A stretch of DNA of 64,000 nt from Morchella semilibera. Its lineage: Eukaryota; Ascomycota; Pezizomycetes; Pezizales; Morchellaceae. Where the stretch lies: the NCBI GenBank assembly GCA_009192285.1, contig WBVU01000021.1, positions 278,995 to 342,994 of the forward strand. Direction: 5' to 3'. Shown in pieces: positions 1 through 64,000 of the stretch. Within the stretch, counting starts at the first letter, position 1; each line of letters begins with the position of its first letter. The position numbers and the translations under genes were made by a program. The notes beneath the pieces are model-generated. The model did not search any database. It saw only the letters and a list, made by a program, of their open reading frames with translations, and was not told the DNA's origin.

Positions 1-161
1 AAGGGCCCGTTTGATGATGGCGGCGGCGATGGCGATGGAAACCCCTGTGGCCGGTACATTCCGGTACTGGTGGGGTTAGCGGCAGAGGAGGGGCGAGTCC
101 AAACCTGCCCTGACGCCCGGGCCGCCCCAACGCTGGGGGGGACCCCTCGTAGCGCATACTA

Positions 162-3100
162 CTAGTAGTGGGTAAGTAGGCCTTCATCCCAGCTGGTTTC
201 TGGGTTAGACCAAGGGCCGTGGGACACATATCGGGGGGCGACGGCCATGAGGTTGGGTGTCCGCGGTCCACAGCCTGGACGCAATGGCCCTCGGCGCCAA
301 CACCACTGCCCACCCGCTCTCGCCCGGCGCCGATGTAGGGCAACGGAGGCGGGTGCTGGGACGCTCATTGGGGTCCCCGATGCACCCATCCGAGGCCCGG
401 AGCGCCATGCAGGCGCGGTACCGCCAGAACAGCGATGTTTGCGGGGTGCTAGTGCCTTGGCGACCTTTCCCACTATCTTTTCAACAACCTCCATCTTTCC
501 CTTCTGAAACTCCCCTCCTACATGAACAATTGCAGTTATTGTAGCATCATCCAATCGTGACGGCCTCCGTAGTATGGTTTCGGCGTTTGAGAGGGCACCC
601 TTAGCCCTGAGGAGCTTAATCATCTCGGTATGTCCAGAATACGTGGCGCCTAAGGGGCTTCCATGGGCCCCTCCAGTGGAATTTACATCTGCACCATGAC
701 TAATAAGTGTGGTCGCAATCTCAATCAATCCTCTATATGCTGCCGCCTGAAGAGGACTTCCGTGACATCCCCCAGTGGAGTTGATAATCGCCCGATTTTT
801 TACGAGAAACGCAACAACAGCGTGATTTTTCTCAAGTGCAGCCGTCTGTAGGGGTGTGCCATGTTTATCATGACCTAGATTCACATTGGCCCCCTGTTCC
901 ACTAGCCAACGGACAATCTCAATGTGCCCTCCAAAGGCAGCGGCGTGGAGGATAGAGCCAAAGTCACCAACCGGGATATTGATATCAACACCAAGACTAA
1001 AAATTAACTTGACAAGCTCTAGGTGACCGGCGGAGGATGCCAGATCGAGTAATTGGATATGTTCCGTCTGTCCTTGGGAGCGATTCAACAACATCTTAAC
1101 GATTCCCATGTGCCCATAATCAACGGCCAGGGCCAGCGGTGAGCTTTTTGAGTCTTGGGCGGTGTGGACTATTTCCTGTAGATGAGGTGTCTTCTCTAGC
1201 AAGGTGGCCACTATTCTCTCATGCCCGTTTGCTACAGCCCAGTGTAAAGGTGTTCTACCCACGCTATCGGGGCGAGTTGTTGAGGCCCATTCAACATTTG
1301 CAACTTTCGGCCTGCCCCCAGCGATGGGGTTTGTTGATTGCTGGGTTGAGAGTGCAAGTTCTATAAGGCTATCCATCCCCAGATAGCACAGGATATGCGT
1401 TGGTGTGGTTTGACGTGGGAATTCTCCTTTACCTTTGGTACGCCAATATATCCGGAAAGATGTCTGCACGCTGCCATCTGCAGTTTCAATCCATCGAAGA
1501 AATGATTCCCATATCCGTTGGTGGTCTTGGGCCAGTTTTGCATGATCTGACCAGCGGGTAGCGGAATATTTGATGAAGGGATGCTCTTCAATGGTTCGAA
1601 GGTCTGCCTCCTCTACCACGGTTCGGTTTGTGTTTGTCGAGTAATCTTTTGCAAAGTCGGTGAAGGTTAGATAGGTGAGACACGCCAGGGAAATGTCAAG
1701 ATGAGCGCGGTAATGAGCATCGGTGAAGCAGTAGTCCCCAGAGCCCCCACCCAGGAAGTACTCTTTGATGGACGAGTGTACTATCTTGATAGTCTGGTCG
1801 GCGCCCACAATCTGCACAAAGTGATAGCACCTTGACTTGACCTCGTCGGCAAGAACGAAGCATATGCGCCCTTCTATTGAACTGAGATCTGTATCGCCAC
1901 TCCGAATAGCATAAGCGTCACCAAGCTGGCGCAGTGTGAGGGGAGTGTGGGCAAAGACTATAAATTGAAATAGTCGCTTTGTATCTTCCCGGTGATTGCT
2001 GGGCACCCGATCAAGGATTGCTGTGTAGAATCCATACATATCTACTGGTGCTTGTGGCTTAGAAGAATTTGTCTCTACCTCTTGTGATATGGGAGTAGTC
2101 CGTCTACAGAGATCCCCAAGCATAGCAAGGCTATTGTCAACTGTCTCAAGTGTCCATCCACTGGCTGCCTGAGCACAAAACATCTCCCACGCCATTTACG
2201 CCCATAGAAAGACGCCAGACGCCTGCTCAGATATTGTATTCTTCACCTTCTGCTTCAATCCTTTGCCCATTCCCTTTAGACCTGGGGTGGACTCAATCCT
2301 CTGCAAAAGAAACCTGTCAATGTTTTGTTTGACCTCTTTCTCTGGTAGCGACATCTTGGCAATAAGCTTTCCAAAGGACGGGTTCTGAAATGCCTGGTCG
2401 AGCTCTTGGCCGGGATGGATTCTGGTGGTCACCAAAACTTTCACACAGCTCGAGCTCTGGGCTGCTTGAAAGATCTTGGTAAGGAGCTCCCCTTTGGCGC
2501 CTGAACATTCATCCAGCGCATCGAGGATGATGTAAACTTTACGTCCCTGAGTGAAGAGCTCTCGGATGATATCCATTGTTTTCCCAAGAGTAACCAAGAA
2601 TGAGTCGGTTGCACTGCTTGTGGCATGTCTAATCCTGCTTCGGTGAGATACTCGGTAGTGCAAGATCTGACGTAGAAGACATGAGAGAAGGTTCAGAGGA
2701 TCTGCTTTTGCTGTTTCTTTGCTGTCGGAGAAGAAATAAAGAACTAAAGGCCGAACACGGCGCATCAACATCGAATTGGACTCTTTTATCAATTCGTCAA
2801 TGACAGACCCAGCCGTCACTGTTTTACCGCTCCCAACTATGCCAGTGAGCCAAAGAACCCTGGATCGCGGGGAATCCTTCCAACTCCGAAACACTTCATT
2901 TTTGAAGATCCATCTGGCCGTCTCTCGTGACCTTTTCGCCAATATGTCTTCTAAATGGGCTTCATAGTTTACCCTGTGCAGCGCCGGGCCTAGCTCCAGG
3001 TCTTCTGGAAAAATGTCTACAAAAGCTTCAATTTAATACAAGAACTGATCACAAAGAATTGATACTGATGGGTACTAACTATCTTCCTGTCTCTGCACCG

Positions 3101-3784
3101 CCCCTTCCGCCAATGTACGAACATACTCAAATAGCATTTTGAAAAGGCCCGAGTCCGCAGAACTGAATTTGCACAATCCTCTGTGATCTGTTTCCATTCC
3201 TATCTGAGTTCCAATCTCCCCGGCAAGTCCCAGGACAGCTGAACTCCTAGGCACAACCTAACCATCGACAAATACCTACATTAGCTTATTTCATCGAATA
3301 GGTGGTTGGGAGTTGAGTATTGGGTAACAGTGTACTGGGAAACTAACTTTGGCATGGATTATACGTATCGACGAACCCTTTTGACAATTATACCCCCTAA
3401 ACTATGACAAATGAAGATTACGGGCCGCCTTTCCACGACCTTGAATCAAAGTAAGTAACAAGCACACGACCCCCGATATCTGGTGTCTCTGTTCAAGATG
3501 CTACCGCAACCATGGATGGGCCATACCTCATCGCCTTGTCGTTTTCTTCTTATTGCCTCTAGTAAACTATCCGCAATGGTAGTAATCCTAGCCGTAGACC
3601 GAGTGAACACCACAGACGCATCATAGCCAAATGTAAAAACCCTTGCGGTCCCTTCTAAATCCTTTGCAAGCTCTTCTAGACAGTTAAACCTCGTCTTCTT
3701 GTGCTGCCATGTTTTCCTGCGATGCCCGCGTAGCCCATGAACCGCCACAATGCTGTAGGTGGTATTAGCCAAGCCCAATCCCAA
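162..3784 (-). pseudogene. NLR-type (NACHT-ankyrin) gene with a worn alpha/beta-hydrolase N-terminus and one internal stop
   Basis: Fungal NLR-type proteins sense non-self or damage through an N-terminal effector, a NACHT ATPase switch and C-terminal repeats. Four exons fit in one frame: 3784-3527, 3439-3365, 3257-3080 and 3025-162, with matching intron phases and 1125 codons. Exon 1 reads VHGLRGH..KTW and FTFGYDA, and exon 2 RPVIFICHSLGG, typical of the hydrolase-like NLR N-terminus. The usual GHS nucleophile elbow reads CHS here, and the middle of the fold (the GTPHRG region) is missing. Exon 3 carries VVPRSSAVLG and CKFSSAD, the usual linker. Exon 4 has Walker A GIVGSGKT (2843-2820) and Walker B ILDALDEC, then a TAA at 2198-2196 directly after GVFLWA. 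The same frame continues as MAWEMFCAQ with about seven ankyrin repeats (near 1255-560) and a low-complexity tail. A 31-nt intron across the TAA would break the frame, so a nonsense change is likelier. Two shorter proteins or read-through remain possible. Confidence 0.8.
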
Positions 3785-4806
3785 TCACTTTAAGTTTATA
3801 TATTTATATCCGAGTGGGTAGTTACTCAACATCAATACGCTCCTTGGACTGCGGACTGCTATCCACCTCCGGTTTTATAGTTTCGAGGCCGAAATCTGGC
3901 TCCGCCTATTGACATACCATCGCATCAGCCCACACAAATCATAGATCATTTCGAAGGCGCGCAAGTAAAAGATTAGAGGTTAATTACCATATTCAAGGTA
4001 TTTTTTAGTGAAGGAGGTGTAAACGGAGGGAGACAGAAAAGGCCTTAATAACTCGAGAGGCTTGTAAAGACTTGTGGGGATATACAGTATGTTAACTAGG
4101 CTGGAGGCCACGCTTTATTAAAAAGAGCCAGGTCAGGTATCCCATGGACGGATGAATCTTTTCAGCTTTACGTGGCAACGGACTCTGGATTCAATTGTTT
4201 GGCAACCGTCAGCCTTCTCAGAGCCAGTTGGACGAGAAGTCGAGCACCTGGACAGAAAGTCCTGCACCTCTTATTGGCTAAATCCTTATAAGTTTTATCC
4301 ACAATTTCAAAGCGTTACACACAAAAGGCAGCAGCGTTTGTGTTCGGAGGCGCTCTGAGTTTGCGGGCAGAATTTCTGTCAGAGTTACTAGGGAGGTTTT
4401 GCACTCTCCGACCAGATCTGAGGTGCGCCTACCGGTTTTAGGACCTATGCACCGATAAACAGAGAATAGCTTTGAGGTTTCCCAAGAGTGAGTTTTCTGG
4501 TTCTTTTGTAGGTGGGTCTATCCGACCTACAGAGCACATGCAAGGACTAGACCTCGATACGACGAAGGACTCATACAAGAGGTGCTCCGGTGTGAAGGAG
4601 AACGAGGCGGTGCGGTTTGCAGCGTCTATCATTGTCATTGCCTACCTAAACTGATATCCTATTCAGCAGCGCCCAATTCTAGCCCACGCCTCGTTTTTGG
4701 CACAGGGAACACCTCACTAGAACAAACTAACTGGTCAGAGAGGAAAACCACACAGAAATGTGTCAGCATGGTAGGGAGGGGAGGCACCGACCCGGGAAGG
4801 TATCAT
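3785..4806. other. intergenic, no gene seen
   Basis: Only short unrelated reading frames are present. I see no domain, splice pattern or RNA fold that supports a gene. Confidence 0.6.
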
Positions 4807-5040
4807 TAGAGGGATCCTGCAACGCCCGGTATCGAATGTTCGGGATCCTTTTCAGGTTGTTGCCTGGAGCTCGATAGCGGAAGCTAAAGGTTCTGTTACG
4901 ATAGCGGAAAGATACCAAGGACTCCCTCATTGATAGCGATCCCTAAACAGCAGAAACCCGTTTGCTAAGTATTCGCTTGTTGCACTTGAGCGAAATCCAC
5001 TAAGTCACCGATAGCTAGCGGAAGTTGCAGGATCCCTCTA
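4807..5040. mobile_element. MITE with 15-bp perfect terminal inverted repeats and TA duplication
   Basis: The left end GAGGGATCCTGCAAC (4809-4823) is mirrored exactly by GTTGCAGGATCCCTC (5024-5038). Both ends are flanked by TA (4807-4808 and 5039-5040), the target duplication used by Tc1/mariner-type transposases. The 230-bp interior has no reading frame and repeats the motif GATAGCGGAA. It is non-autonomous and needs a transposase from elsewhere. Confidence 0.8.
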
Positions 5041-5511
5041 TTTGGGTAAGCAGCATGGGGAGACATCATGGGAAGGCAGCAAGGTCGATGAATCCGGGTG
5101 CCTTTTACAAAAGCATACCCTGCAAAAGATTCACCCCCTAAACACCTGAGGTTGTTCATTACGGCTGTCACTGATTACCCCTGGAAACCTCCAGCTATTT
5201 AACAAACATATCGATTATAGTAATTGAAGATGGCACAATCTGAAATAAGACCCACCAAACGGCCCTCTAATGTCTCTGTATTTATTTACATACCGCCTGG
5301 TATCGGCTTCTTAGGTGCTCATATGTCATACCGGAGGCAAAAGGTATTGTCACAGAGAGTTGGTTAGATATATACATTCAATAAAATGTCCACTACTGTA
5401 CTACGAAATCCCCTACCCACTCCTCGCCCAACCAGCTCAAGACATTGACTCCTCACACTGCAGGCCTAATTCCGGTCCGATGCGGGTGTTCGCGCTGGGT
5501 CCGGCGGTGTC
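5041..5511. other. intergenic, no gene seen
   Basis: AT-rich stretch between the MITE and the 3' end of the leftward coiled-coil gene. Nothing beyond short chance frames is visible. Confidence 0.55.
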
Positions 5512-6606
5512 TCAAATTATACCAGCCGGCCCCTTGGAGCGGGTGTTGTGCGTCTTACTCCCCACATCTGAACCATTGGTACGTGGTTTTTTAGACCCGA
5601 GTTGGGGGGTTGCGGGCGGGGGCAGGAGCCTATCCCCGTTACCAGGTTCCGCTTCCGTCGGGGGAGCTGGAGGTTCGAGATCTCCCGGTTTGCGCTCACG
5701 GAGGAGAGTAATCATACCCTCCAACAACCTTTCCATCCTCTCCTCCTGTTGTTCCTCCTTGCGCTTCCGACGGTCATCCTCCTCGAGCCTCCAACATTTC
5801 TCCTCCTCCCAGCGCTTCTGTTGTTCCTCCCAGCGCTTCTGTTGTTCCTCCTCCTTGCGCTTCCGACGCTGCTCCTCCTTCGCCTTCTCTTCCTGACGAG
5901 CAGCCTCCTTTGCTTCACGTCGTCGCTTACCCTCCTCCAACATTGACCGGAGGTCCTCCTCATTTTTATCCACCTGTTTCTTTATGCTGGCCTGCTGTTC
6001 TTGCATGCTGTCCTGCTGTTCTTGCATGCTGTCCTGCTGTTCTTGCATGCTGATGCGCCATTTTTCCAACCGATCTAGACGGTATTCGGCATCAAGTCCG
6101 TTATATGTGTGCGCCGCGCTGGCCTGGGTCGTGAGCGGCCCCGCGGGTGTGGTCGGTGCGTATCCCTGGGGGGTAGTTATGTGGGCCACCATCCCGCCAG
6201 CGTCTTCAGGGCGGGTATGGTTCCCGGCGGTGATTGTGGCCGGAGCCTCAGGCTCGACGCTGCGGTGTGTGTACTTTTTTTCCCCATCGCCATCCCAGCC
6301 CGTTTTCCCCTGCCCTTGTACTGTCAAATCTCGAGGTTCTGATGGCTGACAGGCTGTCATATCCGGGGGACTAGGGGAGTCAATATCCATATCGTCATCG
6401 TCAAGGGTCTCATGATCCGTGACGGGTGCCGGTAAGAAGAGTGCTTGGTTCACGATTATGGTTTCGCCCATGGGAAGGGATTCCTCGACATCACCGATGG
6501 CCCAGCGGTCACCTGTTGCTATGTCATTCCGCCCTCGTTCCGTACGCCTCCTTTTTCCTGAGGTTCGCTGATGACCCTCATTTCGACGTTTCCTGCCGGC
6601 CAGCAT
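5512..6606 (-). CDS. coiled-coil, basic/charged low-complexity protein of unknown function
   Basis: A 364-residue uninterrupted frame starts at the ATG at 6606, chosen because it follows a purine-rich leader (A/G run 6612-6650); an ATG 52 codons upstream is open but reads through that tract. The N-terminus is basic (MLAGRKRRNEG, then SGKRRRTERGR, possible nuclear signals). An acidic stretch (DDDDMDIDSP) and a Pro/Thr-rich linker follow. A long charged coiled coil begins with three near-identical SMQEQQD heptads (about 5985-6055) and runs through EEQQKRWEEQQKRW-type repeats. The tail is Pro/Gly-rich and ends in SKGPAGII. No membrane segment or signal peptide is seen, and I do not recognise a family. 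It lies head-to-head with the collagen-like gene 358 bp away, so shared regulation is possible. The GC-rich, repeat-built composition differs from the AT-rich surroundings. Confidence 0.6.
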   Translation of the reverse strand: MLAGRKRRNEGHQRTSGKRRRTERGRNDIATGDRWAIGDVEESLPMGETIIVNQALFLPAPVTDHETLDDDDMDIDSPSPPDMTACQPSEPRDLTVQGQGKTGWDGDGEKKYTHRSVEPEAPATITAGNHTRPEDAGGMVAHITTPQGYAPTTPAGPLTTQASAAHTYNGLDAEYRLDRLEKWRISMQEQQDSMQEQQDSMQEQQASIKKQVDKNEEDLRSMLEEGKRRREAKEAARQEEKAKEEQRRKRKEEEQQKRWEEQQKRWEEEKCWRLEEDDRRKRKEEQQEERMERLLEGMITLLRERKPGDLEPPAPPTEAEPGNGDRLLPPPATPQLGSKKPRTNGSDVGSKTHNTRSKGPAGII

Positions 6607-6964
6607 TTTGTTGTGTTTTTTTTTTTCTTTTTTCTTTCTTCTGGGAGAGTATAGAGTTATGAGTTTCTGATCTCCGGCTCCCCACTGGCACTTCTTTATC
6701 GAGTATTTACCAACGCCGGGTACATGCGGGTGCGCCGTTAACGGTCCGCCTAATACATACATATTGCGCTAGGCCCCCTCAAGACTAGTCAGAGGAGGCT
6801 GAGGGTCTTGGCACAGATTCCCCGAGTACCCTCTCCTGGATATGTGTGGGAGGGAGATATGTCTTTTAAGGGTCGCGCGGGTACGGCAGTCTCTACTTAG
6901 CATCTTGAATAAATTTAATCCCTTTTTCAGCTCTCTCCTTTTCTGAGCGATTCTTCATTAGGTC
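6607..6964. promoter_or_regulatory. divergent intergenic region between coiled-coil and collagen-like genes
   Basis: This 358-bp gap separates two oppositely transcribed genes. A pyrimidine tract (6612-6650, + strand) gives the leftward gene an A/G-rich leader. On the right, TTGAATAAATTTAATCCC near 6905-6922 and a TTTTTCAGCTCTCTCC stretch precede the start at 6965. A shared bidirectional promoter is inferred from geometry only. Confidence 0.35.
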
Positions 6965-8099
6965 ATGAGTACGACTAGACCACCTATCTTCAATCATGTC
7001 AGCCGTGGGTACTCGACTTCCGGGGGATTTGATGGTCCCGGTACCGAACGCCCTCCTGGGCCCCCAGGTCCTCGGGGCGAGAAGGGGGAGACCGGCCCTC
7101 GCGGTGCTGATGGTGGGTTATATCTTCTTTTCCTGCTCCTACTTTCGCCCCTTCTCGGTTGACCTTTCTATGTAGGTGACCCCGGCATCCAGGGGCCCCA
7201 GGGTCTTCAAGGTCCTCCCGGTCCCCCCGGTCCTCCTAGCGGTGGTGGATGTGGGGCTGGCTGCCTCGGTCGCGTTGGGCCCGCGGGTCCTCGAGGTGTC
7301 CACGGCGATGCCGGTCCTCCTGGTGAGTATATGTTCCATGTTCTGGTTTCTTCAGAATTTGTTTTTCGATTTTTTCATTCTCTGATGATTTCTAGGTCCC
7401 CGCGGCGACCCTGGTGATAGAGGCCAGCGTGGTGAACGGGGCGATCCTGGCGAGAGAGGTCCCCCCGGTGCCACCGGCGATAGAGGCCCTCGCGGCGAGA
7501 GGGGTGATGCTGGCGATAGGGGCGAGACCGGTAAGGGTATGATAGGGGATCGGGGTCCTGCAGGTCCGCAGGGTCCTCCAGGTCCGCAGGGTCTTCCTGG
7601 GCCCCCCGGTCCCGCCGGTCCCGCCGGCGCTGGTGCCGATGTTTTAGCTGCGCTATATGCTCGTATATCTACGCTTGAGGCACGCGTATTCTATTTCGAT
7701 AAAATGTTAGCTTAGTCTTTTTTTTCTTTTCCCGTTCCTGTTCTGCTCACCATCCGCCACCCGGTTTTTGTGTTCACTCGGTTGCTGATTGTTTCGTCTC
7801 TTATGTACAGCAAGCCACAAGATTCTTCAGTTGATACCGCTGCCCTGACCGCGGAGCAACATGTCCTGGTGCCTGCGGATAATTCTCCCTGCCGTCAGTG
7901 TGCGTCTCTCCGCGCTGAGCGGGATGCCGCGGTTACGGAGCGGGAAAGTCTCCGCTCGTCCCTTGATAAGCGCACGAAAGAGCGGGATGCCGCGGTTACG
8001 GAGCGGGAAAGTCTCCGTTCGTCCCTTGATAAGCTCACGAAGCAGCGGGATGCCGCATTGCGTGCCCAGCCTGTGTGGGGTGACGACGAGGACGACTGA
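6965..8099 (+). CDS. collagen-like Gly-X-Y repeat protein with C-terminal coiled coil
   Basis: Exons 6965-7112, 7176-7322 and 7396-7705, with introns of 63 and 73 nt, give an almost continuous Gly-X-Y triple-helix repeat ([18 protein letters not shown] and on). Both introns split a glycine codon in phase 1 (G|GT), so each exon keeps the triplet register. The helix is broken once by a Cys-containing segment ([10 protein letters not shown]). After the helix comes [18 protein letters not shown], a plausible trimerising heptad segment. Two ends are possible: a stop at 7713-7715 (204 residues), or splicing of 7706-7810 (GT..TTATGTACAG) into exon 7811-8099, giving 297 residues in frame with a second coiled coil made of a duplicated 60-bp unit ([18 protein letters not shown]). 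The strong acceptor and kept frame favour the longer form. No signal peptide is visible ([17 protein letters not shown]), so its location is unclear. Collagen-like proteins are uncommon but known in fungi. Confidence 0.75.
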
Positions 8100-11000
8100 T
8101 GGACTCGGGCCCGCGTAAGCAGGCGGGGGAGAAGGGCGGGCTAGTATTGTCAACTCAACCCAGCGATGACAGGTTTGGCTGCCTTCTGGCATGCGAGATG
8201 CGTCTTTTTCTTTCTCTCTCTTTTTTTTCTTTTTTTTCTTTTTATATCTGTATCTTAGGTTTTCTAGCCCTCTTGGATTTGATTTTGTTCCTAGCTACAT
8301 TATATTAGCAAGCCTGAATCTCACGCAGCGTTCCCTACTAGCAGTGGCTACCACTCCCACGTTATTTCCAAGGCTGAGAGTTCAATGCAACCAAAAGAGA
8401 TTTTACGGTAAATTAAATGCGTGAGATGGGGGTTAGTATCGCCAACATATTGACTGAAAACCATCACAATTAATATTAATACCAAGATGGGAACGACGCG
8501 GAGTTTAAAATAAAACATATGTGATGCAAATAATGAGAGATGGATTACAGGTATTGACTCACCTTGCAACATCAGGATACAAGATACTACATACCCGCTC
8601 CACGTTCTTTGAATCGTCCAAATCTGTTACTCAAAAAAGCAAAAACATAACGACTATAAGAAGTACATAGTGGCTCGTAAATGTACCCCTACAAAAGATT
8701 GTCTTATCACGGTTGCTTAAGTTATTTTGTTTGCGTTAGTTTCCTGTAGTGCAGTTTGATAAATTTTGTGCATGCCCACTCCCGTTTATCCCAGTCTGGG
8801 TTAAAGCTCAGTCTGTTTATAAGTTTCAATTGTAGCAATTTTCATTTTTCTTACTTACACATCTAAAAATTGATATATTGCTTTCTTTTGTCTGTTTCTT
8901 TGTTAACTCCATATAATACCAACGTTTATCATTTCATTGGCAATATATACGTTTTCGTTTCCATCAATGGAGCCAAAATAGTTATTTTGCTTTTCATTTG
9001 CTAACCCAAAGCTCAAGACATGAGCAGAAGAGTGGAAGAGTGTACTCAACCGCTGTTGATTCCGTATTCAGGCTCCCATATCATCATCATTATCCTCAAT
9101 TGACCTCACACATCGCGCTCCGCCCACCATATCCTATTCCCTGATCACCATATCTCTTATTTAACAATTTAGATGTTCCTTGCTTGACCTTTATGGCCCG
9201 TGCCGCGTTGACGGGGGCGGACACGAGGGTACTATTACTATGGTGTTGTTATACCTAGCTAGGGCCACCGTGGAGTCCATTTCTCCCTTTATCCTCTCCC
9301 CCTTCGCGCACCTCCGGTGCGGTGGACCCTTCTCTCCGCACGCGTATGTGTTTTTTGGCGCGGCTACACATATCTTGAGTTAGAGCCAATGTTAGCACCT
9401 CCCTGAGCTATTTATGTTCTGTTGAGTTGATTTTCCAGTTTGTTCTTATACAGTGCTTTACTATTTCTTATTCTTTACAATCTGGCACTAACAGCTTTGT
9501 CCTGACAACCCACTTGAAGCGACCTTTAGGGAGTGGTTGCTTGGGCAAAAAATGACCGTGCTGTGGACTAAGAAACTATGGTCGCCCACTCAACTATTGA
9601 TTCCTAGAGGGCAACAATTGTGTGAAAATAAGGGCAAGACATGCCGCTAGATAACCGATTACAGCTTTTCAAGAAAACCGAATGCTCTGAGAGTATTGTA
9701 GGAATTCGATATACCTCAGGTGGTAAAAGCGGTGGATGTAACCTTCTCTAATCTAATCTGAGATTCCCCAATAAACTCTAGTACTGGACAAAGATCAGAT
9801 TTCACAAGGCCCGACAAAAGACCCAAAACAGAAACCTGTACTGAATATCAGCACTCAGTAGTGTTCTGGGAGTATTGCCAGAATCCCGGGAGTAATGATA
9901 AAGGCATGCATATAATCCGATCTGGGATAATCTGAGACAATCTAAGAGAAGTTAATGCCAGACCAGGATGCGGAGCACCAGAACACATTGCATATCAGCC
10001 ATCGTGACTAATCATCATTTGTGGAGATATTAGTGAGGGTGTCAAAGAAGGGAGTAGATGATTATACCAAACATGACTAAACAGCAAGCGTGCTAGTACA
10101 TATTGACCTAGTTAGCTAATACCACAATCATTACCGCCTCCAACAGTGTTACCTCCGGCTCCAGTGACAAGTACCCACGGAGCAAGGGGTCTCCAGGTGG
10201 AGTCAGGCTCAAGGGGGCTGCCACAGACGGTGTGGGAGTTCTAAGTGCCGGGGGCGGAACTAGCGTGCCAGGGCGTAAACGTTGCGCTAGGTGTCAACTG
10301 CGAGCTTGATGATATATGTTGCCGAGGCAGGAGTAAACATTGAGCTTGCTTGCTTTTTTAATTCTTCTAAGAACTAAAGATAGACGTGGTACATCAGGTA
10401 GATGTTGCTATGCCTGGAGTAATTGATATTCCAAGGCCTTATAATACTATGTATTAGTCTTGTCGAGAGACGCAGACAGCCCGGTCTCACCAGTGGAGCA
10501 ATTGGGTGCAAAACCTATCCAGTTTCTGCGGTGGCGGGTGTCGAAATAGCATTTTCTTCTTGCATCACAAATCCCTAACGATTGAAAGGTATATCCCTGG
10601 ATGAAGTGATGGAAATAATAAAAAACCGGTTGCTATAGGTTATAGTAGTTTGTGGCCTGACGATATTAGTTTTAAACTTCAAATTTAAAGTGTCTGTTGG
10701 ATACGAACCATTTAGTACTTCAAGGTTCGTACCAAGGCTCTGGCACCTATTAGAAGAAAAGGGCTCAGTATTCTAGAAACAGGTAGAACCGCGAGTGTCA
10801 TGAAGAGAATATTTAATGGAGGCGAATAATGCACTAATTAGTGTATAGTCAGCCCAATTCACCGCAATACGGGCGAAGAGCAATGGACATACAAAATTTG
10901 CCTGATCGGTCCCGACTATCTGTCTGAAGCTACACCTGTATACTATGTGCATTTGGGCATGATAAATAAGTGGTCCTCATTCTCTTAAATTGCAGTACAT

Positions 11001-11717
11001 GGACTCACCCAGCGGATGAACCTCAGCCAAATAGGGCCTTCATTATTATTTTCCTAAGAGCTTATTGGTAGTGCATTTGCTTTGAAGTTTAAACCTCCGC
11101 CGTCCCAGTTACTTTGGCAGTCCCAAGTATCTCCGCAAACATATCTTTTGAGGCCGAAACATATTCAGCAACAGTAGGGGGGGTGTACAGCCCTACCTGA
11201 GTCAATGACGAGCCTTGTTAAATAGCGAATTGATCAGCTGGCCAGCCAAATGCAACAAAGGTCAAGCTCCAACCATACTGATGGCTAGCTGAAGACCTGT
11301 CATTTGTCGTTTACCTAGTTCCGCCATCGTACTGGAAAGTATAGTACCTGTGGCGCTGGCGTACATGAGGCGAAAGGATAGTTTTGTTTTCACACTGAAA
11401 ATCAAAATCAAGGGGACTTTTACCCTTTTGTTCTACTGGAGATTTCTGTTCTCCATGTGTCCCCCTTAGGACACCTGCGTTATGGTTTAACAGATGTGCC
11501 GCCCCAGCCAAACTCCCCACCTGATAATGTCATCAACCCGGATTGGCCCGCGAAGGACCTTAACGCTAGAAGTTGGATGGTGAAGTCCAGCTCCACTTTA
11601 TTGATTAAGTAAAAAAACGATAAGGGTAGTGGTATTTCACCGGCATTAAAGCTCCCACTTATTCTACTCCCCCTAGGTCTTTTCACAATGACAAACTAGA
11701 GTCAAGCCCACAAGGGT
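8100..11717. other. long intergenic stretch, no gene seen
   Basis: Poly-pyrimidine runs at 8218-8245, otherwise mixed-composition DNA with frames shorter than about 75 codons. I found no conserved motif, splice-consistent gene or terminal repeat here. Old, unrecognisable transposon debris is possible. Confidence 0.5.
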
Positions 11718-12123
11718 TGTCCCGACGTCTTTGCATCGGTTCCAATGATTTGGTAGTCAGAGAGCTCTTAAGATTAATGTAGTTATGTTAAGCGAGAGTG
11801 GGGTGAGATGAAGTGGGATCGCCGTTATTTGTTTCTACAAGGTTCGATTGCAGGGAGGATTGTTAATAGGTTGTAAGGAGATGGTGGGGAGGGTTACGGA
11901 GTATAATATCAGTAGGTTTCTAGGCGATTTTATAGTTCGATGTACGAGTTATAATCGGACTGTTGCGGGAGAAAGTTAAATAGGGGGCGTAAATGTTTTC
12001 TTTAGTTCTTTCTTTCTTTTCTCTCTATTTCATCTTCCTGTCATCTCAGTACTTCAGAATTTACTCTTACCCATAGGCATAGTACCTTGCCTCCAAACCC
12101 GTTTCCATACAAGCCCACTCTAT

Positions 12124-12668
12124 TTTCATGGATACGCTAAATTTAGAGGACTGGAAGGACTGGCAAGGTTGGGATTACTGTGTATTAGGATGCGGAAATG
12201 AGTCAAAATAGGTTCTATGAGTTTCTGTTATGCGAAGGGGTGAGTCATAGTTGGGGTAATGCGAGGGTATGAGTCAAGCTTGGTGACGGGGTGAGGGTAT
12301 ATAAGGGAGGTAACGGTGCCTACATCAGCAAGACTTCATTTGTCTTCTGATGTCTCCTGAGCCTCAAGAGACTCAAAAAATATCCAGGAGTCCCAGGAGA
12401 CTCTCAGGAAACCTGAGAGACTGTTGGGAGACTCCAGTCACAAGTTGAGTTTGCTGATGTACTCCTGTACTTCCTTTCTTTTCCTTTCTCTTTACACAAC
12501 ATCTTCTGTATCTAGACCCATCAATATATTTCTTAGTCTCTACCCTAATAGTGACTATCGCTACCACTTTACCTCAATACTTTCTCCATAACCCCTTATC
12601 CTAGGGAGTATCGCTGTCCTTAACCCGCACCCTGCGGAACGAAGCTATACCCAACGCCCCCCTTGAGA
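12124..12668 (+). mobile_element. solo LTR of the Ty3/gypsy family at 14522, carrying a MITE
   Basis: It begins TTTCATGGATA and ends CCTTGAGA like the LTRs at 14522 and 19964. It shares GAGTCATAG, GCGAGGGTATGAGTCA, the GGTATATAAGG TATA region and CCCTGCGGAACGAAGCTA. The flanks are a 5-bp duplication TCTAT (12119-12123 and 12669-12673). It is clearly older than the complete element, since many positions differ. A 137-bp MITE lies inside at 12323-12459; without it the LTR is about 406 bp. Such solo LTRs arise by recombination between the two ends of a former full copy. Confidence 0.88.
12323..12459 (+). repeat. MITE family A (CATCAGCAA ends), copy 1
   Basis: This 137-bp element has ends CATCAGCAAG and TTTGCTGATG and a TA duplication (12321-12322, 12460-12461). 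The interior is built from CAGGAGACTC-like repeats around the palindrome CCTGAGCCTCAGG. It sits inside the solo LTR and is therefore younger than that insertion. Six further copies occur in the window. Confidence 0.88.
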
Positions 12669-13627
12669 TCTATAGTTTCTCCTTATCCTTGCTCAGAGCC
12701 TTACCTCGTCTTTAGTACTAGTCTCCGCCAGTGGGTATTTTAACCTACCACTTAAATTCTTTATTTGTCAAAAATTAATATATAAAATACATTCTTTCTT
12801 TAATATTTTAAGTAAGCTGTACTATTTTATTTGAATACTATCAGACACAGCTCTCGTTTTCCAAATATATCCCAAATTCAAAATGTTCTGCAACAAATTA
12901 ACATAGGTTAGAGTACCTACTGGCAAAGACTAGTCTTAACTTTCCCTGCTCTGCCCCGCATCTCTTTGTCTCTGCTCCTGCCTTTGCCCTCGCTGGTGCC
13001 TATGCTTATGCCTGCCCAATGTCCTTACTGTTTCTTGTTGTGCCCCTCGAGTCCTTCTGCATCATCATTGCCATTTATCACATTGCGTCCTGGTTACTCT
13101 GTTACAAGGGTCTTCTTTCCCCGCTGATTCTGTTAAGCCCGTTCTCTTGGCTGTGGTTTCACTAGATAGTATATAGGGATAGTAAGAATCTCGTTAATCC
13201 ATTCAAATGCGTCACTAATTAGATGACGACCTATTTGGCTATTTACTCCCACCATTTACCCATGCTGGGTTGAATTTCTTCACTTTGATATTCAGTGCAT
13301 TGGACAGAAACCATATTTCGTCAACACCATTTTCTGGCTATTGCTATGCTATTTTTAGTTAGACAGTCAGATTCCTCTTCTCCATTCTAGGAACAAGTCT
13401 TTCTTAATCACCGCCCCCAGATGTGTTACATCCATTTATTAACAAAGTAACATTAAGTTGTTAGGTGTAGGTATTTGTAGGTTATAATATTTAACTGTTT
13501 ATTGTTAAAATTAGGCATATTTGAGCGTTTTAGCATTGGTTATGAGATTTTGGTAGTTGCAGTATGGTTGTGGTTAGTGGAGTAAGGTTAAGCGAGGAGG
13601 GGATGAGATAAAATGAGGTTTGCATCA

Positions 13628-14119
13628 TTTAACGGACGGGGTCGTGTCAAGGGCAAGGCAGGGTAGGTTCAGGAACAAGGACAAGGACGGGGTTGGCTCA
13701 GGAGATACCCAAGGCGAAGTAGGTTCAGGTTCAGGTTCAGGTTCAGGGTCAGGTTCAGGGACGAGGTGCAGACAGGAGGGCTGAAGCCAAAGTAATATAT
13801 TGCTAACAGAAAGAAGACGTTGCCTAGAGAGGCAAAAACAGAGGAAAGAACGAACACTATATATACAGCTATCCCCTCGCACCGATGACTCATACTATAG
13901 AATCCCATAGAAACTCCTATACTTCCGTACCACCCATACTATTCCCAATAACCCCCATTCTATCCCATTACTTCCCAATCCTCCCTATCGCTTACATTCC
14001 ATCACCCGAACTCCTTCCTAATACATCCTCTTGCTTCTGACGTCAACCGGTACTATCCAACAACCCTGTTCCGAAGACGCCTTGGCGAAAAGCGGGATGC
14101 AGGAGGCGGAGCTGTGATA
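13628..14119 (-). mobile_element. solo LTR, second family, copy J1
   Basis: This 492-bp repeat, flanked by the 5-bp duplication CATCA (13623-13627 and 14120-14124), is about as long as, and closely similar to, 23594-24082. Read on the minus strand it starts TATCACAGCTCCGCC, has a TATATATAG box and GCAACGTCTTCTTTC, a layout like the Ty3/gypsy LTR at 14522, so it is probably a related family. The + strand holds GGTTCA hexamers (13727-13760). It was inserted into FB2. Confidence 0.8.
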
Positions 14120-14521
14120 CATCAGTAGGTTCTATTAAGTTTGATTGCAGGGAGGATTGGTAATAAGATTTGGTGAGATGGTGGGGAGAAATACAAGATA
14201 TGTTTACGGTTAGTTTCTATGAGTCTGTATGGGTTGACGTATGAATCATACTGGACTGGTGGAGGAGGGTGTCAAAGAACGGATGTAGATGTCTTCCTTA
14301 GTTCTTTCCTTCTTTTCCCTCTGTTTCGTTTTTCTATCATTTTGGTATATAGGAATCTACCCTTATCTCTAGCTATAGCCTTCGTGACTTCGAGATCTGT
14401 TTTCAGTAATGAGGAAATCATAGTACCACTTATTATTTACGTTGAGATCCATTCGGTTCTCACCCTTTCTGTCTCATGCCTTTTGGCTCTGCCCTTGCCT
14501 TTGCTTTTGCCGGTACCTGTG

Positions 14522-14923
14522 TTTCATGTATAGGTTGGGATTGGAGGACTGGGCGGATTGGCAGGGCTGAGATTATGGTGCGCTAGGAGGAGGATATGAG
14601 TCAGAATAGTTCTATGGGTTTCTGTTACGCAAAGAAGTGAGTCATAGTCGGGATTATGCGAGGGTATGAGTCAGGCTTGGCAATGGAGTGTCGGGTATAT
14701 AAGGAAGGCCGGCGTGTCTACTCCTGTGTTTTCTTCTCTTTCCTTTCTTCTCTACGCAACGTCTTCTGTAACCAGTATTCAATATACTTTATAGTCCCTA
14801 ATTCTTTAGTGACTATCGCTGCTTATTTAATTCTTCTTTTATACGTCCCTCGTACTTGGGTCGTATCGCTACAACAACTTGTGCCCTGTGGAACGAAGCT
14901 ACACCGCCACCCCCTCCTTGAGA
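14522..14923 (+). repeat. 5' LTR of the Ty3/gypsy element
   Basis: 402 bp. It contains a probable promoter (GGGTATATAAGGAAGG near 14692) followed by the pyrimidine-rich TTTCTTCTCTTTCC stretch. The boundary is fixed by the CTGTG duplication on its left and by comparison with the 3' LTR and the solo LTR at 12124. Confidence 0.93.
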
Positions 14924-14957
14924 TTACGTTGCGTCGTTATCCACGCTGCACCCAACC

Positions 14958-16210
14958 ATGTCTGCCCCTGCTCCTCCACCTCCTCCCCCAGCCACTATCA
15001 TGGATGGGGTCACCCTCGATGGTAACTACCAAATCCCTCAGACCTTTACAGAGTTCGAAGCAGTGGAGGACCTACACTATCACTACATACATCTCCGAAC
15101 CCTTATACGGGAAGGGGATCGATGGAAGGCAGAACGAGACGCTAGCCAAAACTTACACGCCCAAACCAGGCAAGAGTTGACCACCGCAAGGGACCAACTC
15201 ACCGCCTCCAATAACCACACCGATGCTCTGGAAGCCCAGGTTCGCACCCTGGAATTCCAACTCGCCGCGGCCCGAACTGCACCACCACCACCACCACCAC
15301 CACCGCCACCACCCCCAATAGTACCTCCCCCATCAGCCAATGCCCCTCCTCCAGCCTTCCGTTCTGAGAAATTCCCAGACCCCCCCAAGTTTAACGGAGC
15401 CCGTAAGGAGCTACCCGGATTCCTCAGCCTCCTCCGCACCAAACTCAGAGTGAACCATGACAGGTTCCTGAATGAGGAGGCTAAGGTGTTCTACGCTGTT
15501 TCTCGGTTGGAAGGAAAGGCGTTGGACCAAGTTATCCCCATGGCCACCGGAGATGCTCCTCCATTCACTTCGGTCGCTACCTTCGTTACGTGTTTGGAAG
15601 CCTCCTTCGGGGATCCAGACCCCCGAGGTACCGCCAGGAGGGAACTCCAGAGCCTCCGCCAGGGCAAAGGAGACTTCGCCACCTATCTTACACAATTTTT
15701 GCGCATCATGGGCCAACTCGATTACAAACGAGGAGGCCAAGAAGGACGCCCTAGAAAATGGACTATCTGACGACCTTAAGGATGCAATGATATACCAGGA
15801 CACCACTACGGAGGGCTTCGATGCGTATGTTAGAAGGCTTATGACCATGGATAATAGGATTAGGGCTAGGAAGGATGCCCATAAGGCCAACAGGAACCCC
15901 ATGGGACAATTTGCCTCACAACCCGCCCCCCCACATCCGTCGCATACTCCGGGAGGCCTTGCCCCTATGGACCTTTCAGCTCTCCAAGCCTGCCCCGCCA
16001 CCCGTCCCCCGCCAGAAGGGCGATATACGTTAGCCCATGGCCGACGACAGACCACTGCTGCAGAAAAAAATGGAGGATGGAAAATGGCCGCTGTGCCTAC
16101 TGCGCCGCCCCCGACCATGTTTTCGCCAACTGCCCCCAAGGTAACCGCCCCCGTGGCCCCCTCCGGCTATGAGAGGCGCCGCTTTATCTGCCCCTCCCGC
16201 TGCCCCTATT
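14958..16210 (+). pseudogene. gag region of the Ty3/gypsy fossil
   Basis: This is the structural region of the element: a proline-rich start, a coiled-coil stretch, a poly-proline run (about 15285-15330), a retrotransposon-gag core (PKFNGARKELPGFLSLLR) and a CCHC zinc-knuckle signature near 16095-16140. The general layout is that of fungal gypsy gag. It is damaged and treated as a fossil. Confidence 0.75.
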
Positions 16211-16377
16211 GAGCCTCTTGCTTCTTCTTCTTCTTCTTCTCCTCCTGCGGATGTTCTTTCTTCTTCTGGTGTTTCGGGGTTTCAGTAGTCCCTGGTCAGT
16301 ATTATGGCCCTCGCCAGGGACCTTCAAAGGATTTTTCTTTATCTGCGTTTTCTATTTCGGGTTTCTCGGTTTCGGTT

Positions 16378-19300
16378 ATGGCAGAGGAGGAGTTAAATGG
16401 AGACCACTTAGTTGTAACTTGCAATATTGCTCACAATAAGAACTCTATTTCCACTTATGCTATGATTGATACTGGGGCCTCGGGATTCGCATTTATCGAT
16501 GAAGACTTTGCGCGCCATCACCAACTCCCTCAACTTACTCTTAAAACTCCCCGTGTGCTCGAAGTTATTGATGGAAGGCCTATAGCTTCTGGCCGAATTA
16601 CCTCGATTTGTTATGTTCCTCTATCTATTGGCTCCCATCAAGAACAAATTCCTCTCTTTGTTACCAAACTAGGACAATACCCCCTGGTTCTTGGTATTCC
16701 TTGGCTACAACATCACGATGCCACCCTGAAGTTTAGGGACAACACGGTAGCTTTTGATTAGGAGTTCTGTAAAAAGAACTGCAATGTTACCAGCAATGCC
16801 GATACTATTTCGGGTATTAAACCCCCAATTTATATGATAGGCCCCGTCCCCTTTAGCCGCCTCGCCCGCCGCAAGCAACTACAAATCTGTAGTACAACCC
16901 TCTATGAAATTGAAAAAGCTCTCCAGGTCACCCCGAAGAATGAATGGAAACAGAGGATTCCCGAACGCTATCACAATCGGTTAGATATGTTTGATGAAAC
17001 TTCGGCCCAGGATTTGCCGCCTCGCCGTCTCTATGACCATCAGATCCCCCTAAAGGAAGGGAAGGAGCCACCCTTCGGCCCTCTTTATGGCATGTCCCGG
17101 GACGAATTATTGGCATTAAGGGATTATATTCACGAAAACCTCTCCAAGGGTTTTATTCGCGCAAGCTCATCCCCCGCCGGAGCGCCAGTACTATTTGTGA
17201 AGAAAGCCGATGGGTCCCTCCGCCTATGCGTGGACTACCGGGGGTTGAACGAGTTGACGGTTAAGAACCGGTATCCACTACCTCTAATTCGGGAAACCTT
17301 GGATCGACTCTCAAAAGCCAAATGGTATACCAAATTGGACTTACGACAAGGATATAACCAGATCCGAATGGCCGAAGGGGAGGAATGAAAAACAGCGTTT
17401 AGGACTCGTTACGGACACTTCGAGTATACTGTCATGCCATTCGGCCTTACCAATGCTCCCGCCACCTTTCAACACTTTATTAATGATTGCCTCCGAAAAC
17501 ACCTAGACCAATTTTGTACTGCATATCTGGATGATATCCTTATTTACAGCGATTCTCTGGAAGAACACGAACGTCATGTCGAAACAATATTGGGAGTACT
17601 GCAGAAGAATGGGATCCTACTGAAGCCGGAGAAATGCGAATTCTATACACAAAGTACCACCTATCTCGGATTGATTATCGAACCCAATGGTATTCGCATG
17701 GACCCTCATAAGGTATCGGCCATACAGGAATGGACAACCCCTAAGACGGTTAAGGATGTGCAAGCATTTTTGTGTTTTGCTAATTTCTACCGCCGCTTTA
17801 TATTTGGGTTTTCAAAACTCGCGGCCCCCCTGACTAAGCTGACGAAGAAAAATGTTCCCTTTATATGGACCCTTGAGGCAGAAATGGCATTCCAATCCTT
17901 AAAGGAGGCCTTTATTACCGCGCCTGTATTGATCCATTTCGATCCTGAAAAGCCAATTACGGTGGAAACGGACGCATCGGATTATGTTGCTGGTGGTGTT
18001 CTCTCTCAGCACGACGAACAAGGGGTGTTACACCCTGTGGCCTTCTTTTCCAGGAAACATACACCTGCCGAGTGCAACTACGAAATATATGATAAAGAAT
18101 TATTAGCGATAATCAGGTGTTTCGAGGAATGGAGGCCGGAGTTGGAAGGGGCTAAACACCCTATCGAGGTTATATCAGACCATAAGAATCTCGAATACTT
18201 TATGTCCACCAAACAACTCAATAGGAGACAAGTGAGATGGGCCGAATACCTCTCTCGTTTTGATTTTGTTATTAAATATCGACCGGGCAAACAAAGTGGT
18301 AAACCGGATGCGTTGACCAGGAGATCAGGAGATCTCCCTGAGGAGGGGGATGAAAGATTGTTGCATCAGAGTCAGACGGTTCTGAAGAGAAAAAATTTGG
18401 ATGCTAAGTTAAGTTTGTTGGCGGGTTCTTTGGCAAATGAACCCGCTGAAAAGAACGTCCTCCTACAAAAGTTATTCGTCGAAGGATACCTAGCTGACCC
18501 ATTTCCGCAAAAGATTCTGGATCTTTGGAAAACAGATACAAAACACTGCAAGGAAATATCCTTAGCCGAATGTACCGAAGTGGATGGTCGTCTTCTTTAC
18601 CGCGAAAGCATCTATGCTCCCGACTATGCACCATTAAAGTTGAAGATTCTAAAACAATATCACAACGCCCCCTGGGCAGGACATCCCGGGAGGGAAAAGA
18701 CCTTTGAGTTGGTTAGCAGAGACTACTATTGGCCTAACATGCGGGAATATATCGGTCGATACATTCGTAATTGCCATATTTGTCAACGAAGTAAGCCAAC
18801 GAACATGGTAAAGTTGGAGTACTTCGACCGTTACCTATCCCAGAGCAACCCTGGAGAGAGATTTCCATGGACTTTGTTACAGGCTTACCGGAGAGCGAGG
18901 GTTATGATGCTATATTGGTAGTCGTGGATCGGTTAACGAAGATACGCCACCTCCTACCCTGCAATACTACTGTTAATGCGGAAGAGTTAGCCAAGCTGTA
19001 CTTACAACACGTTTGGAAACTACATGGCCTACCAATGTACGTTACATCTGACAGGGGGACTCAATTTACAGCCAAGTTCTGGAAATCCCTTTGCACACAG
19101 CTCAAGGTCGAAGCCAGGATGTCTACAGCTTTTCATCCGGAGACGGACGGCCAGACAGAGAGGCTGAATGCAGTAATGGAACAATACCTCCGGGGATACA
19201 TGTCGTATCAACAAGATGACTGGGTTAAGTGGCTACCAATGGCAGAATTTGCGGCAAATAACCAAGTATCAGCCTCTACCAAAGCGACCCCATTCTTCGC

Positions 19301-19814
19301 CAACTATGGATACCATCCTCGGTTTACAATAGACCTTCGGAAACCAGAAAGGACTCCGCCGACCCTTGATGCCTACGACTTTGCAGGGAAGATGAAGGAG
19401 CTGCATGATTATTTGCGAACCCAGTTAAGGACGGCACAGGATCAACAAGAAAAGTCTGTGAATGCGAAGCGTACTCCTGCCCCACGATACCAGGTCGGAG
19501 ACATGGTGTTTATTTCAGCAAAAAATATTCGTACAGCACGGAAATCACGGAAGCTCGATTGGAAGAGGTTGGGACCCTTCCCCATTCAGGAGATTATATC
19601 CCCCTATGCCTACCGCCTGAGTCTTCCTCGCTCTATGAAGATGCATCCTGTCTTCCACGTTTCACTGCTCGACCTTGCCGCCGTCGACCCTGTAGCAGGT
19701 CAAATACCGCCGCCGCCACCACCCGTTATTGTCGACCAGAAAGAAGAGTTCGAAGTTGAGGAAATCTTGGACTCACCGGTACCATGGGAAGCAAGGGCTT
19801 CAGTATTACGTTAA
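16378..19814 (+). pseudogene. pol region of the Ty3/gypsy fossil (protease, RT, RNase H, integrase)
   Basis: Domains in order: aspartic protease (AMIDTGASGFAFID, about 16460), reverse transcriptase ([21 protein letters not shown] near 17525), RNase H (VETDASDYVAGGVLSQ near 17965), and integrase with its HHCC finger (HPGREKTFELV...CHICQRSK) and catalytic core (TSDRGTQFTAKFW near 19045). A C-terminal part with FEVEEILD resembles a chromodomain start. The order RT-RNase H-integrase defines Ty3/gypsy (Metaviridae). The region is broken in a few places. Confidence 0.88.
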
Positions 19815-19963
19815 GTGAACAGGATATACGGATCCTACGTGGGAGCCTGCGGAATATCATGAACAGACTGCAGCCGTCGATATTTTTCATGCCCAATACC
19901 CGTACAAGCCAGGGCCGGGGGGAATGAAAGCTCGCAGGAGCTCGCGCTTGAAGGGGGGGCTAC

Positions 19964-20365
19964 TTTCATGGATAGGTTGGGATTGGAGGACTGGGCAGAT
20001 TGGCAGGGCTGAGATTATGGTGCGCTAGGAGGAGGATATGAGTCAGAATAGTTCTATGGGTTTCTGTTACGCAAAGAAGTGAGTCATAGTCGGAGTTATG
20101 CGAGGGTATGAGTCAGGCTTGGCGATGGAGTGTCGGGTATATAAGGAAGGCCGGCGTGTCTACTCCTGTGTTTTCTTCTCTTTCCTTTCTTCTCTACGCA
20201 ACGTCTTCTGTAACCAGTATTCAATATACTTTATAGTCCCTAATTCTTTAGTGACTATCGCTGCTTATTTAATTCTTCTTTTATACGTCCCTCGTACTTG
20301 GGTCGTATCGCTGCAACAACTTGTGCCCTGTGGAACGAAGCTACACCGCCACCCCCTCCTTGAGA
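19964..20365 (+). repeat. 3' LTR of the Ty3/gypsy element
   Basis: 402 bp, about six differences from the 5' LTR. It is preceded by the purine tract at 19951-19959 and followed by the CTGTG target duplication at 20366-20370. Confidence 0.93.
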
Positions 20366-20873
20366 CTGTGGTTGTGTCTGTCCAGTACCCTCCTTATCTT
20401 CGTTGGTGTCCTCGTTGTCCTGTCTGTAATCTTCGAATCCTTCTGTATCATCATTGTCTTCTGCTATCTTGCCTCCCGGTTACTCCATCACAGGTCCTCA
20501 CTCTCTCTGCCTTGTGTTTCTTTTGCCTCTGCCCTCGCATTAGCCTTCGTCAGTGTCTGTAGTTATACCTGCCCTGAGCTTTGGCACCCTTTGGCTCCGT
20601 ACCTCGAGTCCTTCTGTATCACCATTGTCTTCTGTCCCGATTGTGCCTCTGGTACTCCATCACAAGGTGCCTGTATGAGCGTCCATAATACATTAAGGTA
20701 TTTAATGTAAAATTATAACGAGACTTGTAGAAGAAACGGATATGGTGCCATTAGGTCACTGTGGTGAGTGATCTGATCATATCATTGAGCGTTGTCCTGT
20801 ACCGATGAGGTCATTCAGTTTCATTGTATGTCATAATTGTTGAATTATTTTCTTGCAAAAATATGGGCAATTG

Positions 20874-20975
20874 CATCAGGAAGATTCCACCTGTCTCAGG
20901 AGATTATCTGGATCTCAGGAGACAGTTCAGGAGACTCAGGAGACTCCAGTCATAGATTGGTAAAGCTTGCTGATG
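20874..20975 (+). repeat. MITE family A, degraded copy
   Basis: The start CATCAGGAAGATT, the CAGGAGACTCAGGAGACTCC core and the end GCTTGCTGATG identify a shortened, older copy. It lies at the left edge of the Rep-bearing fossil tract. Confidence 0.65.
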
Positions 20976-21464
20976 TGGGTTTTATAAAAAATGAGGTTCT
21001 TAGTCTTTTTTATAATTATTCTTTTGGTGATGCTGTTTCTTATTAGAGATTTAATTGTATATTTTAATGTTATTTATTATTTTTTTTGTTTATAGCTCAA
21101 GTAGAAGAAATGAGCGGCGAACGTAGTTTTTGGTCCGTTTAGAGAGCATAGTAGCTTGCAAGTTGCTTGTATTAAAAAGTTGTATTATTGCATGAAGAGT
21201 TATTTCCTTTTGTCTTGTTGTACTAGTCCTGAAGAGTTGGGGATGGAGAATTTTTTGTGTCTTTGTTAGTATTGTTTTTTTCTATATATATCAACATATT
21301 ATTGATAAAGTATGATAGTTTTTTTTTTTTGAAATAGAACTAAAAGTGAATTAGGTTCGGGGTCTCCCCTGAGGAGTGTCAATTGTATTAAGCGTTTTAG
21401 ATGCTTTTGAAATACCTTTATATTCTATATTCAGGATAACTTGTAAGTGTTAGGTATATAGTTA

Positions 21465-23300
21465 TTGATGCCGCAATTTTTTTTTACATCTATTCTTCGA
21501 ACTTATGGTCTCTTCTTGCAACGTTGGTCTTTACCGAGGGGAGAAATTAATTTTGAGTTATTTTTCGTTCCTCCCGGTCATAAATCTTCTGGTAGGAAGT
21601 TAGCTTCCCAAGTCAATATTGTGTTTTGGAATCCTAGTTCCGCTGGGGAAAGATTACCTTCTAAATTTGATTGCTGGGATTTCAATTATAGTTTTCTTGT
21701 ATCTGTTGATGCTGTATTGCTTGGTGTGGATATGATGACTATAAATGATAGGGCCAGTGAAGTTCTTAGGGACCACCACCATTGCTTGAAGGCCATACAC
21801 ATGAAGCAATCTGTTCATCATTGTTCCGCTGCTTGGAGGAATTTGGTTAGAAGGTCTTTTATTGTGACACAATCGTCCTCTACACTTCATCTGAGGACCT
21901 CTGCCCATAGCTGAGCTGGACGTTTCTTACGTACAGGAGGAGGAACAATTATGAAAGATCGAAACAAGATGTTCTTTTTAGGAGATTGGGTACGCCTTTG
22001 GTTTTACCTATTAGAGCTCAAAATAGGTGGATTTTAGTGAGCACGGAACGTTGTGATCATGGGGGAGGCTTGTAGCAGATGATGATTCAATTATTAGTAA
22101 AGATTTCATTTGTTGATTTGTTTTTGCTGATACCTGAATTTGATAAAAGGTGTTTCCCCCACCCCCACCTTCCCAACAGGTTTTGGTTGTTTTACTGATG
22201 GTATAATCGACTGTTAATTTTTTGACTTGTTTAGTTGTCAACTTTCTCAATAGGCAGTGTGGTATAATTCGCCTACTGTTCTGAAGACTATTATCGTAAT
22301 AGTGGCATCATTTGGTATTCCAGTAAGAGACAAGGAACCCCTGTGGTTTTGTTATCCTCTGCGGTAGTGGGCTTAGAGTCAACCAGTTACGTTAAAGGTA
22401 TGGAGGGAGTTCTTGTTAAGAAAGGGGTAAGGTATTGGGATGGAATCGATTTGGATTCTATTGTGTTTGACCTTGATTCTGTTTCTTCTTTGGGTATCTG
22501 ACGTAATCATGAGTTTGAAAGATTTCATTTTGAGATTTTCACTTTTAGTGGGAAGGGTTGCTATCATGTTTGAATTTTATTGTGGGGAGCAGGCCTCGCC
22601 TCTCATCCCTACCCGTGTTGGACGTTTTTTGATCTTCGTCAAGGAATATTCAGAATTTATGAAGACCCACAGAGAATTGGTTATGTTGATGATAATAACA
22701 TTTGTTTTTATGGTGTTGTTGATTGCGACAATGCTCTTTGTAGAGAATCATACTTTCTTTTTATTGGGACGTAGGAGAATGTATTTTTTATTTATGCTAT
22801 TTGAAACAGAGTGAAATGTATTGTTTTGAGAAAAATCAAAAATGCTTTCTTGAATCTTTTGGCGTTTTTTGTAGTTTTATGAGGGAGCGAAAGAATTTAG
22901 TTAGTTTTTGAGCATGAACTTTTATTCCTCTGATCTCTTGATTCATAGATCGTCACATGGGTTTGGTATTATATATAAAAGGGGGGTTTGTAGCCAGAGT
23001 CTGTTAGTTTTGATCAAGTATATAAGGTACCCCTCATGGTAAACATGTCACGATCAACAACTTTTGTGTATCATAGAAAGCGTGGGCCCTCTTTTATGGG
23101 GGAGCTTGGGTTTAGGGGGCATTTTTGCAATATCCTGATTTGTTTTGTAAGTTTTATTTTTTGGATCCAAAAGATTCCTTTACTGAGAATCAAATTATGT
23201 TAGTTCTTTTGCTGCTTCCTAGGTTTTAGAATGCGGAGTATCTTTTTAAGACAAAGTTTGCTTTGTTTGATATTTCTCATGTCCCACTTATTGCCATGAA
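21465..23300 (+). pseudogene. candidate structural-protein fossils of element copy 1
   Basis: A reading frame at 21465-21914 contains the pattern KLASQVNIVFWNPSSAG and FDCWDFNYSF, which aligns with ALARAQQDIFMYPLSGG and YSWYDFTQDF in the minus-strand frame at 31687-31228. The downstream tract (about 22260-23300) keeps scattered coding-like stretches such as GMEGVLVKKGVRYWDGID. I do not recognise a family. A capsid role is suggested only by position opposite a Rep gene. The tract is strongly AT-rich and broken. Confidence 0.4.
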
Positions 23301-23322
23301 ATTAATGTCCAAAAGAAACCTG

Positions 23323-23430
23323 CATCAGCAAACTCAACTTGTGACTGGAGTCTCCCAACAGTCTCTTGGGTTTCCTGAGAGTCTCCTGAGGCTCAGGAGA
23401 CATCAGGGGACAAATGAAGTCTTGCTGATG
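23323..23430 (-). repeat. MITE family A, copy 2 (shortened)
   Basis: Reverse orientation, ends CATCAGCAAACTC and AGTCTTGCTGATG. One internal repeat block is missing, giving 108 bp. It is inserted in the copy-1 fossil tract. Confidence 0.85.
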
Positions 23431-23593
23431 TATATTGACATATTAGGTGGGAAATACGTATAGGAGGTCTTCTTCATTTTTCTTCTAGCATGAGGCTATT
23501 GGCTCGGAAATTTACTCGGAGGCAGTTTTGCTTTAGCCATGCGTAGTCTATTCTTTTACCGACAAGAGGTTTACCGGTGTGGTTGGTTACGAG

Positions 23594-24082
23594 TCTAATG
23601 GGACGGAGTCGGGCTCAGGGACGAGGCGGGGTAGAATTCAGGGACAGAGGCAGGACGGGGTCGGCTCAGGATATACCCAAGGCGAAGCTGGTCCGGGTTC
23701 AGGTTCAGGTTCAGATTCGGGGACGATGTGGAGACAGAAGGGCCGAAGCCAAAGTAATGTATTGCTAACAGAAAGAAGACGTTGCCTAGAGAGGCAGAAA
23801 CATAGGAAAGAACGAACTCTATATATACAACTCTCCCATCACACCGCTGACTCATAACCATAGAATCCCATAGAACCTCCCCCACTTCCGTACCACCCAT
23901 ACTATTCCCAATACCCATACTTCTAACCCGATACTACCCCATCCTCCCTAACGCTTACATTCTATCACCCGAGCTCCTTCCTAATCCATCATCCTACTTC
24001 CGACATCGACCGATACTATCCAACAACCCTGTTCCGAAGACGCCTTGGCGGCAGGCGAGGTGCGTAAGGCGGAGCCGTGATA
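23594..24082 (-). mobile_element. solo LTR, second family, copy J2
   Basis: This 489-bp repeat, closely similar to 13628-14119, has its own 5-bp duplication ACGAG (23589-23593 and 24083-24087). Shared landmarks on the + strand are AAGCCAAAGTAATRTATTGC, AGAAGACGTTGCCTAGAG and CCGAAGACGCCTTGGCG. It lies between the converging genes of element copy 1. Confidence 0.85.
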
Positions 24083-24099
24083 ACGAGGGGGTCATAGTT

Positions 24100-24235
24100 C
24101 ATCAGCAAAACTGCATTTATCTCCCGATATTCCCTGAGCCTCACGAGACTCAAAAAATATTCCAGAATCTCAGGAGTCTCTCAGGAGACCCGGGAGACTG
24201 TCGGCAGACCCCAGTCACAGTAGAGTTCCCTGATG
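24100..24235 (+). repeat. MITE family A, copy 3
   Basis: Start CATCAGCAAAACTG, core CAGGAGTCTCTCAGGAGACC, end CCCTGATG. It abuts the 3' remains of the Rep fossil, 17 bp from solo LTR J2. Confidence 0.82.
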
Positions 24236-24239
24236 TTGA

Positions 24240-25866
24240 TTGTGAAGATTATGGGTATACCGTTTCTTCCGTGTTCTCTACCCCTTTCGAAGTTGACAAT
24301 CTTGCAGTACGTCTAGCTGGAGCTTGTCTCCGTTCCCTGTAGAATTCCCTTATAACCTTTGATATCTTTGATTCTCACATCGTCAATGTGGTTGAAATCG
24401 TCATCGTTTCTGAGGTCGTAGGGATTCTATTTCCTGGAGACGTAGACATGTTTTCCTAGGCTTTGGTCGTAGAGGCTTTTCCCGGATCCTGTTTCGCTAA
24501 CGATCAAGAGAGCGAGTTGACGTCCATTCCATCGCGTTTCGAGAAACACCTTTTTTCCAGTTCCCGATAGCTTTTTAATTTTTGGTGTATTAGTATTGTT
24601 ATTGGTTTTGGGGTCCCCTGTGGGGCGTTCTGTATATATTGTATGGTTATACCTCGTATGTTTTCCATTTTTTTTCTTTATTCCTTTGGGTAGTTCCCAG
24701 GTGGTGCTTTTCCTGAGTTTCCTGAACTTTGTTTTGTATATTGATGCAGGCGCGCCAAGCCTCCCTGGAGTGGAGCTGCTCTATTGCTTGGAGCGCTGCT
24801 TCCCTAGTGGGTTGTTGGCTGAGTGTGTACAAACTTTCCTGTGTGAAACCGTGGGCTCCTTTTGCGGAGGGTTTTCAAATTTAATGAACTCGTCGTAGAA
24901 CACACTATCCGATGGGTCGTCCTTTTTGTTGATGTATTTCCATGTGTTGTGCATGAAATGGATGGCTTGGATGTTTGGGTGGTAGGTTTTGTCGTTGATT
25001 TTGATGTCCCATGCTCCTAATGATGATACTTGACTTGGACGGCCTTCTGCAGCTGTGGGCATTTTCATCATCATCTCTTTTGGTATGTTAGTGCGATTCT
25101 TTGTTGTTTTGGTGATAATAATTTGTGCATATTTACTTACGTCAGAATGCTTTGCATTTTCTGGTGCGTTTTCCCTTAGCCTGTGGTTTTCCATGCGGGT
25201 TCTCCATTTTTGCAAGAAATAGTTCCATTACCGCATAGTTGCTTTGAAAGCTCCTATGCTCTCGTTGTGTTGTGGAAATGTTAGGAAGTTGTATTTCCTT
25301 CTCATGGTGAGTTTGGTAGGCATTCCATCTTTGTTTAGAAACGCCTATTGTGAGTCCTCTACTATATTCTCTGGTATAGTTATTGAGGTTTTGTTGATTT
25401 GTTTGGATAAGTTTTCCGCTATTTCGTTGTCTCTTCTTTGTTGCCATTCCCCCGCAGTTTCTCTTGATTCTAGTGAGGCAGGCGGAGCCATGGAAGGCAT
25501 TGATGTTTGTTTTCTTGGAGGCGACAGAGGAGCAATTGGATCATTGGATTCTTTGCCACCATGTAGAGGGTTCTCTTGAGTCCGTTTGTTTGGTTGTGTT
25601 GTTTTCTATTCAGTGTCAGGACGGTTCTATGCTAGTTCAGACACGTCTTTGTAGCGATTAAGGAATTGAGCTACTAACCCACTTGTGTTTACAGGAAGGT
25701 TGTTCTCCGAACGTATTTTGGACTCTGTTTCATTGTCATTGATGAAACCTTCGTCTTCGGTGTTCATTTGGTCTTGTTCGTTTTCTTCATGAACTTCCTA
25801 TTCAGTATCATTGTCGGAGGCAGAGGCGTCCGCTTCGTATGTTAGGAAACGTAAGGGTGAAGTCAT
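24240..25866 (-). pseudogene. geminivirus/genomovirus-like replication initiator (Rep) fossil, copy 1
   Basis: Rep proteins of circular ssDNA viruses nick the origin with an HUH-type endonuclease and unwind with an SF3 helicase. On the minus strand I see motif I FLTFPQ (25287-25270), then TYHPNIQ and WKYINKKDD (near 24990-24920), which match the geminiviral HPNIQ...YxxKxGD block with the catalytic tyrosine. Next come Walker A ETGSGKS (near 24489-24475), Walker B DDFNHIDDV, YKGILQGTE and GRNGIPIIFT (motif C region), where a MITE ends the visible part. An acidic, probably disordered N-terminal extension of roughly 190 residues is longer than in geminiviruses. It is a fossil with several breaks. 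Confidence 0.82.
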
Positions 25867-25929
25867 TTTGGTTTGAAGTTGTCGTTACTTCAGAATTATT
25901 TAAGTGAATGAGGAATAGGGAGTGGAGGG

Positions 25930-25962
25930 TTGCAGCGGGGTCCTCTCTGGGAAGCTGCCCCG
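25930..25962 (+). promoter_or_regulatory. intergenic motif shared with element copy 2
   Basis: GCGGGGTCCTCTCTGGGAAG here matches GCGGGGTCCTCTTTGGGGAG on the minus strand near 31783-31764. Both lie just outside coding remains of the Rep-bearing elements. The segment can form a stem (GCAGC...GCTGC). Its role is unknown; an iteron, promoter or packaging element is possible. Confidence 0.4.
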
Positions 25963-26166
25963 GAACGATCGCTCACTTTGGTGAGTCAGCATACATTGAT
26001 TATTAAGGTTCTAGTAACTGTGTTTACGTTCAACTGTTTTCAGGTTTCGTTTAGTAATTTTGTTTTTGTCCATTCTTTTGTGGTATGTGGCACGGTGATC
26101 CTGAGCCATGCTGAGATATTTGTGTCAAATTAAATTAAGTTCCATTAGGGAAAAGTAGTCACGCGA

Positions 26167-26205
26167 GCAGGAGTGTGGACTGTAATAATATTATTGCACT
26201 CCTGC
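26167..26205. promoter_or_regulatory. candidate rolling-circle origin: stem-loop with TAATATTAT
   Basis: A perfect 9-bp stem GCAGGAGTG/CACTCCTGC encloses a 21-nt loop holding TAATATTAT (26186-26194). This nonanucleotide at a stem-loop apex is the nicking site in genomoviruses and close to TAATATTAC of geminiviruses. It lies about 300 bp upstream of the leftward Rep fossil, where a viral origin is expected. A TATA-like TATAAATATA follows near 26411 for a rightward transcript. Confidence 0.72.
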
Positions 26206-26496
26206 CTGCCACCATACAAATGAAGATTTAGATGTATTCCAATATAGCGGTAGGAATGTTCGAATAGACGTTTTACATTGGTTGAGGCATACAAGACCCT
26301 GTTGGGTCTGCCTTTCTAAGGCGTAGGTTTTGGAACAAAATTACAGAGCACTCTTGTTCAGTGACGATTGACACTATAGTAATATATTGTCTGCCCCTTG
26401 TACCGACAGGTATATAAATATACTTGCCGAAAGGGAGTAGCAGGCCACCCTTGATATTTTTTGATTTATTCTCGCATAGATAATGCTGGTCTATTA

Positions 26497-27982
26497 TTCC
26501 GGCGTCTTGGCAATGGTCCTAAGGGCTCGGTAGTCGAAGCGTTGTTGTGATTGTTTAGGTATTGCTAAGTGAGGAAGGGGTGTGGTGAAGAGGGGGTGTC
26601 GTCATCAGGTTCTAGGAGGTTCGATGGCGTGATGGATTTGTAATGTAAATAGCAGAGATGGTTGGGAGGAATGCGAGGTGTGGTTGTAATAGATTTCTAT
26701 GAGTTTCTATGAGCTGATGCATGAGTCATAGCGGACTGGTGGAGGAGAGGTGTTAAATAATGGGTGTGGATCTTTTCCTTAGTTCTTTTTTTCTTCTCTC
26801 TCTGTCTTGTCTTCCTGTTATTTCGGTACATAGGAATATTCTCCTATTATCCAGCCATAGTTCCTCGCACCCAAAACCTTGTCCTCTTTTGGGAAACTCA
26901 TAGTACCTCTCATCGTTCTTGTTGAGGTCCATCTGGTCCTCACTTTCCCAGCCCTGCGTTCTTTTGCATCTGCCTGTGCCTTTGCCCTTGCCTTTCCCTT
27001 TGCCGGTGCCTGTGCTTGTGCCTGCCCAGTGTTATTCCTGTCTTCGTCGGTATCCTCGTTGCGCTAGCTATACTCCTCGAGTCCTCCTGCGTCATCATTG
27101 TGATCTTCTACTTTGTGTCAGGTTACTCCGTCACATCTATCCTGTTTAGGGAAAGTTGATTTTAGCGGTTGATGAGTACTCAGTGTAGTAATTGGGTGAT
27201 CATATTATGTGCGCATGGAGTATTTATTACTAGTCATGTATATGTGTGTTCAAAGGTGGTCTTGTGGCAGGTAGAATCTCACGTTGTGCATATGCAAAGC
27301 CCTACGTGCTAAGGCGTGTGCATAACCGCTATCATATTAATGCCAGACATTTTTGTGACGAAGTAACCAGACGCAAAGAAGAAGATGACAATGATGACGC
27401 AGAAGGACCCGAGCAGCATAGCCTCAGCGATGAGGAGACCGACGAAGACAAGGATAACGCCAGGCAGGCACTGGCACAGGCACAGGCAAAGGCAAGGGCA
27501 AGGGCAAAGGCACAAGAGCGCGGAACAGGGAAAGTGAGGACCAGATGGACCTCAACGAGAACGATGAGCGGTACTATGGGTTTCCTCTTTCAGGAGGACA
27601 GAATCTTTGGTACGAGAAGCTATGGCTTAGAAATAGTAGTAGATTCCCATGTACCGAGATGAAAGGAAAACGAGACAGAGAGAAAAGAAAGAAAGAACCA
27701 AGGAAAACATCAAACTCCACTATTTAACACTTCCCCTCCACCAGTCCGCTATGACTCATACATCAGTTCATAGAAGCCCACAGAAACCCGTCGCACCCAC
27801 ACCTCGTTTTCCTCCCCACCATCTCCGCTATTTACATTACTAATCCATCACGCCATCGAACCTCCTAGAACCAAATAACGACAACCTCCTTTAGCACACT
27901 CCTTCCTCGCTTAACCATTCCTAAACAATCACAACAGCGCCTCAACTACCGAACCCTCGAGACCGATGCCAAGACGCTAGGA
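26497..27982. mobile_element. foldback-family element, complete copy FB3
   Basis: The left arm (26497 to about 27150) and right arm (about 27355-27982) are long inverted repeats of about 620 bp with outer ends GGCGTCTTGGCAATGG and GATGCCAAGACGC. Each arm carries a hexamer array (GGCAAR/GGCACA units, near 26975-27020 and 27465-27515), which gives misleading Ala/Arg-rich frames. A 200-bp spacer separates the arms. No transposase is visible. It appears to sit between the origin region and the basic-protein gene of element copy 1. Confidence 0.75.
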
Positions 27983-28273
27983 CAATTTTGATTTGCTCTA
28001 TCACATTTTGCACAGTGAGGTATTTATTTACTTTCAGATCTACATGTGTTTTATTGAATTGTTTTGTAAGTGAATATTTGTATCTGTTTGTACCTACCTC
28101 TTCGCGTTAAGTTACGTACTTTCAGTTTCCTTGTAGTTTAACTTTTTCTTCATTGGGTTCATTGTCATTTTGTTTCTCATTTTACAGAAGTTTACCTTTT
28201 GTACCACACCATTCCGATTTGAGGTATATTTTTGATTGGTTCTTTTGTTCTTGTTCTTGCTGATATTTAGATT

Positions 28274-28983
28274 TATGGCTAGGGGTTTTGAAGCCCGGGA
28301 GGTCAATATTATCATTAATAAGAGATCTGGTGATTCAGGGGGTTCTCGATATCATAGTCATTCTCATACCTTTAAAAAGCCTTATTGTGGAGGGAGGGGT
28401 GGGAGTTTGGGTGTTAGGAGGGCTTATCATACCCGTACCTCTCAGAACCGATCTATTGCTAGGGAGTCATATTCGAGTTAGGGACTCGGATAGCGAAGCA
28501 ACAGGTGCCAGCTTATTGGGGTGATAGATATTATGGAGAGCCGTCAGAGCTTGCTCCCAAGAGAGCTCCACCTCCGGATTCTGTGCTTGTGAAACATACC
28601 ATTTTGCACTCGTTTGTTGTTTCAGCGCCTGGTGCGGTAACTGGTACGTTGGGTGATAATATCTATTTTCATACTGATACAGGAGAGTTCATCAGCAAGA
28701 CTTCATTTGTCTCCTAATGTCTCCTGAGCCTCAGGAGACTCAAAAGATCTCCAGGAGTCTCAGGAGACTCTTGGGAGACTTGGGAGACTGTTGGGAGACT
28801 GCAGTCATAAGTTGAGTTTGCTGATGTTGAGGGTTTTGCACAATAATAAACACGTTAATCCTAATGACACTTATTTTATTTTCCTGACTGTTATTGTCTC
28901 TCCGGCCCATACCTCTGGGGCAGAGCCCAATCCTGATACGAGTATGGTTAATATAGTTTGGGCTTTAAGGTCCATTCTTATGT
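28274..28983 (+). pseudogene. basic-N-terminus protein fossil, candidate capsid of element copy 1
   Basis: The frame starting MARGFEAREVNIIINKRSG at 28274 is rich in His, Arg, Gly and Tyr (RYHSHSHTFKKPYCGG), as in the DNA-binding arms of small-virus capsids. A further stretch (VKHTILHSFVVSAPGAV, DNIYFHTDTGEF) leads to a MITE at 28690, and similar-style sequence (NPNDTYFIFLTVIVSP) continues beyond it. Direction and place, rightward from the origin-like stem-loop, match a virion-sense capsid gene. The identity is inferred; no family was recognised. Confidence 0.4.
28690..28826 (+). repeat. MITE family A, copy 4
   Basis: A well-preserved 137-bp copy, CATCAGCAAGACTTC to GTTTGCTGATG, flanked by TT on both sides. 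It was inserted into the candidate capsid fossil. Confidence 0.88.
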
Positions 28984-29042
28984 ATCAGCAAGACTTCATT
29001 TGTCTCCTGATGTCTCTTAAGCCTCAGAAGACTCAACAAAGA
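28984..29042 (+). repeat. MITE family A, copy 5 (5' part only)
   Basis: ATCAGCAAGACTTCATTTGT and the next 35 bases match the family start, then the match stops at the point where Rep copy 2 begins. The truncation suggests a recombination or deletion junction. Confidence 0.75.
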
Positions 29043-29722
29043 CAATACTGCCTGGCGCCTACCTGAAGAAACATGCCTCAAAAGATGGAGAAAGATAAAA
29101 CAGATAGAAGACTACTTAAACATCTTCATTCACTCCAAAAGAACAGGACGGCAGCTAGCGTTTTAAATCTCCAGCGAGACGGGATTAGGAAAATCCCCCT
29201 TCATCAGAAGCCAAGGTCGTCACTCCTATATCCCAAAATTCTGGGAACCAAGCAAGCACAGAGGGGATATGGACTTCAATTTGGTGGACGACCTACGCAT
29301 CGAGGATTTAGCTTACACATGATACAAGGGGCTTATCCAAGGCACGGAATTCTCCACATTGGGAAAATACAAAAAGATCATCAATTTCGACGGGGGCAGA
29401 CAATACGGCAGGAACGGAATACCAACGTTATTTTCCACAAACTACAACTCCCTCAACGAATTTGATCCGCACCCGGTGTCGGATAAAATGATCGATACAA
29501 AATAGCTCAAGGAAAACATATACCATATCGACTTTGGTGAAGTAAACCTGATGCTAGAGGACATTGAGGAAGACATCCTATACACCTTACCCCCTCATAA
29601 CGTGAATATACTCAGATCATGGAACACCCACCTCATGGCACTCCATGAAGAAAAAAGACAAGGGAGCGAGAGAGGACACCTACTGCTAAAGATAATAAGA
29701 GAAAACAACAAAAACTGGTAAG
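29043..29722 (+). pseudogene. geminivirus-like Rep fossil, copy 2 (helicase half)
   Basis: Plus-strand remains match copy 1 in order: SKRTGRQLAF, Walker A-like SSETGLGK, Walker B FNLVDDL, YKGLIQGTEF, YGRNGIPTLFSTN (motif C with its Asn), and a C-terminal part (ENIYHIDFGEV) lost from copy 1. The endonuclease half is absent; the element is cut at MITE copy 5. Similarity to copy 1 is clear but far from identical, so the two separated long ago or came from different molecules. It is a fossil with several breaks. Confidence 0.8.
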
Positions 29723-30163
29723 ACTAAACGTCAACGAGTAAAACAAGAAAAAGCTAACCAGGACAACCTAAAGGACTAAAGCAAAAACTTAAGATCTATG
29801 AAAACACATTGCGACACACTTTCCCTTTCTTTCACTGTACTGTAAAACCAAAGAATATCAAAAAATTAATTAAAAATACCCTTAAGTAGAGAAAATTCAA
29901 AACAAAACTACTAAAACAAAATGTCAAAGAGGGTCGGTCCCCTTTGAAAAATAAGGAGTACTTATATGTCCATAGTAATTTGTATGAATGCACTTGTACC
30001 AAAGTATATGAATCTGTATGCTATTTTGTATGTGCCAACATGTACCCATGCTTCCGGCAACAAGGTGCTAACCAAGCTTCACATCATATATAATATAAAT
30101 GAATTGAAAAAAATACAACAAAGTCAAGTTGCCATATTATTTTTTTGAAAAGGTTCATGTACC
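29723..30163. other. AT-rich convergence zone of element copy 2
   Basis: About 440 bp between the end of the Rep fossil and the opposing frame; no coding signal seen. Confidence 0.5.
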
Positions 30164-30610
30164 TTAACTACTAACTCTCCATACATGAAGGATAACCCTC
30201 ACAAAACAAACAACCACAATTACAAACACTATCTTCAACACTTTCCACATCCATTTGTTCATATCCCCCCCCACAACACTAAGGTGATTAAACATCGCAC
30301 AGGACCCCAAGGCTATCTCAGTCATCCTATATTCCTCCATGCCTACGGCAGAAAATCCCTCAAACACACAACCAATACCATTCTGTGAACACGTGAAATA
30401 GAAGACAACTAAGGAAGAATCCTCCAGTACCTGCCAGTGGACGCCTAGCCTGTAACGCCCAGTCCCGCACTGCCTGCAAAAAACCATATGGGACAAAAAA
30501 GAAGGGATAAATCTAGGGCTAATGTACGGGGCTGGAGGAGCCCCCTTATCAAGAGTGCCAGTAACAGTAACATACCAGGTCTCCAAAGAACCCGTCAGGG
30601 CAAGGAGCAA
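30164..30610 (-). pseudogene. candidate structural-gene remains of element copy 2, distal part
   Basis: A 148-codon open stretch (TWYVTVTGTLDKGAPPAP ... KWMWKVLKIVFVIVVVCF) with a hydrophobic C-terminal segment that could span a membrane. It converges on the Rep fossil as the structural tract does in copy 1. Unrecognised; treated as part of the fossil. Confidence 0.35.
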
Positions 30611-31092
30611 ATCGACAAGGTTCTCGGAGAGGGGAACAGCAGAGATAACAAGTATAGCGCATGCAGAAAATCAAGACTAAAAAATATCAGCCCACGCAAC
30701 AAAAAATAAACAAGCAAAGAAGAGCTATACCAGAGGGGAATACATGTTAGCTACTAAGTTGTGGGATGGGGTTAAGGAAAAAACATAGAAAAGGAATTTC
30801 AAAAATAAAAATATATATAAAAATATTTTCAGGCATCAGGACTAAACGCAAGAATACTAAACAAGGTGTGGGGGGATCTACACACCTTCATCGTCAATTA
30901 AGATACCCCTCCTATCCTTGCGCTCCGTGTTAACAAGTATCTCCCTTGTGGCAGAGCAAATAGGGAATGCTATTCTCGATCTGCGCGCATAGGGTATTCT
31001 CTGACATTCCCCCGATTGCCTACCGGTGCGATTCCTTGCTTTGGTATGAAGGTGTAGGGTAGATGATGAACGTGTTCTCTTGAACCTCCTAA

Positions 31093-31227
31093 ATCAGCAA
31101 ACTCAACTTGTGACTGGAGTCTCCCGACAGTCTCCCGGGTCTCCTGAGAGTCTCCTGAGGCTCCTGGATATTTTTTGAGTCTCCTGAGGCTCAGGGGACA
31201 TCAGGAGACAAATGAAGTCTTGCTGAT
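31093..31227 (-). repeat. MITE family A, copy 6
   Basis: Reverse orientation, ATCAGCAAACTCAACTTGTG to AAGTCTTGCTGAT, 135 bp and well preserved. It splits the structural-protein remains of element copy 2. Confidence 0.87.
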
Positions 31228-31687
31228 TAGTAAATACAAGACTCCTCCAACCGGCGCAAGAGGCAAGAATACTGTCGAGAATGTATAAATCCTTCAAGCG
31301 CATGTAATGAGCCAGATAAACATTCAGGGCAGATTCCATCAAAACCTCAATGGAGACGCCTCTCCCCCTTAAACCAGAGGAAGTGGCGTAGAAATCTTGA
31401 GTAAAATCATACCAACTATAAGACAACGGTACCTCAAGACCGCCAGATAATGGATACATGAAAATATCCTGCTGCGCCCTGGCCAGAGCGCTTCCATTCA
31501 TGCTGCTATTTCCCGAAAAGTATCCCCCAAAAGGTACCGGAACTCGAATCTTATCTGAGTTTAAAGGCTGCGGGAGTTGAAGCCCTCTATATATAGATCT
31601 AGACATGACGGGGCGAATACATAAGATAGGGAGAATAAGAATTAAGAAATGAAGCAAAAGGGACAAGCAACTTAATATACATGCCAA
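31228..31687 (-). pseudogene. candidate structural-protein fossil of element copy 2
   Basis: The segment has ALARAQQDIFMYPLSGG, LSYSWYDFTQDF and LASCAGWRSLV, each with a counterpart in order in the copy-1 tract at 21465-21914 (KLASQVNIVFWNPSSAG, FDCWDFNYSF, HHCSAAWRNLV). The frame may begin at MSRSIYRGLQLPQP (near 31608); an upstream hydrophobic stretch is also open. A family-A MITE interrupts the 3' part. Function unknown. Confidence 0.45.
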
Positions 31688-31749
31688 ACCAAAAATGACG
31701 CCAAGATGCCACTAAGTCACTGAAATGAAAAAGTAGACCATTTTCTTCG

Positions 31750-33159
31750 GTGCCGCTCCCCAAAGAGGACCCCGCGGCTACCCCCGTTCTCTCAAGGTTC
31801 TTATCACTAATTTGATTTCGATTTTAAAAATATTTGATAAATTATTACTACAAACATATATAAATACTATAAGAAAAATAAACAAATCGCTAAATCATAA
31901 CTCAACTTGTATACACGTCAGTTAAACCAACCTTTCAAATGCCATGGGAACCCATCTAGACAAAGCACAAGGAACCTCCATTTCCATTAAATATGCCCAA
32001 GCGGCAAGCAAAATAAAACTTTAAATTCAACATAGAATGGAAAATGTAACGCGTGTACCCTGTAATGATGATGTAGGGCTAATAACTAAAGCAAGCGCCA
32101 AACACAAAAATGACGCCCGCCGCTAAAAACCCAAAGATTTCTCCAACAACAGAAATAAAACCATCACAGCTACGGCCCCTCCACCCAAGAGATGCACTCA
32201 ATTCTAGGTGCATGTCATTCCCGAGCATAATGTCCTATAAGCGATGAACTATACCAGTGCAGATGAACGGGGCCCAACTATCCAATCGTCTTGCGGAAGT
32301 CGTGAACAATCACAACCTCTGTGGCATGTAACACTCAAAACGATCCCACCGTTGACAAGAGTACCAACTAGGTGGTTCATTTTTCTTCTGGCACGGCATA
32401 GCCATAGTTTCAGGCATACGGGATCGTAGCTGCTCAGGCGAACGTTCAACGCTTTTTCCGGTCGGCAAAAGGGAGCGGCCGTCGGCAAAGGGAAACCGTT
32501 TCATGACCTAATGAGATATGGGCATTTAACCCCTTCTCTCCGAGCAAAAGAGAGCTAGAATGAAGAACTGCATTCTATTGTAGTAGGATAAGTGCCAAAC
32601 AATAACACGGAAGGAGCAACCAACTAAAGAAACATGTACCCCTACAGCCAAAGTGTATAGGACAGTGCGCGTATCAGAGGACCAGAGAGGGTTGCGATCA
32701 AAGGTGCCATACAGTTAATACCCCCCTACGGTAGATATCCTTTTGAGGCACCCTAGAAATAAAAGCAAACATAACCAAGGAGGCAACAAAAAAAAAGGAC
32801 AAAACATACGCGACATATACCTAACATAGGCATCTAAGCGCTAGGCAAAAAACAAAATTAGCAAACAACTACGAAACCAGAAACAATGCAAAATTAAACG
32901 CATTGAATATACTTGCCCCAATCAATATGGGTAATGGGAATACCACAACATTTGAAACTGGAAACAAGTCAGGAAATGAAAACATACCCAAAACCAGTTG
33001 GGGACTGGGTCCAGTCTTCCTATCTTCCTAGAGTAGGTCGGCGGAAACCGTAACAACATATCAAAGGACCGCGCGAGAAGAGAATAATGCCACAGATTTG
33101 CTTACAGTGCAAAAGGGTGGGGAGAACCCCACTCATATATACAAATCAACTACACACCA
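31750..33159. other. intergenic tract right of element copy 2
   Basis: Begins with the 20-base motif shared with copy 1 (minus strand, 31783-31764), then AT-rich DNA with short minus-strand frames near 32249-32504. I could not find a second origin stem-loop or a second basic-protein gene here. Confidence 0.45.
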
Positions 33160-34417
33160 AGTGTTCCAGCTTCTTGGCATTTGTTCCAATAGTTCGGTAG
33201 GCAATGCACGGTTGTGGTTGTTAGGGAAATGTTAAGCGAGGGTGGGGAGTGCGAGGTGGAGGTTGTCGTCATTAGATTCTAGGAGATTCGATGGCGTGAT
33301 AGATTTGTAATATAATTAGTAGAGATGGTGGGGAGGAATACGAGGTGTGGTTGCGATGGGCTTCTGTGGGTTTCTATGAACTGATGTTTGAGTCATAAGC
33401 GGACTGGTGGAGGAATATTGTTAAATAGGGGGGATGGATGTTTTCCTTAGTTCCTTCTTTCTTTTCTCTCTGTCTCGTCTTCCTGTTATTTCGGTACATA
33501 GGAATCTACTCCTCTTTCTAAAGCCATAGCCTCTAGTACCAAAGACTCTGTCCTCCGATAAAGAGGAACCTCATAGTATCCATTATCGTTCTCGTTGAGG
33601 TCCATTCGGTCCTCACTTTCTCTGCCCTGTGCCCTTGCCCTTGCCTTCGCCGGTGCCTGTGCTTGTGCCTGCCCGGTGTTGTACTTGTCTTCGTCAGTCT
33701 CCTCGTCGCGTAGACTGTGCTCCTCGAGCCTATCTGCGTCATCATTGTCATCTTCTTCTTTGCGTCGGGTTACTCCGTCACACTCACGGAGTAACCCGAT
33801 GCAAAGTAAAAGATGACAATAATAACGCAGAAGAACTCGAGGAGCATAGCCTTCGCGACGAGGAGACCGACGAAGACAGAGACAACACCGGGCAGGCACA
33901 AGCACAGGCACTGGCAAAAGCAAAGGCAAGGGCAAAGACACAAGGATGCAGAGCAGAGAGAGTGAGGAGCGGATGGACCTCAACGAGAACGATGAGAGGT
34001 ACTATGAGTTTACTCCGAAAGAGGACAGAATCTTTGGAGACGAGGAACTATGGCTTTGGAAATAAGAGTATATTGCTATATACCGAAATAACAGGAAGGC
34101 GAAACGAAGAGAAAAGAAAGAAAGAACTAAGGAAAACATCTAAATCCGCTATTTAATACCTCTCCTTCACCAGTCCGCTATGACCAATATATCAGGTCAT
34201 AGAAGCGCATAGAAACCCATCGCAACCACACCTCGTATTCCTCTCCACTATCTTCTCTTAATTATATTACAAATCAATTACGCCATAGAATTTCATAAAA
34301 TATAAAGACAACATCCTCTCCTTATTGCACCCCCTCTCCGCTTAACATATCTTCATTAATTACAACAGCGCTTCGACTACCGAACCCTCAGATCCGATGC
34401 CAAGACGCTGGGACACT
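33160..34417. mobile_element. foldback-family element, complete copy FB4
   Basis: The left arm 33160-33785 and right arm 33787-34417 are inverted repeats meeting almost directly at the centre (TTACTCCGTCA CAC TCACGGAGTAA). The outer ends are AGTGTTCCAGCTTCTTGGCA and TGCCAAGACGCTGGGACACT. Hexamer arrays occur in both arms (near 33625-33670, 33895-33935). No coding capacity for transposition is visible, and no clear target duplication was found. Confidence 0.8.
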
Positions 34418-34559
34418 CCTGTCGAAAACCGAAGGAAAAGTCTATTTGGGATTGCAAATATTGCTGAAATTAAAGTTAGAGAGAAGATCTTTTGATGTGC
34501 AATGGCCTCAGATTGTTACCATCGATGTATTGCATTGCCCATACAGGGCCATACCTCTT

Positions 34560-35249
34560 TACTATTGCGAAACAAAGAAGACTTGAGTTGGCAATTGACT
34601 TTTTAACTAGAGAGTTCAAGATTAGCAAGATATAGTTCTCACCAATGAATGTGCTTTCAACGTTGGTGGTTGTCCTGGAAACATTTGAGTTACAAGGACA
34701 AGTAAGGAAGAGTTTCTTGAAAACTGTCTCATACCGAAGTTTTGCAAATTGGACACTATCATGGTTTGGGAATGTATCGTAAGCGGAAAAAGGAGTATAC
34801 TTGTTATCAGGAATTGTCAGAACTAGGGTAAAACTATGAATGCTCAAAACTACTATGAACATATAATTTGTCCTATTCTTTATCCTTTTTGGCAAAAATC
34901 CAGCAAGGAACTAGAAGGTTATATCCATATCCAGCAAGATAAAGTACATCTTAATAAATCAAAGTCAACTATGGCGGTTTTTCAAGAATTAGGCATGAAA
35001 AATTATATTTTTCCTTGGGCAGCTAACTCCCCAAATGCCAACATTATCGAAGATGTTTGGTTGAAAATGAAGGAAACTATTAACAGAATGTCGCCTAGAC
35101 CTACAACAAATACAGCAATGAAAACAGCTATTCTGGCAGCATAGGATATGATCACGGACGATGTTATCAAAGCATTGGTTGAGACTTTACCTGTCCACTG
35201 GCAGGTCGCTGCTATAAAGACAGCAAATAGAGGCTGCATCCGTTATTGA
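34560..35249 (+). pseudogene. Tc1/mariner-type transposase remnant
   Basis: The last half of a DDE transposase is readable in pieces: LTNECAFNVGG (first catalytic Asp region, with Asn where Asp is usual), RTSKEEFLENCLIPKF, DTIMVWECIVSGKRS, then YIHIQQDKVHLNKS (DNA with Gln-Asp, second Asp region) and PWAANSPNANIIEDVWLKMK (third acidic position in the usual SPDxNPIExxW place). It ends at TANRGCIRY, the usual short tail, before TGA near 35249. Frame changes near 34690 and 34830 and a stop near 35141 show it is dead. Terminal repeats were not found. Confidence 0.75.
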
Positions 35250-35426
35250 TGAAGGGTAGTGGACTGCATAGAATTTTCTATCAAGTTTCTCTTTCCTTTT
35301 TCCTGTCATGTTTTGCTTTTTGTCAAGACTGCGAATATCTGTATCTACAGTAAATGTACTATATATGAGCGTTCCAGTCAAAAATTTGAGAGATCCCTGC
35401 CGTTCCAACTTCACCCCGTAGGCTAG

Positions 35427-35567
35427 TACCGTATTATTCCACTAGAAGAGACCAGTGGCAATCACGTTCCCCACGGCGTAAGCCACAGAAACTAGCATTC
35501 ATTTGAATTGGCTTCCGCTACAATCTTGCCCGAAGAGACCGGTCTCTTCGGGTGGAATAAGACGGTA
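35427..35567. mobile_element. hairpin MITE with a nested perfect palindrome
   Basis: The left end (35427-35453, starts TACCGTATTATTCCAC) is mirrored by the right end (35541-35567, ends GTGGAATAAGACGGTA). A 24-bp perfect palindrome lies at 35529-35552. At 141 bp and non-coding, it fits a small inverted-repeat transposon. Confidence 0.65.
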
Positions 35568-35814
35568 TCCGAAGTGTGTTTGCAGGGCGTGCCATATGTC
35601 TGTCCGGTGTCCATTGGGATTATTTCTCCCCAGATCCTAAAACAAATGGCATGCGATAACAGCCGTGTCCAAAAACGAACCTGCGACCCGAGCTTAGCAA
35701 TCGAGGTTTATGCACGAAATATAATCTACAGCGATGGGGGAAATTATTGTAGAAGTATGGTACGAGTCCTATTGGCTGGGGCAGCCACCTAGACCGTATT
35801 CTTAGGCCCCTGTT

Positions 35815-35948
35815 TCTACTCGCAATTTCATTGCGTTTTTGAACACGACTAATATTGCATACACCCAAAAAAACGCCAAGACTACATTTTTGTATGGCAT
35901 GTAATAGCGGTTGTGTTCAGAAACGTTATGAAGTTGCAAGTACAACCA
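35815..35948. repeat. imperfect inverted repeat, with a third copy nearby
   Basis: ATTGCGTTTTTGAACACGAC (about 35829-35848) mirrors GTTGTGTTCAGAAACGTTAT (about 35911-35930), arms about 46 nt. A third related segment (GCCGTGTCCAAAAACGAACC) occurs at about 35663-35682. Possibly termini of a decayed MITE. Confidence 0.45.
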
Positions 35949-36610
35949 GATACGGCCAAAAGCTATGCCGAGGACATACAGTTTGCTTTCATTTTGGGAC
36001 CGCCACATATCACATTTCTTTCAAGACTATGGGGGTGACGCTTTGGCTCCTACACATAGCTCACAATTGTGACCACCCTTACAAACGACACAAATTCCTA
36101 GGATTCAAGTTGTGGCTTCACGTGGCAGAACCTAACACCGAATACAGTTGTAACTCGATGGAGATTTCAGGCGCCCAGAAAAAAGTCCCCTGCAAATAGT
36201 AATTCTATCCAAAGGTGATTGTTGGCCTAAGGTTTCTAATATTCCAGGTTATCATCGCTCCGACGTTTTCACCCATGATAATAAGTCATCATAAGGAGCC
36301 AAGTAAATAGGTAGTCCAGCTTACCCCGCCAAGAATGTTCAAACCTGCCTTGGTATCAGGTATCCCAGTTCCGAAGTAACGTCCTAGACCAGGTACCATG
36401 TCAGACCTAGAAGGGTGTCAATCGCGCACAAGTGTGTAGGGGGATTTCTGCTGCCAAAGCTACCTCTTAAGATATTTGGTACCAGGTTTTTAATGAACGA
36501 ATTCCACTCCAGGGCACGAGCACCTGGGTCTCCAGATCAATTATCCTCTACTGTTGTGATTGAGGGTCTTCTTGCCATGAAACTTGTCAAATTCGCGACC
36601 TGGACCCAGA

Positions 36611-36731
36611 GTACACGCTTACCAGCATAAGAACCAGAAAATGCGGTTGCTCAGGGCAAGGATAATTTGTATGGAGTGGCGCCGCTCTCTCATACAAATA
36701 ATCCCTGGTTCTTTTGCTGGTAAGCGTGTAT
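36611..36731 (+). mobile_element. MITE family B, copy 1
   Basis: A 117-bp element between TA duplications: starts CACGCTTACCAGCATAAG and ends TTTGCTGGTAAGCGTG. The interior is largely self-complementary (TTTGTATGGAG...CTCTCATACAAA), so a single strand folds into one hairpin. A second copy is at 50940-51067. Confidence 0.82.
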
Positions 36732-36940
36732 TGCGACTTCCAGGAAGATTGTCAGTTGTCAAAATCCTTTGCTCGTGAAAAAATGTTAGGGCGTTTGCAA
36801 CATGTTCCCATTTACGTGGTGCTTCACCAAATACAAGCCCATACACCAACACTGGGCGCAATGTGTAGGATGGCTAGATTGGGAACTCGAATATTTCTAC
36901 ACTCTGTCCACCTCGGGGGCAACATCGCAATAGAGCGTGT
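36732..36940 (+). repeat. left arm of a 2.4-kb inverted-repeat structure
   Basis: GCGACTTCCAGGAAGATTGT onward is repeated in reverse at 39193-38985 with kept blocks (GTTCCCATTTACGTGGTGCT, AGATTGGGAACT, TCGGG). The arms are about 200 bp and moderately diverged. The left arm begins at the edge of MITE B. Confidence 0.7.
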
Positions 36941-37065
36941 TGGCCACACTCATATTTTCAAATTTTGAGTTCAAATTTTGAGCTCTTGGCGGGCTATCCG
37001 CACCAAAACCAGTCGCCAAGAACTAAATATTTAGGCTCAGAAGTTGTTGGCCAATACGCTCTATT
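36929..37065. mobile_element. MITE with AATAGAGCG ends
   Basis: The left end AATAGAGCGTGTTGGCCA is mirrored by TGGCCAATACGCTCTATT at the right. If the inner GAGCG/CGCTC are the true ends, the flanks are TA on both sides. 137 bp, no coding content. Confidence 0.65.
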
Positions 37066-37223
37066 AAGGACCTTTTCCAGTTACTAAGAACAACAGAGCC
37101 AATCACGAACCCACAACAATTACCATAGAAGGCTAGTGAGTGATAGCTGAAAGGGGGAAGTCGCGAATTTGACAAAAGTCATCCGCCGGCCAATGCGGAC
37201 AGATACCACTGCTACACGTTGAG

Positions 37224-37305
37224 TTGGTTGCAATCCATAGGTTGAGTAAAAAAACACCTCTAGAGGTGGTTATTTTATTAGGCCCGATCCATAGACTGCA
37301 ACCAA
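37224..37305. repeat. short hairpin repeat with internal palindrome
   Basis: TTGGTTGCAATCCATAG and its mirror CTATGGATC..CAACCAA-type right arm enclose the perfect palindrome CACCTCTAGAGGTG. Confidence 0.5.
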
Positions 37306-37733
37306 TATATGGATTTTTGTGTCAACCAAACAGACTCTTACTCGCCAGACCTTGTGATCTATGTATTGTACAGCAACTGTTGCGCAGCGAGCCTGTCCGC
37401 CCAAGATCATTGATTATCACTCGATGATCAGCGGCGACCAAAGTTGACTTGAACCCTCCGCGCGACGGATAGATAAGAAACCTTACCTAGTTAGACGTGG
37501 GAGGAAGCATTGCATAGCAGCCTTTGCCCACTGTGATGCATGGGGCGGACAGCTCACACACTATCCGCTTGGCATGGATGCTTCCTGATACGGTGCATTG
37601 ATCTGGGTCTCGAGGCCTGGCCCTGCGATCGAGCGTAGAGTACAGTCTCTGCAATCTAAACATCCCCTTCTGTCCATATCTTACTATCCGAGACTAGTGA
37701 ACAGGCCATGGCTCCCGCCACAAGGCCCCCGCC

Positions 37734-37882
37734 ATGTCTTCGCCTGTTTTCAGGACCTTGCGAAAACTTGATTCTGTAACGCTTGTCACCCCTCCTTCAG
37801 CAGGTTCTTTCCCGCACGGAGCAGCTTTGTTCTCTTTTGGCAGTGTGACAGCAATCATAGCTAGCCCCTTGAATATCTCCAT
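37734..37882 (+). repeat. dispersed repeat C, copy 1
   Basis: Shares with copies at 38559-38733 and 56436-56640 (both reversed) the blocks ACGCTTGTCACCCCTCCTTC, TTTGGCAGTGTGACAGC and GAATATCTCCA. Non-coding, no terminal repeats recognised. Confidence 0.75.
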
Positions 37883-38558
37883 GAGCCAACCTCTCGCTCT
37901 CTTTACCCCTCACCCTCACCCTCACCCCCCACGTCACCACTCCAGAGCAGCCACACCAAATTTCCCATTGCGGCCCTGAAGCCACAGGATGACAGGTCAA
38001 ATTCACAGCCTGCCTGTTTGAGCTAACCAAGTGGGTAGCACTTGTTTTTGATTGGGTCTATGGCTATCCACCAGCTCAGTGCGTGCACGATCCAGGCTGC
38101 GAGATTGACCGTGAGAGTTCGCACTGTAAACGTTCTTTTTGCTAGGCCTTGTTCCTCGCCCTGTCTACGAGTTTCCACGCGAGCCCTCAGGTTATGTATG
38201 TATGGGAGGGTATGTACCCCAAGGGGAGTTTCGAATTTGTGAGCTTCATGTTGCTGGGCCTTGACTGAGGATAACACCAACGTGAGGGTCTCTATTACCA
38301 AAAGAGGCACACACTGAGATTACATGCCATGTCCTCGCTATCAATCGAACCCCAACGGTGGCAGTCAGCCGACTCCAGTAGAACACGCCAGCCGCATTAC
38401 CAGCGATAGGCCCCTCCGCGGGAGGGCCACCCACACGCCCTAGGAGGATGCAGGCGAGTTAGAAGCGGCCGTTTGGGTGCCTGCCACAAAGTCTAGCACT
38501 CTAGCGAGCAACATCCACCCAGCTTACTCGTGGCCCTAGAACGCCACGGAAGCACCAG

Positions 38559-38733
38559 TCTTCGCTTGTTACCACTTATTAGCGTGGAGATATTCAACTG
38601 GCTAGCTACGGTTGTGGCTGTCACACTGCCAAAGAGAACAAACCTGCTCCAAGCAAGAAAGGATCTGCTGAAGGAGGGGTGACAAACGTGACAGAATCAG
38701 GTTTTGCAAGGTCTTGAAAGCAGACGAAGACAT
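38559..38733 (-). repeat. dispersed repeat C, copy 2
   Basis: Reversed relative to copy 1. It contains GCGTGGAGATATTCAAC, GGCTGTCACACTGCCAAAGA and GATCTGCTGAAGGAGGGGTG. It and copy 1 lie symmetrically inside the inverted arms at 36732 and 39193. Confidence 0.78.
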
Positions 38734-38984
38734 ACAGATTGGAGTCTGTCGACTGCTGCCGCCCGAGGCGGTGCCCGAGATGGATAGCAAGATCTGCCGA
38801 CCCTCAACACGCCCTCTGCACGATATCCCCGAGGGATCCTTTACTCGGTGGGGGAAACGGCACTTCCCAAAACCGACGCTTGGTGCAAAATCTCTGAATA
38901 CTGCGCAGCGGGGCGAGCAGAAGCCACCAACTCTCCTTCTTAGCGAGGCGGCGCCGACAAACGAAGAGATACGACTCCCGCGTG

Positions 38985-39193
38985 TTAGATATTGCGATTT
39001 CCTAGTCAGTTCCCGAGGCCAACAGAGGAAAAAAATATTCAAGTTCCCAATCTGGCCTAGACAATGCGCCCGGCTTGTATCTGGTGAAGCACCACGTAAA
39101 TGGGAACATATCCAACATCCATGTTACAAACGCACTAACACCTTTCCACAGGCAAGGAATTTTGACAACTGACAATCGTCCTGGAAGTCGCAA
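38985..39193 (-). repeat. right arm of the 2.4-kb inverted-repeat structure
   Basis: Mirror of 36732-36940; ends CCTGGAAGTCGC at 39181-39192. Arms plus the inverted repeat-C copies inside them suggest one decayed foldback-like element. Confidence 0.7.
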
Positions 39194-41282
39194 TAACTCC
39201 TCCAAGACTGCGGAAAACCTATTCAATCAGCATATCCCCCCGTGGTAAGCCTCCAGCGCACATACCTGTTAGTTCTACGCACCCATCGTTCCCACTTTTC
39301 CTCCCGCCAACGAATGACAAGGCCGAGTGATATGCCGTGATTCAACCCTTCGACAATGTTTACCGTCCTCGCAAACGCCCATGTCGGGGGGAAATAACGG
39401 CCCTAGGCCACCTGTGTAAACGCGGCTCGACATCTCCCGCAAACAGCGCCGAATTATCTCCATCACCCCGACCCCTTTCCATGTCCAGCCCACGAGCATT
39501 CCCGGCGCCAAACACACCCGTTGCCAGCCCGCAGTGCAGTGAGTCAGGGGGGCTGAGTCACCCTTGAGTCACCCAAGTGGGGCCCTCGCTTATAGATGGG
39601 CACGCCCACATCGCCATTGTTAGCTCGCACCTGCACCCTCAGAAAACGCGTTTTTCAGCCTCTAGTCGCCGGGTTTTTTCCCGCTGGTGGGTGGGAAGGT
39701 GTGTGCCCTGTGGGCACTTGTGGGTAGGGGCCAAGGGGTTTTTTTTCTACAAGTGCGGGTGCACGGCGGGTTGGTTGGGACTTGCGCGGTGGAATCGGGC
39801 GGCATTTTCGGGGCAATGTGGGTTCTCCACGGGTTGCTTTGGTTTGGCGTCAACTACAGGACGGCTATGGAAAACATTTCTACCACCACCACCACCACCA
39901 CCACTACCAGAAAAAAAAAGACATGCTCCCTCCTACCAGAGTCGAACTGGTGACCAACGGATCATTGCAGTAATTACAGCCCGGCGTGTTCGTGATGGTA
40001 TGTTCTGTCAACCCCTCCCCAAGCTATCACTAAGACTGACAAGACGAACCCTCGCCTCGGCGCCCAATTTCAAACCCAAGAAATCACCCACGATGTCAAC
40101 AAACATACTTCCCAGTTCGTCGATGGTCAATGACGTGGATACCCCCCGCAGCCAACATGTGCCTGGACTCGCGCGGAAGCACGGGGCCTCACTCGGTTAT
40201 CAGTGTCAGAGCTTGTGGCGGAGAAGACCTCTTGGTCGGTTGAGTGGAAGCTGGGTTGGCATCTCTATTGCTATAGTGGACTGTCGCTGCGAGAGAGGAG
40301 ACTGGGCTACCTCCAGGCTTCAATTGATCTTGCGGTTGAATCAACGCAGCAGAGTTCCTCTAGACTGATAATCTAATCCCGCGGCCAATGACGTGGTCGA
40401 GTCTAGAACTGCTCCAGCCACACCCTTCCTTATCGATACCGCCCAAACAGGCAACGCGGCTGGGCATCTCTTCCGGTCGGGCCGGCTGAATTTGCGATAT
40501 CATTTATTTATTTATTCCCCTTCACAACAACAACAAATAAAGTTCCCTATCCGGTCTAGCACTCCCATGCTAACGGCCGACCGCTGTCACTACGTAATAC
40601 ACTAGGAGGATTACTACGAGCGAGAGTGAGTAGTGAGTGAGGGAGAGAGGGAGGGAGGGAGGGAGAGCTGGGGGTGGGCACTCGGTTATCGCCCGGACAC
40701 ACAACCGAGGCTAAGAGAGCGAGAGTGAGGAGTCGCACAAGATCCGTTGCGGGGTATCGCTAATAGATCTAGGATTATCACCATCAACAACCGAGCGATA
40801 AGATTAGATCTGATTAGATTGGCGAGCCCTCTCTCTCTCGTTTCTCAACTCCTCCCCCCGAATCTCTCTCAAACCACCACCGCCAACCGTAGAATATCTC
40901 TCTCCGTATCCTTCTGGAATCCCTGACCTTCTCAAACACCGGATAACGTCATGGCCCCCTCACGCCCGCCCAATCCAGCCACACCCCGCCAGATGTGATA
41001 TGTGACAGCTCACATCTACACTCCACTCACGGGAAATATTGAATCTGCAGCAAACGCTCTCCCCCTCAGTAGAACCCGGGAAATATCAGTCCGTTTTGTT
41101 GTTGTGTTGCCTCAGTCAGTACCCGGGTGCATTCATCATCACACCACCTCCGCATCGATCACGCCGGCCTACCACAGCGCCGTATATATAACTATATATA
41201 TTACCCCCCCCCCACCCCGGTCACCCACACCACCCACCCCCTCTTCTCCCCTCTTTTCACCCTCCCCCTCCCCTCGCCCTCC
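39194..41282. other. non-coding upstream region with a tRNA-like fragment and purine tracts
   Basis: Holds a CCA-triplet run (39882-39905), the tRNA-like fragment at 39927-39986, a GAGG-rich purine tract (40617-40670) and CT-rich DNA (40830-41280) leading into the next gene. The open frame at 39577-40368 has no recognisable features and is probably chance. Confidence 0.5.
39927..39986 (-). tRNA. tRNA-like 3' half (fragment)
   Basis: On the minus strand the end shows a good T arm (ACCAG-TTCGACT-CTGGT) and a 3' acceptor strand AGGAGGGA, preceded by CGGGCTGTAATTACTGCAATGATCCG, which could be an anticodon arm with a short intron. The matching 5' acceptor (CCCTCCT) and a D arm are not present upstream. 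Read as a truncated tRNA or tRNA-derived repeat; the amino acid is uncertain (GTA anticodon possible). Confidence 0.4.
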
Positions 41283-43522
41283 ATGAAAGACATCGCACCA
41301 GCAAACATGTACCTCCTCTACACGCTAATCGCCCTCCTCCTGATCCTGCCCGAGCTCCCGCACCTCTTCAGCTACCTCTGCGCGCTCGCCAGCGGCACCA
41401 CCCCCCTCCTCGGCGCGCAGGCGCTCTTCTGTGTCCTCGTTGTGGTCGCGCCGGCGCCACGGGTGTGGGTGGGCCTGCGCTGGGCCTGGCGGCTCCTGGG
41501 GTACGTTCTCTCCTTTCCCCCCTCTGTGCTGGCTGACGGGTGATATAGCGCTGTCGCGCGGTCGACGGCTCGCATTTACAGGTTGTGCTTTGACCGCGGC
41601 GCAAAGAAGCCTGTCGACTCAGGGCTCCGAATCGTCCCGACGCCGATCCCAATCTACCGCCCGCCGCCGCCGCCAGCGCAGCAGAAACCAAGGAGCAGCG
41701 CTGGCATGATGGCGCGCGGGGCTCAAGGGTACCACCCACCACTGCTCACCTACCCGTACCAGTGCGCGATTACATGGCTAGCCGGCTGTCTGGCTGCATG
41801 TAGTGAGCGGCAGCTAACGTCGGCGCGGTTGATCTAGAGCTACATGTAGAATCCCCGCACCCACGGCGCCCAGCAACTTCCAACCGCAGCACCGCCCCAC
41901 CATCTACCGCCCCGCCCCCCCACCACCCAACGAACCCCGCCGCCAATCCAGCTTCGCGCCCGCCCCCACGCCCATCCCCGCCTACTACCCATACACCCCC
42001 GCACCCCCCACACCCCAGCGCATCCCCGTCGCCGCCGACTTCTACAGCACCACGCACGTCTACGCAACAATGCGCCAGCGCCTGCTACTAACCCAATACA
42101 CGCACCATCCCGCGCCCCCCCCGCGCCCGCAGCAGTGCCGCGCAGGGTCCGGGTGCGTGCTCGGCGGGTACGGGCGGTGCACATACACGCACACGCACCA
42201 TATCCACATCCAGGACAAAGGCCGGGTGCTGAGTCCGCAGCGCGGGGGCGCGCGGGTCGAGAAGGGGCGGCGGCGGACGTCGCCGGTGCCGAGGGAGAGG
42301 CAGCAGCGGGTGGAGGTGGACACGCGGGTGGCCGTGTGTGGTGCTGTCGTGGGCCGGGAAGCCTTGCGTGTGGAGGACGCAGCAGGAGACAAGACCGACG
42401 GCGACCTAATGGAGCTCGACACCCCCCCGTCCGCGGCGAGCAAAGGGGCAGAGAACGTCTGGGAGAGTGCCTGGCGGGCCATGAAGGCTGCCACGCGCGG
42501 GCGCCTGCGCCGCCTGCCCCCCCCCCCCGCGAAGACACCTGCAGTGAAGAAGGCCGGGACAGCAGCCGTGCAGAAGGCGAAAGGGTCGGGACTGGTGGTG
42601 GCGGGGAGGCTGCAGCAGCATGCTTGTGTGGAGGGGCGGGTCGTGAAGCCGAAGGCGGCTGTGAAGGCGGGTATGAAGCGTGGGGGGGTCAAGGTGGTTA
42701 AGCCTGCACTGAGGCGGATGGAGGTTGAGGTGGACATGGATCTGGGGGAGGAGGTCGAGATGGAGAAGGAGAACATGAGGCCGCAGGTTGCGACCATCCT
42801 ACCACCTGCACCTGCACCGGCACCTCCACTAGCTCAAGCTCAAGTTCCAGTTCCAGCTCCAGCTCCAGTTCCAGTTCCTGCTCCCGCACACGTACCCGCG
42901 CCCGCGCCTACGGCCATGCTCCCACCACCCCGCCCACCCCCCACCCACCACCAAAGCCTACCAGCCCCCCCACCGCCAGCCCCCCCGCCACCAGCCCCCA
43001 CTACAATGCGATCTCTCGCCCCACCCCCAGCGGCAGAAGCAGAAGCAGACGACGCCGGCTACGACTCCTTCGACGAAGAATACAACGCCAGTGTAGCGGC
43101 CGAGCGCGCCAGCCTCGCAGCAAAGCCGCAGAAAGCGCCAACACTAAACTCCCTGCTCAACCCGGCCCCCATGGCCCCCATGACTGTACATGCAGCGCCG
43201 TCAACGACGCCACACAAGAAGGTAGCCCGCTGGCTGGAGCCCCTGCCCGACCCGCCGGTCGCCAAGACGCCGGTTGTGACGATGACGAGGCTGCCGCCGG
43301 TGGGGCCTGGGGGTATTGCGGTGAGGACCACCAAGGTGGGGCCTGATGCTGTGAAGGCACGCGTGCAGGCGAGACAGAAGAGGTTGGATCGGGATGGTAC
43401 GTGTTCTTTTTTTTTCTCCCCTGTTTTTCTTTTTTGGTGGATGGACGGGAGGGTCAAGCTAGGGGTGGTGAGATTGGTATGCAGGCTAACGGGTGCGCTG
43501 GGGGATAGATCCAGATCGATGA
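41283..43522 (+). CDS. proline-rich protein with N-terminal membrane segments, four exons
   Basis: Exons 41283-41500, 41582-41728, 41850-43396 and 43509-43522 join in one frame (642 codons, 641 residues). Donors are GTACGT, GTACCA and GTACGT; introns 1 and 3 have CTGAC/CTAAC-like branch sites. The start MKDIAPANMYLLYTL leads into a hydrophobic segment (LLYTLIALLLILPELPHLF) and a second (AQALFCVLVVVAPAP), followed by WVGLRWAWRLLG. The rest is cytosolic-type low complexity: Pro-rich stretches, a basic middle (KKAGTAAVQKAKGSG, RRMEVEVDMDLGEE), poly-Pro/Ala (PAPAPVPVPAPAH), then an acidic patch (AGYDSFDEEYNAS) and a more ordered C-terminus (KKVARWLEPLPDPP, VKARVQARQKRLDRD). A short signal-anchor plus adaptor role is possible. 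I do not recognise a family. Exon 4 is the least certain part. Confidence 0.65.
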
Positions 43523-44155
43523 AGTACGTTTGTGGTCCACTATGCGATGGAGTCCGGAAACAAAGAGAAAGGGGGAAAAGAAAAGATCAAGAGATGGAAA
43601 GTCCAGATAGGCTCCTTCGTTTCTTTTTCTATCTCTCCTCTATTTCCAATTACTTGTATTATCCTTGATGTACCCACGCGGCCATGAGTCGCACAAGTAT
43701 ACCCCTCCCCTCCCGACCCAAGCGCCGCACTCCGCTCACCCCCCGCTCCCGCTCCGTCACCCCCCTCCCAGCCAGCCAGCCCGGCGCACCACTTACCTAC
43801 TGACCCCCCACCCCTAACCGTTCCTGAATCATCCCTCTCCCCACGCAGCTGCACCTAGGCGCTTCACGTCACCGCCAGTTGGGCGCACACAGCACAGCAC
43901 AGCAACGCAGCAGAGCAGCGCGGAGCGGAGCATACGACGGGGTCTACGGTGCGCTCACAGCGCGGCAGGAGCGGAGCGCGGAAGGAATGTATGTTGCCTG
44001 TGTCCCTCTCCCTTCGTTTCCCCTGCTAGCGGTTGTGGCGTTGGGCTGGGCGGGTGCTGACGGGTTTACATCGTGCGTTGGTGAAGAGGTGGGTGGGTGG
44101 GTGGGTGGGTAAGTAGGGGCGGCCTGTGAGCAGACGGTATTCCATTGTTGTGTGC

Positions 44156-44160
<5 letters not shown>

Positions 44161-44189
<29 letters not shown>
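44161..44189. repeat. TGC/CTG trinucleotide run
   Basis: About ten perfect TGC units in non-coding, GC-rich DNA downstream of the proline-rich gene. Confidence 0.9.
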
Positions 44190-44190
<1 letters not shown>

Positions 44191-45960
44191 GTTATGCTGT
44201 TGGTGCCCAGCGGTGAGTGGGTGAGGCGCGGTAGGTGCGGTGTGTTCGAAGAGGGCTGGTTCATGGAGGGTGTGCGGTGTGGTGGGTTGGTAGGCTGTGG
44301 TGTGGATGGAATGGTGGATGGTGAGGGAGGGTTGGTGGGTAGGACATATGGGTGTGTGGGTGTGGGGTTGGATCTGGGTGCGGATGGGGCTGGGTTGAAG
44401 AGCAGTGAAGGTGGAGGTTGAGGGTGGAGGGTCCTGTACAGCTGGGTTGCGGTGAGGTCTGTGCTTGGTAGTAACGAAAGTATTGTAATTAGCCCTGGTG
44501 TTAGCCTTCTTTCCTTGTCCTGGGGTGTAGGGTGGAGTGCAGTGCGCGCTTGTTGTATATGCTAGGCGGGCTTGGGAAGCGTCATGTATTATACTAGATT
44601 GCTAGACGATTGGACGCATGTAGATGGACTGAGTGTCATGGATAGAATATACTGTACTGGGTTGCACAAAGTACGATACAAGAGAAGTGATTGGCGTAGC
44701 GAGAGGGGACCGCTAAGGCTATGGGGCTTATGACACAATGGCGGTGGACCTGGTGGCTTAGCTAGTATTGCGTAGGTCCCTTGGGGCGACCACTGATGTT
44801 GGGATGTGGGGCTGGTTGGCGCCTTGTGTGTGTGTGGGTAAACGACATCAATGATGTGGCGAACACCAGGCTCGAGGACTGCAACGACATCCTCTCCCTT
44901 CTGCCTTCAATAGCCTACTGAGCTCAACCTATGAGCCGTTCAGAATAAAACCTAAATGCGCCTGGGGACCCTCTTTAGAACATCCAATGCATGGGGAACG
45001 AGAGCCCCTCTCAAAGGCCAGCGATGGCACTGTCCCGACCGCGCCGTTTGACGGGCTAATGAGGGCGGTGCAAACGAACAGCAGGAAACGACATGGAGCG
45101 CCTTTAACTATGTGGCCAGCGTGCTGGACAGGGCCGTGCTTGGTGACTCCTGGACCACATTACGAGGCTGGGAGGGGCGATGTTGCGGGGGTCCAACGCG
45201 GCTGCTGTAAGCATGCCCGATTTCTGTAACGAATGATATTTCATGACGAGGTATATGGGGTTGGGGCTGTGCGGCCAGGAGTGTGACATTATGTCCGCAC
45301 TTGCCCCTGCTACGGCACGGTATCGGGAGGGAAAAGGCCGGATCGATCGCCTGTCCCGAACTCATATGTACCTTTTGGTGTCTACTGATCAGGGTGGGAT
45401 CAACTATTACGGGCTCTACGTGACGCCAGACCCAGCCGGCCATTGGCTAAACGACCGCAGCTGATCGTCTAGCCCATCGAGTGGCTAAAGTTGCACCGCT
45501 CAATCGAGTGACTATTTCGGTGTCAGAGCGAAGGTACAAGACCTCAAAGCCCCACAGGCTAACTAAGGAGCTAATAAGCTATGGGAGCGACTACGGGCCG
45601 TGTAGGGTGAGGGGAGACGGGACTCGACATTGTCTCGCGCCGTCCCTGAAACATTCACGGCGCCTGAGCACCATATAATCTTTGGAGGGTGGCTTCTTGG
45701 GGCGCTTGTTTGTCCGCGGGATCAGGAGGGCAATGATTGTTCGTCCTGGCGCGCCCATCATACCCCATGATTAAAAGTACTTGTGGGATGGAGAGTTAAC
45801 TGTGCTGTAATCGCCGTTGCCGCAGTAGCGCGGCGTTTTCAGCTTATGGGATCTAACTACAGCTAGGTGGGGTTGAGATTGGGTGCTGGGTGGAGTGGAG
45901 GTGTTGTGGATGTGGATGCGGGTGTAGGGACATCTGGGCTTAATTGTACCATTGGAAGGG

Positions 45961-46040
45961 AAGGCGGGGGGCGGGGGGGATGTGGTGTGGCGGGTGGGGG
46001 CTTGTCGGGGTCGGGGGGGGGGGGGGGGCTGGGGGGCTGG
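45961..46040. repeat. G-rich tract
   Basis: Six or more G-runs including 16 consecutive G at 46013-46028; four or more runs allow a G-quadruplex. Confidence 0.8.
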
Positions 46041-47184
46041 CAGACTGGGTGTTGGATTAGTAATTGCAATTTTTGGATATTCCCTTTGGCGTTGTATCTT
46101 AGCTCTTGTGAGGGAATTAATAAGCAGTATTGGCGGGATACACAGAACGAGGATCCTAGGACACTTAGTTCGTCAACCAGTGGCAAGAGTTCAGTTTGAT
46201 GAGGACGAGAGGGAGACTTACTCCGTGGGGTGGGAGTGTATGATCTCAACTGGATACGTACCCGTTGCCTGGTTTTGAAACAGCATCAAAATACTCGGTG
46301 ATTCCCCCAAAGGTTTCCTCTCCAACGTCGGTCATAACATCTCATAAGGTTCTGAGCTTAACTCTTTCATTATAAAACAGTATAGACTCTGACACAAAGG
46401 ACCTATAGCATAACCTATGATTATCCCGCTCGATGATCGGTTGTGAATCCATCCAACTGGCCACTTGTCCTAATTACTGTTGGGCCAGCTGACCCACCTC
46501 CGGAGTTTGTTTGAGACTGGGACAAGAAATAGGGGTGTGGGTGGTCTGGAGGAAGAGGAGGTACCGGCCACGCAAGAGAGGATGAGGGAGTGGTCGTGGG
46601 GTATGTGGTTAGGGCTTTACCTGGGGTTGAGATGGATGGGGAGGGCTGTGTTGGTTGGGGCGGTTATTTCTCGGTACAAGGGAATGACAATTGTATTTAC
46701 GAGGGTTCTGCAGACGCTGAGTAATAAACCCACATCCTCCTTTCTTAATTTAACCGGTGTGAGAAAGAAGATTCTTCACAGGAATCTGGATATTATCTAT
46801 ATCAGGCTTGACTGAGAAAGGAGGATGGCTTGCACTTTGATCTTAGAAGATACTTATCTGAAATATAATAGGGTTCTTGAATCATTGTTGTTAGGCCACT
46901 CTGTCATCCCAAGATACTGCATTTCTATATTATAAAGTGTATTCCATTACTTTTCTCTTTCTTTATAACTACTAGACCCTCTATCTCCTCTCAGCTGGGG
47001 AAGCTTAACATTGTGATGTTTATCAATATTATAATTTTCTCAGGTGTAACTCACACTAGGGTAGTGGTTGGTGCTTATAGTGGAGAAGCTGGCCTATACT
47101 TTCTAAGTAATTTTACCCCACCCCCAGCCTCTAACTAGGGTATTCTATGCCCAGATTGGTACTTCCGCTACCCTATTAATTAGT

Positions 47185-47226
47185 AACTAACCCTAACTAA
47201 CCCTAACTAACCCTAACTAAGGGTAA
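47185..47226. repeat. interstitial telomere-like array
   Basis: Repeats of AACTAACCCT (about three and a half units). The other strand reads TTAGGGTTAG with insertions, close to the fungal telomere unit TTAGGG. Confidence 0.7.
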
Positions 47227-49496
47227 TTTAGGGCGTGTGGATTACGATTATCTACAACCCGGTAATCTCTCCGTCCCGGATGTCAGGAGTACATGTGGAT
47301 CGTTCATGATCCGTCCTGTCCGTGACATGATACCCTGTTAGGGTAGATAGGGTTATACAGCGCAAGTACCCTGGGGCCTACCTAAGCGCTTGGTGTATAC
47401 TTCAGGGGTGATTATAAGCTGATGGGCGCACTAGATTTCCCTCCTTCACACCCATTCCTCACACCTTGATGGCACTCAGCACAGCTTTTGCAGCCCTGGA
47501 TTAAGGAGAGGTTGACTCTCACCTGGATCATACTCCATCACAGCATGTCCTTTAATCTTGCGCCCGCGCGTCCAATATGTAAAGATATGTACACATCGCT
47601 GTTAGTCAGGGGTAACGAGTCAGCCTGTCTGGGCCACTCTCGCCACAATACGCTTACATTTCAGGTTTCTCCAGACTTACTGCCTATGCTTTTAGACTTC
47701 TTTCCCACCGGTGGCATGAGAACTTCGTTTAGGCTTGAAATTGACTCTAGTATAGTACCATGGGCCTGGACTACTACAACACCATGTTTGTCCCCCGAAA
47801 TACGCCGACGTTTCTGTATATTGCTACCCGGCCGCCTGTACCTCCAGTGGCGCCCCTAACGAGGCCGACCTCCCTACAAGACTTTCCGCTTGCATATCGT
47901 ATGGCTCAACACCGCGCTGAATATAATAATGTCAATTTCTAAATATCCGTGCCATGCCAAGATCTCTTGGCAGATGACAGATCAGCGCGTTTGGTAGACG
48001 CACTCCTAAGGGTATGGTTATCCTGGGGGTACGACTAACTCATAAATTTGAAAACGAAGTTCAACAGAGCAATTAAAAAAACGCTCTCTATATCCCTACG
48101 AAGGGTACTATGTGTTCTTAAGAACTTCGCTCAACCCACTATCGAACTCAATATTAGTCATTTAACCATACCCCGTTCGTCTACCTACTAGGGGATCGGT
48201 AGGGTGGTCGTTAGTGTTAGCGTTTCGGGCATCACCACAGTGACATGTGGTCACGTAAGGCTATATTAATAAACTTGACGGCAAATTAAATGTCGCTACA
48301 CAACTGCTCGGGGATGCACTTGATGCAATTCGTACACCATCGTTCAACAATTATACACCTGCCCAAGTTAGATTGTATCTGGATATAACTTTGGTCTACT
48401 CGCTCGTCTTTGACAAGATTCTTCACTCGGCGAAGAGAAGGTTTCTGATGTTTCGATTTGTCAAATGCTTCGCTCGCAGTCATGCGGAGATTTCTTGGCG
48501 AAGACGGGCGACTACACCGAAGTTCCCAAAACACCGCAAAATGTATACACAATCAACCAATAGGTCATAACAGATGTAGCCCATCGCCCACTATACAGTA
48601 CAGTTCTAGTTCTAGCGCTGAGTCGTTCGTGCGCAGCGGAACGGCTTCGGTTATGTTGATGAATGAACTACTCATAAGGGTGACATTTCTTTCTCACTGG
48701 CAGCCCCTATGTCTAGAGGGATTGATAGGACCCCTAAAACGAATTACATTGGGATAGGGAAATTAATGATGCAAGATGGTGAGGGTGGATCATGACTATA
48801 TACCCCTGAAACAGATGAAATAGGAAGGTTTCATTCTAAATACTCTCGATCAGGATAATGCACGATCAAGTCCTATTACGATTAATGGAGGGAAGAGCAA
48901 CGGGGAGTTTCTACAATTCACAATACACCAAGCTTCCATCCACCTTTAGCCAATCATAAGAATTCACGGGCGCTACTCTGATTGTGAATCTGCTCTGTGG
49001 TATTAAGAGCCACCAAAGTCACCCATACACATCATATCGAAACAGTGAGGTCAGTATAGTATATTTCCTTCCTATGTATATCTATTAACTAAACCAACAC
49101 TCACTTGAATATCCCAAGCAAAACCCATCTAACGAGAAGTATACGTAACAATAGAAGGTGGAAGGCTAGTAGGCAGAGGGACCAACCTCCCCAAAGCGCC
49201 GGAGTACACTCCATGAAATACAACACCGGTTTGCCTAAGACCTTAGCAGCGGCCCACTGTTAGCGGCTCCATCCGCCCTCTTCTCCCCTTTTGCTGTTCC
49301 GCTACACCGCGCCACTCCGCTTTCCTCTCACACCAAGTCCCTAGATCATCGACTCCTTCCTCACCCCCATCCCCCGCCCTATACTCAACAAGGGCTTTAT
49401 CATTTCGGTGGTATTATATTCAGGTCGACGTAAGCTCCTGGATACGCAGCTTTCACTGAATATACTGGCCTATACTCATTAAGATATGGCAATGCT

Positions 49497-49619
49497 TGAT
49501 GTACAGCGACAGGTAATAGGTGATGGAACGCCCTGAGGTACAAACACCAAATGTTGGTGGCGTTTTACCAAAACAGGCATCACTGTGTCCCATCACTGAT
49601 TACCTACCGCTGTACATCA
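49497..49619. mobile_element. hairpin MITE with TGATGTACAGCG ends
   Basis: Left TGATGTACAGCGACAGGTAAT is mirrored by the right ATTACCTACCGCTGTACATCA with two mismatches; about 123 bp in total. It abuts the ankyrin fragment. Confidence 0.7.
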
Positions 49620-49890
49620 TTCCCACCTCCGAGAAGGAGTCTCGCTATCTCTACATTTCCATGTAGTAGAGAGATAAATAATGCTCTTGTTTGATAGACG
49701 TCAAAGCCGCCGCTGATGGCCCCGTGCTGTAATAGCACCTTCACAATGTTCACATGCGGTGTGCTCACGGCCAAAATGAGCGGAGACCCGGAATCTCTAG
49801 AATCAGTCGGGGCTCCGTATTCGAGGACACGGACAATATCAGTGTCCATTCAGTATGGCTACGCGTAGTGGTGTCTCTCTGTAAGTCGAC
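49620..49890 (-). pseudogene. ankyrin-repeat fragment
   Basis: Minus-strand sequence reads about two and a half ankyrin repeats (SGSPLILAVSTPHVNIVKVLLQ... and LLHGNVEIARLLLGGGNDV), with a third repeat start (TPLRVAILNGH) in another frame just upstream. No start, NACHT or downstream partner is visible. It is probably the relic of an NLR-like or ankyrin gene, truncated on the 3' side by the adjoining MITE. Confidence 0.6.
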
Positions 49891-50341
49891 ATATAATTGG
49901 GGAGCTTATATCCGAGAGAGAAAACACGCCGAAGATCAAGAGGATGGCATGTCTCCACAGCCCACGTAAAAATATCCACACTGATGGATACGAACCGAGA
50001 GGTAAGTTCGTTGGAGAGGAGACTATAGAGTAGGCGACATGTCCGAGAGAGTACAGACAGGCCCCGCTCATCAAGTCCTGTGACAATAAGAAGAAGAAGT
50101 TCGGACGGAAGACGGATAAGGGGGGGCTTGGTTGAGCGTAGGATGGCTCCTAGTTATGGCGGGGTGTGCAGGTTTGTGTAACCGGGTAACTTGAGTCTAT
50201 CTCTTAAGCTGACAATGCTGACCCCTTATAATAGAGAGCCGGAATTACTATGGGAGATCAATTATTTGATAAGAAAGATAAGATCTGTGAGCAAACGCCA
50301 CAAACCTTTGCTTCTTTCTGGGAGCTCAGCATTTAGACGAG

Positions 50342-50554
50342 CTCACGGAGGTGTGGTCAACCCCGGGGTATGGTCAACTTTGGATCGCAACCAACCACGG
50401 ACATCAAATAAATTGCAATAATTAACTACAATCAGAACCTAAGAATACAGGGAGTATATAGAGGACTATTTACACTCTGTGAAGGTATTGAGGTTGATTG
50501 TGTGGAGTTGACCACAACTTTGACCATACCCCGGGGTTGACCACAGCTCCGTGA
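50342..50554. mobile_element. MITE with CTCACGGAG ends
   Basis: CTCACGGAG and GTGGTCAACCCCGGGGTATG at the left are mirrored by CATACCCCGGGGTTGACCAC and CTCCGTGAG at the right; the arms are about 36 bp with one or two mismatches. The interior is AT-rich and non-coding. Confidence 0.75.
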
Positions 50555-50937
50555 GATCGTCCCCTGCCAACCTACTTAAGAGATAACCGATCTAGTCGCA
50601 CATGAAGTAATTACTACTGGATATCGCCCAATTGTGTATCATCTCATCTCCTATGTTGGGCTCCATGTCTTTATCTGTCGTAGTGGATGTTTTGATCTAG
50701 AATTCTTTGTCGAATTCATTACCATGGCAAGGCCTGTATAATTACTAGAATCTGCGATTTTGCTTGTTCTTCTAATTAGGTTATGGGTACTAAGCGTTAT
50801 TAGATGTATTTCATAGTTTATAGGGGAATGTAATTATATACAGGTAGATGGTATATTAGATCATTGTTGTGGGTACCCTTACTATTGTCGGGTTGACCAG
50901 TTGTGACGGCATATGTTCCTAGATCCTAATTTTGTAA

Positions 50938-51067
50938 TACACGCTTACCAGCAAAAGAACCAGAAAATGCAAGTAACGGAACCAGGGATTATTTATATGA
51001 GAGAACGGCGCCACTCCATACAAATTATCCTTTCCCTGAGCAACTGGTTCTTATGCTGGTAAGCGTG
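50938..51067 (-). mobile_element. MITE family B, copy 2
   Basis: Same ends (CACGCTTACCAGCAAAAG...TATGCTGGTAAGCGTG) and the same interior as 36613-36729 in reverse orientation, with a small internal insertion. TA is present on the left; the right flank reads CA. Confidence 0.82.
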
Positions 51068-51093
51068 CAGAGTCTTGTAGCCATCAATGAACA

Positions 51094-51185
51094 AAAAATT
51101 ATTTATTCCCAAGACTTTCAAGACATAATATTTTCAACTATGTACAAGACTTACAATCTTTATGCCTATGATTTCCTTCTCAAAA
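51094..51185 (+). repeat. short diverged duplicate of 53738-53870
   Basis: TATTTATTCCCAAGACTTTC, ATATTTTCAACT and CTTTATGCCTATGATTTC parallel TATTTATTTCCAAGACTTCC, ATATTTTCGACT and CCTTATGCCTATAATTTC, with gaps. It suggests a duplicated and decayed segment on either side of the 52014-52790 gene. Confidence 0.5.
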
Positions 51186-51214
51186 TATGGTTAAAGGTGA
51201 CATAAATCATCGCT

Positions 51215-51324
51215 TATAGCTTTTTAACCAGACAAGATATCAAGAATCTAACAGGCCAAGTTGTAGATATACCTAATATGAAGACCTGTTAGATTCTTGA
51301 TATCTTGTCTGGTTAAAAGTTATA
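51215..51324. mobile_element. hairpin element with 40-bp arms
   Basis: The arms 51215-51255 and 51285-51324 (core AACCAGACAAGATATCAAGA) are mirrored with almost no mismatch around a 29-nt loop. The near-perfect arms suggest a recent MITE or an intact hairpin transcript source. Confidence 0.7.
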
Positions 51325-52013
51325 ATCAATGCCTCTACCTACTTTTGTATGTAAAAAGCGCCAAGTGGAACAGTATTATACCCATTTAGACCCTATATTA
51401 CAATTACAGCCAAGATCTAGTTTTCAGCTGGAATCTAAGGATCTTATTGGTCCATAAGCAACCGGAGCGTTCCAACTCAGATACCTTTAAGACGCGCCGC
51501 ACCATACTTTTGAGCGCCATATACGGGGCCAAGAGGTAAATGTATGTAGTATAGTCTTGGGACTTAATTGTTGCCTTTTCGCACCCGGTGGGTGTTGCTT
51601 CCGAGCGCACCCAATGATTGTTGTGTCTAGGGCCTTATATCCGGTACATATATATATAATAGACTTTAACATTGAGTACAAAGAACGTGTCTTATATCAT
51701 CCACTATATATTATTCATATTATTCATATTACCTAACGCCATATTAAGTTCGAGTGATACCCTGTGTCTCGGTTATAAGCCGAAGGCCACCTTCTTGGCA
51801 TGGGTATCGAGCTGGTGGAGCAACGGAGGCCATCTTTCCGGGAACATCTTGAAATTCTTTGGTATCTCGGAGGGCAGCTAGCAATCTTACTCGTATATCC
51901 ATACGTACAATCCTCCCAAAATAATACATCAAAGTGAAAGGTACATATGGAAAACAAGTTTAAGGAGAAGTACAGTGCGTGCATACCAAGAAGCATATGT
52001 TTTCGAGATCTCT

Positions 52014-52790
52014 CTAATCCTCCATCCCAACATCGAGCGGTTCCTTCATGCGCCTCTTCCCCTCTTCAATCAAACTCTGGCGGTGCTCCTTATATACCTC
52101 ATCCCAGATCTTCGTCGAGAAGTTCCACTCTGAGCCTTTGTATGTCAAGGTTACCTGCTTCTCAGTGCGCTGACCTATCCATGTGGGAACGTTCACGGTT
52201 TTGGACTGGGTCTCAAGGGTAATGAGTCTAATCTTCGGATCTACCGTCTTTGCAAATTTATCGCCCACGAATACAGTGGCTAGGAGCTTATGCGTGATCA
52301 ACTTTCCCTCCATATTCCTCACACAACCCACCACCGACTCCAGAACCTTATTCAGCGCCACCTTGACTGCCTCAGTCACCGGAAATCCCTCTGTAGTTAA
52401 CTCCATGATTGTAGATTCAAGGTTCGGAGTGCTCGAGGTGATTGTTCTGCTAGCGCTGAAGTCATGCGTGCTTGTAAGGCACACAGTACGAGTACGGAAG
52501 ACGGTTTCGAGGACTCGAGAGCGGTACCGCGAGATAGCCTCAATGTCAAGTTTCCCGGAGTCATCCTTGAATAGACCTTGTTTTTGCTTATCGCTTACAG
52601 CTTTCTCGGTGATATTCGTGGCCCACGAGCCGAAGTGTTCAATGCTCTCTTTCATCTCCTTGAGCCCCGGGTAAAAGTCACCACGACCGGGAGGGGTGAG
52701 ATCAACATGGTAGAGTGTGGGGATGGCTTTCCATTCTTCCTCGGGATCATTGTATGACGGGGGTGCGTCCACCTTAGGAGCTAGCGACAT
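52014..52790 (-). CDS. uncharacterised protein (258 aa), distant paralogue of the gene at 54196
   Basis: A single uninterrupted frame starts MSLAPKVDAPPSYNDPEEEW. No signal peptide or membrane segment is seen. A helical N-terminal half (MKESIEHFGSWATNITEKAV, RYRSRVLETVFRTRTVCLT) is followed by a mixed part (ELTTEGFPVTEAVKVALNKV, LLATVFVGDKFAKTVDPKIR) and a strand-rich end (QVTLTYKGSEWNFSTKIWDE). The order of features parallels the 312-residue protein at 54196-55134: hydrophobic/basic helix then CLTST versus WLTPS, then a regulatory-looking helix and VFV..F...VDPKIRLITLE versus VKTFVYDHHTNSFNAIITVL. I do not recognise the family; an intracellular soluble protein is likely. The genes point away from each other. 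Confidence 0.6.
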   Translation of the reverse strand: MSLAPKVDAPPSYNDPEEEWKAIPTLYHVDLTPPGRGDFYPGLKEMKESIEHFGSWATNITEKAVSDKQKQGLFKDDSGKLDIEAISRYRSRVLETVFRTRTVCLTSTHDFSASRTITSSTPNLESTIMELTTEGFPVTEAVKVALNKVLESVVGCVRNMEGKLITHKLLATVFVGDKFAKTVDPKIRLITLETQSKTVNVPTWIGQRTEKQVTLTYKGSEWNFSTKIWDEVYKEHRQSLIEEGKRRMKEPLDVGMED

Positions 52791-53370
52791 CCTGGGAAGA
52801 GTGGAAGCTATGAAGTTCTCGTGTAAGGACAGGTGTTGAAACCAGAGGCAAGTGGTAATGGCAAAGCTTGTGGAGTTTGGATCATGAAATCGGGGGAATT
52901 TAAACGGGTTCTAGGTGAACAGGCAACCGTGGAGTAGCCAGTTAATACTCGATTCCATTTCGGTGCAAGGATACACACTGTCTCATATGCATCCCGGGAC
53001 GAATATAATCATATATAGCTAGAATAAAGCATGTTTGACGACTGAGAGATGGCACTCACAATCGGAACCCAGGCCAAATTATGTTTGATAGATTGCCAGC
53101 CCGGATTGCCAGCTGGGACACCTAAGTCCTCCTCTGTCCACCTTAACTGGCTGTGGGTGAATCGAAGGTGAGGCTTAGTATTTGCATGGAGGTGGTGTGT
53201 TACACAAGATTGTCCAATGGCCAAGCTGCCCTCCGCTTAGCTGGAACCCGGAGCGATCGTCTATCAGATATCCTGTACTTCCATTGCCTAAAAGGGTTTC
53301 CATGTGCTGCAGTACACCAAAAGTACTCCTCAGTTTCGCCTATCACCCGGCGTTATTCAAATTTACAAAT

Positions 53371-53486
53371 AGACTCGCAGCGCCGAGTCTTGTAGAGTAA
53401 GGGTGTAACTTAGAGTACAATACACAAGGTCATTTCCCATTTTGCACTCTTACAGGACTCGGCGCATGTCTCGGCGCTGCGAGTCT
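53371..53486. mobile_element. MITE with AGACTCGCAGCGCCGAG ends
   Basis: The left 17 bp are mirrored perfectly at the right (CTCGGCGCTGCGAGTCT); an inner GACTCGGCGC repeats part of the end. 116 bp, non-coding, between the two divergent genes. Confidence 0.75.
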
Positions 53487-53675
53487 GAGTTACGGGGCTA
53501 AAGCGCAAAGTTACTAGGTTCGAGATGCATAGGTATATGTTGCAATATGATATGTCACTCGCCGTACCGAATATGCAAGTCTTGAGATGCAATTATCATT
53601 GGATTGAAAGAGGGAAATACACAAACTCATGCTCAGTGAGGATGCATTTTCGGGCACTACCTGTGTGGATGCAAG

Positions 53676-54056
53676 ATGACTAGTTGTAAGGCCTATCAAA
53701 GCTGGGTACGTAGAGTAGAGCCTTTGATTTACAAAACCTATTTATTTCCAAGACTTCCAAGGCATGCAGGTCGGATACAAGTAGGATGTGATGTGATATT
53801 TTCGACTGCAGGACCCAAAGATACGCATGGAGATATATTCAATCCTTATGCCTATAATTTCTCTCCCAGAGTGATTGTGAGCCCCTATGCAGCATACCCT
53901 CCGGAATCGATAATTTTTTGTTCGTTGCCTTTCGCAACCGTCTCTACTTACCCTCGCGGGTCCGATGCCTGGCTTCTGGCGGCGGGGTCGGCATTGATTC
54001 CAAATTTTCCAGACTCACTGGGCTCTCATGCACGATTTACGTACCTGATTTTGTAA
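53676..54056 (+). pseudogene. unidentified coding-like fragment (126 codons)
   Basis: The open frame reads VGCDVIFSTAGPKDTHGDIF and NPYAYNFSPRVIVSPYAAYP with protein-like composition, but no family is recognised. Part of it is duplicated in decayed form at 51094-51185, which argues that it once belonged to a repeated gene or element. Just upstream of the 54196 gene, same strand. Confidence 0.3.
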
Positions 54057-54195
54057 GTTGGGTGGGAAACAGATATATACTCTGTTAACGACCGTTCCTG
54101 TGGGAAGAATTCCTCGGATCAAAGATTCACATTGATTACCACACGCAATCATACCCACGGGGGACAAATCCAAAAGAACAACTCCACCATACCTC

Positions 54196-55134
54196 ATGTC
54201 ACACTCCACCACAACCGACGTCGCTCTTTTTCATTCGGGTGGAGCGGAGGAGGTAGATGAAGTGCGAAAGAACTTCCTGGACCCGTCCCTCCACTTTGAT
54301 CAGAGGTTCCTGCTCCTACGAGACAATGTCCATCTTACCATCTCCTGGGCACGCCAGCTAGCAGGCTCTTTGATAGCAGCAAAGTTGGCCAGTGAGGAAA
54401 TGGGTTCAGAGGGCGCATGCAGCTCAGCCATCTACTATTCAAAGCTTATCAGAGCTGCCTTCGAGAAACGAGCGGTATGGCTTACTCCCTCAGTACAATC
54501 CAATAGGTCCTGGACCTTCAGTATCGCCGACAACGACATAACAGCAGAACTTCTCCTCAAATCACTCGAGGTTCCCATGACCTCCTGTTTAATGGCTCTT
54601 GCAGAGGGTATAGTGGAGAGGGTCCGGGATTGCGGTCCTCGCAAGAGCGGGGAATTGGTGGAACGAAGTGTCCAGGTGAAGACCTTCGTATATGACCACC
54701 ACACGAATAGTTTCAATGCAATAATCACAGTGTTGGACATAAAGCTACTAATAAGCTACCGGGTGATGCACAAGAAAACAAAAGAGAAGATACACGAGGG
54801 GCTCCGGGGATTCGCTTTCAAGCCTCTGCTGGATTTAGGCTATGGGCTACAGACTCACTTGACGCCTAGCTATCTGAACCCGCCGGCTGGTGGTGGTGGT
54901 GGTGGTGGGGCAGTTTGCGGGAGTCCCGGCTGCGTGCCCGGGTCACTGGTTCTGAATGCCGAAATCCCACATCGCGGTCGCATAGAGAAGGAGAGGATGC
55001 TTATACATGTGGAGTCAGAGATTTCAATGGTCCAGTATGAATTTAGTAATAATATCTTCATGGAACTTCGAGATACGATTATTGAGATGATATCGGGAAG
55101 GGAGAACAATGATGTAACTAATCTCGGGGATTGA
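54196..55134 (+). CDS. uncharacterised protein (312 aa), distant paralogue of the gene at 52790
   Basis: An uninterrupted frame from MSHSTTTDVALFHSGGAEEV to a TGA at 55132-55134. Its helical first half includes ISWARQLAGSLIAAKLASEE and YYSKLIRAAFEKRAVWLTPS; the second half is strand-like (SVQVKTFVYDHHTNSFNAII). An eight-glycine loop (PPAGGGGGGGAVCGSPGC) is inserted near residue 235, encoded by GGT repeats (54889-54906), and the end (HVESEISMVQYEFSNNIFME) parallels the end of the 258-residue protein. No signal peptide or membrane helix. The family is unknown, so any role is speculation; the divergent pairing hints at an old inverted duplication. Confidence 0.6.
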   Translation: MSHSTTTDVALFHSGGAEEVDEVRKNFLDPSLHFDQRFLLLRDNVHLTISWARQLAGSLIAAKLASEEMGSEGACSSAIYYSKLIRAAFEKRAVWLTPSVQSNRSWTFSIADNDITAELLLKSLEVPMTSCLMALAEGIVERVRDCGPRKSGELVERSVQVKTFVYDHHTNSFNAIITVLDIKLLISYRVMHKKTKEKIHEGLRGFAFKPLLDLGYGLQTHLTPSYLNPPAGGGGGGGAVCGSPGCVPGSLVLNAEIPHRGRIEKERMLIHVESEISMVQYEFSNNIFMELRDTIIEMISGRENNDVTNLGD

Positions 55135-56435
55135 GGCAAAAATTAGATACTTGTCATTATTTTTCTGGTTCGCCTAGTTGGTTAAGTAGGTTAACCTCTA
55201 TGTTCCTGGGTGAGGCATGATTGAGCCAGTCTTGTAAGAGGTTGAGTTAAGGACATGTAGCCCCCGGCTGATTACAGTTAAGTAATGAAATAAGAAAGTC
55301 AAAACAGAACAACCCCAGGTAGATACACTTAAAGAAGTCTTTACAAGTCAATAGACGTGAAATATCGTCCCCATATCCTTCCTCCTGACTCTTCAATTCT
55401 CTCCCTCCAGCCGACCGTGTGAGCCTCCCCAGGAGCAACCCCGACCCCGCCGCCGCCGCCCAACCGTCCAAAACGCCCTCTTTAATTCTAATATCCAGTC
55501 CCTCTGGCCTAACAGTTAAAACGACTCACTTGAGATCATTAGGAACTACTCAAAAGAATTGAAAACAACCCAAACGATCGGATCACAACAGTACAGCTAC
55601 AGCTTACGGAGGTCAACTAATGACCGGGCCAATTTTTTACATCATATCTCCTTTTCGCTCTAGCGAACAGGTTATGCATCGCAGGGAATATCTGGGTTAG
55701 ATCGTTTAAGGATTAATATGTGTCGGGAAAAAAACGTAACTAGTTGACGAATAGGGGACTCTAGGCCAATGGAAATTGTAGGACTGGAGATCAGGGAAAC
55801 AACGTAAAATCAGTCAAAATTAGGCTTATTCTGATTCAGATATAACCGCTTCCATACCAGAGCACTTAAGCCAGCCACCCTTGACACTGATTTAGCGATG
55901 ATAATTGAGGGGAGGCTGTAACTCTAAATTCAGAGAAGCACTCTTGATCCTATGATCCTATGCATATGCAGTTCTTTTAGTGTCGAATTTACCAGGCCCC
56001 CAAGACTTATCTCCGATGGAGAAGGGTTCGTTAAGACCGGCCCGAGCCGCTTGGTATTACTGGGGAAGCATGCATACATTGACCTGCAGGACAGCTGGTC
56101 CTTGATCTTTCAAAACGGGCTGTTATCATGTAATAGTAGAATATCTACCTACAAAGGTGTGCCAACCCCGCAGTCGTCGCAGGATCGGCATCTTGAACTG
56201 CGCCTCTAGCCGATCCTAGCCTTAGACTGTGTTGGCAATCTTTAGACGCAACCTCCCAAAATGCATTGTTGAACTCTTTGGCCCAATCACTTACCGACTG
56301 TCGATGTGAATATCGGTGGGGCGGACTATTCGGTAGAACTCTCTTCGGTGTTGAGGTTCATCGGGCCTTTTCGAATGAGCTACATACTTAGAAATGCCAA
56401 CCAAGACTGTCCGTTTTGAATTGATGTTTCCCATG

Positions 56436-56640
56436 TCTTTGCTTGTTGCCGGTTTTCACCACTTATTAGCGTGGAGATATTCAACAGACTAGCTATGATT
56501 GGGGCTGTCACACTGCCAAAGAGAACAAATCTGCTCCAAGCAAGAAAGGATCTGCTGAAGGAGGGGTGACAAGCGTGACAGAATCAAGTTTTCGCCCACT
56601 TGAGGTAGATTTACAAGGTCCTGAAAACAGACGAAGACAT
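56436..56640 (-). repeat. dispersed repeat C, copy 3
   Basis: Same orientation as 38559-38733 and closely similar (TTATTAGCGTGGAGATATTC, CAAAGAGAACAAATCTGCTC). It carries a short extra block (CGCCCACTTGAGGTAGATTT) absent from copies 1 and 2. Confidence 0.8.
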
Positions 56641-59600
56641 TAAGACCTACCTTAGAACCGCCGACTCAAATCGATGCGGCTGATAAAATCGAGTGCGCAT
56701 GATGACAAATATCAGCCTTTGTAATCTGTTACCTGGTGATGCTCAGCCTGCAGGGTAGGCTGCCGATATCTCCTCAGTTCACCACCGACCGAGTGTGAGG
56801 TCCTTTCATACGCAAAAAGTTGCGCTGCAGCCAAGAGACATTCAGGTGCTGGGTGGTGAACACGCTGGGCGGGGAGCGAGGTAGTTAGTCATAGGCTAAT
56901 GTCACCGGGGCGGAAGATAGGCTTTGTGCTCTCCCGAAGAAAGAATTTCTCGGCGCATGAAGATGAGATACGCCAAGACCTATATTTGGTAAAGGTTAAA
57001 AGGAGTTGAGCAACGTCGATTAATTAAGTGAAGGGCTCGGACAGGAAATAAATAAAGACTGAAAAGTACAGGATTTTTACCAGCGTGTTTTTACAGGACT
57101 TCTTGGGAGGTAGAAGTTCTTTCCACGCTTTAGCAAAGCTACCTGAGAATCAAAAAAAAAAAGAAATAGAACACCCAAATGGGCGGGGACTGTTTGGAGA
57201 ACGTAGTTCATGCCTATGCTTGTGATAGTACCATATTTCTGATGATAGTGATTTCTTTCCCCCAAGCGCCAACAACCGCACCAATATTATGCATAACTAT
57301 ATTATGTTTCTTGAATTTAGGAACAAATGTATTCCTCCTATATATCTATCCTACAAGCCACATTGATTCCATAACTGAGCATTTCCCAGTGTATATAGCT
57401 TTGCGCTAGCTTTCTGCCGTCTAATTTTGATGTTTTGGCGGCAATGTAAGCTGTTTTGTTTTGATCTCAGGATGAGGAAATTACCTTTTGCATTCGATTC
57501 GAGTATAACCTTATTCTATAGCTCGGTGGGTTAGGAACATCTCCGGCGACATGATAGTGCCTTTTTCTAGACTGGAGACACCGTTTATAACTTGGAAACA
57601 CTGCCCCGTAGATGTAGGATATGATCAATAAAGTTGGAGATTTCGGAGCAAAGCCTTGGTGAGCATCCCTAGACTAACCTATCCGAGCTAAACCCTGTTC
57701 CGGATGATAACCACGCCCCCGAACGATCGCGGGGATATCACCGCTGATATAGGAGGACTCGGAGAAGCATTTTGCTAAATGAGGATCCATACCCGCAGGA
57801 ATACCTAGGCGGAACGTGGGAACGCTCAGGACGCTGTTGGCGGTGTGGCGGTACTGAACAAACACCAAGGAAGTTGTTGGCAACGTATGATGTTTGCAAC
57901 ATGGGCATTTTGTAGCATGGATATTTTTGGAATGTTGACTGAAGACACTTTTCTACCACCCCAAGAAGGGAGTTCTGGGCTGTGGACAATGCGGGGGAGA
58001 TAGTCTGGGCATGTCGTCGCCGAGGTAAGCTACTCTTTTGGTAGTTAGAGACAATAGCTTTGGCCGACTACAACATAGATAAACGATTCCAGCGTCTGAG
58101 GGAATCGTCGATGACCTGTCGGTACTTCTCAGGATATTGAGGGCGTTGTCGCCGCCAAATATTGAAAAGGTGTGAATCTTTCCCTCTCAGATATGAACGG
58201 TTCTGCAATAGGGTCGTAAGATCAGTAATGTACTTTAGAGGATGAAGTTTACTCTGTTTGTGGCTCTATAAATGTGGGCGGCGAGGTCTTACTCTTTACA
58301 TCCGCTAATATATAATATGGCGGATACTTCCTCTCTAGGTCTCCGCGTAACAGCGCCCCACTTTATACATATACGTATTACACAACTCGGCTAACCTACC
58401 CCCAAACTTGTTTAATACTACCATTGCCCACACTCATCTCTCGGCAGCTCTCACTCACAGCCAGGCGCATTCTCAGCCTTTGGCGTAGGACAGGCTCTCA
58501 ATCATTTCATCCAACCTTTCATCACCGGCCCTAGCTGGTTGTGTCCATCTGTTGATATTTGGTCGCCTGGTGGGAGAGGTGCGCAGTTCGAGACTTTATT
58601 CGCTTGGCTGGGTAGAGGACTCTTTATGTAGAGAGGTCTTATATACTTGTAGAGATAGCATACTGGGTCCTTTTACTAATGACCTGATATATGTACCGGA
58701 GAAAGTTTCTGGCGCCCTGCCTGACTCTGCTCCGAAGCAACGCGTAATGCGGTGGGACTTGAATCGACCGACTCCTGGGCACTAGGGATTATTATCACGG
58801 CTTCCGCGTTCCTCGGAAACCCACAACGAACACTATTGTTTGTCTATGCAGCGAGTGACGTACTGTGATCGAGTGATCCTCCATGAACCGTAATCCCAAG
58901 TTATCACAAAATCAATTTGTGAAAAGGTGTCAATCATGGATAGCTCACCCTTCCATAGGAATGAGCTTGATTCCAGATTCCTCCACACTCCTGCATCTCT
59001 GTATTGTCGGTCGGATCTGGTTTTGAACCCCCCCATAGTCGCTCAGCCAGATGGGGAGTGCGGCAATTCCTGAACGCCGCAATAACTTAAAGGTTACATA
59101 CTCGTATCAAGACTACCCTCATTCTACCAGGGGCTCATGGCTTGGGAATGAGGGAGACAGAACACTAATGATAAATATCTGGTATATAGATAACATAATG
59201 CTCGATCTAGGGATTAGACATGCCCGTTTAGAGTCGGTTGAGGGTTCAGTATTCAATGGCATATTGGGGCGTAGGTTATAAACCACAGAGCTTTTATCAA
59301 TTCCTTGAACGATGTTTGAGAGTTATAATATTTATGTGGCCCTCTGGATAAACATCTAGACAATTGATCATAAACCCAATTTAAGATTCAAAGTGTTGCT
59401 ACTATTCTTTCGGATAGACTCCTTGCAAACTTCCGCATCACTACGGTACCATTACGCCCGCCTCATCTAGTACTATTTTTGGCAAACTTTGATATATAGA
59501 TCTACCATAGGCGGTATATATATACACGGTATATATATACCTTCTCCTTACATCCTTCTTCTCTTCTTCAATCTCGTTCTCAACACCGCCAAGACTTGAG

Positions 59601-60806
59601 AATAGGGAGGATCGCCCCACAACCCCGACTTTTCTTAGGCTTCATTGTCTTCAAGATAGTCAAATCTTCTCACATTCCGACGGACAGCTCTCCTCTGTAC
59701 ACACCCACAAGAGATGTCTCCTACCTTTAGGGATGCCCTTTTTCTCCACTCTCCTCCGGGTTTTCTACAACCCACCCTCACTCCCACAGGCTCCTCTGCT
59801 CTTTTGCTCAGAAGCTCGCCATTCCATAGACCCCTTCCTTTTAGATTACAACCGGGTCCATCCCTATTATCCTAGGCAGCGTGTCCTCATCAGAAATTTG
59901 CCCATAGTCAGCTAGGGAGATTGTGTAAACCAGTAAATCCAGCACCCACACCACACCACCCGCTTGCCAAGCAATTACCCCGCTTTTGAGGGTTTTTTGC
60001 CTTGGAGGCACTTCTACAACCGGCCGCGCCGCGTGCCATCTCCCATTTGAGGGATTGCTCGGTTCGATTTTCTTTTGTACTTGCATTTGCTTCTTTTCTT
60101 TTTTTCTTTTACTTTTCTTGGGGGGGCTGAGCTCTTGGTGTCTGCCTTGTAAGAGGAACTCGAAAGAGTGCGGTGCGGTTGGGAGCATACCATAGTTTCT
60201 ATACCTCGGGTTTGGCTATCATTTTATTTTTGAGGAGGCACAGGGGTTTTTTTACGCCATAGTTTTTACTTTACGAGATGATTTTGTACCCGAAACTAAA
60301 ATTCAAATGATTTAGAAAAAAAAAAAAAATACCTTCTCCTTAGCGTAACCTCCAGGCCTTCGTTTAACCCATATATGGATTTCGAAGTGATGATAGCTAT
60401 AACTTTGGTGATCTCCTCACATACTCTACATTCCCAGTGGGTACATGACCCTCCTTCTGATCCACAAAATAACCCCCATTCTATAGATGCCTGGCAGAAA
60501 TGGGTCTACTCGCGATCCGGGTAATCCTGGTCAGGAAGACCAGGGCTAGGGTTCCTATTCCTCTCTTATATCACTCATATCCTCCGTATCTCATGGGACC
60601 ACAACGACCTCGTATGTATTCACACTGTAAGCCCAACCACGGTCGATATCCTACTTCACTAACCACACAGCCTACTTGCCAGTCCACGCCTCATCGGTCA
60701 GTACCCACAGCTCCTCCCAATAGAACAGTCTTGCCAACCCCGCATTCTTGGCACATTTTTCTCCTCCACAGCCTAGCTCTTGCTTGCCCCCCCTCCCCCA
60801 AGTTAC

Positions 60807-60830
60807 GATTACTTTATATATAAAGTAATC
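60807..60830. repeat. perfect 24-bp palindrome
   Basis: GATTACTTTATA and its exact mirror, with no spacer, in a C-rich context. Confidence 0.85.
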
Positions 60831-62993
60831 GCCATGCCTACTTACCACATCCATAGTCACGCAACGGTGATGAGAGAGACGGGTGACTCGGGTACATCTA
60901 CCCTTTCCCCGCCGTTTCCCCCCTCCCCCCGCTGCTTCCCTCCACCCCCCACCCCCCTTATGCCCCACAACTCCTTCTATCAGCCTCCACTCTAACCAAG
61001 TCTAGGATCTTTGATTACACACTCACCCTATGTACCGCGACCGTCGTATATATCTTCATGTGCCACGTTTGCCATTGGCACAACCAACTCTCCATCCTCC
61101 CAATGCTATACGGGGACATCGTGTGGGAAGTGCTATGGGCATATGCACTCCACATCTCTCACTCAGGGAGACTGGCTCGAACCGGGTATCACCCCAGAAC
61201 CCGTACATACGATATGCGGGCGAACACGGTTCCTTACCCAGTGCAGGTGTTGGCTATGATGTTAGTTCCCCTGGCGTTAGTTTCTCCTTTTTTCGTGGGG
61301 GGCGGGGGGCAGGGGTAGTTGTGGGGGTTGAATGAGATTGTTAGGTTAATGAATGGATGTGTAGAACCTTTTTCATTTTCCCGACAACGGGGTCCTGGCG
61401 GCGGGTGGAACAGCGAGAGGGAGAAGCAGCGGAAAAAGGAGGAGGTGGGTAAGCGGTGGTAGAGGCGGGTTAGTGGTGGTGGGGAAAGTACCCAATGGGG
61501 AGCAGGAGTTGGGGGTTGGTGTGGAGATCATTGGGAAACCGGGGGTAGTTGATCATGAGGAGCGGAAGCTGGCGGTATAGGAGTGCCCTGTGATGGTGTG
61601 TGCACCTTGGGAGGGTGGACGGTAATGATAGGGGGGGGGGGTCTGGAGTATCGGTTTTATCAAGACAGGAGGGGATCATACTTTTTTATATGATTTGGAG
61701 AAATTGGTTTGGTGTTTTGGGGTTTGAACAATGATCTGGGCAGGGTAGGCGGTGTAACATTCCTGCATGTACTGATCATGTCTATCTTGCCTCTAGTGTT
61801 CGGCCGGTATCGATTCGCTTTCGGCTCAGAGCGGGGGGCCCGGCAACACGCGCGCGCAGTTGCGGTAACACCTGATTGTGGTAATCACCCCGCCACCCTC
61901 TTACCAATCCCGGGACTACGCAGCTGTGGTGATATACGGTAGAGCAAGGAGTGGGTTAGTATAGGTGCGGGGGTTTTGTAGGTGCACATAAGTCGGCTAT
62001 AGGAGGTGGTTATGGACCTAGGTTCTGGGAGCTGGTGGCAAGATGGCGGTAATAGTGGCGGTATCGGGGGTGTGGTTCTGATAGTGCCGGTTGTATGTGT
62101 CCATGGTGGGATGTACACAGTGTACCTATACGGGGGATTTTTTTTTTGTTTACTTCATTAATTACATCCAGTCCTTAGGCTATGGTAATGGCCCACTCCC
62201 CTCTGGAGCAGGTCTACCTATACGGGGGAACTAGCTAGTACATGAGGAATAAATGTATACTTTCACCCGCTCATGAGCAGAAAGCCGACTTTCATCGTCG
62301 GTGCCTTATGATACTCAACAAGACTTTTCATGAGAGAGTTTCTGCTTAGTACTGAAGCATCTATCAAACCGATTCAGCAGTGGGGGTTTCACAGAGCTAT
62401 TGGAGAAACCCCCCCCCCCCTTTCTATAATATCGGAACGCTCCGACAGCCTTACTTAGCCTCGCTCCATGGCGCTGCAATGAGTTCAAGATTGTTACATC
62501 CGTGCTGATCAAGTGTCTAGGCATGCACTAGCGCTAGATGTAAAATAATTATTTATATCCCTAGAGTTGAACTAGATATTAGCTGATCATGAGCTATCAC
62601 CCACCCAGTACTCTCCACATGTTTTAAAGTATCAGCATGGGTCGCTGCAGGAAGTCTGCTAATCTGGGTGCATAATATCCATATCTACCTTATTCTATGA
62701 GTAGATGAGACATATCGAAGCACTGTCGAATTCTTCACACTAGAAAATGAAGTCGAGTGATAACTTATGTCTCGCCAAAGACCCTTTTTTTTTTTGTTTT
62801 ACTTCATATTCGCATGCAGCCCTAAGGCTATGGCGGCGTACTTTAATCCAGGCTTTCCTTGGAGAGAACCAAATTCTGCCATTTCCGTTTAGCCACACTC
62901 CCACATTTCCACATGCGGGTGTCAAGTACCTGGAAAACCCCTCCCCGTGGAGGCAGAAACCATCCCACATGCCAAGCCAGGAGAGGAAGTCCT

Positions 62994-63045
62994 CGTCTGG
63001 GTGCGTCTGGGTGCGTCTGAGTGCGTCTGGGTGGGTGCGTCGTGC
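62994..63045. repeat. short tandem repeat, GTGCGTCTGG units
   Basis: About four to five 10-bp units with small changes (GTCTGGGTGC, GTCTGAGTGC, GTCTGGGTGG). Confidence 0.75.
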
Positions 63046-63049
63046 GCCT

Positions 63050-63190
63050 CCAGAAAGATGGCACATCACATTTGGCTCGTCTAAGCACATCCAAAATGTG
63101 ACAGGTCACGTTTGGCTCGTCTAAGCGCGTCCAGAAGTGACATGTCGTCTTTAGCTCGTCTAAGCTCGTCTAATGTCGTCTTTTGACGTC
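63050..63190. repeat. tandem repeat of about 40-46 bp, TTGGCTCGTCTAAGC units
   Basis: Three imperfect units share GTGACANGTCACGTTTGGC-like starts and GGCTCGTCTAAGCNCATCCA; the last decays to GCTCGTCTAA repeats. On the minus strand it follows a tRNA-like stretch at 63250-63200. Confidence 0.7.
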
Positions 63191-64000
63191 CCAAATTAAT
63201 ACCGACCTTACGTTGAAGTGATGACCAAAGCGGCCGTCCTAACCAATGGGGTAAATATGGTGAATATCTACGATAACCACAAACGGCTAGTGCACTCGTT
63301 TATCTCATTGGCAGGCTGTGGGATCGGCATCAATCAGGTTACCGGAAAATAGAGCTGGCTCCATTTGCGCGAGGTGTCTACTGCCGAGATATCAAATGAA
63401 AAGTCCCAAGGGATTAGGAATAAGACTTTAATCTCAGCTAACCATCAAAAACCCTCAGGAGAAAGCCCTCGTGAGCCTAGAGTATAGAAGCGAAAGAACG
63501 AGAGTATTAAATTTCAACGTTGATAACAACACGACCACCGGCGCGCCGCAGGACGAGGACTGAGGAAATCGCCAATACTTTTGTAGGTACATGTAGAGGT
63601 CGGCAGACATTGTAAAGCGAAGTTTTATCCTCAAACGAATACTGTAGCCCCACCTCCGCTGGTAAGGGCCAGAGAAGCTAATTGCAACAATCTTACTGGA
63701 CCTCGCGGCACGCTTCCTTGACCCCCCCTCTGTACCAGCACTAATCGCGCAAATAGTAAACGGACCAATAGATAAGTAGATATCTTACCGGGCGAGAGAA
63801 TGTGTTGGTGAGGGTATATGGGCGGAGGAGGATATCAATACAAAAGGACCATAAGGAGAAAGTAGACCTGAGGAAGGCGGACACGCGGGACGGATATTGA
63901 TACAAGCCCTTGAGAATATATATATGTATTTTGTATTTATTTCATCTGACTTATTATGAGAACAACGGCATGTGCATAAATAAATCAACATCTGACAAGA
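63191..64000. other. terminal stretch, no gene seen
   Basis: Contains two tRNA-resembling scraps (63210-63250 minus, 63300-63350 plus) that lack complete arms, and AT-rich sequence near 63910-63950. Nothing else was identified. Confidence 0.45.

What the first reader, a model, noticed from the sequence alone, without database searches (positions are those of the whole stretch)
20976..33159. Two mirrored fossils of a multi-gene Rep-encoding (geminivirus-like) element
Two separate tracts carry a Rep-like helicase converging on a candidate structural gene: copy 1 Rep on the minus strand with structural remains on plus, copy 2 the reverse. The Reps share YKGILQGTE/YKGLIQGTE and GRNGIP, and the structural frames share a second set of motifs, so at least two linked genes were inherited together. 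Rep scraps are known in fungal genomes, but a linked, repeated Rep-plus-second-gene unit of several kb would be larger than geminivirus or genomovirus genomes and may be an undescribed group of virus-derived or transposing elements.
Basis: partly seen in the sequence, partly recalled or inferred. Interest (0 to 1): 0.9.

Follow-up and report, generated by a model that had tools for sequence, protein, structure and literature searches.

The report
Fossils of a two-gene Rep element
A fungal genome carries three insertions, two of them broken, of a roughly 5-kb element that pairs a geminivirus-like replication gene with a second, unrecognised gene, which suggests an undescribed lineage of small circular DNA viruses or virus-like replicons.

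Summary
Two tracts in the window carry a geminivirus-type Rep facing a second gene: copy 1 (about 20976-26497, Rep on minus) and copy 2 (29034 to about 33159, Rep on plus, nuclease half missing). A third locus, on paired contigs C21/C22, has the same gene order and both genes largely open. C21 and copy 2 differ with dN/dS of 0.16 (Rep), 0.24 and 0.28 (gene 2), so both were working protein genes as the copies diverged. The C21 Rep shows the HUH and helicase motifs around a 70-nt intron-like gap. Gene 2 also looks spliced and matched nothing convincing. A 27-bp hairpin sequence was found in the 56.8-Mb genome only in these copies: beside Rep in copy 1, beside gene 2 in the others, always on gene 2's strand, as expected if a circle was opened at different points. 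The element spans 4.84 to 5.85 kb in C21. I read it as an endogenised circular Rep-encoding replicon, virus or virus-like, of a lineage I found neither in databases nor in print. That gene 2 is a capsid gene is unproven. Geminivirus-like Rep fossils in fungi are already known.

The parts
20976..26497 (.). Copy 1, old and broken: gene 2 remains on plus, Rep on minus, convergent; carries inserted dispersed repeats; outer limits set by neighbouring repeats, not by known ends
   Evidence: 25240-26497 is single copy in the genome
21462..22072 (+). Copy 1 gene 2 remains (matches start near 21621)
   Evidence: 35% over 98 aa to the C21 copy, 58.2 bits vs at most 23.1 in shuffles
23480..25344 (-). Copy 1 Rep in pieces: FLTFPQ within 25231-25344, second half of HUH domain with YINK 24784-25044, Walker A GSGKS 24430-24549, Walker B DFNHIDD 24316-24426, GRNGIP about 24226-24312, C-terminal piece about 23480-23569
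   Evidence: 55% identity to residues 170-282 of the C21 frame, E 1.2e-31
24096..24239 (.). Dispersed repeat inserted in copy 1 Rep (not part of the element)
25932..25958 (+). 27-bp hairpin motif, copy 1, upstream of Rep; found only in element copies
26167..26205 (.). Candidate origin hairpin of copy 1: 9-bp stem, TATTATTAC in the loop on the minus strand; not seen in the other copies
   Evidence: 1 of 400 shuffles as good; fold z -2.23
29034..33159 (.). Copy 2: helicase half of Rep, gene 2, hairpin motif, long non-coding region; aligned to C21 at 71-82% in four blocks, clear to 32989
29034..29718 (+). Copy 2 Rep, helicase part, with 3 stops
   Evidence: 81% identity to C21 Rep residues 137-368; dN/dS 0.157
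30167..30670 (-). Copy 2 gene 2, second exon (inferred)
   Evidence: 59% identity to C21; dN/dS 0.278; CTGAT and TTTTTTAG before it in both copies
30881..31606 (-). Copy 2 gene 2, first exon (inferred), split by a dispersed repeat at about 31083-31235
   Evidence: 68% identity to C21 over the 5' piece; dN/dS 0.237
31752..31778 (-). 27-bp hairpin motif, copy 2, upstream of gene 2
31870..32750 (.). Conserved region between motif and right edge, 78-90% identical to C21 although synonymous distance in the genes is 0.6-0.9; no clear codon bias
   Evidence: one Rfam hit at E 0.38 only

Best explanation
The tracts are independent nuclear insertions of a circular, rolling-circle-replicating DNA element of the CRESS (geminivirus/genomovirus-like) type. 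Its circle of about 5 kb carried two convergent, spliced genes: a Rep (HUH nuclease plus helicase) that would nick and unwind an origin, and a second protein of about 350 aa, possibly a capsid protein. A conserved hairpin in the large intergenic region is probably a Rep-recognition, origin or promoter element. Copies entered the chromosome at different breakpoints, probably by end joining of linearised or replicating circles, and two were then broken by mutation and by insertion of host repeats. Shown: gene content and order, selection on both genes, Rep motifs, the hairpin being specific to the element, one sharp junction. Inferred: the circle, rolling-circle replication, splicing, how it integrated, the capsid role.
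For: Rep motifs FLTFP, HFH, YINK, GSGKS, DD, TNYN in order in the C21 copy. Gemini_AL1 hits in two frames of C21 at consecutive profile positions, 7-55 (E 0.029) and 61-100 (E 0.019). Best PDB hits of both halves are Reps: 6q1m, 6we1, 6we0 at E 0.029-0.1; 1l2m, 7vg8, 7kik at 0.19, 0.31, 1, with two potassium-channel chains at 0.43 between them; 6q1m and 1l5i (sequence of 1l2m) are named as geminivirus Reps in PMC10731770. Intron-like 70 nt with GTAAGT, ACTAAC and in-phase ends between HFH and VFI; gene 2 acceptor alike in two copies. dN/dS 0.157, 0.237, 0.278; the six shifted-frame controls gave 0.97 to 1.85. Motif at 4 places in 56.8 Mb at up to 2 mismatches, 0 for the reversed control, all 4 in element copies, with one compensatory pair. 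In copy 1 it is on the Rep side, in the others on the gene 2 side, always on gene 2's strand. The C21 left junction lies inside a gypsy reverse transcriptase; all 6 copies compared run on past it.
Against: Only one motif supports permutation. Eight comparisons of other non-coding stretches of copy 1 with C21 gave 5 of 200 shuffles as good in three and 34 to 190 of 200 in five. From motif I of Rep to the hairpin is about 0.6 kb in copy 1 but at least 1.66 kb by the circular route in C21. No origin hairpin with NANTATTAC in C21 or copy 2. Right end in C21 not found. Pfam scores are below the curated cut-off; the six Rep pieces of copies 1 and 2 had no Pfam hit, copy 1's HUH piece no Rep among its PDB hits, and a helicase profile none. 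No relative among viral contigs or proteins. As single-stranded DNA, copy 1's hairpin is no more stable than shuffles (z 0.38).
Confidence: 0.68

Rival explanations
1. A chromosomal transposon with a captured Rep, such as the Rep-bearing transposon of black truffle; the second gene is a transposase-like or accessory protein and ends are fixed.
For: Precedent in fungi (PMC3198968). The two window copies lie only about 2.5 kb apart. Transposase-like letters (recalled resemblance to Tc1/mariner) lie beyond copy 2 at 34476-35144.
Against: Three loci only. No inverted or direct match of the C21 left 60 bp in the right-hand stretches tested beyond shuffles, none. Motif position differs between copies. 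Gene 2 had no Pfam hit (one channel-helix hit at E 0.15 below cut-off); the 34827-35141 piece had none either.
Confidence: 0.17
2. A nuclear plasmid-like Rep replicon without capsid; gene 2 is a partitioning, regulatory or silencing-suppressor protein.
For: Gene 2 showed no similarity to a capsid in the searches made. Rep-bearing plasmids related to these viruses exist, e.g. of phytoplasma and P. pulchra (PMC6668415 passages).
Against: Two-gene ambisense layout with gene 2 of about 350 aa is also that of Rep-plus-capsid viruses (recalled).
Confidence: 0.3
3. Unrelated decayed host or transposon sequence, with motifs seen by chance.
For: Copies 1 and 2 are both interrupted; their strongest DNA similarity is a host repeat.
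Against: Selection, linked order at a third locus, shuffles, element-specific motif.
Confidence: 0.02

Closest known systems
Geminivirus-like Rep sequences and Rep transposon in fungal genomes (Liu et al. 2011, PMC3198968; passages and section 8 read)
   Same: Geminivirus-type Rep integrated in fungal chromosomes
   Different: There: 42 Reps in truffle, all but one closely related and over 95% alike, with 37-bp TIRs and two transposase ORFs; capsid-related sequences only in tobacco and sloth. Here: 3 loci, no TIR found, a linked conserved second gene, motif in permuted position
Genomoviruses of fungi, e.g. Botrytis cinerea ssDNA virus 1 (PMC10731770; passages incl. part of the abstract read)
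   Same: Rep with geminivirus motifs and a putative intron; fungal host
   Different: BcssDV1 has four segments of about 1.7 kb with one gene each; here two genes in 4.84 kb or more, and no match of gene 2 to a capsid in the searches made
Geminiviridae
   Same: HUH motifs I-III and the helicase motifs; ambisense genes and spliced Rep in some genera (recalled)
   Different: No capsid match; larger; no TAATATTAC-type hairpin found in two of three copies
Helitrons and replitrons (recalled; only the listing seen)
   Same: HUH nuclease of eukaryotic mobile elements
   Different: Here the order is geminivirus-type HUH then GSGKS-DD-TNYN; membership in either was not tested

Membership tests
CRESS-DNA (geminivirus/genomovirus-like) Rep | HUH motifs I, II, III | tested here: met
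   FLTFP, HFH, YINK in the C21 copy; Gemini_AL1 in two halves, sub-threshold
CRESS-DNA (geminivirus/genomovirus-like) Rep | Helicase with Walker A, B, motif C | tested here: met
   GSGKS, VDD, TNYN in order; but no Pfam helicase hit
CRESS-DNA virus | Circular genome | tested here: inconclusive
   Permuted position of an element-specific motif
CRESS-DNA virus | Origin hairpin with nonanucleotide | tested here: inconclusive
   Present in copy 1, not found in C21 and copy 2
CRESS-DNA virus | Capsid gene | tested here: inconclusive
   Gene 2 unmatched; structure job failed and the tool was then off
Geminiviridae or Genomoviridae | Genome or segment of about 1.7-3 kb (1.7 kb from PMC10731770, upper value recalled) | tested here: not met
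   At least 4.84 kb in C21
Truffle-type Rep transposon | 37-bp TIRs and transposase ORFs | tested here: inconclusive
   None found, but the right end is unknown
Helitron | RepHel with SF1 helicase, TC...CTRR ends (recalled) | not tested
   Order of Rep motifs argues against

The most novel reading that the evidence does not exclude
An undescribed family of CRESS-DNA viruses of fungi with circles of about 5 kb, two spliced convergent genes, a capsid of unknown type and a large conserved non-coding region with its own bulged hairpin, known only from endogenous copies.
Probability: 0.42. Interest if true: 0.78.

Novelty: new variant of a known kind. Interest (0 to 1): 0.6.

Why it matters
Fungal chromosomes hold geminivirus-like Rep relics, but the 2011 survey read here (PMC3198968, passages) found capsid-type relics only in tobacco and sloth. 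A Rep linked to a conserved second gene at three loci gives a handle on the rest of such an element's genome: its size, splicing and control region. It would let one ask directly whether fungi host larger ssDNA viruses than the genomoviruses known.

Tried and rejected
Rejected: the 145-bp repeat as an element end (it sits inside Rep of copy 1 and gene 2 of copy 2 and gave no blast hit in the C21 element). A 110-bp stretch beside C21 and copy 1 as an element end: it belongs to an rDNA-linked repeat also at C21:965008. The foldback repeats at 26499-27984 and 33160-34418 as ends: related arms on C21 lie 4 kb or more from that element. RIP as the cause of decay: no clear signature, TpA/ApT 0.75-0.97 and (CpA+TpG)/(ApC+GpT) 1.06-1.21 over the seven stretches tested, though copy 2 has more C-to-T and G-to-A changes (340) than the reverse (210). 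A third protein gene in the conserved right region: stops or no codon bias in nearly all frames, but one 200-nt stretch (L020 8250-8450, minus) has a frame free of stops in both copies with pN 0.07 and pS 0.16, so a short exon there is not excluded. Gypsy resuming to the right of C21: only hits of 37-120 bp at 71-85% inside another gypsy, and a few on the left. Searches in 5.8 billion proteins with the C21 Rep frame (E to 0.001), the first gene 2 frame (E to 1) and a Rep profile (8000 best candidates, E to 1) gave nothing; the profile A8 probably has one misaligned piece. Alignments of Rep fragments came out partly misaligned and bear no claim.
Full report
What is there. The window lies in contig C17 of a 56.8-Mb genome that I take as fungal from 49 Zn2Cys6 cluster matches, with none in 14 control genomes. 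Copy 1 has Rep on minus and gene 2 remains on plus; copy 2 has Rep on plus and gene 2 on minus, so in both the genes converge. Copy 1 Rep survives as HUH pieces, Walker A, Walker B, the GRNGIP piece and a C-terminal piece, interrupted by an insertion that includes a dispersed repeat. Copy 2 keeps only the helicase half; its left flank holds pieces of the same dispersed repeat.

A third locus. Searches of the whole genome with pieces of Rep and gene 2 found the window copies and one more locus, present at matching places on C21 and C22. Those contigs agree at 99.2% over the 29 kb compared, and C9/C10 and C12/C13 show similar pairing, so I count one insertion in two near-identical contigs. The stretch L020 4149-9200 is identical in both. 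Gene order is the same. Rep has an open frame of 369 codons and gene 2 frames of 230 and 161 codons.

Ends. On the left, C21 matches six gypsy copies at 80-95% up to L020:4148, where the others run on through the reverse transcriptase and C21 switches to the element. To the right the gypsy was not seen to resume in the 10 kb fetched. Copy 2 aligns with C21 in blocks up to C21:993487 (L020 8988); identity in 150-nt bins falls to 58-60% from L020 8752 and 43% after 9052. The next known repeat in C21 begins at 994499. The element is therefore 4.84 to 5.85 kb in C21.

Genes. Between C21 and copy 2, Nei-Gojobori dN/dS is 0.157 for the Rep helicase part (224 codons, 3 stops set aside), 0.237 for the first gene 2 frame (201, 1 set aside) and 0.278 for the second (156, 1 set aside); the six shifted frames gave 0.97 to 1.85. 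Substitutions pile up at third positions of these frames in most bins. The C21 Rep shows FLTFP, HFH, YINK, GSGKS, VDD and TNYN in order. The frame changes right after HFH, at a 70-nt stretch starting GTAAGT, holding ACTAAC and ending AAG, with both sides in phase. AAG is an unusual acceptor (recalled). Gene 2's two frames are separated by a gap that ends in CTGAT and TTTTTTAG in both copies. Splicing is inferred, not observed. Gemini_AL1 is hit at E 0.029 and 0.019 by the two frames at consecutive profile positions, both under the cut-off; of the other 16 pieces scanned, six of them Rep pieces of copies 1 and 2, none hit it. The best PDB hits are Reps at weak E-values, and copy 1's HUH piece alone hit no Rep.

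Control region. The motif GCNGCGRGRTCCYCTYTGGGRAGCNGC was found, at up to 2 mismatches, in 4 places of the genome and nowhere for the reversed control: copy 1, copy 2, C21, C22; in the window 2 matches at up to 3 mismatches against 0 expected. It folds as a bulged hairpin of 13 pairs with one compensatory change; two pairs are broken by a mismatch and one by a gap in one copy each. It gives the most stable 60-nt window of the C21 stretches scanned, though copy 1's version is no more stable than shuffles as single-stranded DNA (z 0.38). It stands upstream of Rep in copy 1 and upstream of gene 2 in copy 2 and C21, on gene 2's strand in all. On a circle these are one place. The pattern was written from these copies, so finding them is by construction; the finding is that nothing else matches. 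Copy 1 also holds a hairpin with TATTATTAC in the loop (1 of 400 shuffles as good), not found in the others. The stretch 31870-32750 is conserved beyond synonymous sites without clear codon bias, apart from one 200-nt stretch noted under rejected ideas, and the one Rfam hit nearby is at E 0.38 (31689-31882).

Reading. Permuted motif, few copies, a geminivirus-type Rep, a second selected gene and no transposon ends in what could be tested favour integrated copies of a circular replicon. Against this stand the single permuted motif, different distances between Rep and motif, and no origin hairpin found in two copies. Gene 2 as capsid rests on position and size alone.

Literature. PMC3198968 (passages and section 8 read) reports geminivirus-like Reps in fungi, 42 in truffle with a TIR transposon, and capsid-related sequences only in tobacco and sloth. 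PMC10731770 (passages) describes a fungal genomovirus with a putatively spliced Rep. PMC6668415 (passages) places Reps of geminiviruses and genomoviruses together. In the rows shown by searches (several showed 10-15 of dozens to hundreds) I saw no other title or abstract start that describes a Rep-plus-second-gene element of this kind in fungi; the library holds open-licence PMC papers only, and I opened just the three named.

Noticed in passing
window 14514-20363: Ty3/gypsy LTR retrotransposon with RT, RNase H and integrase frames; 81.5% like one on C21.
   Followed up: partly
window 11346-11707 and 13184-13383, minus: Two fragments of eukaryotic LSU rRNA amid transposons; related pieces lie beside the C21 element.
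   Followed up: partly
window 26499-27984 and 33160-34418: Two foldback repeats with arms of about 630 bp, each abutting the right edge of one Rep copy.
   Followed up: partly
window 165-3032, minus: NACHT/NPHP3_N NTPase frame followed by a frame of ankyrin repeats, an NLR-like fungal gene.
   Followed up: no
window 34476-35144: Frames that look like decayed Tc1/mariner transposase (recalled resemblance; the 34827-35141 piece has no Pfam hit).
   Followed up: partly
genome-wide; window 23319-23434, 24096-24239, 28691-29040, 31083-31235: Short dispersed repeat with palindromic CCTGAGGCTCAGG core; 691 matches to a 23-mer with up to 1 mismatch.
   Followed up: partly
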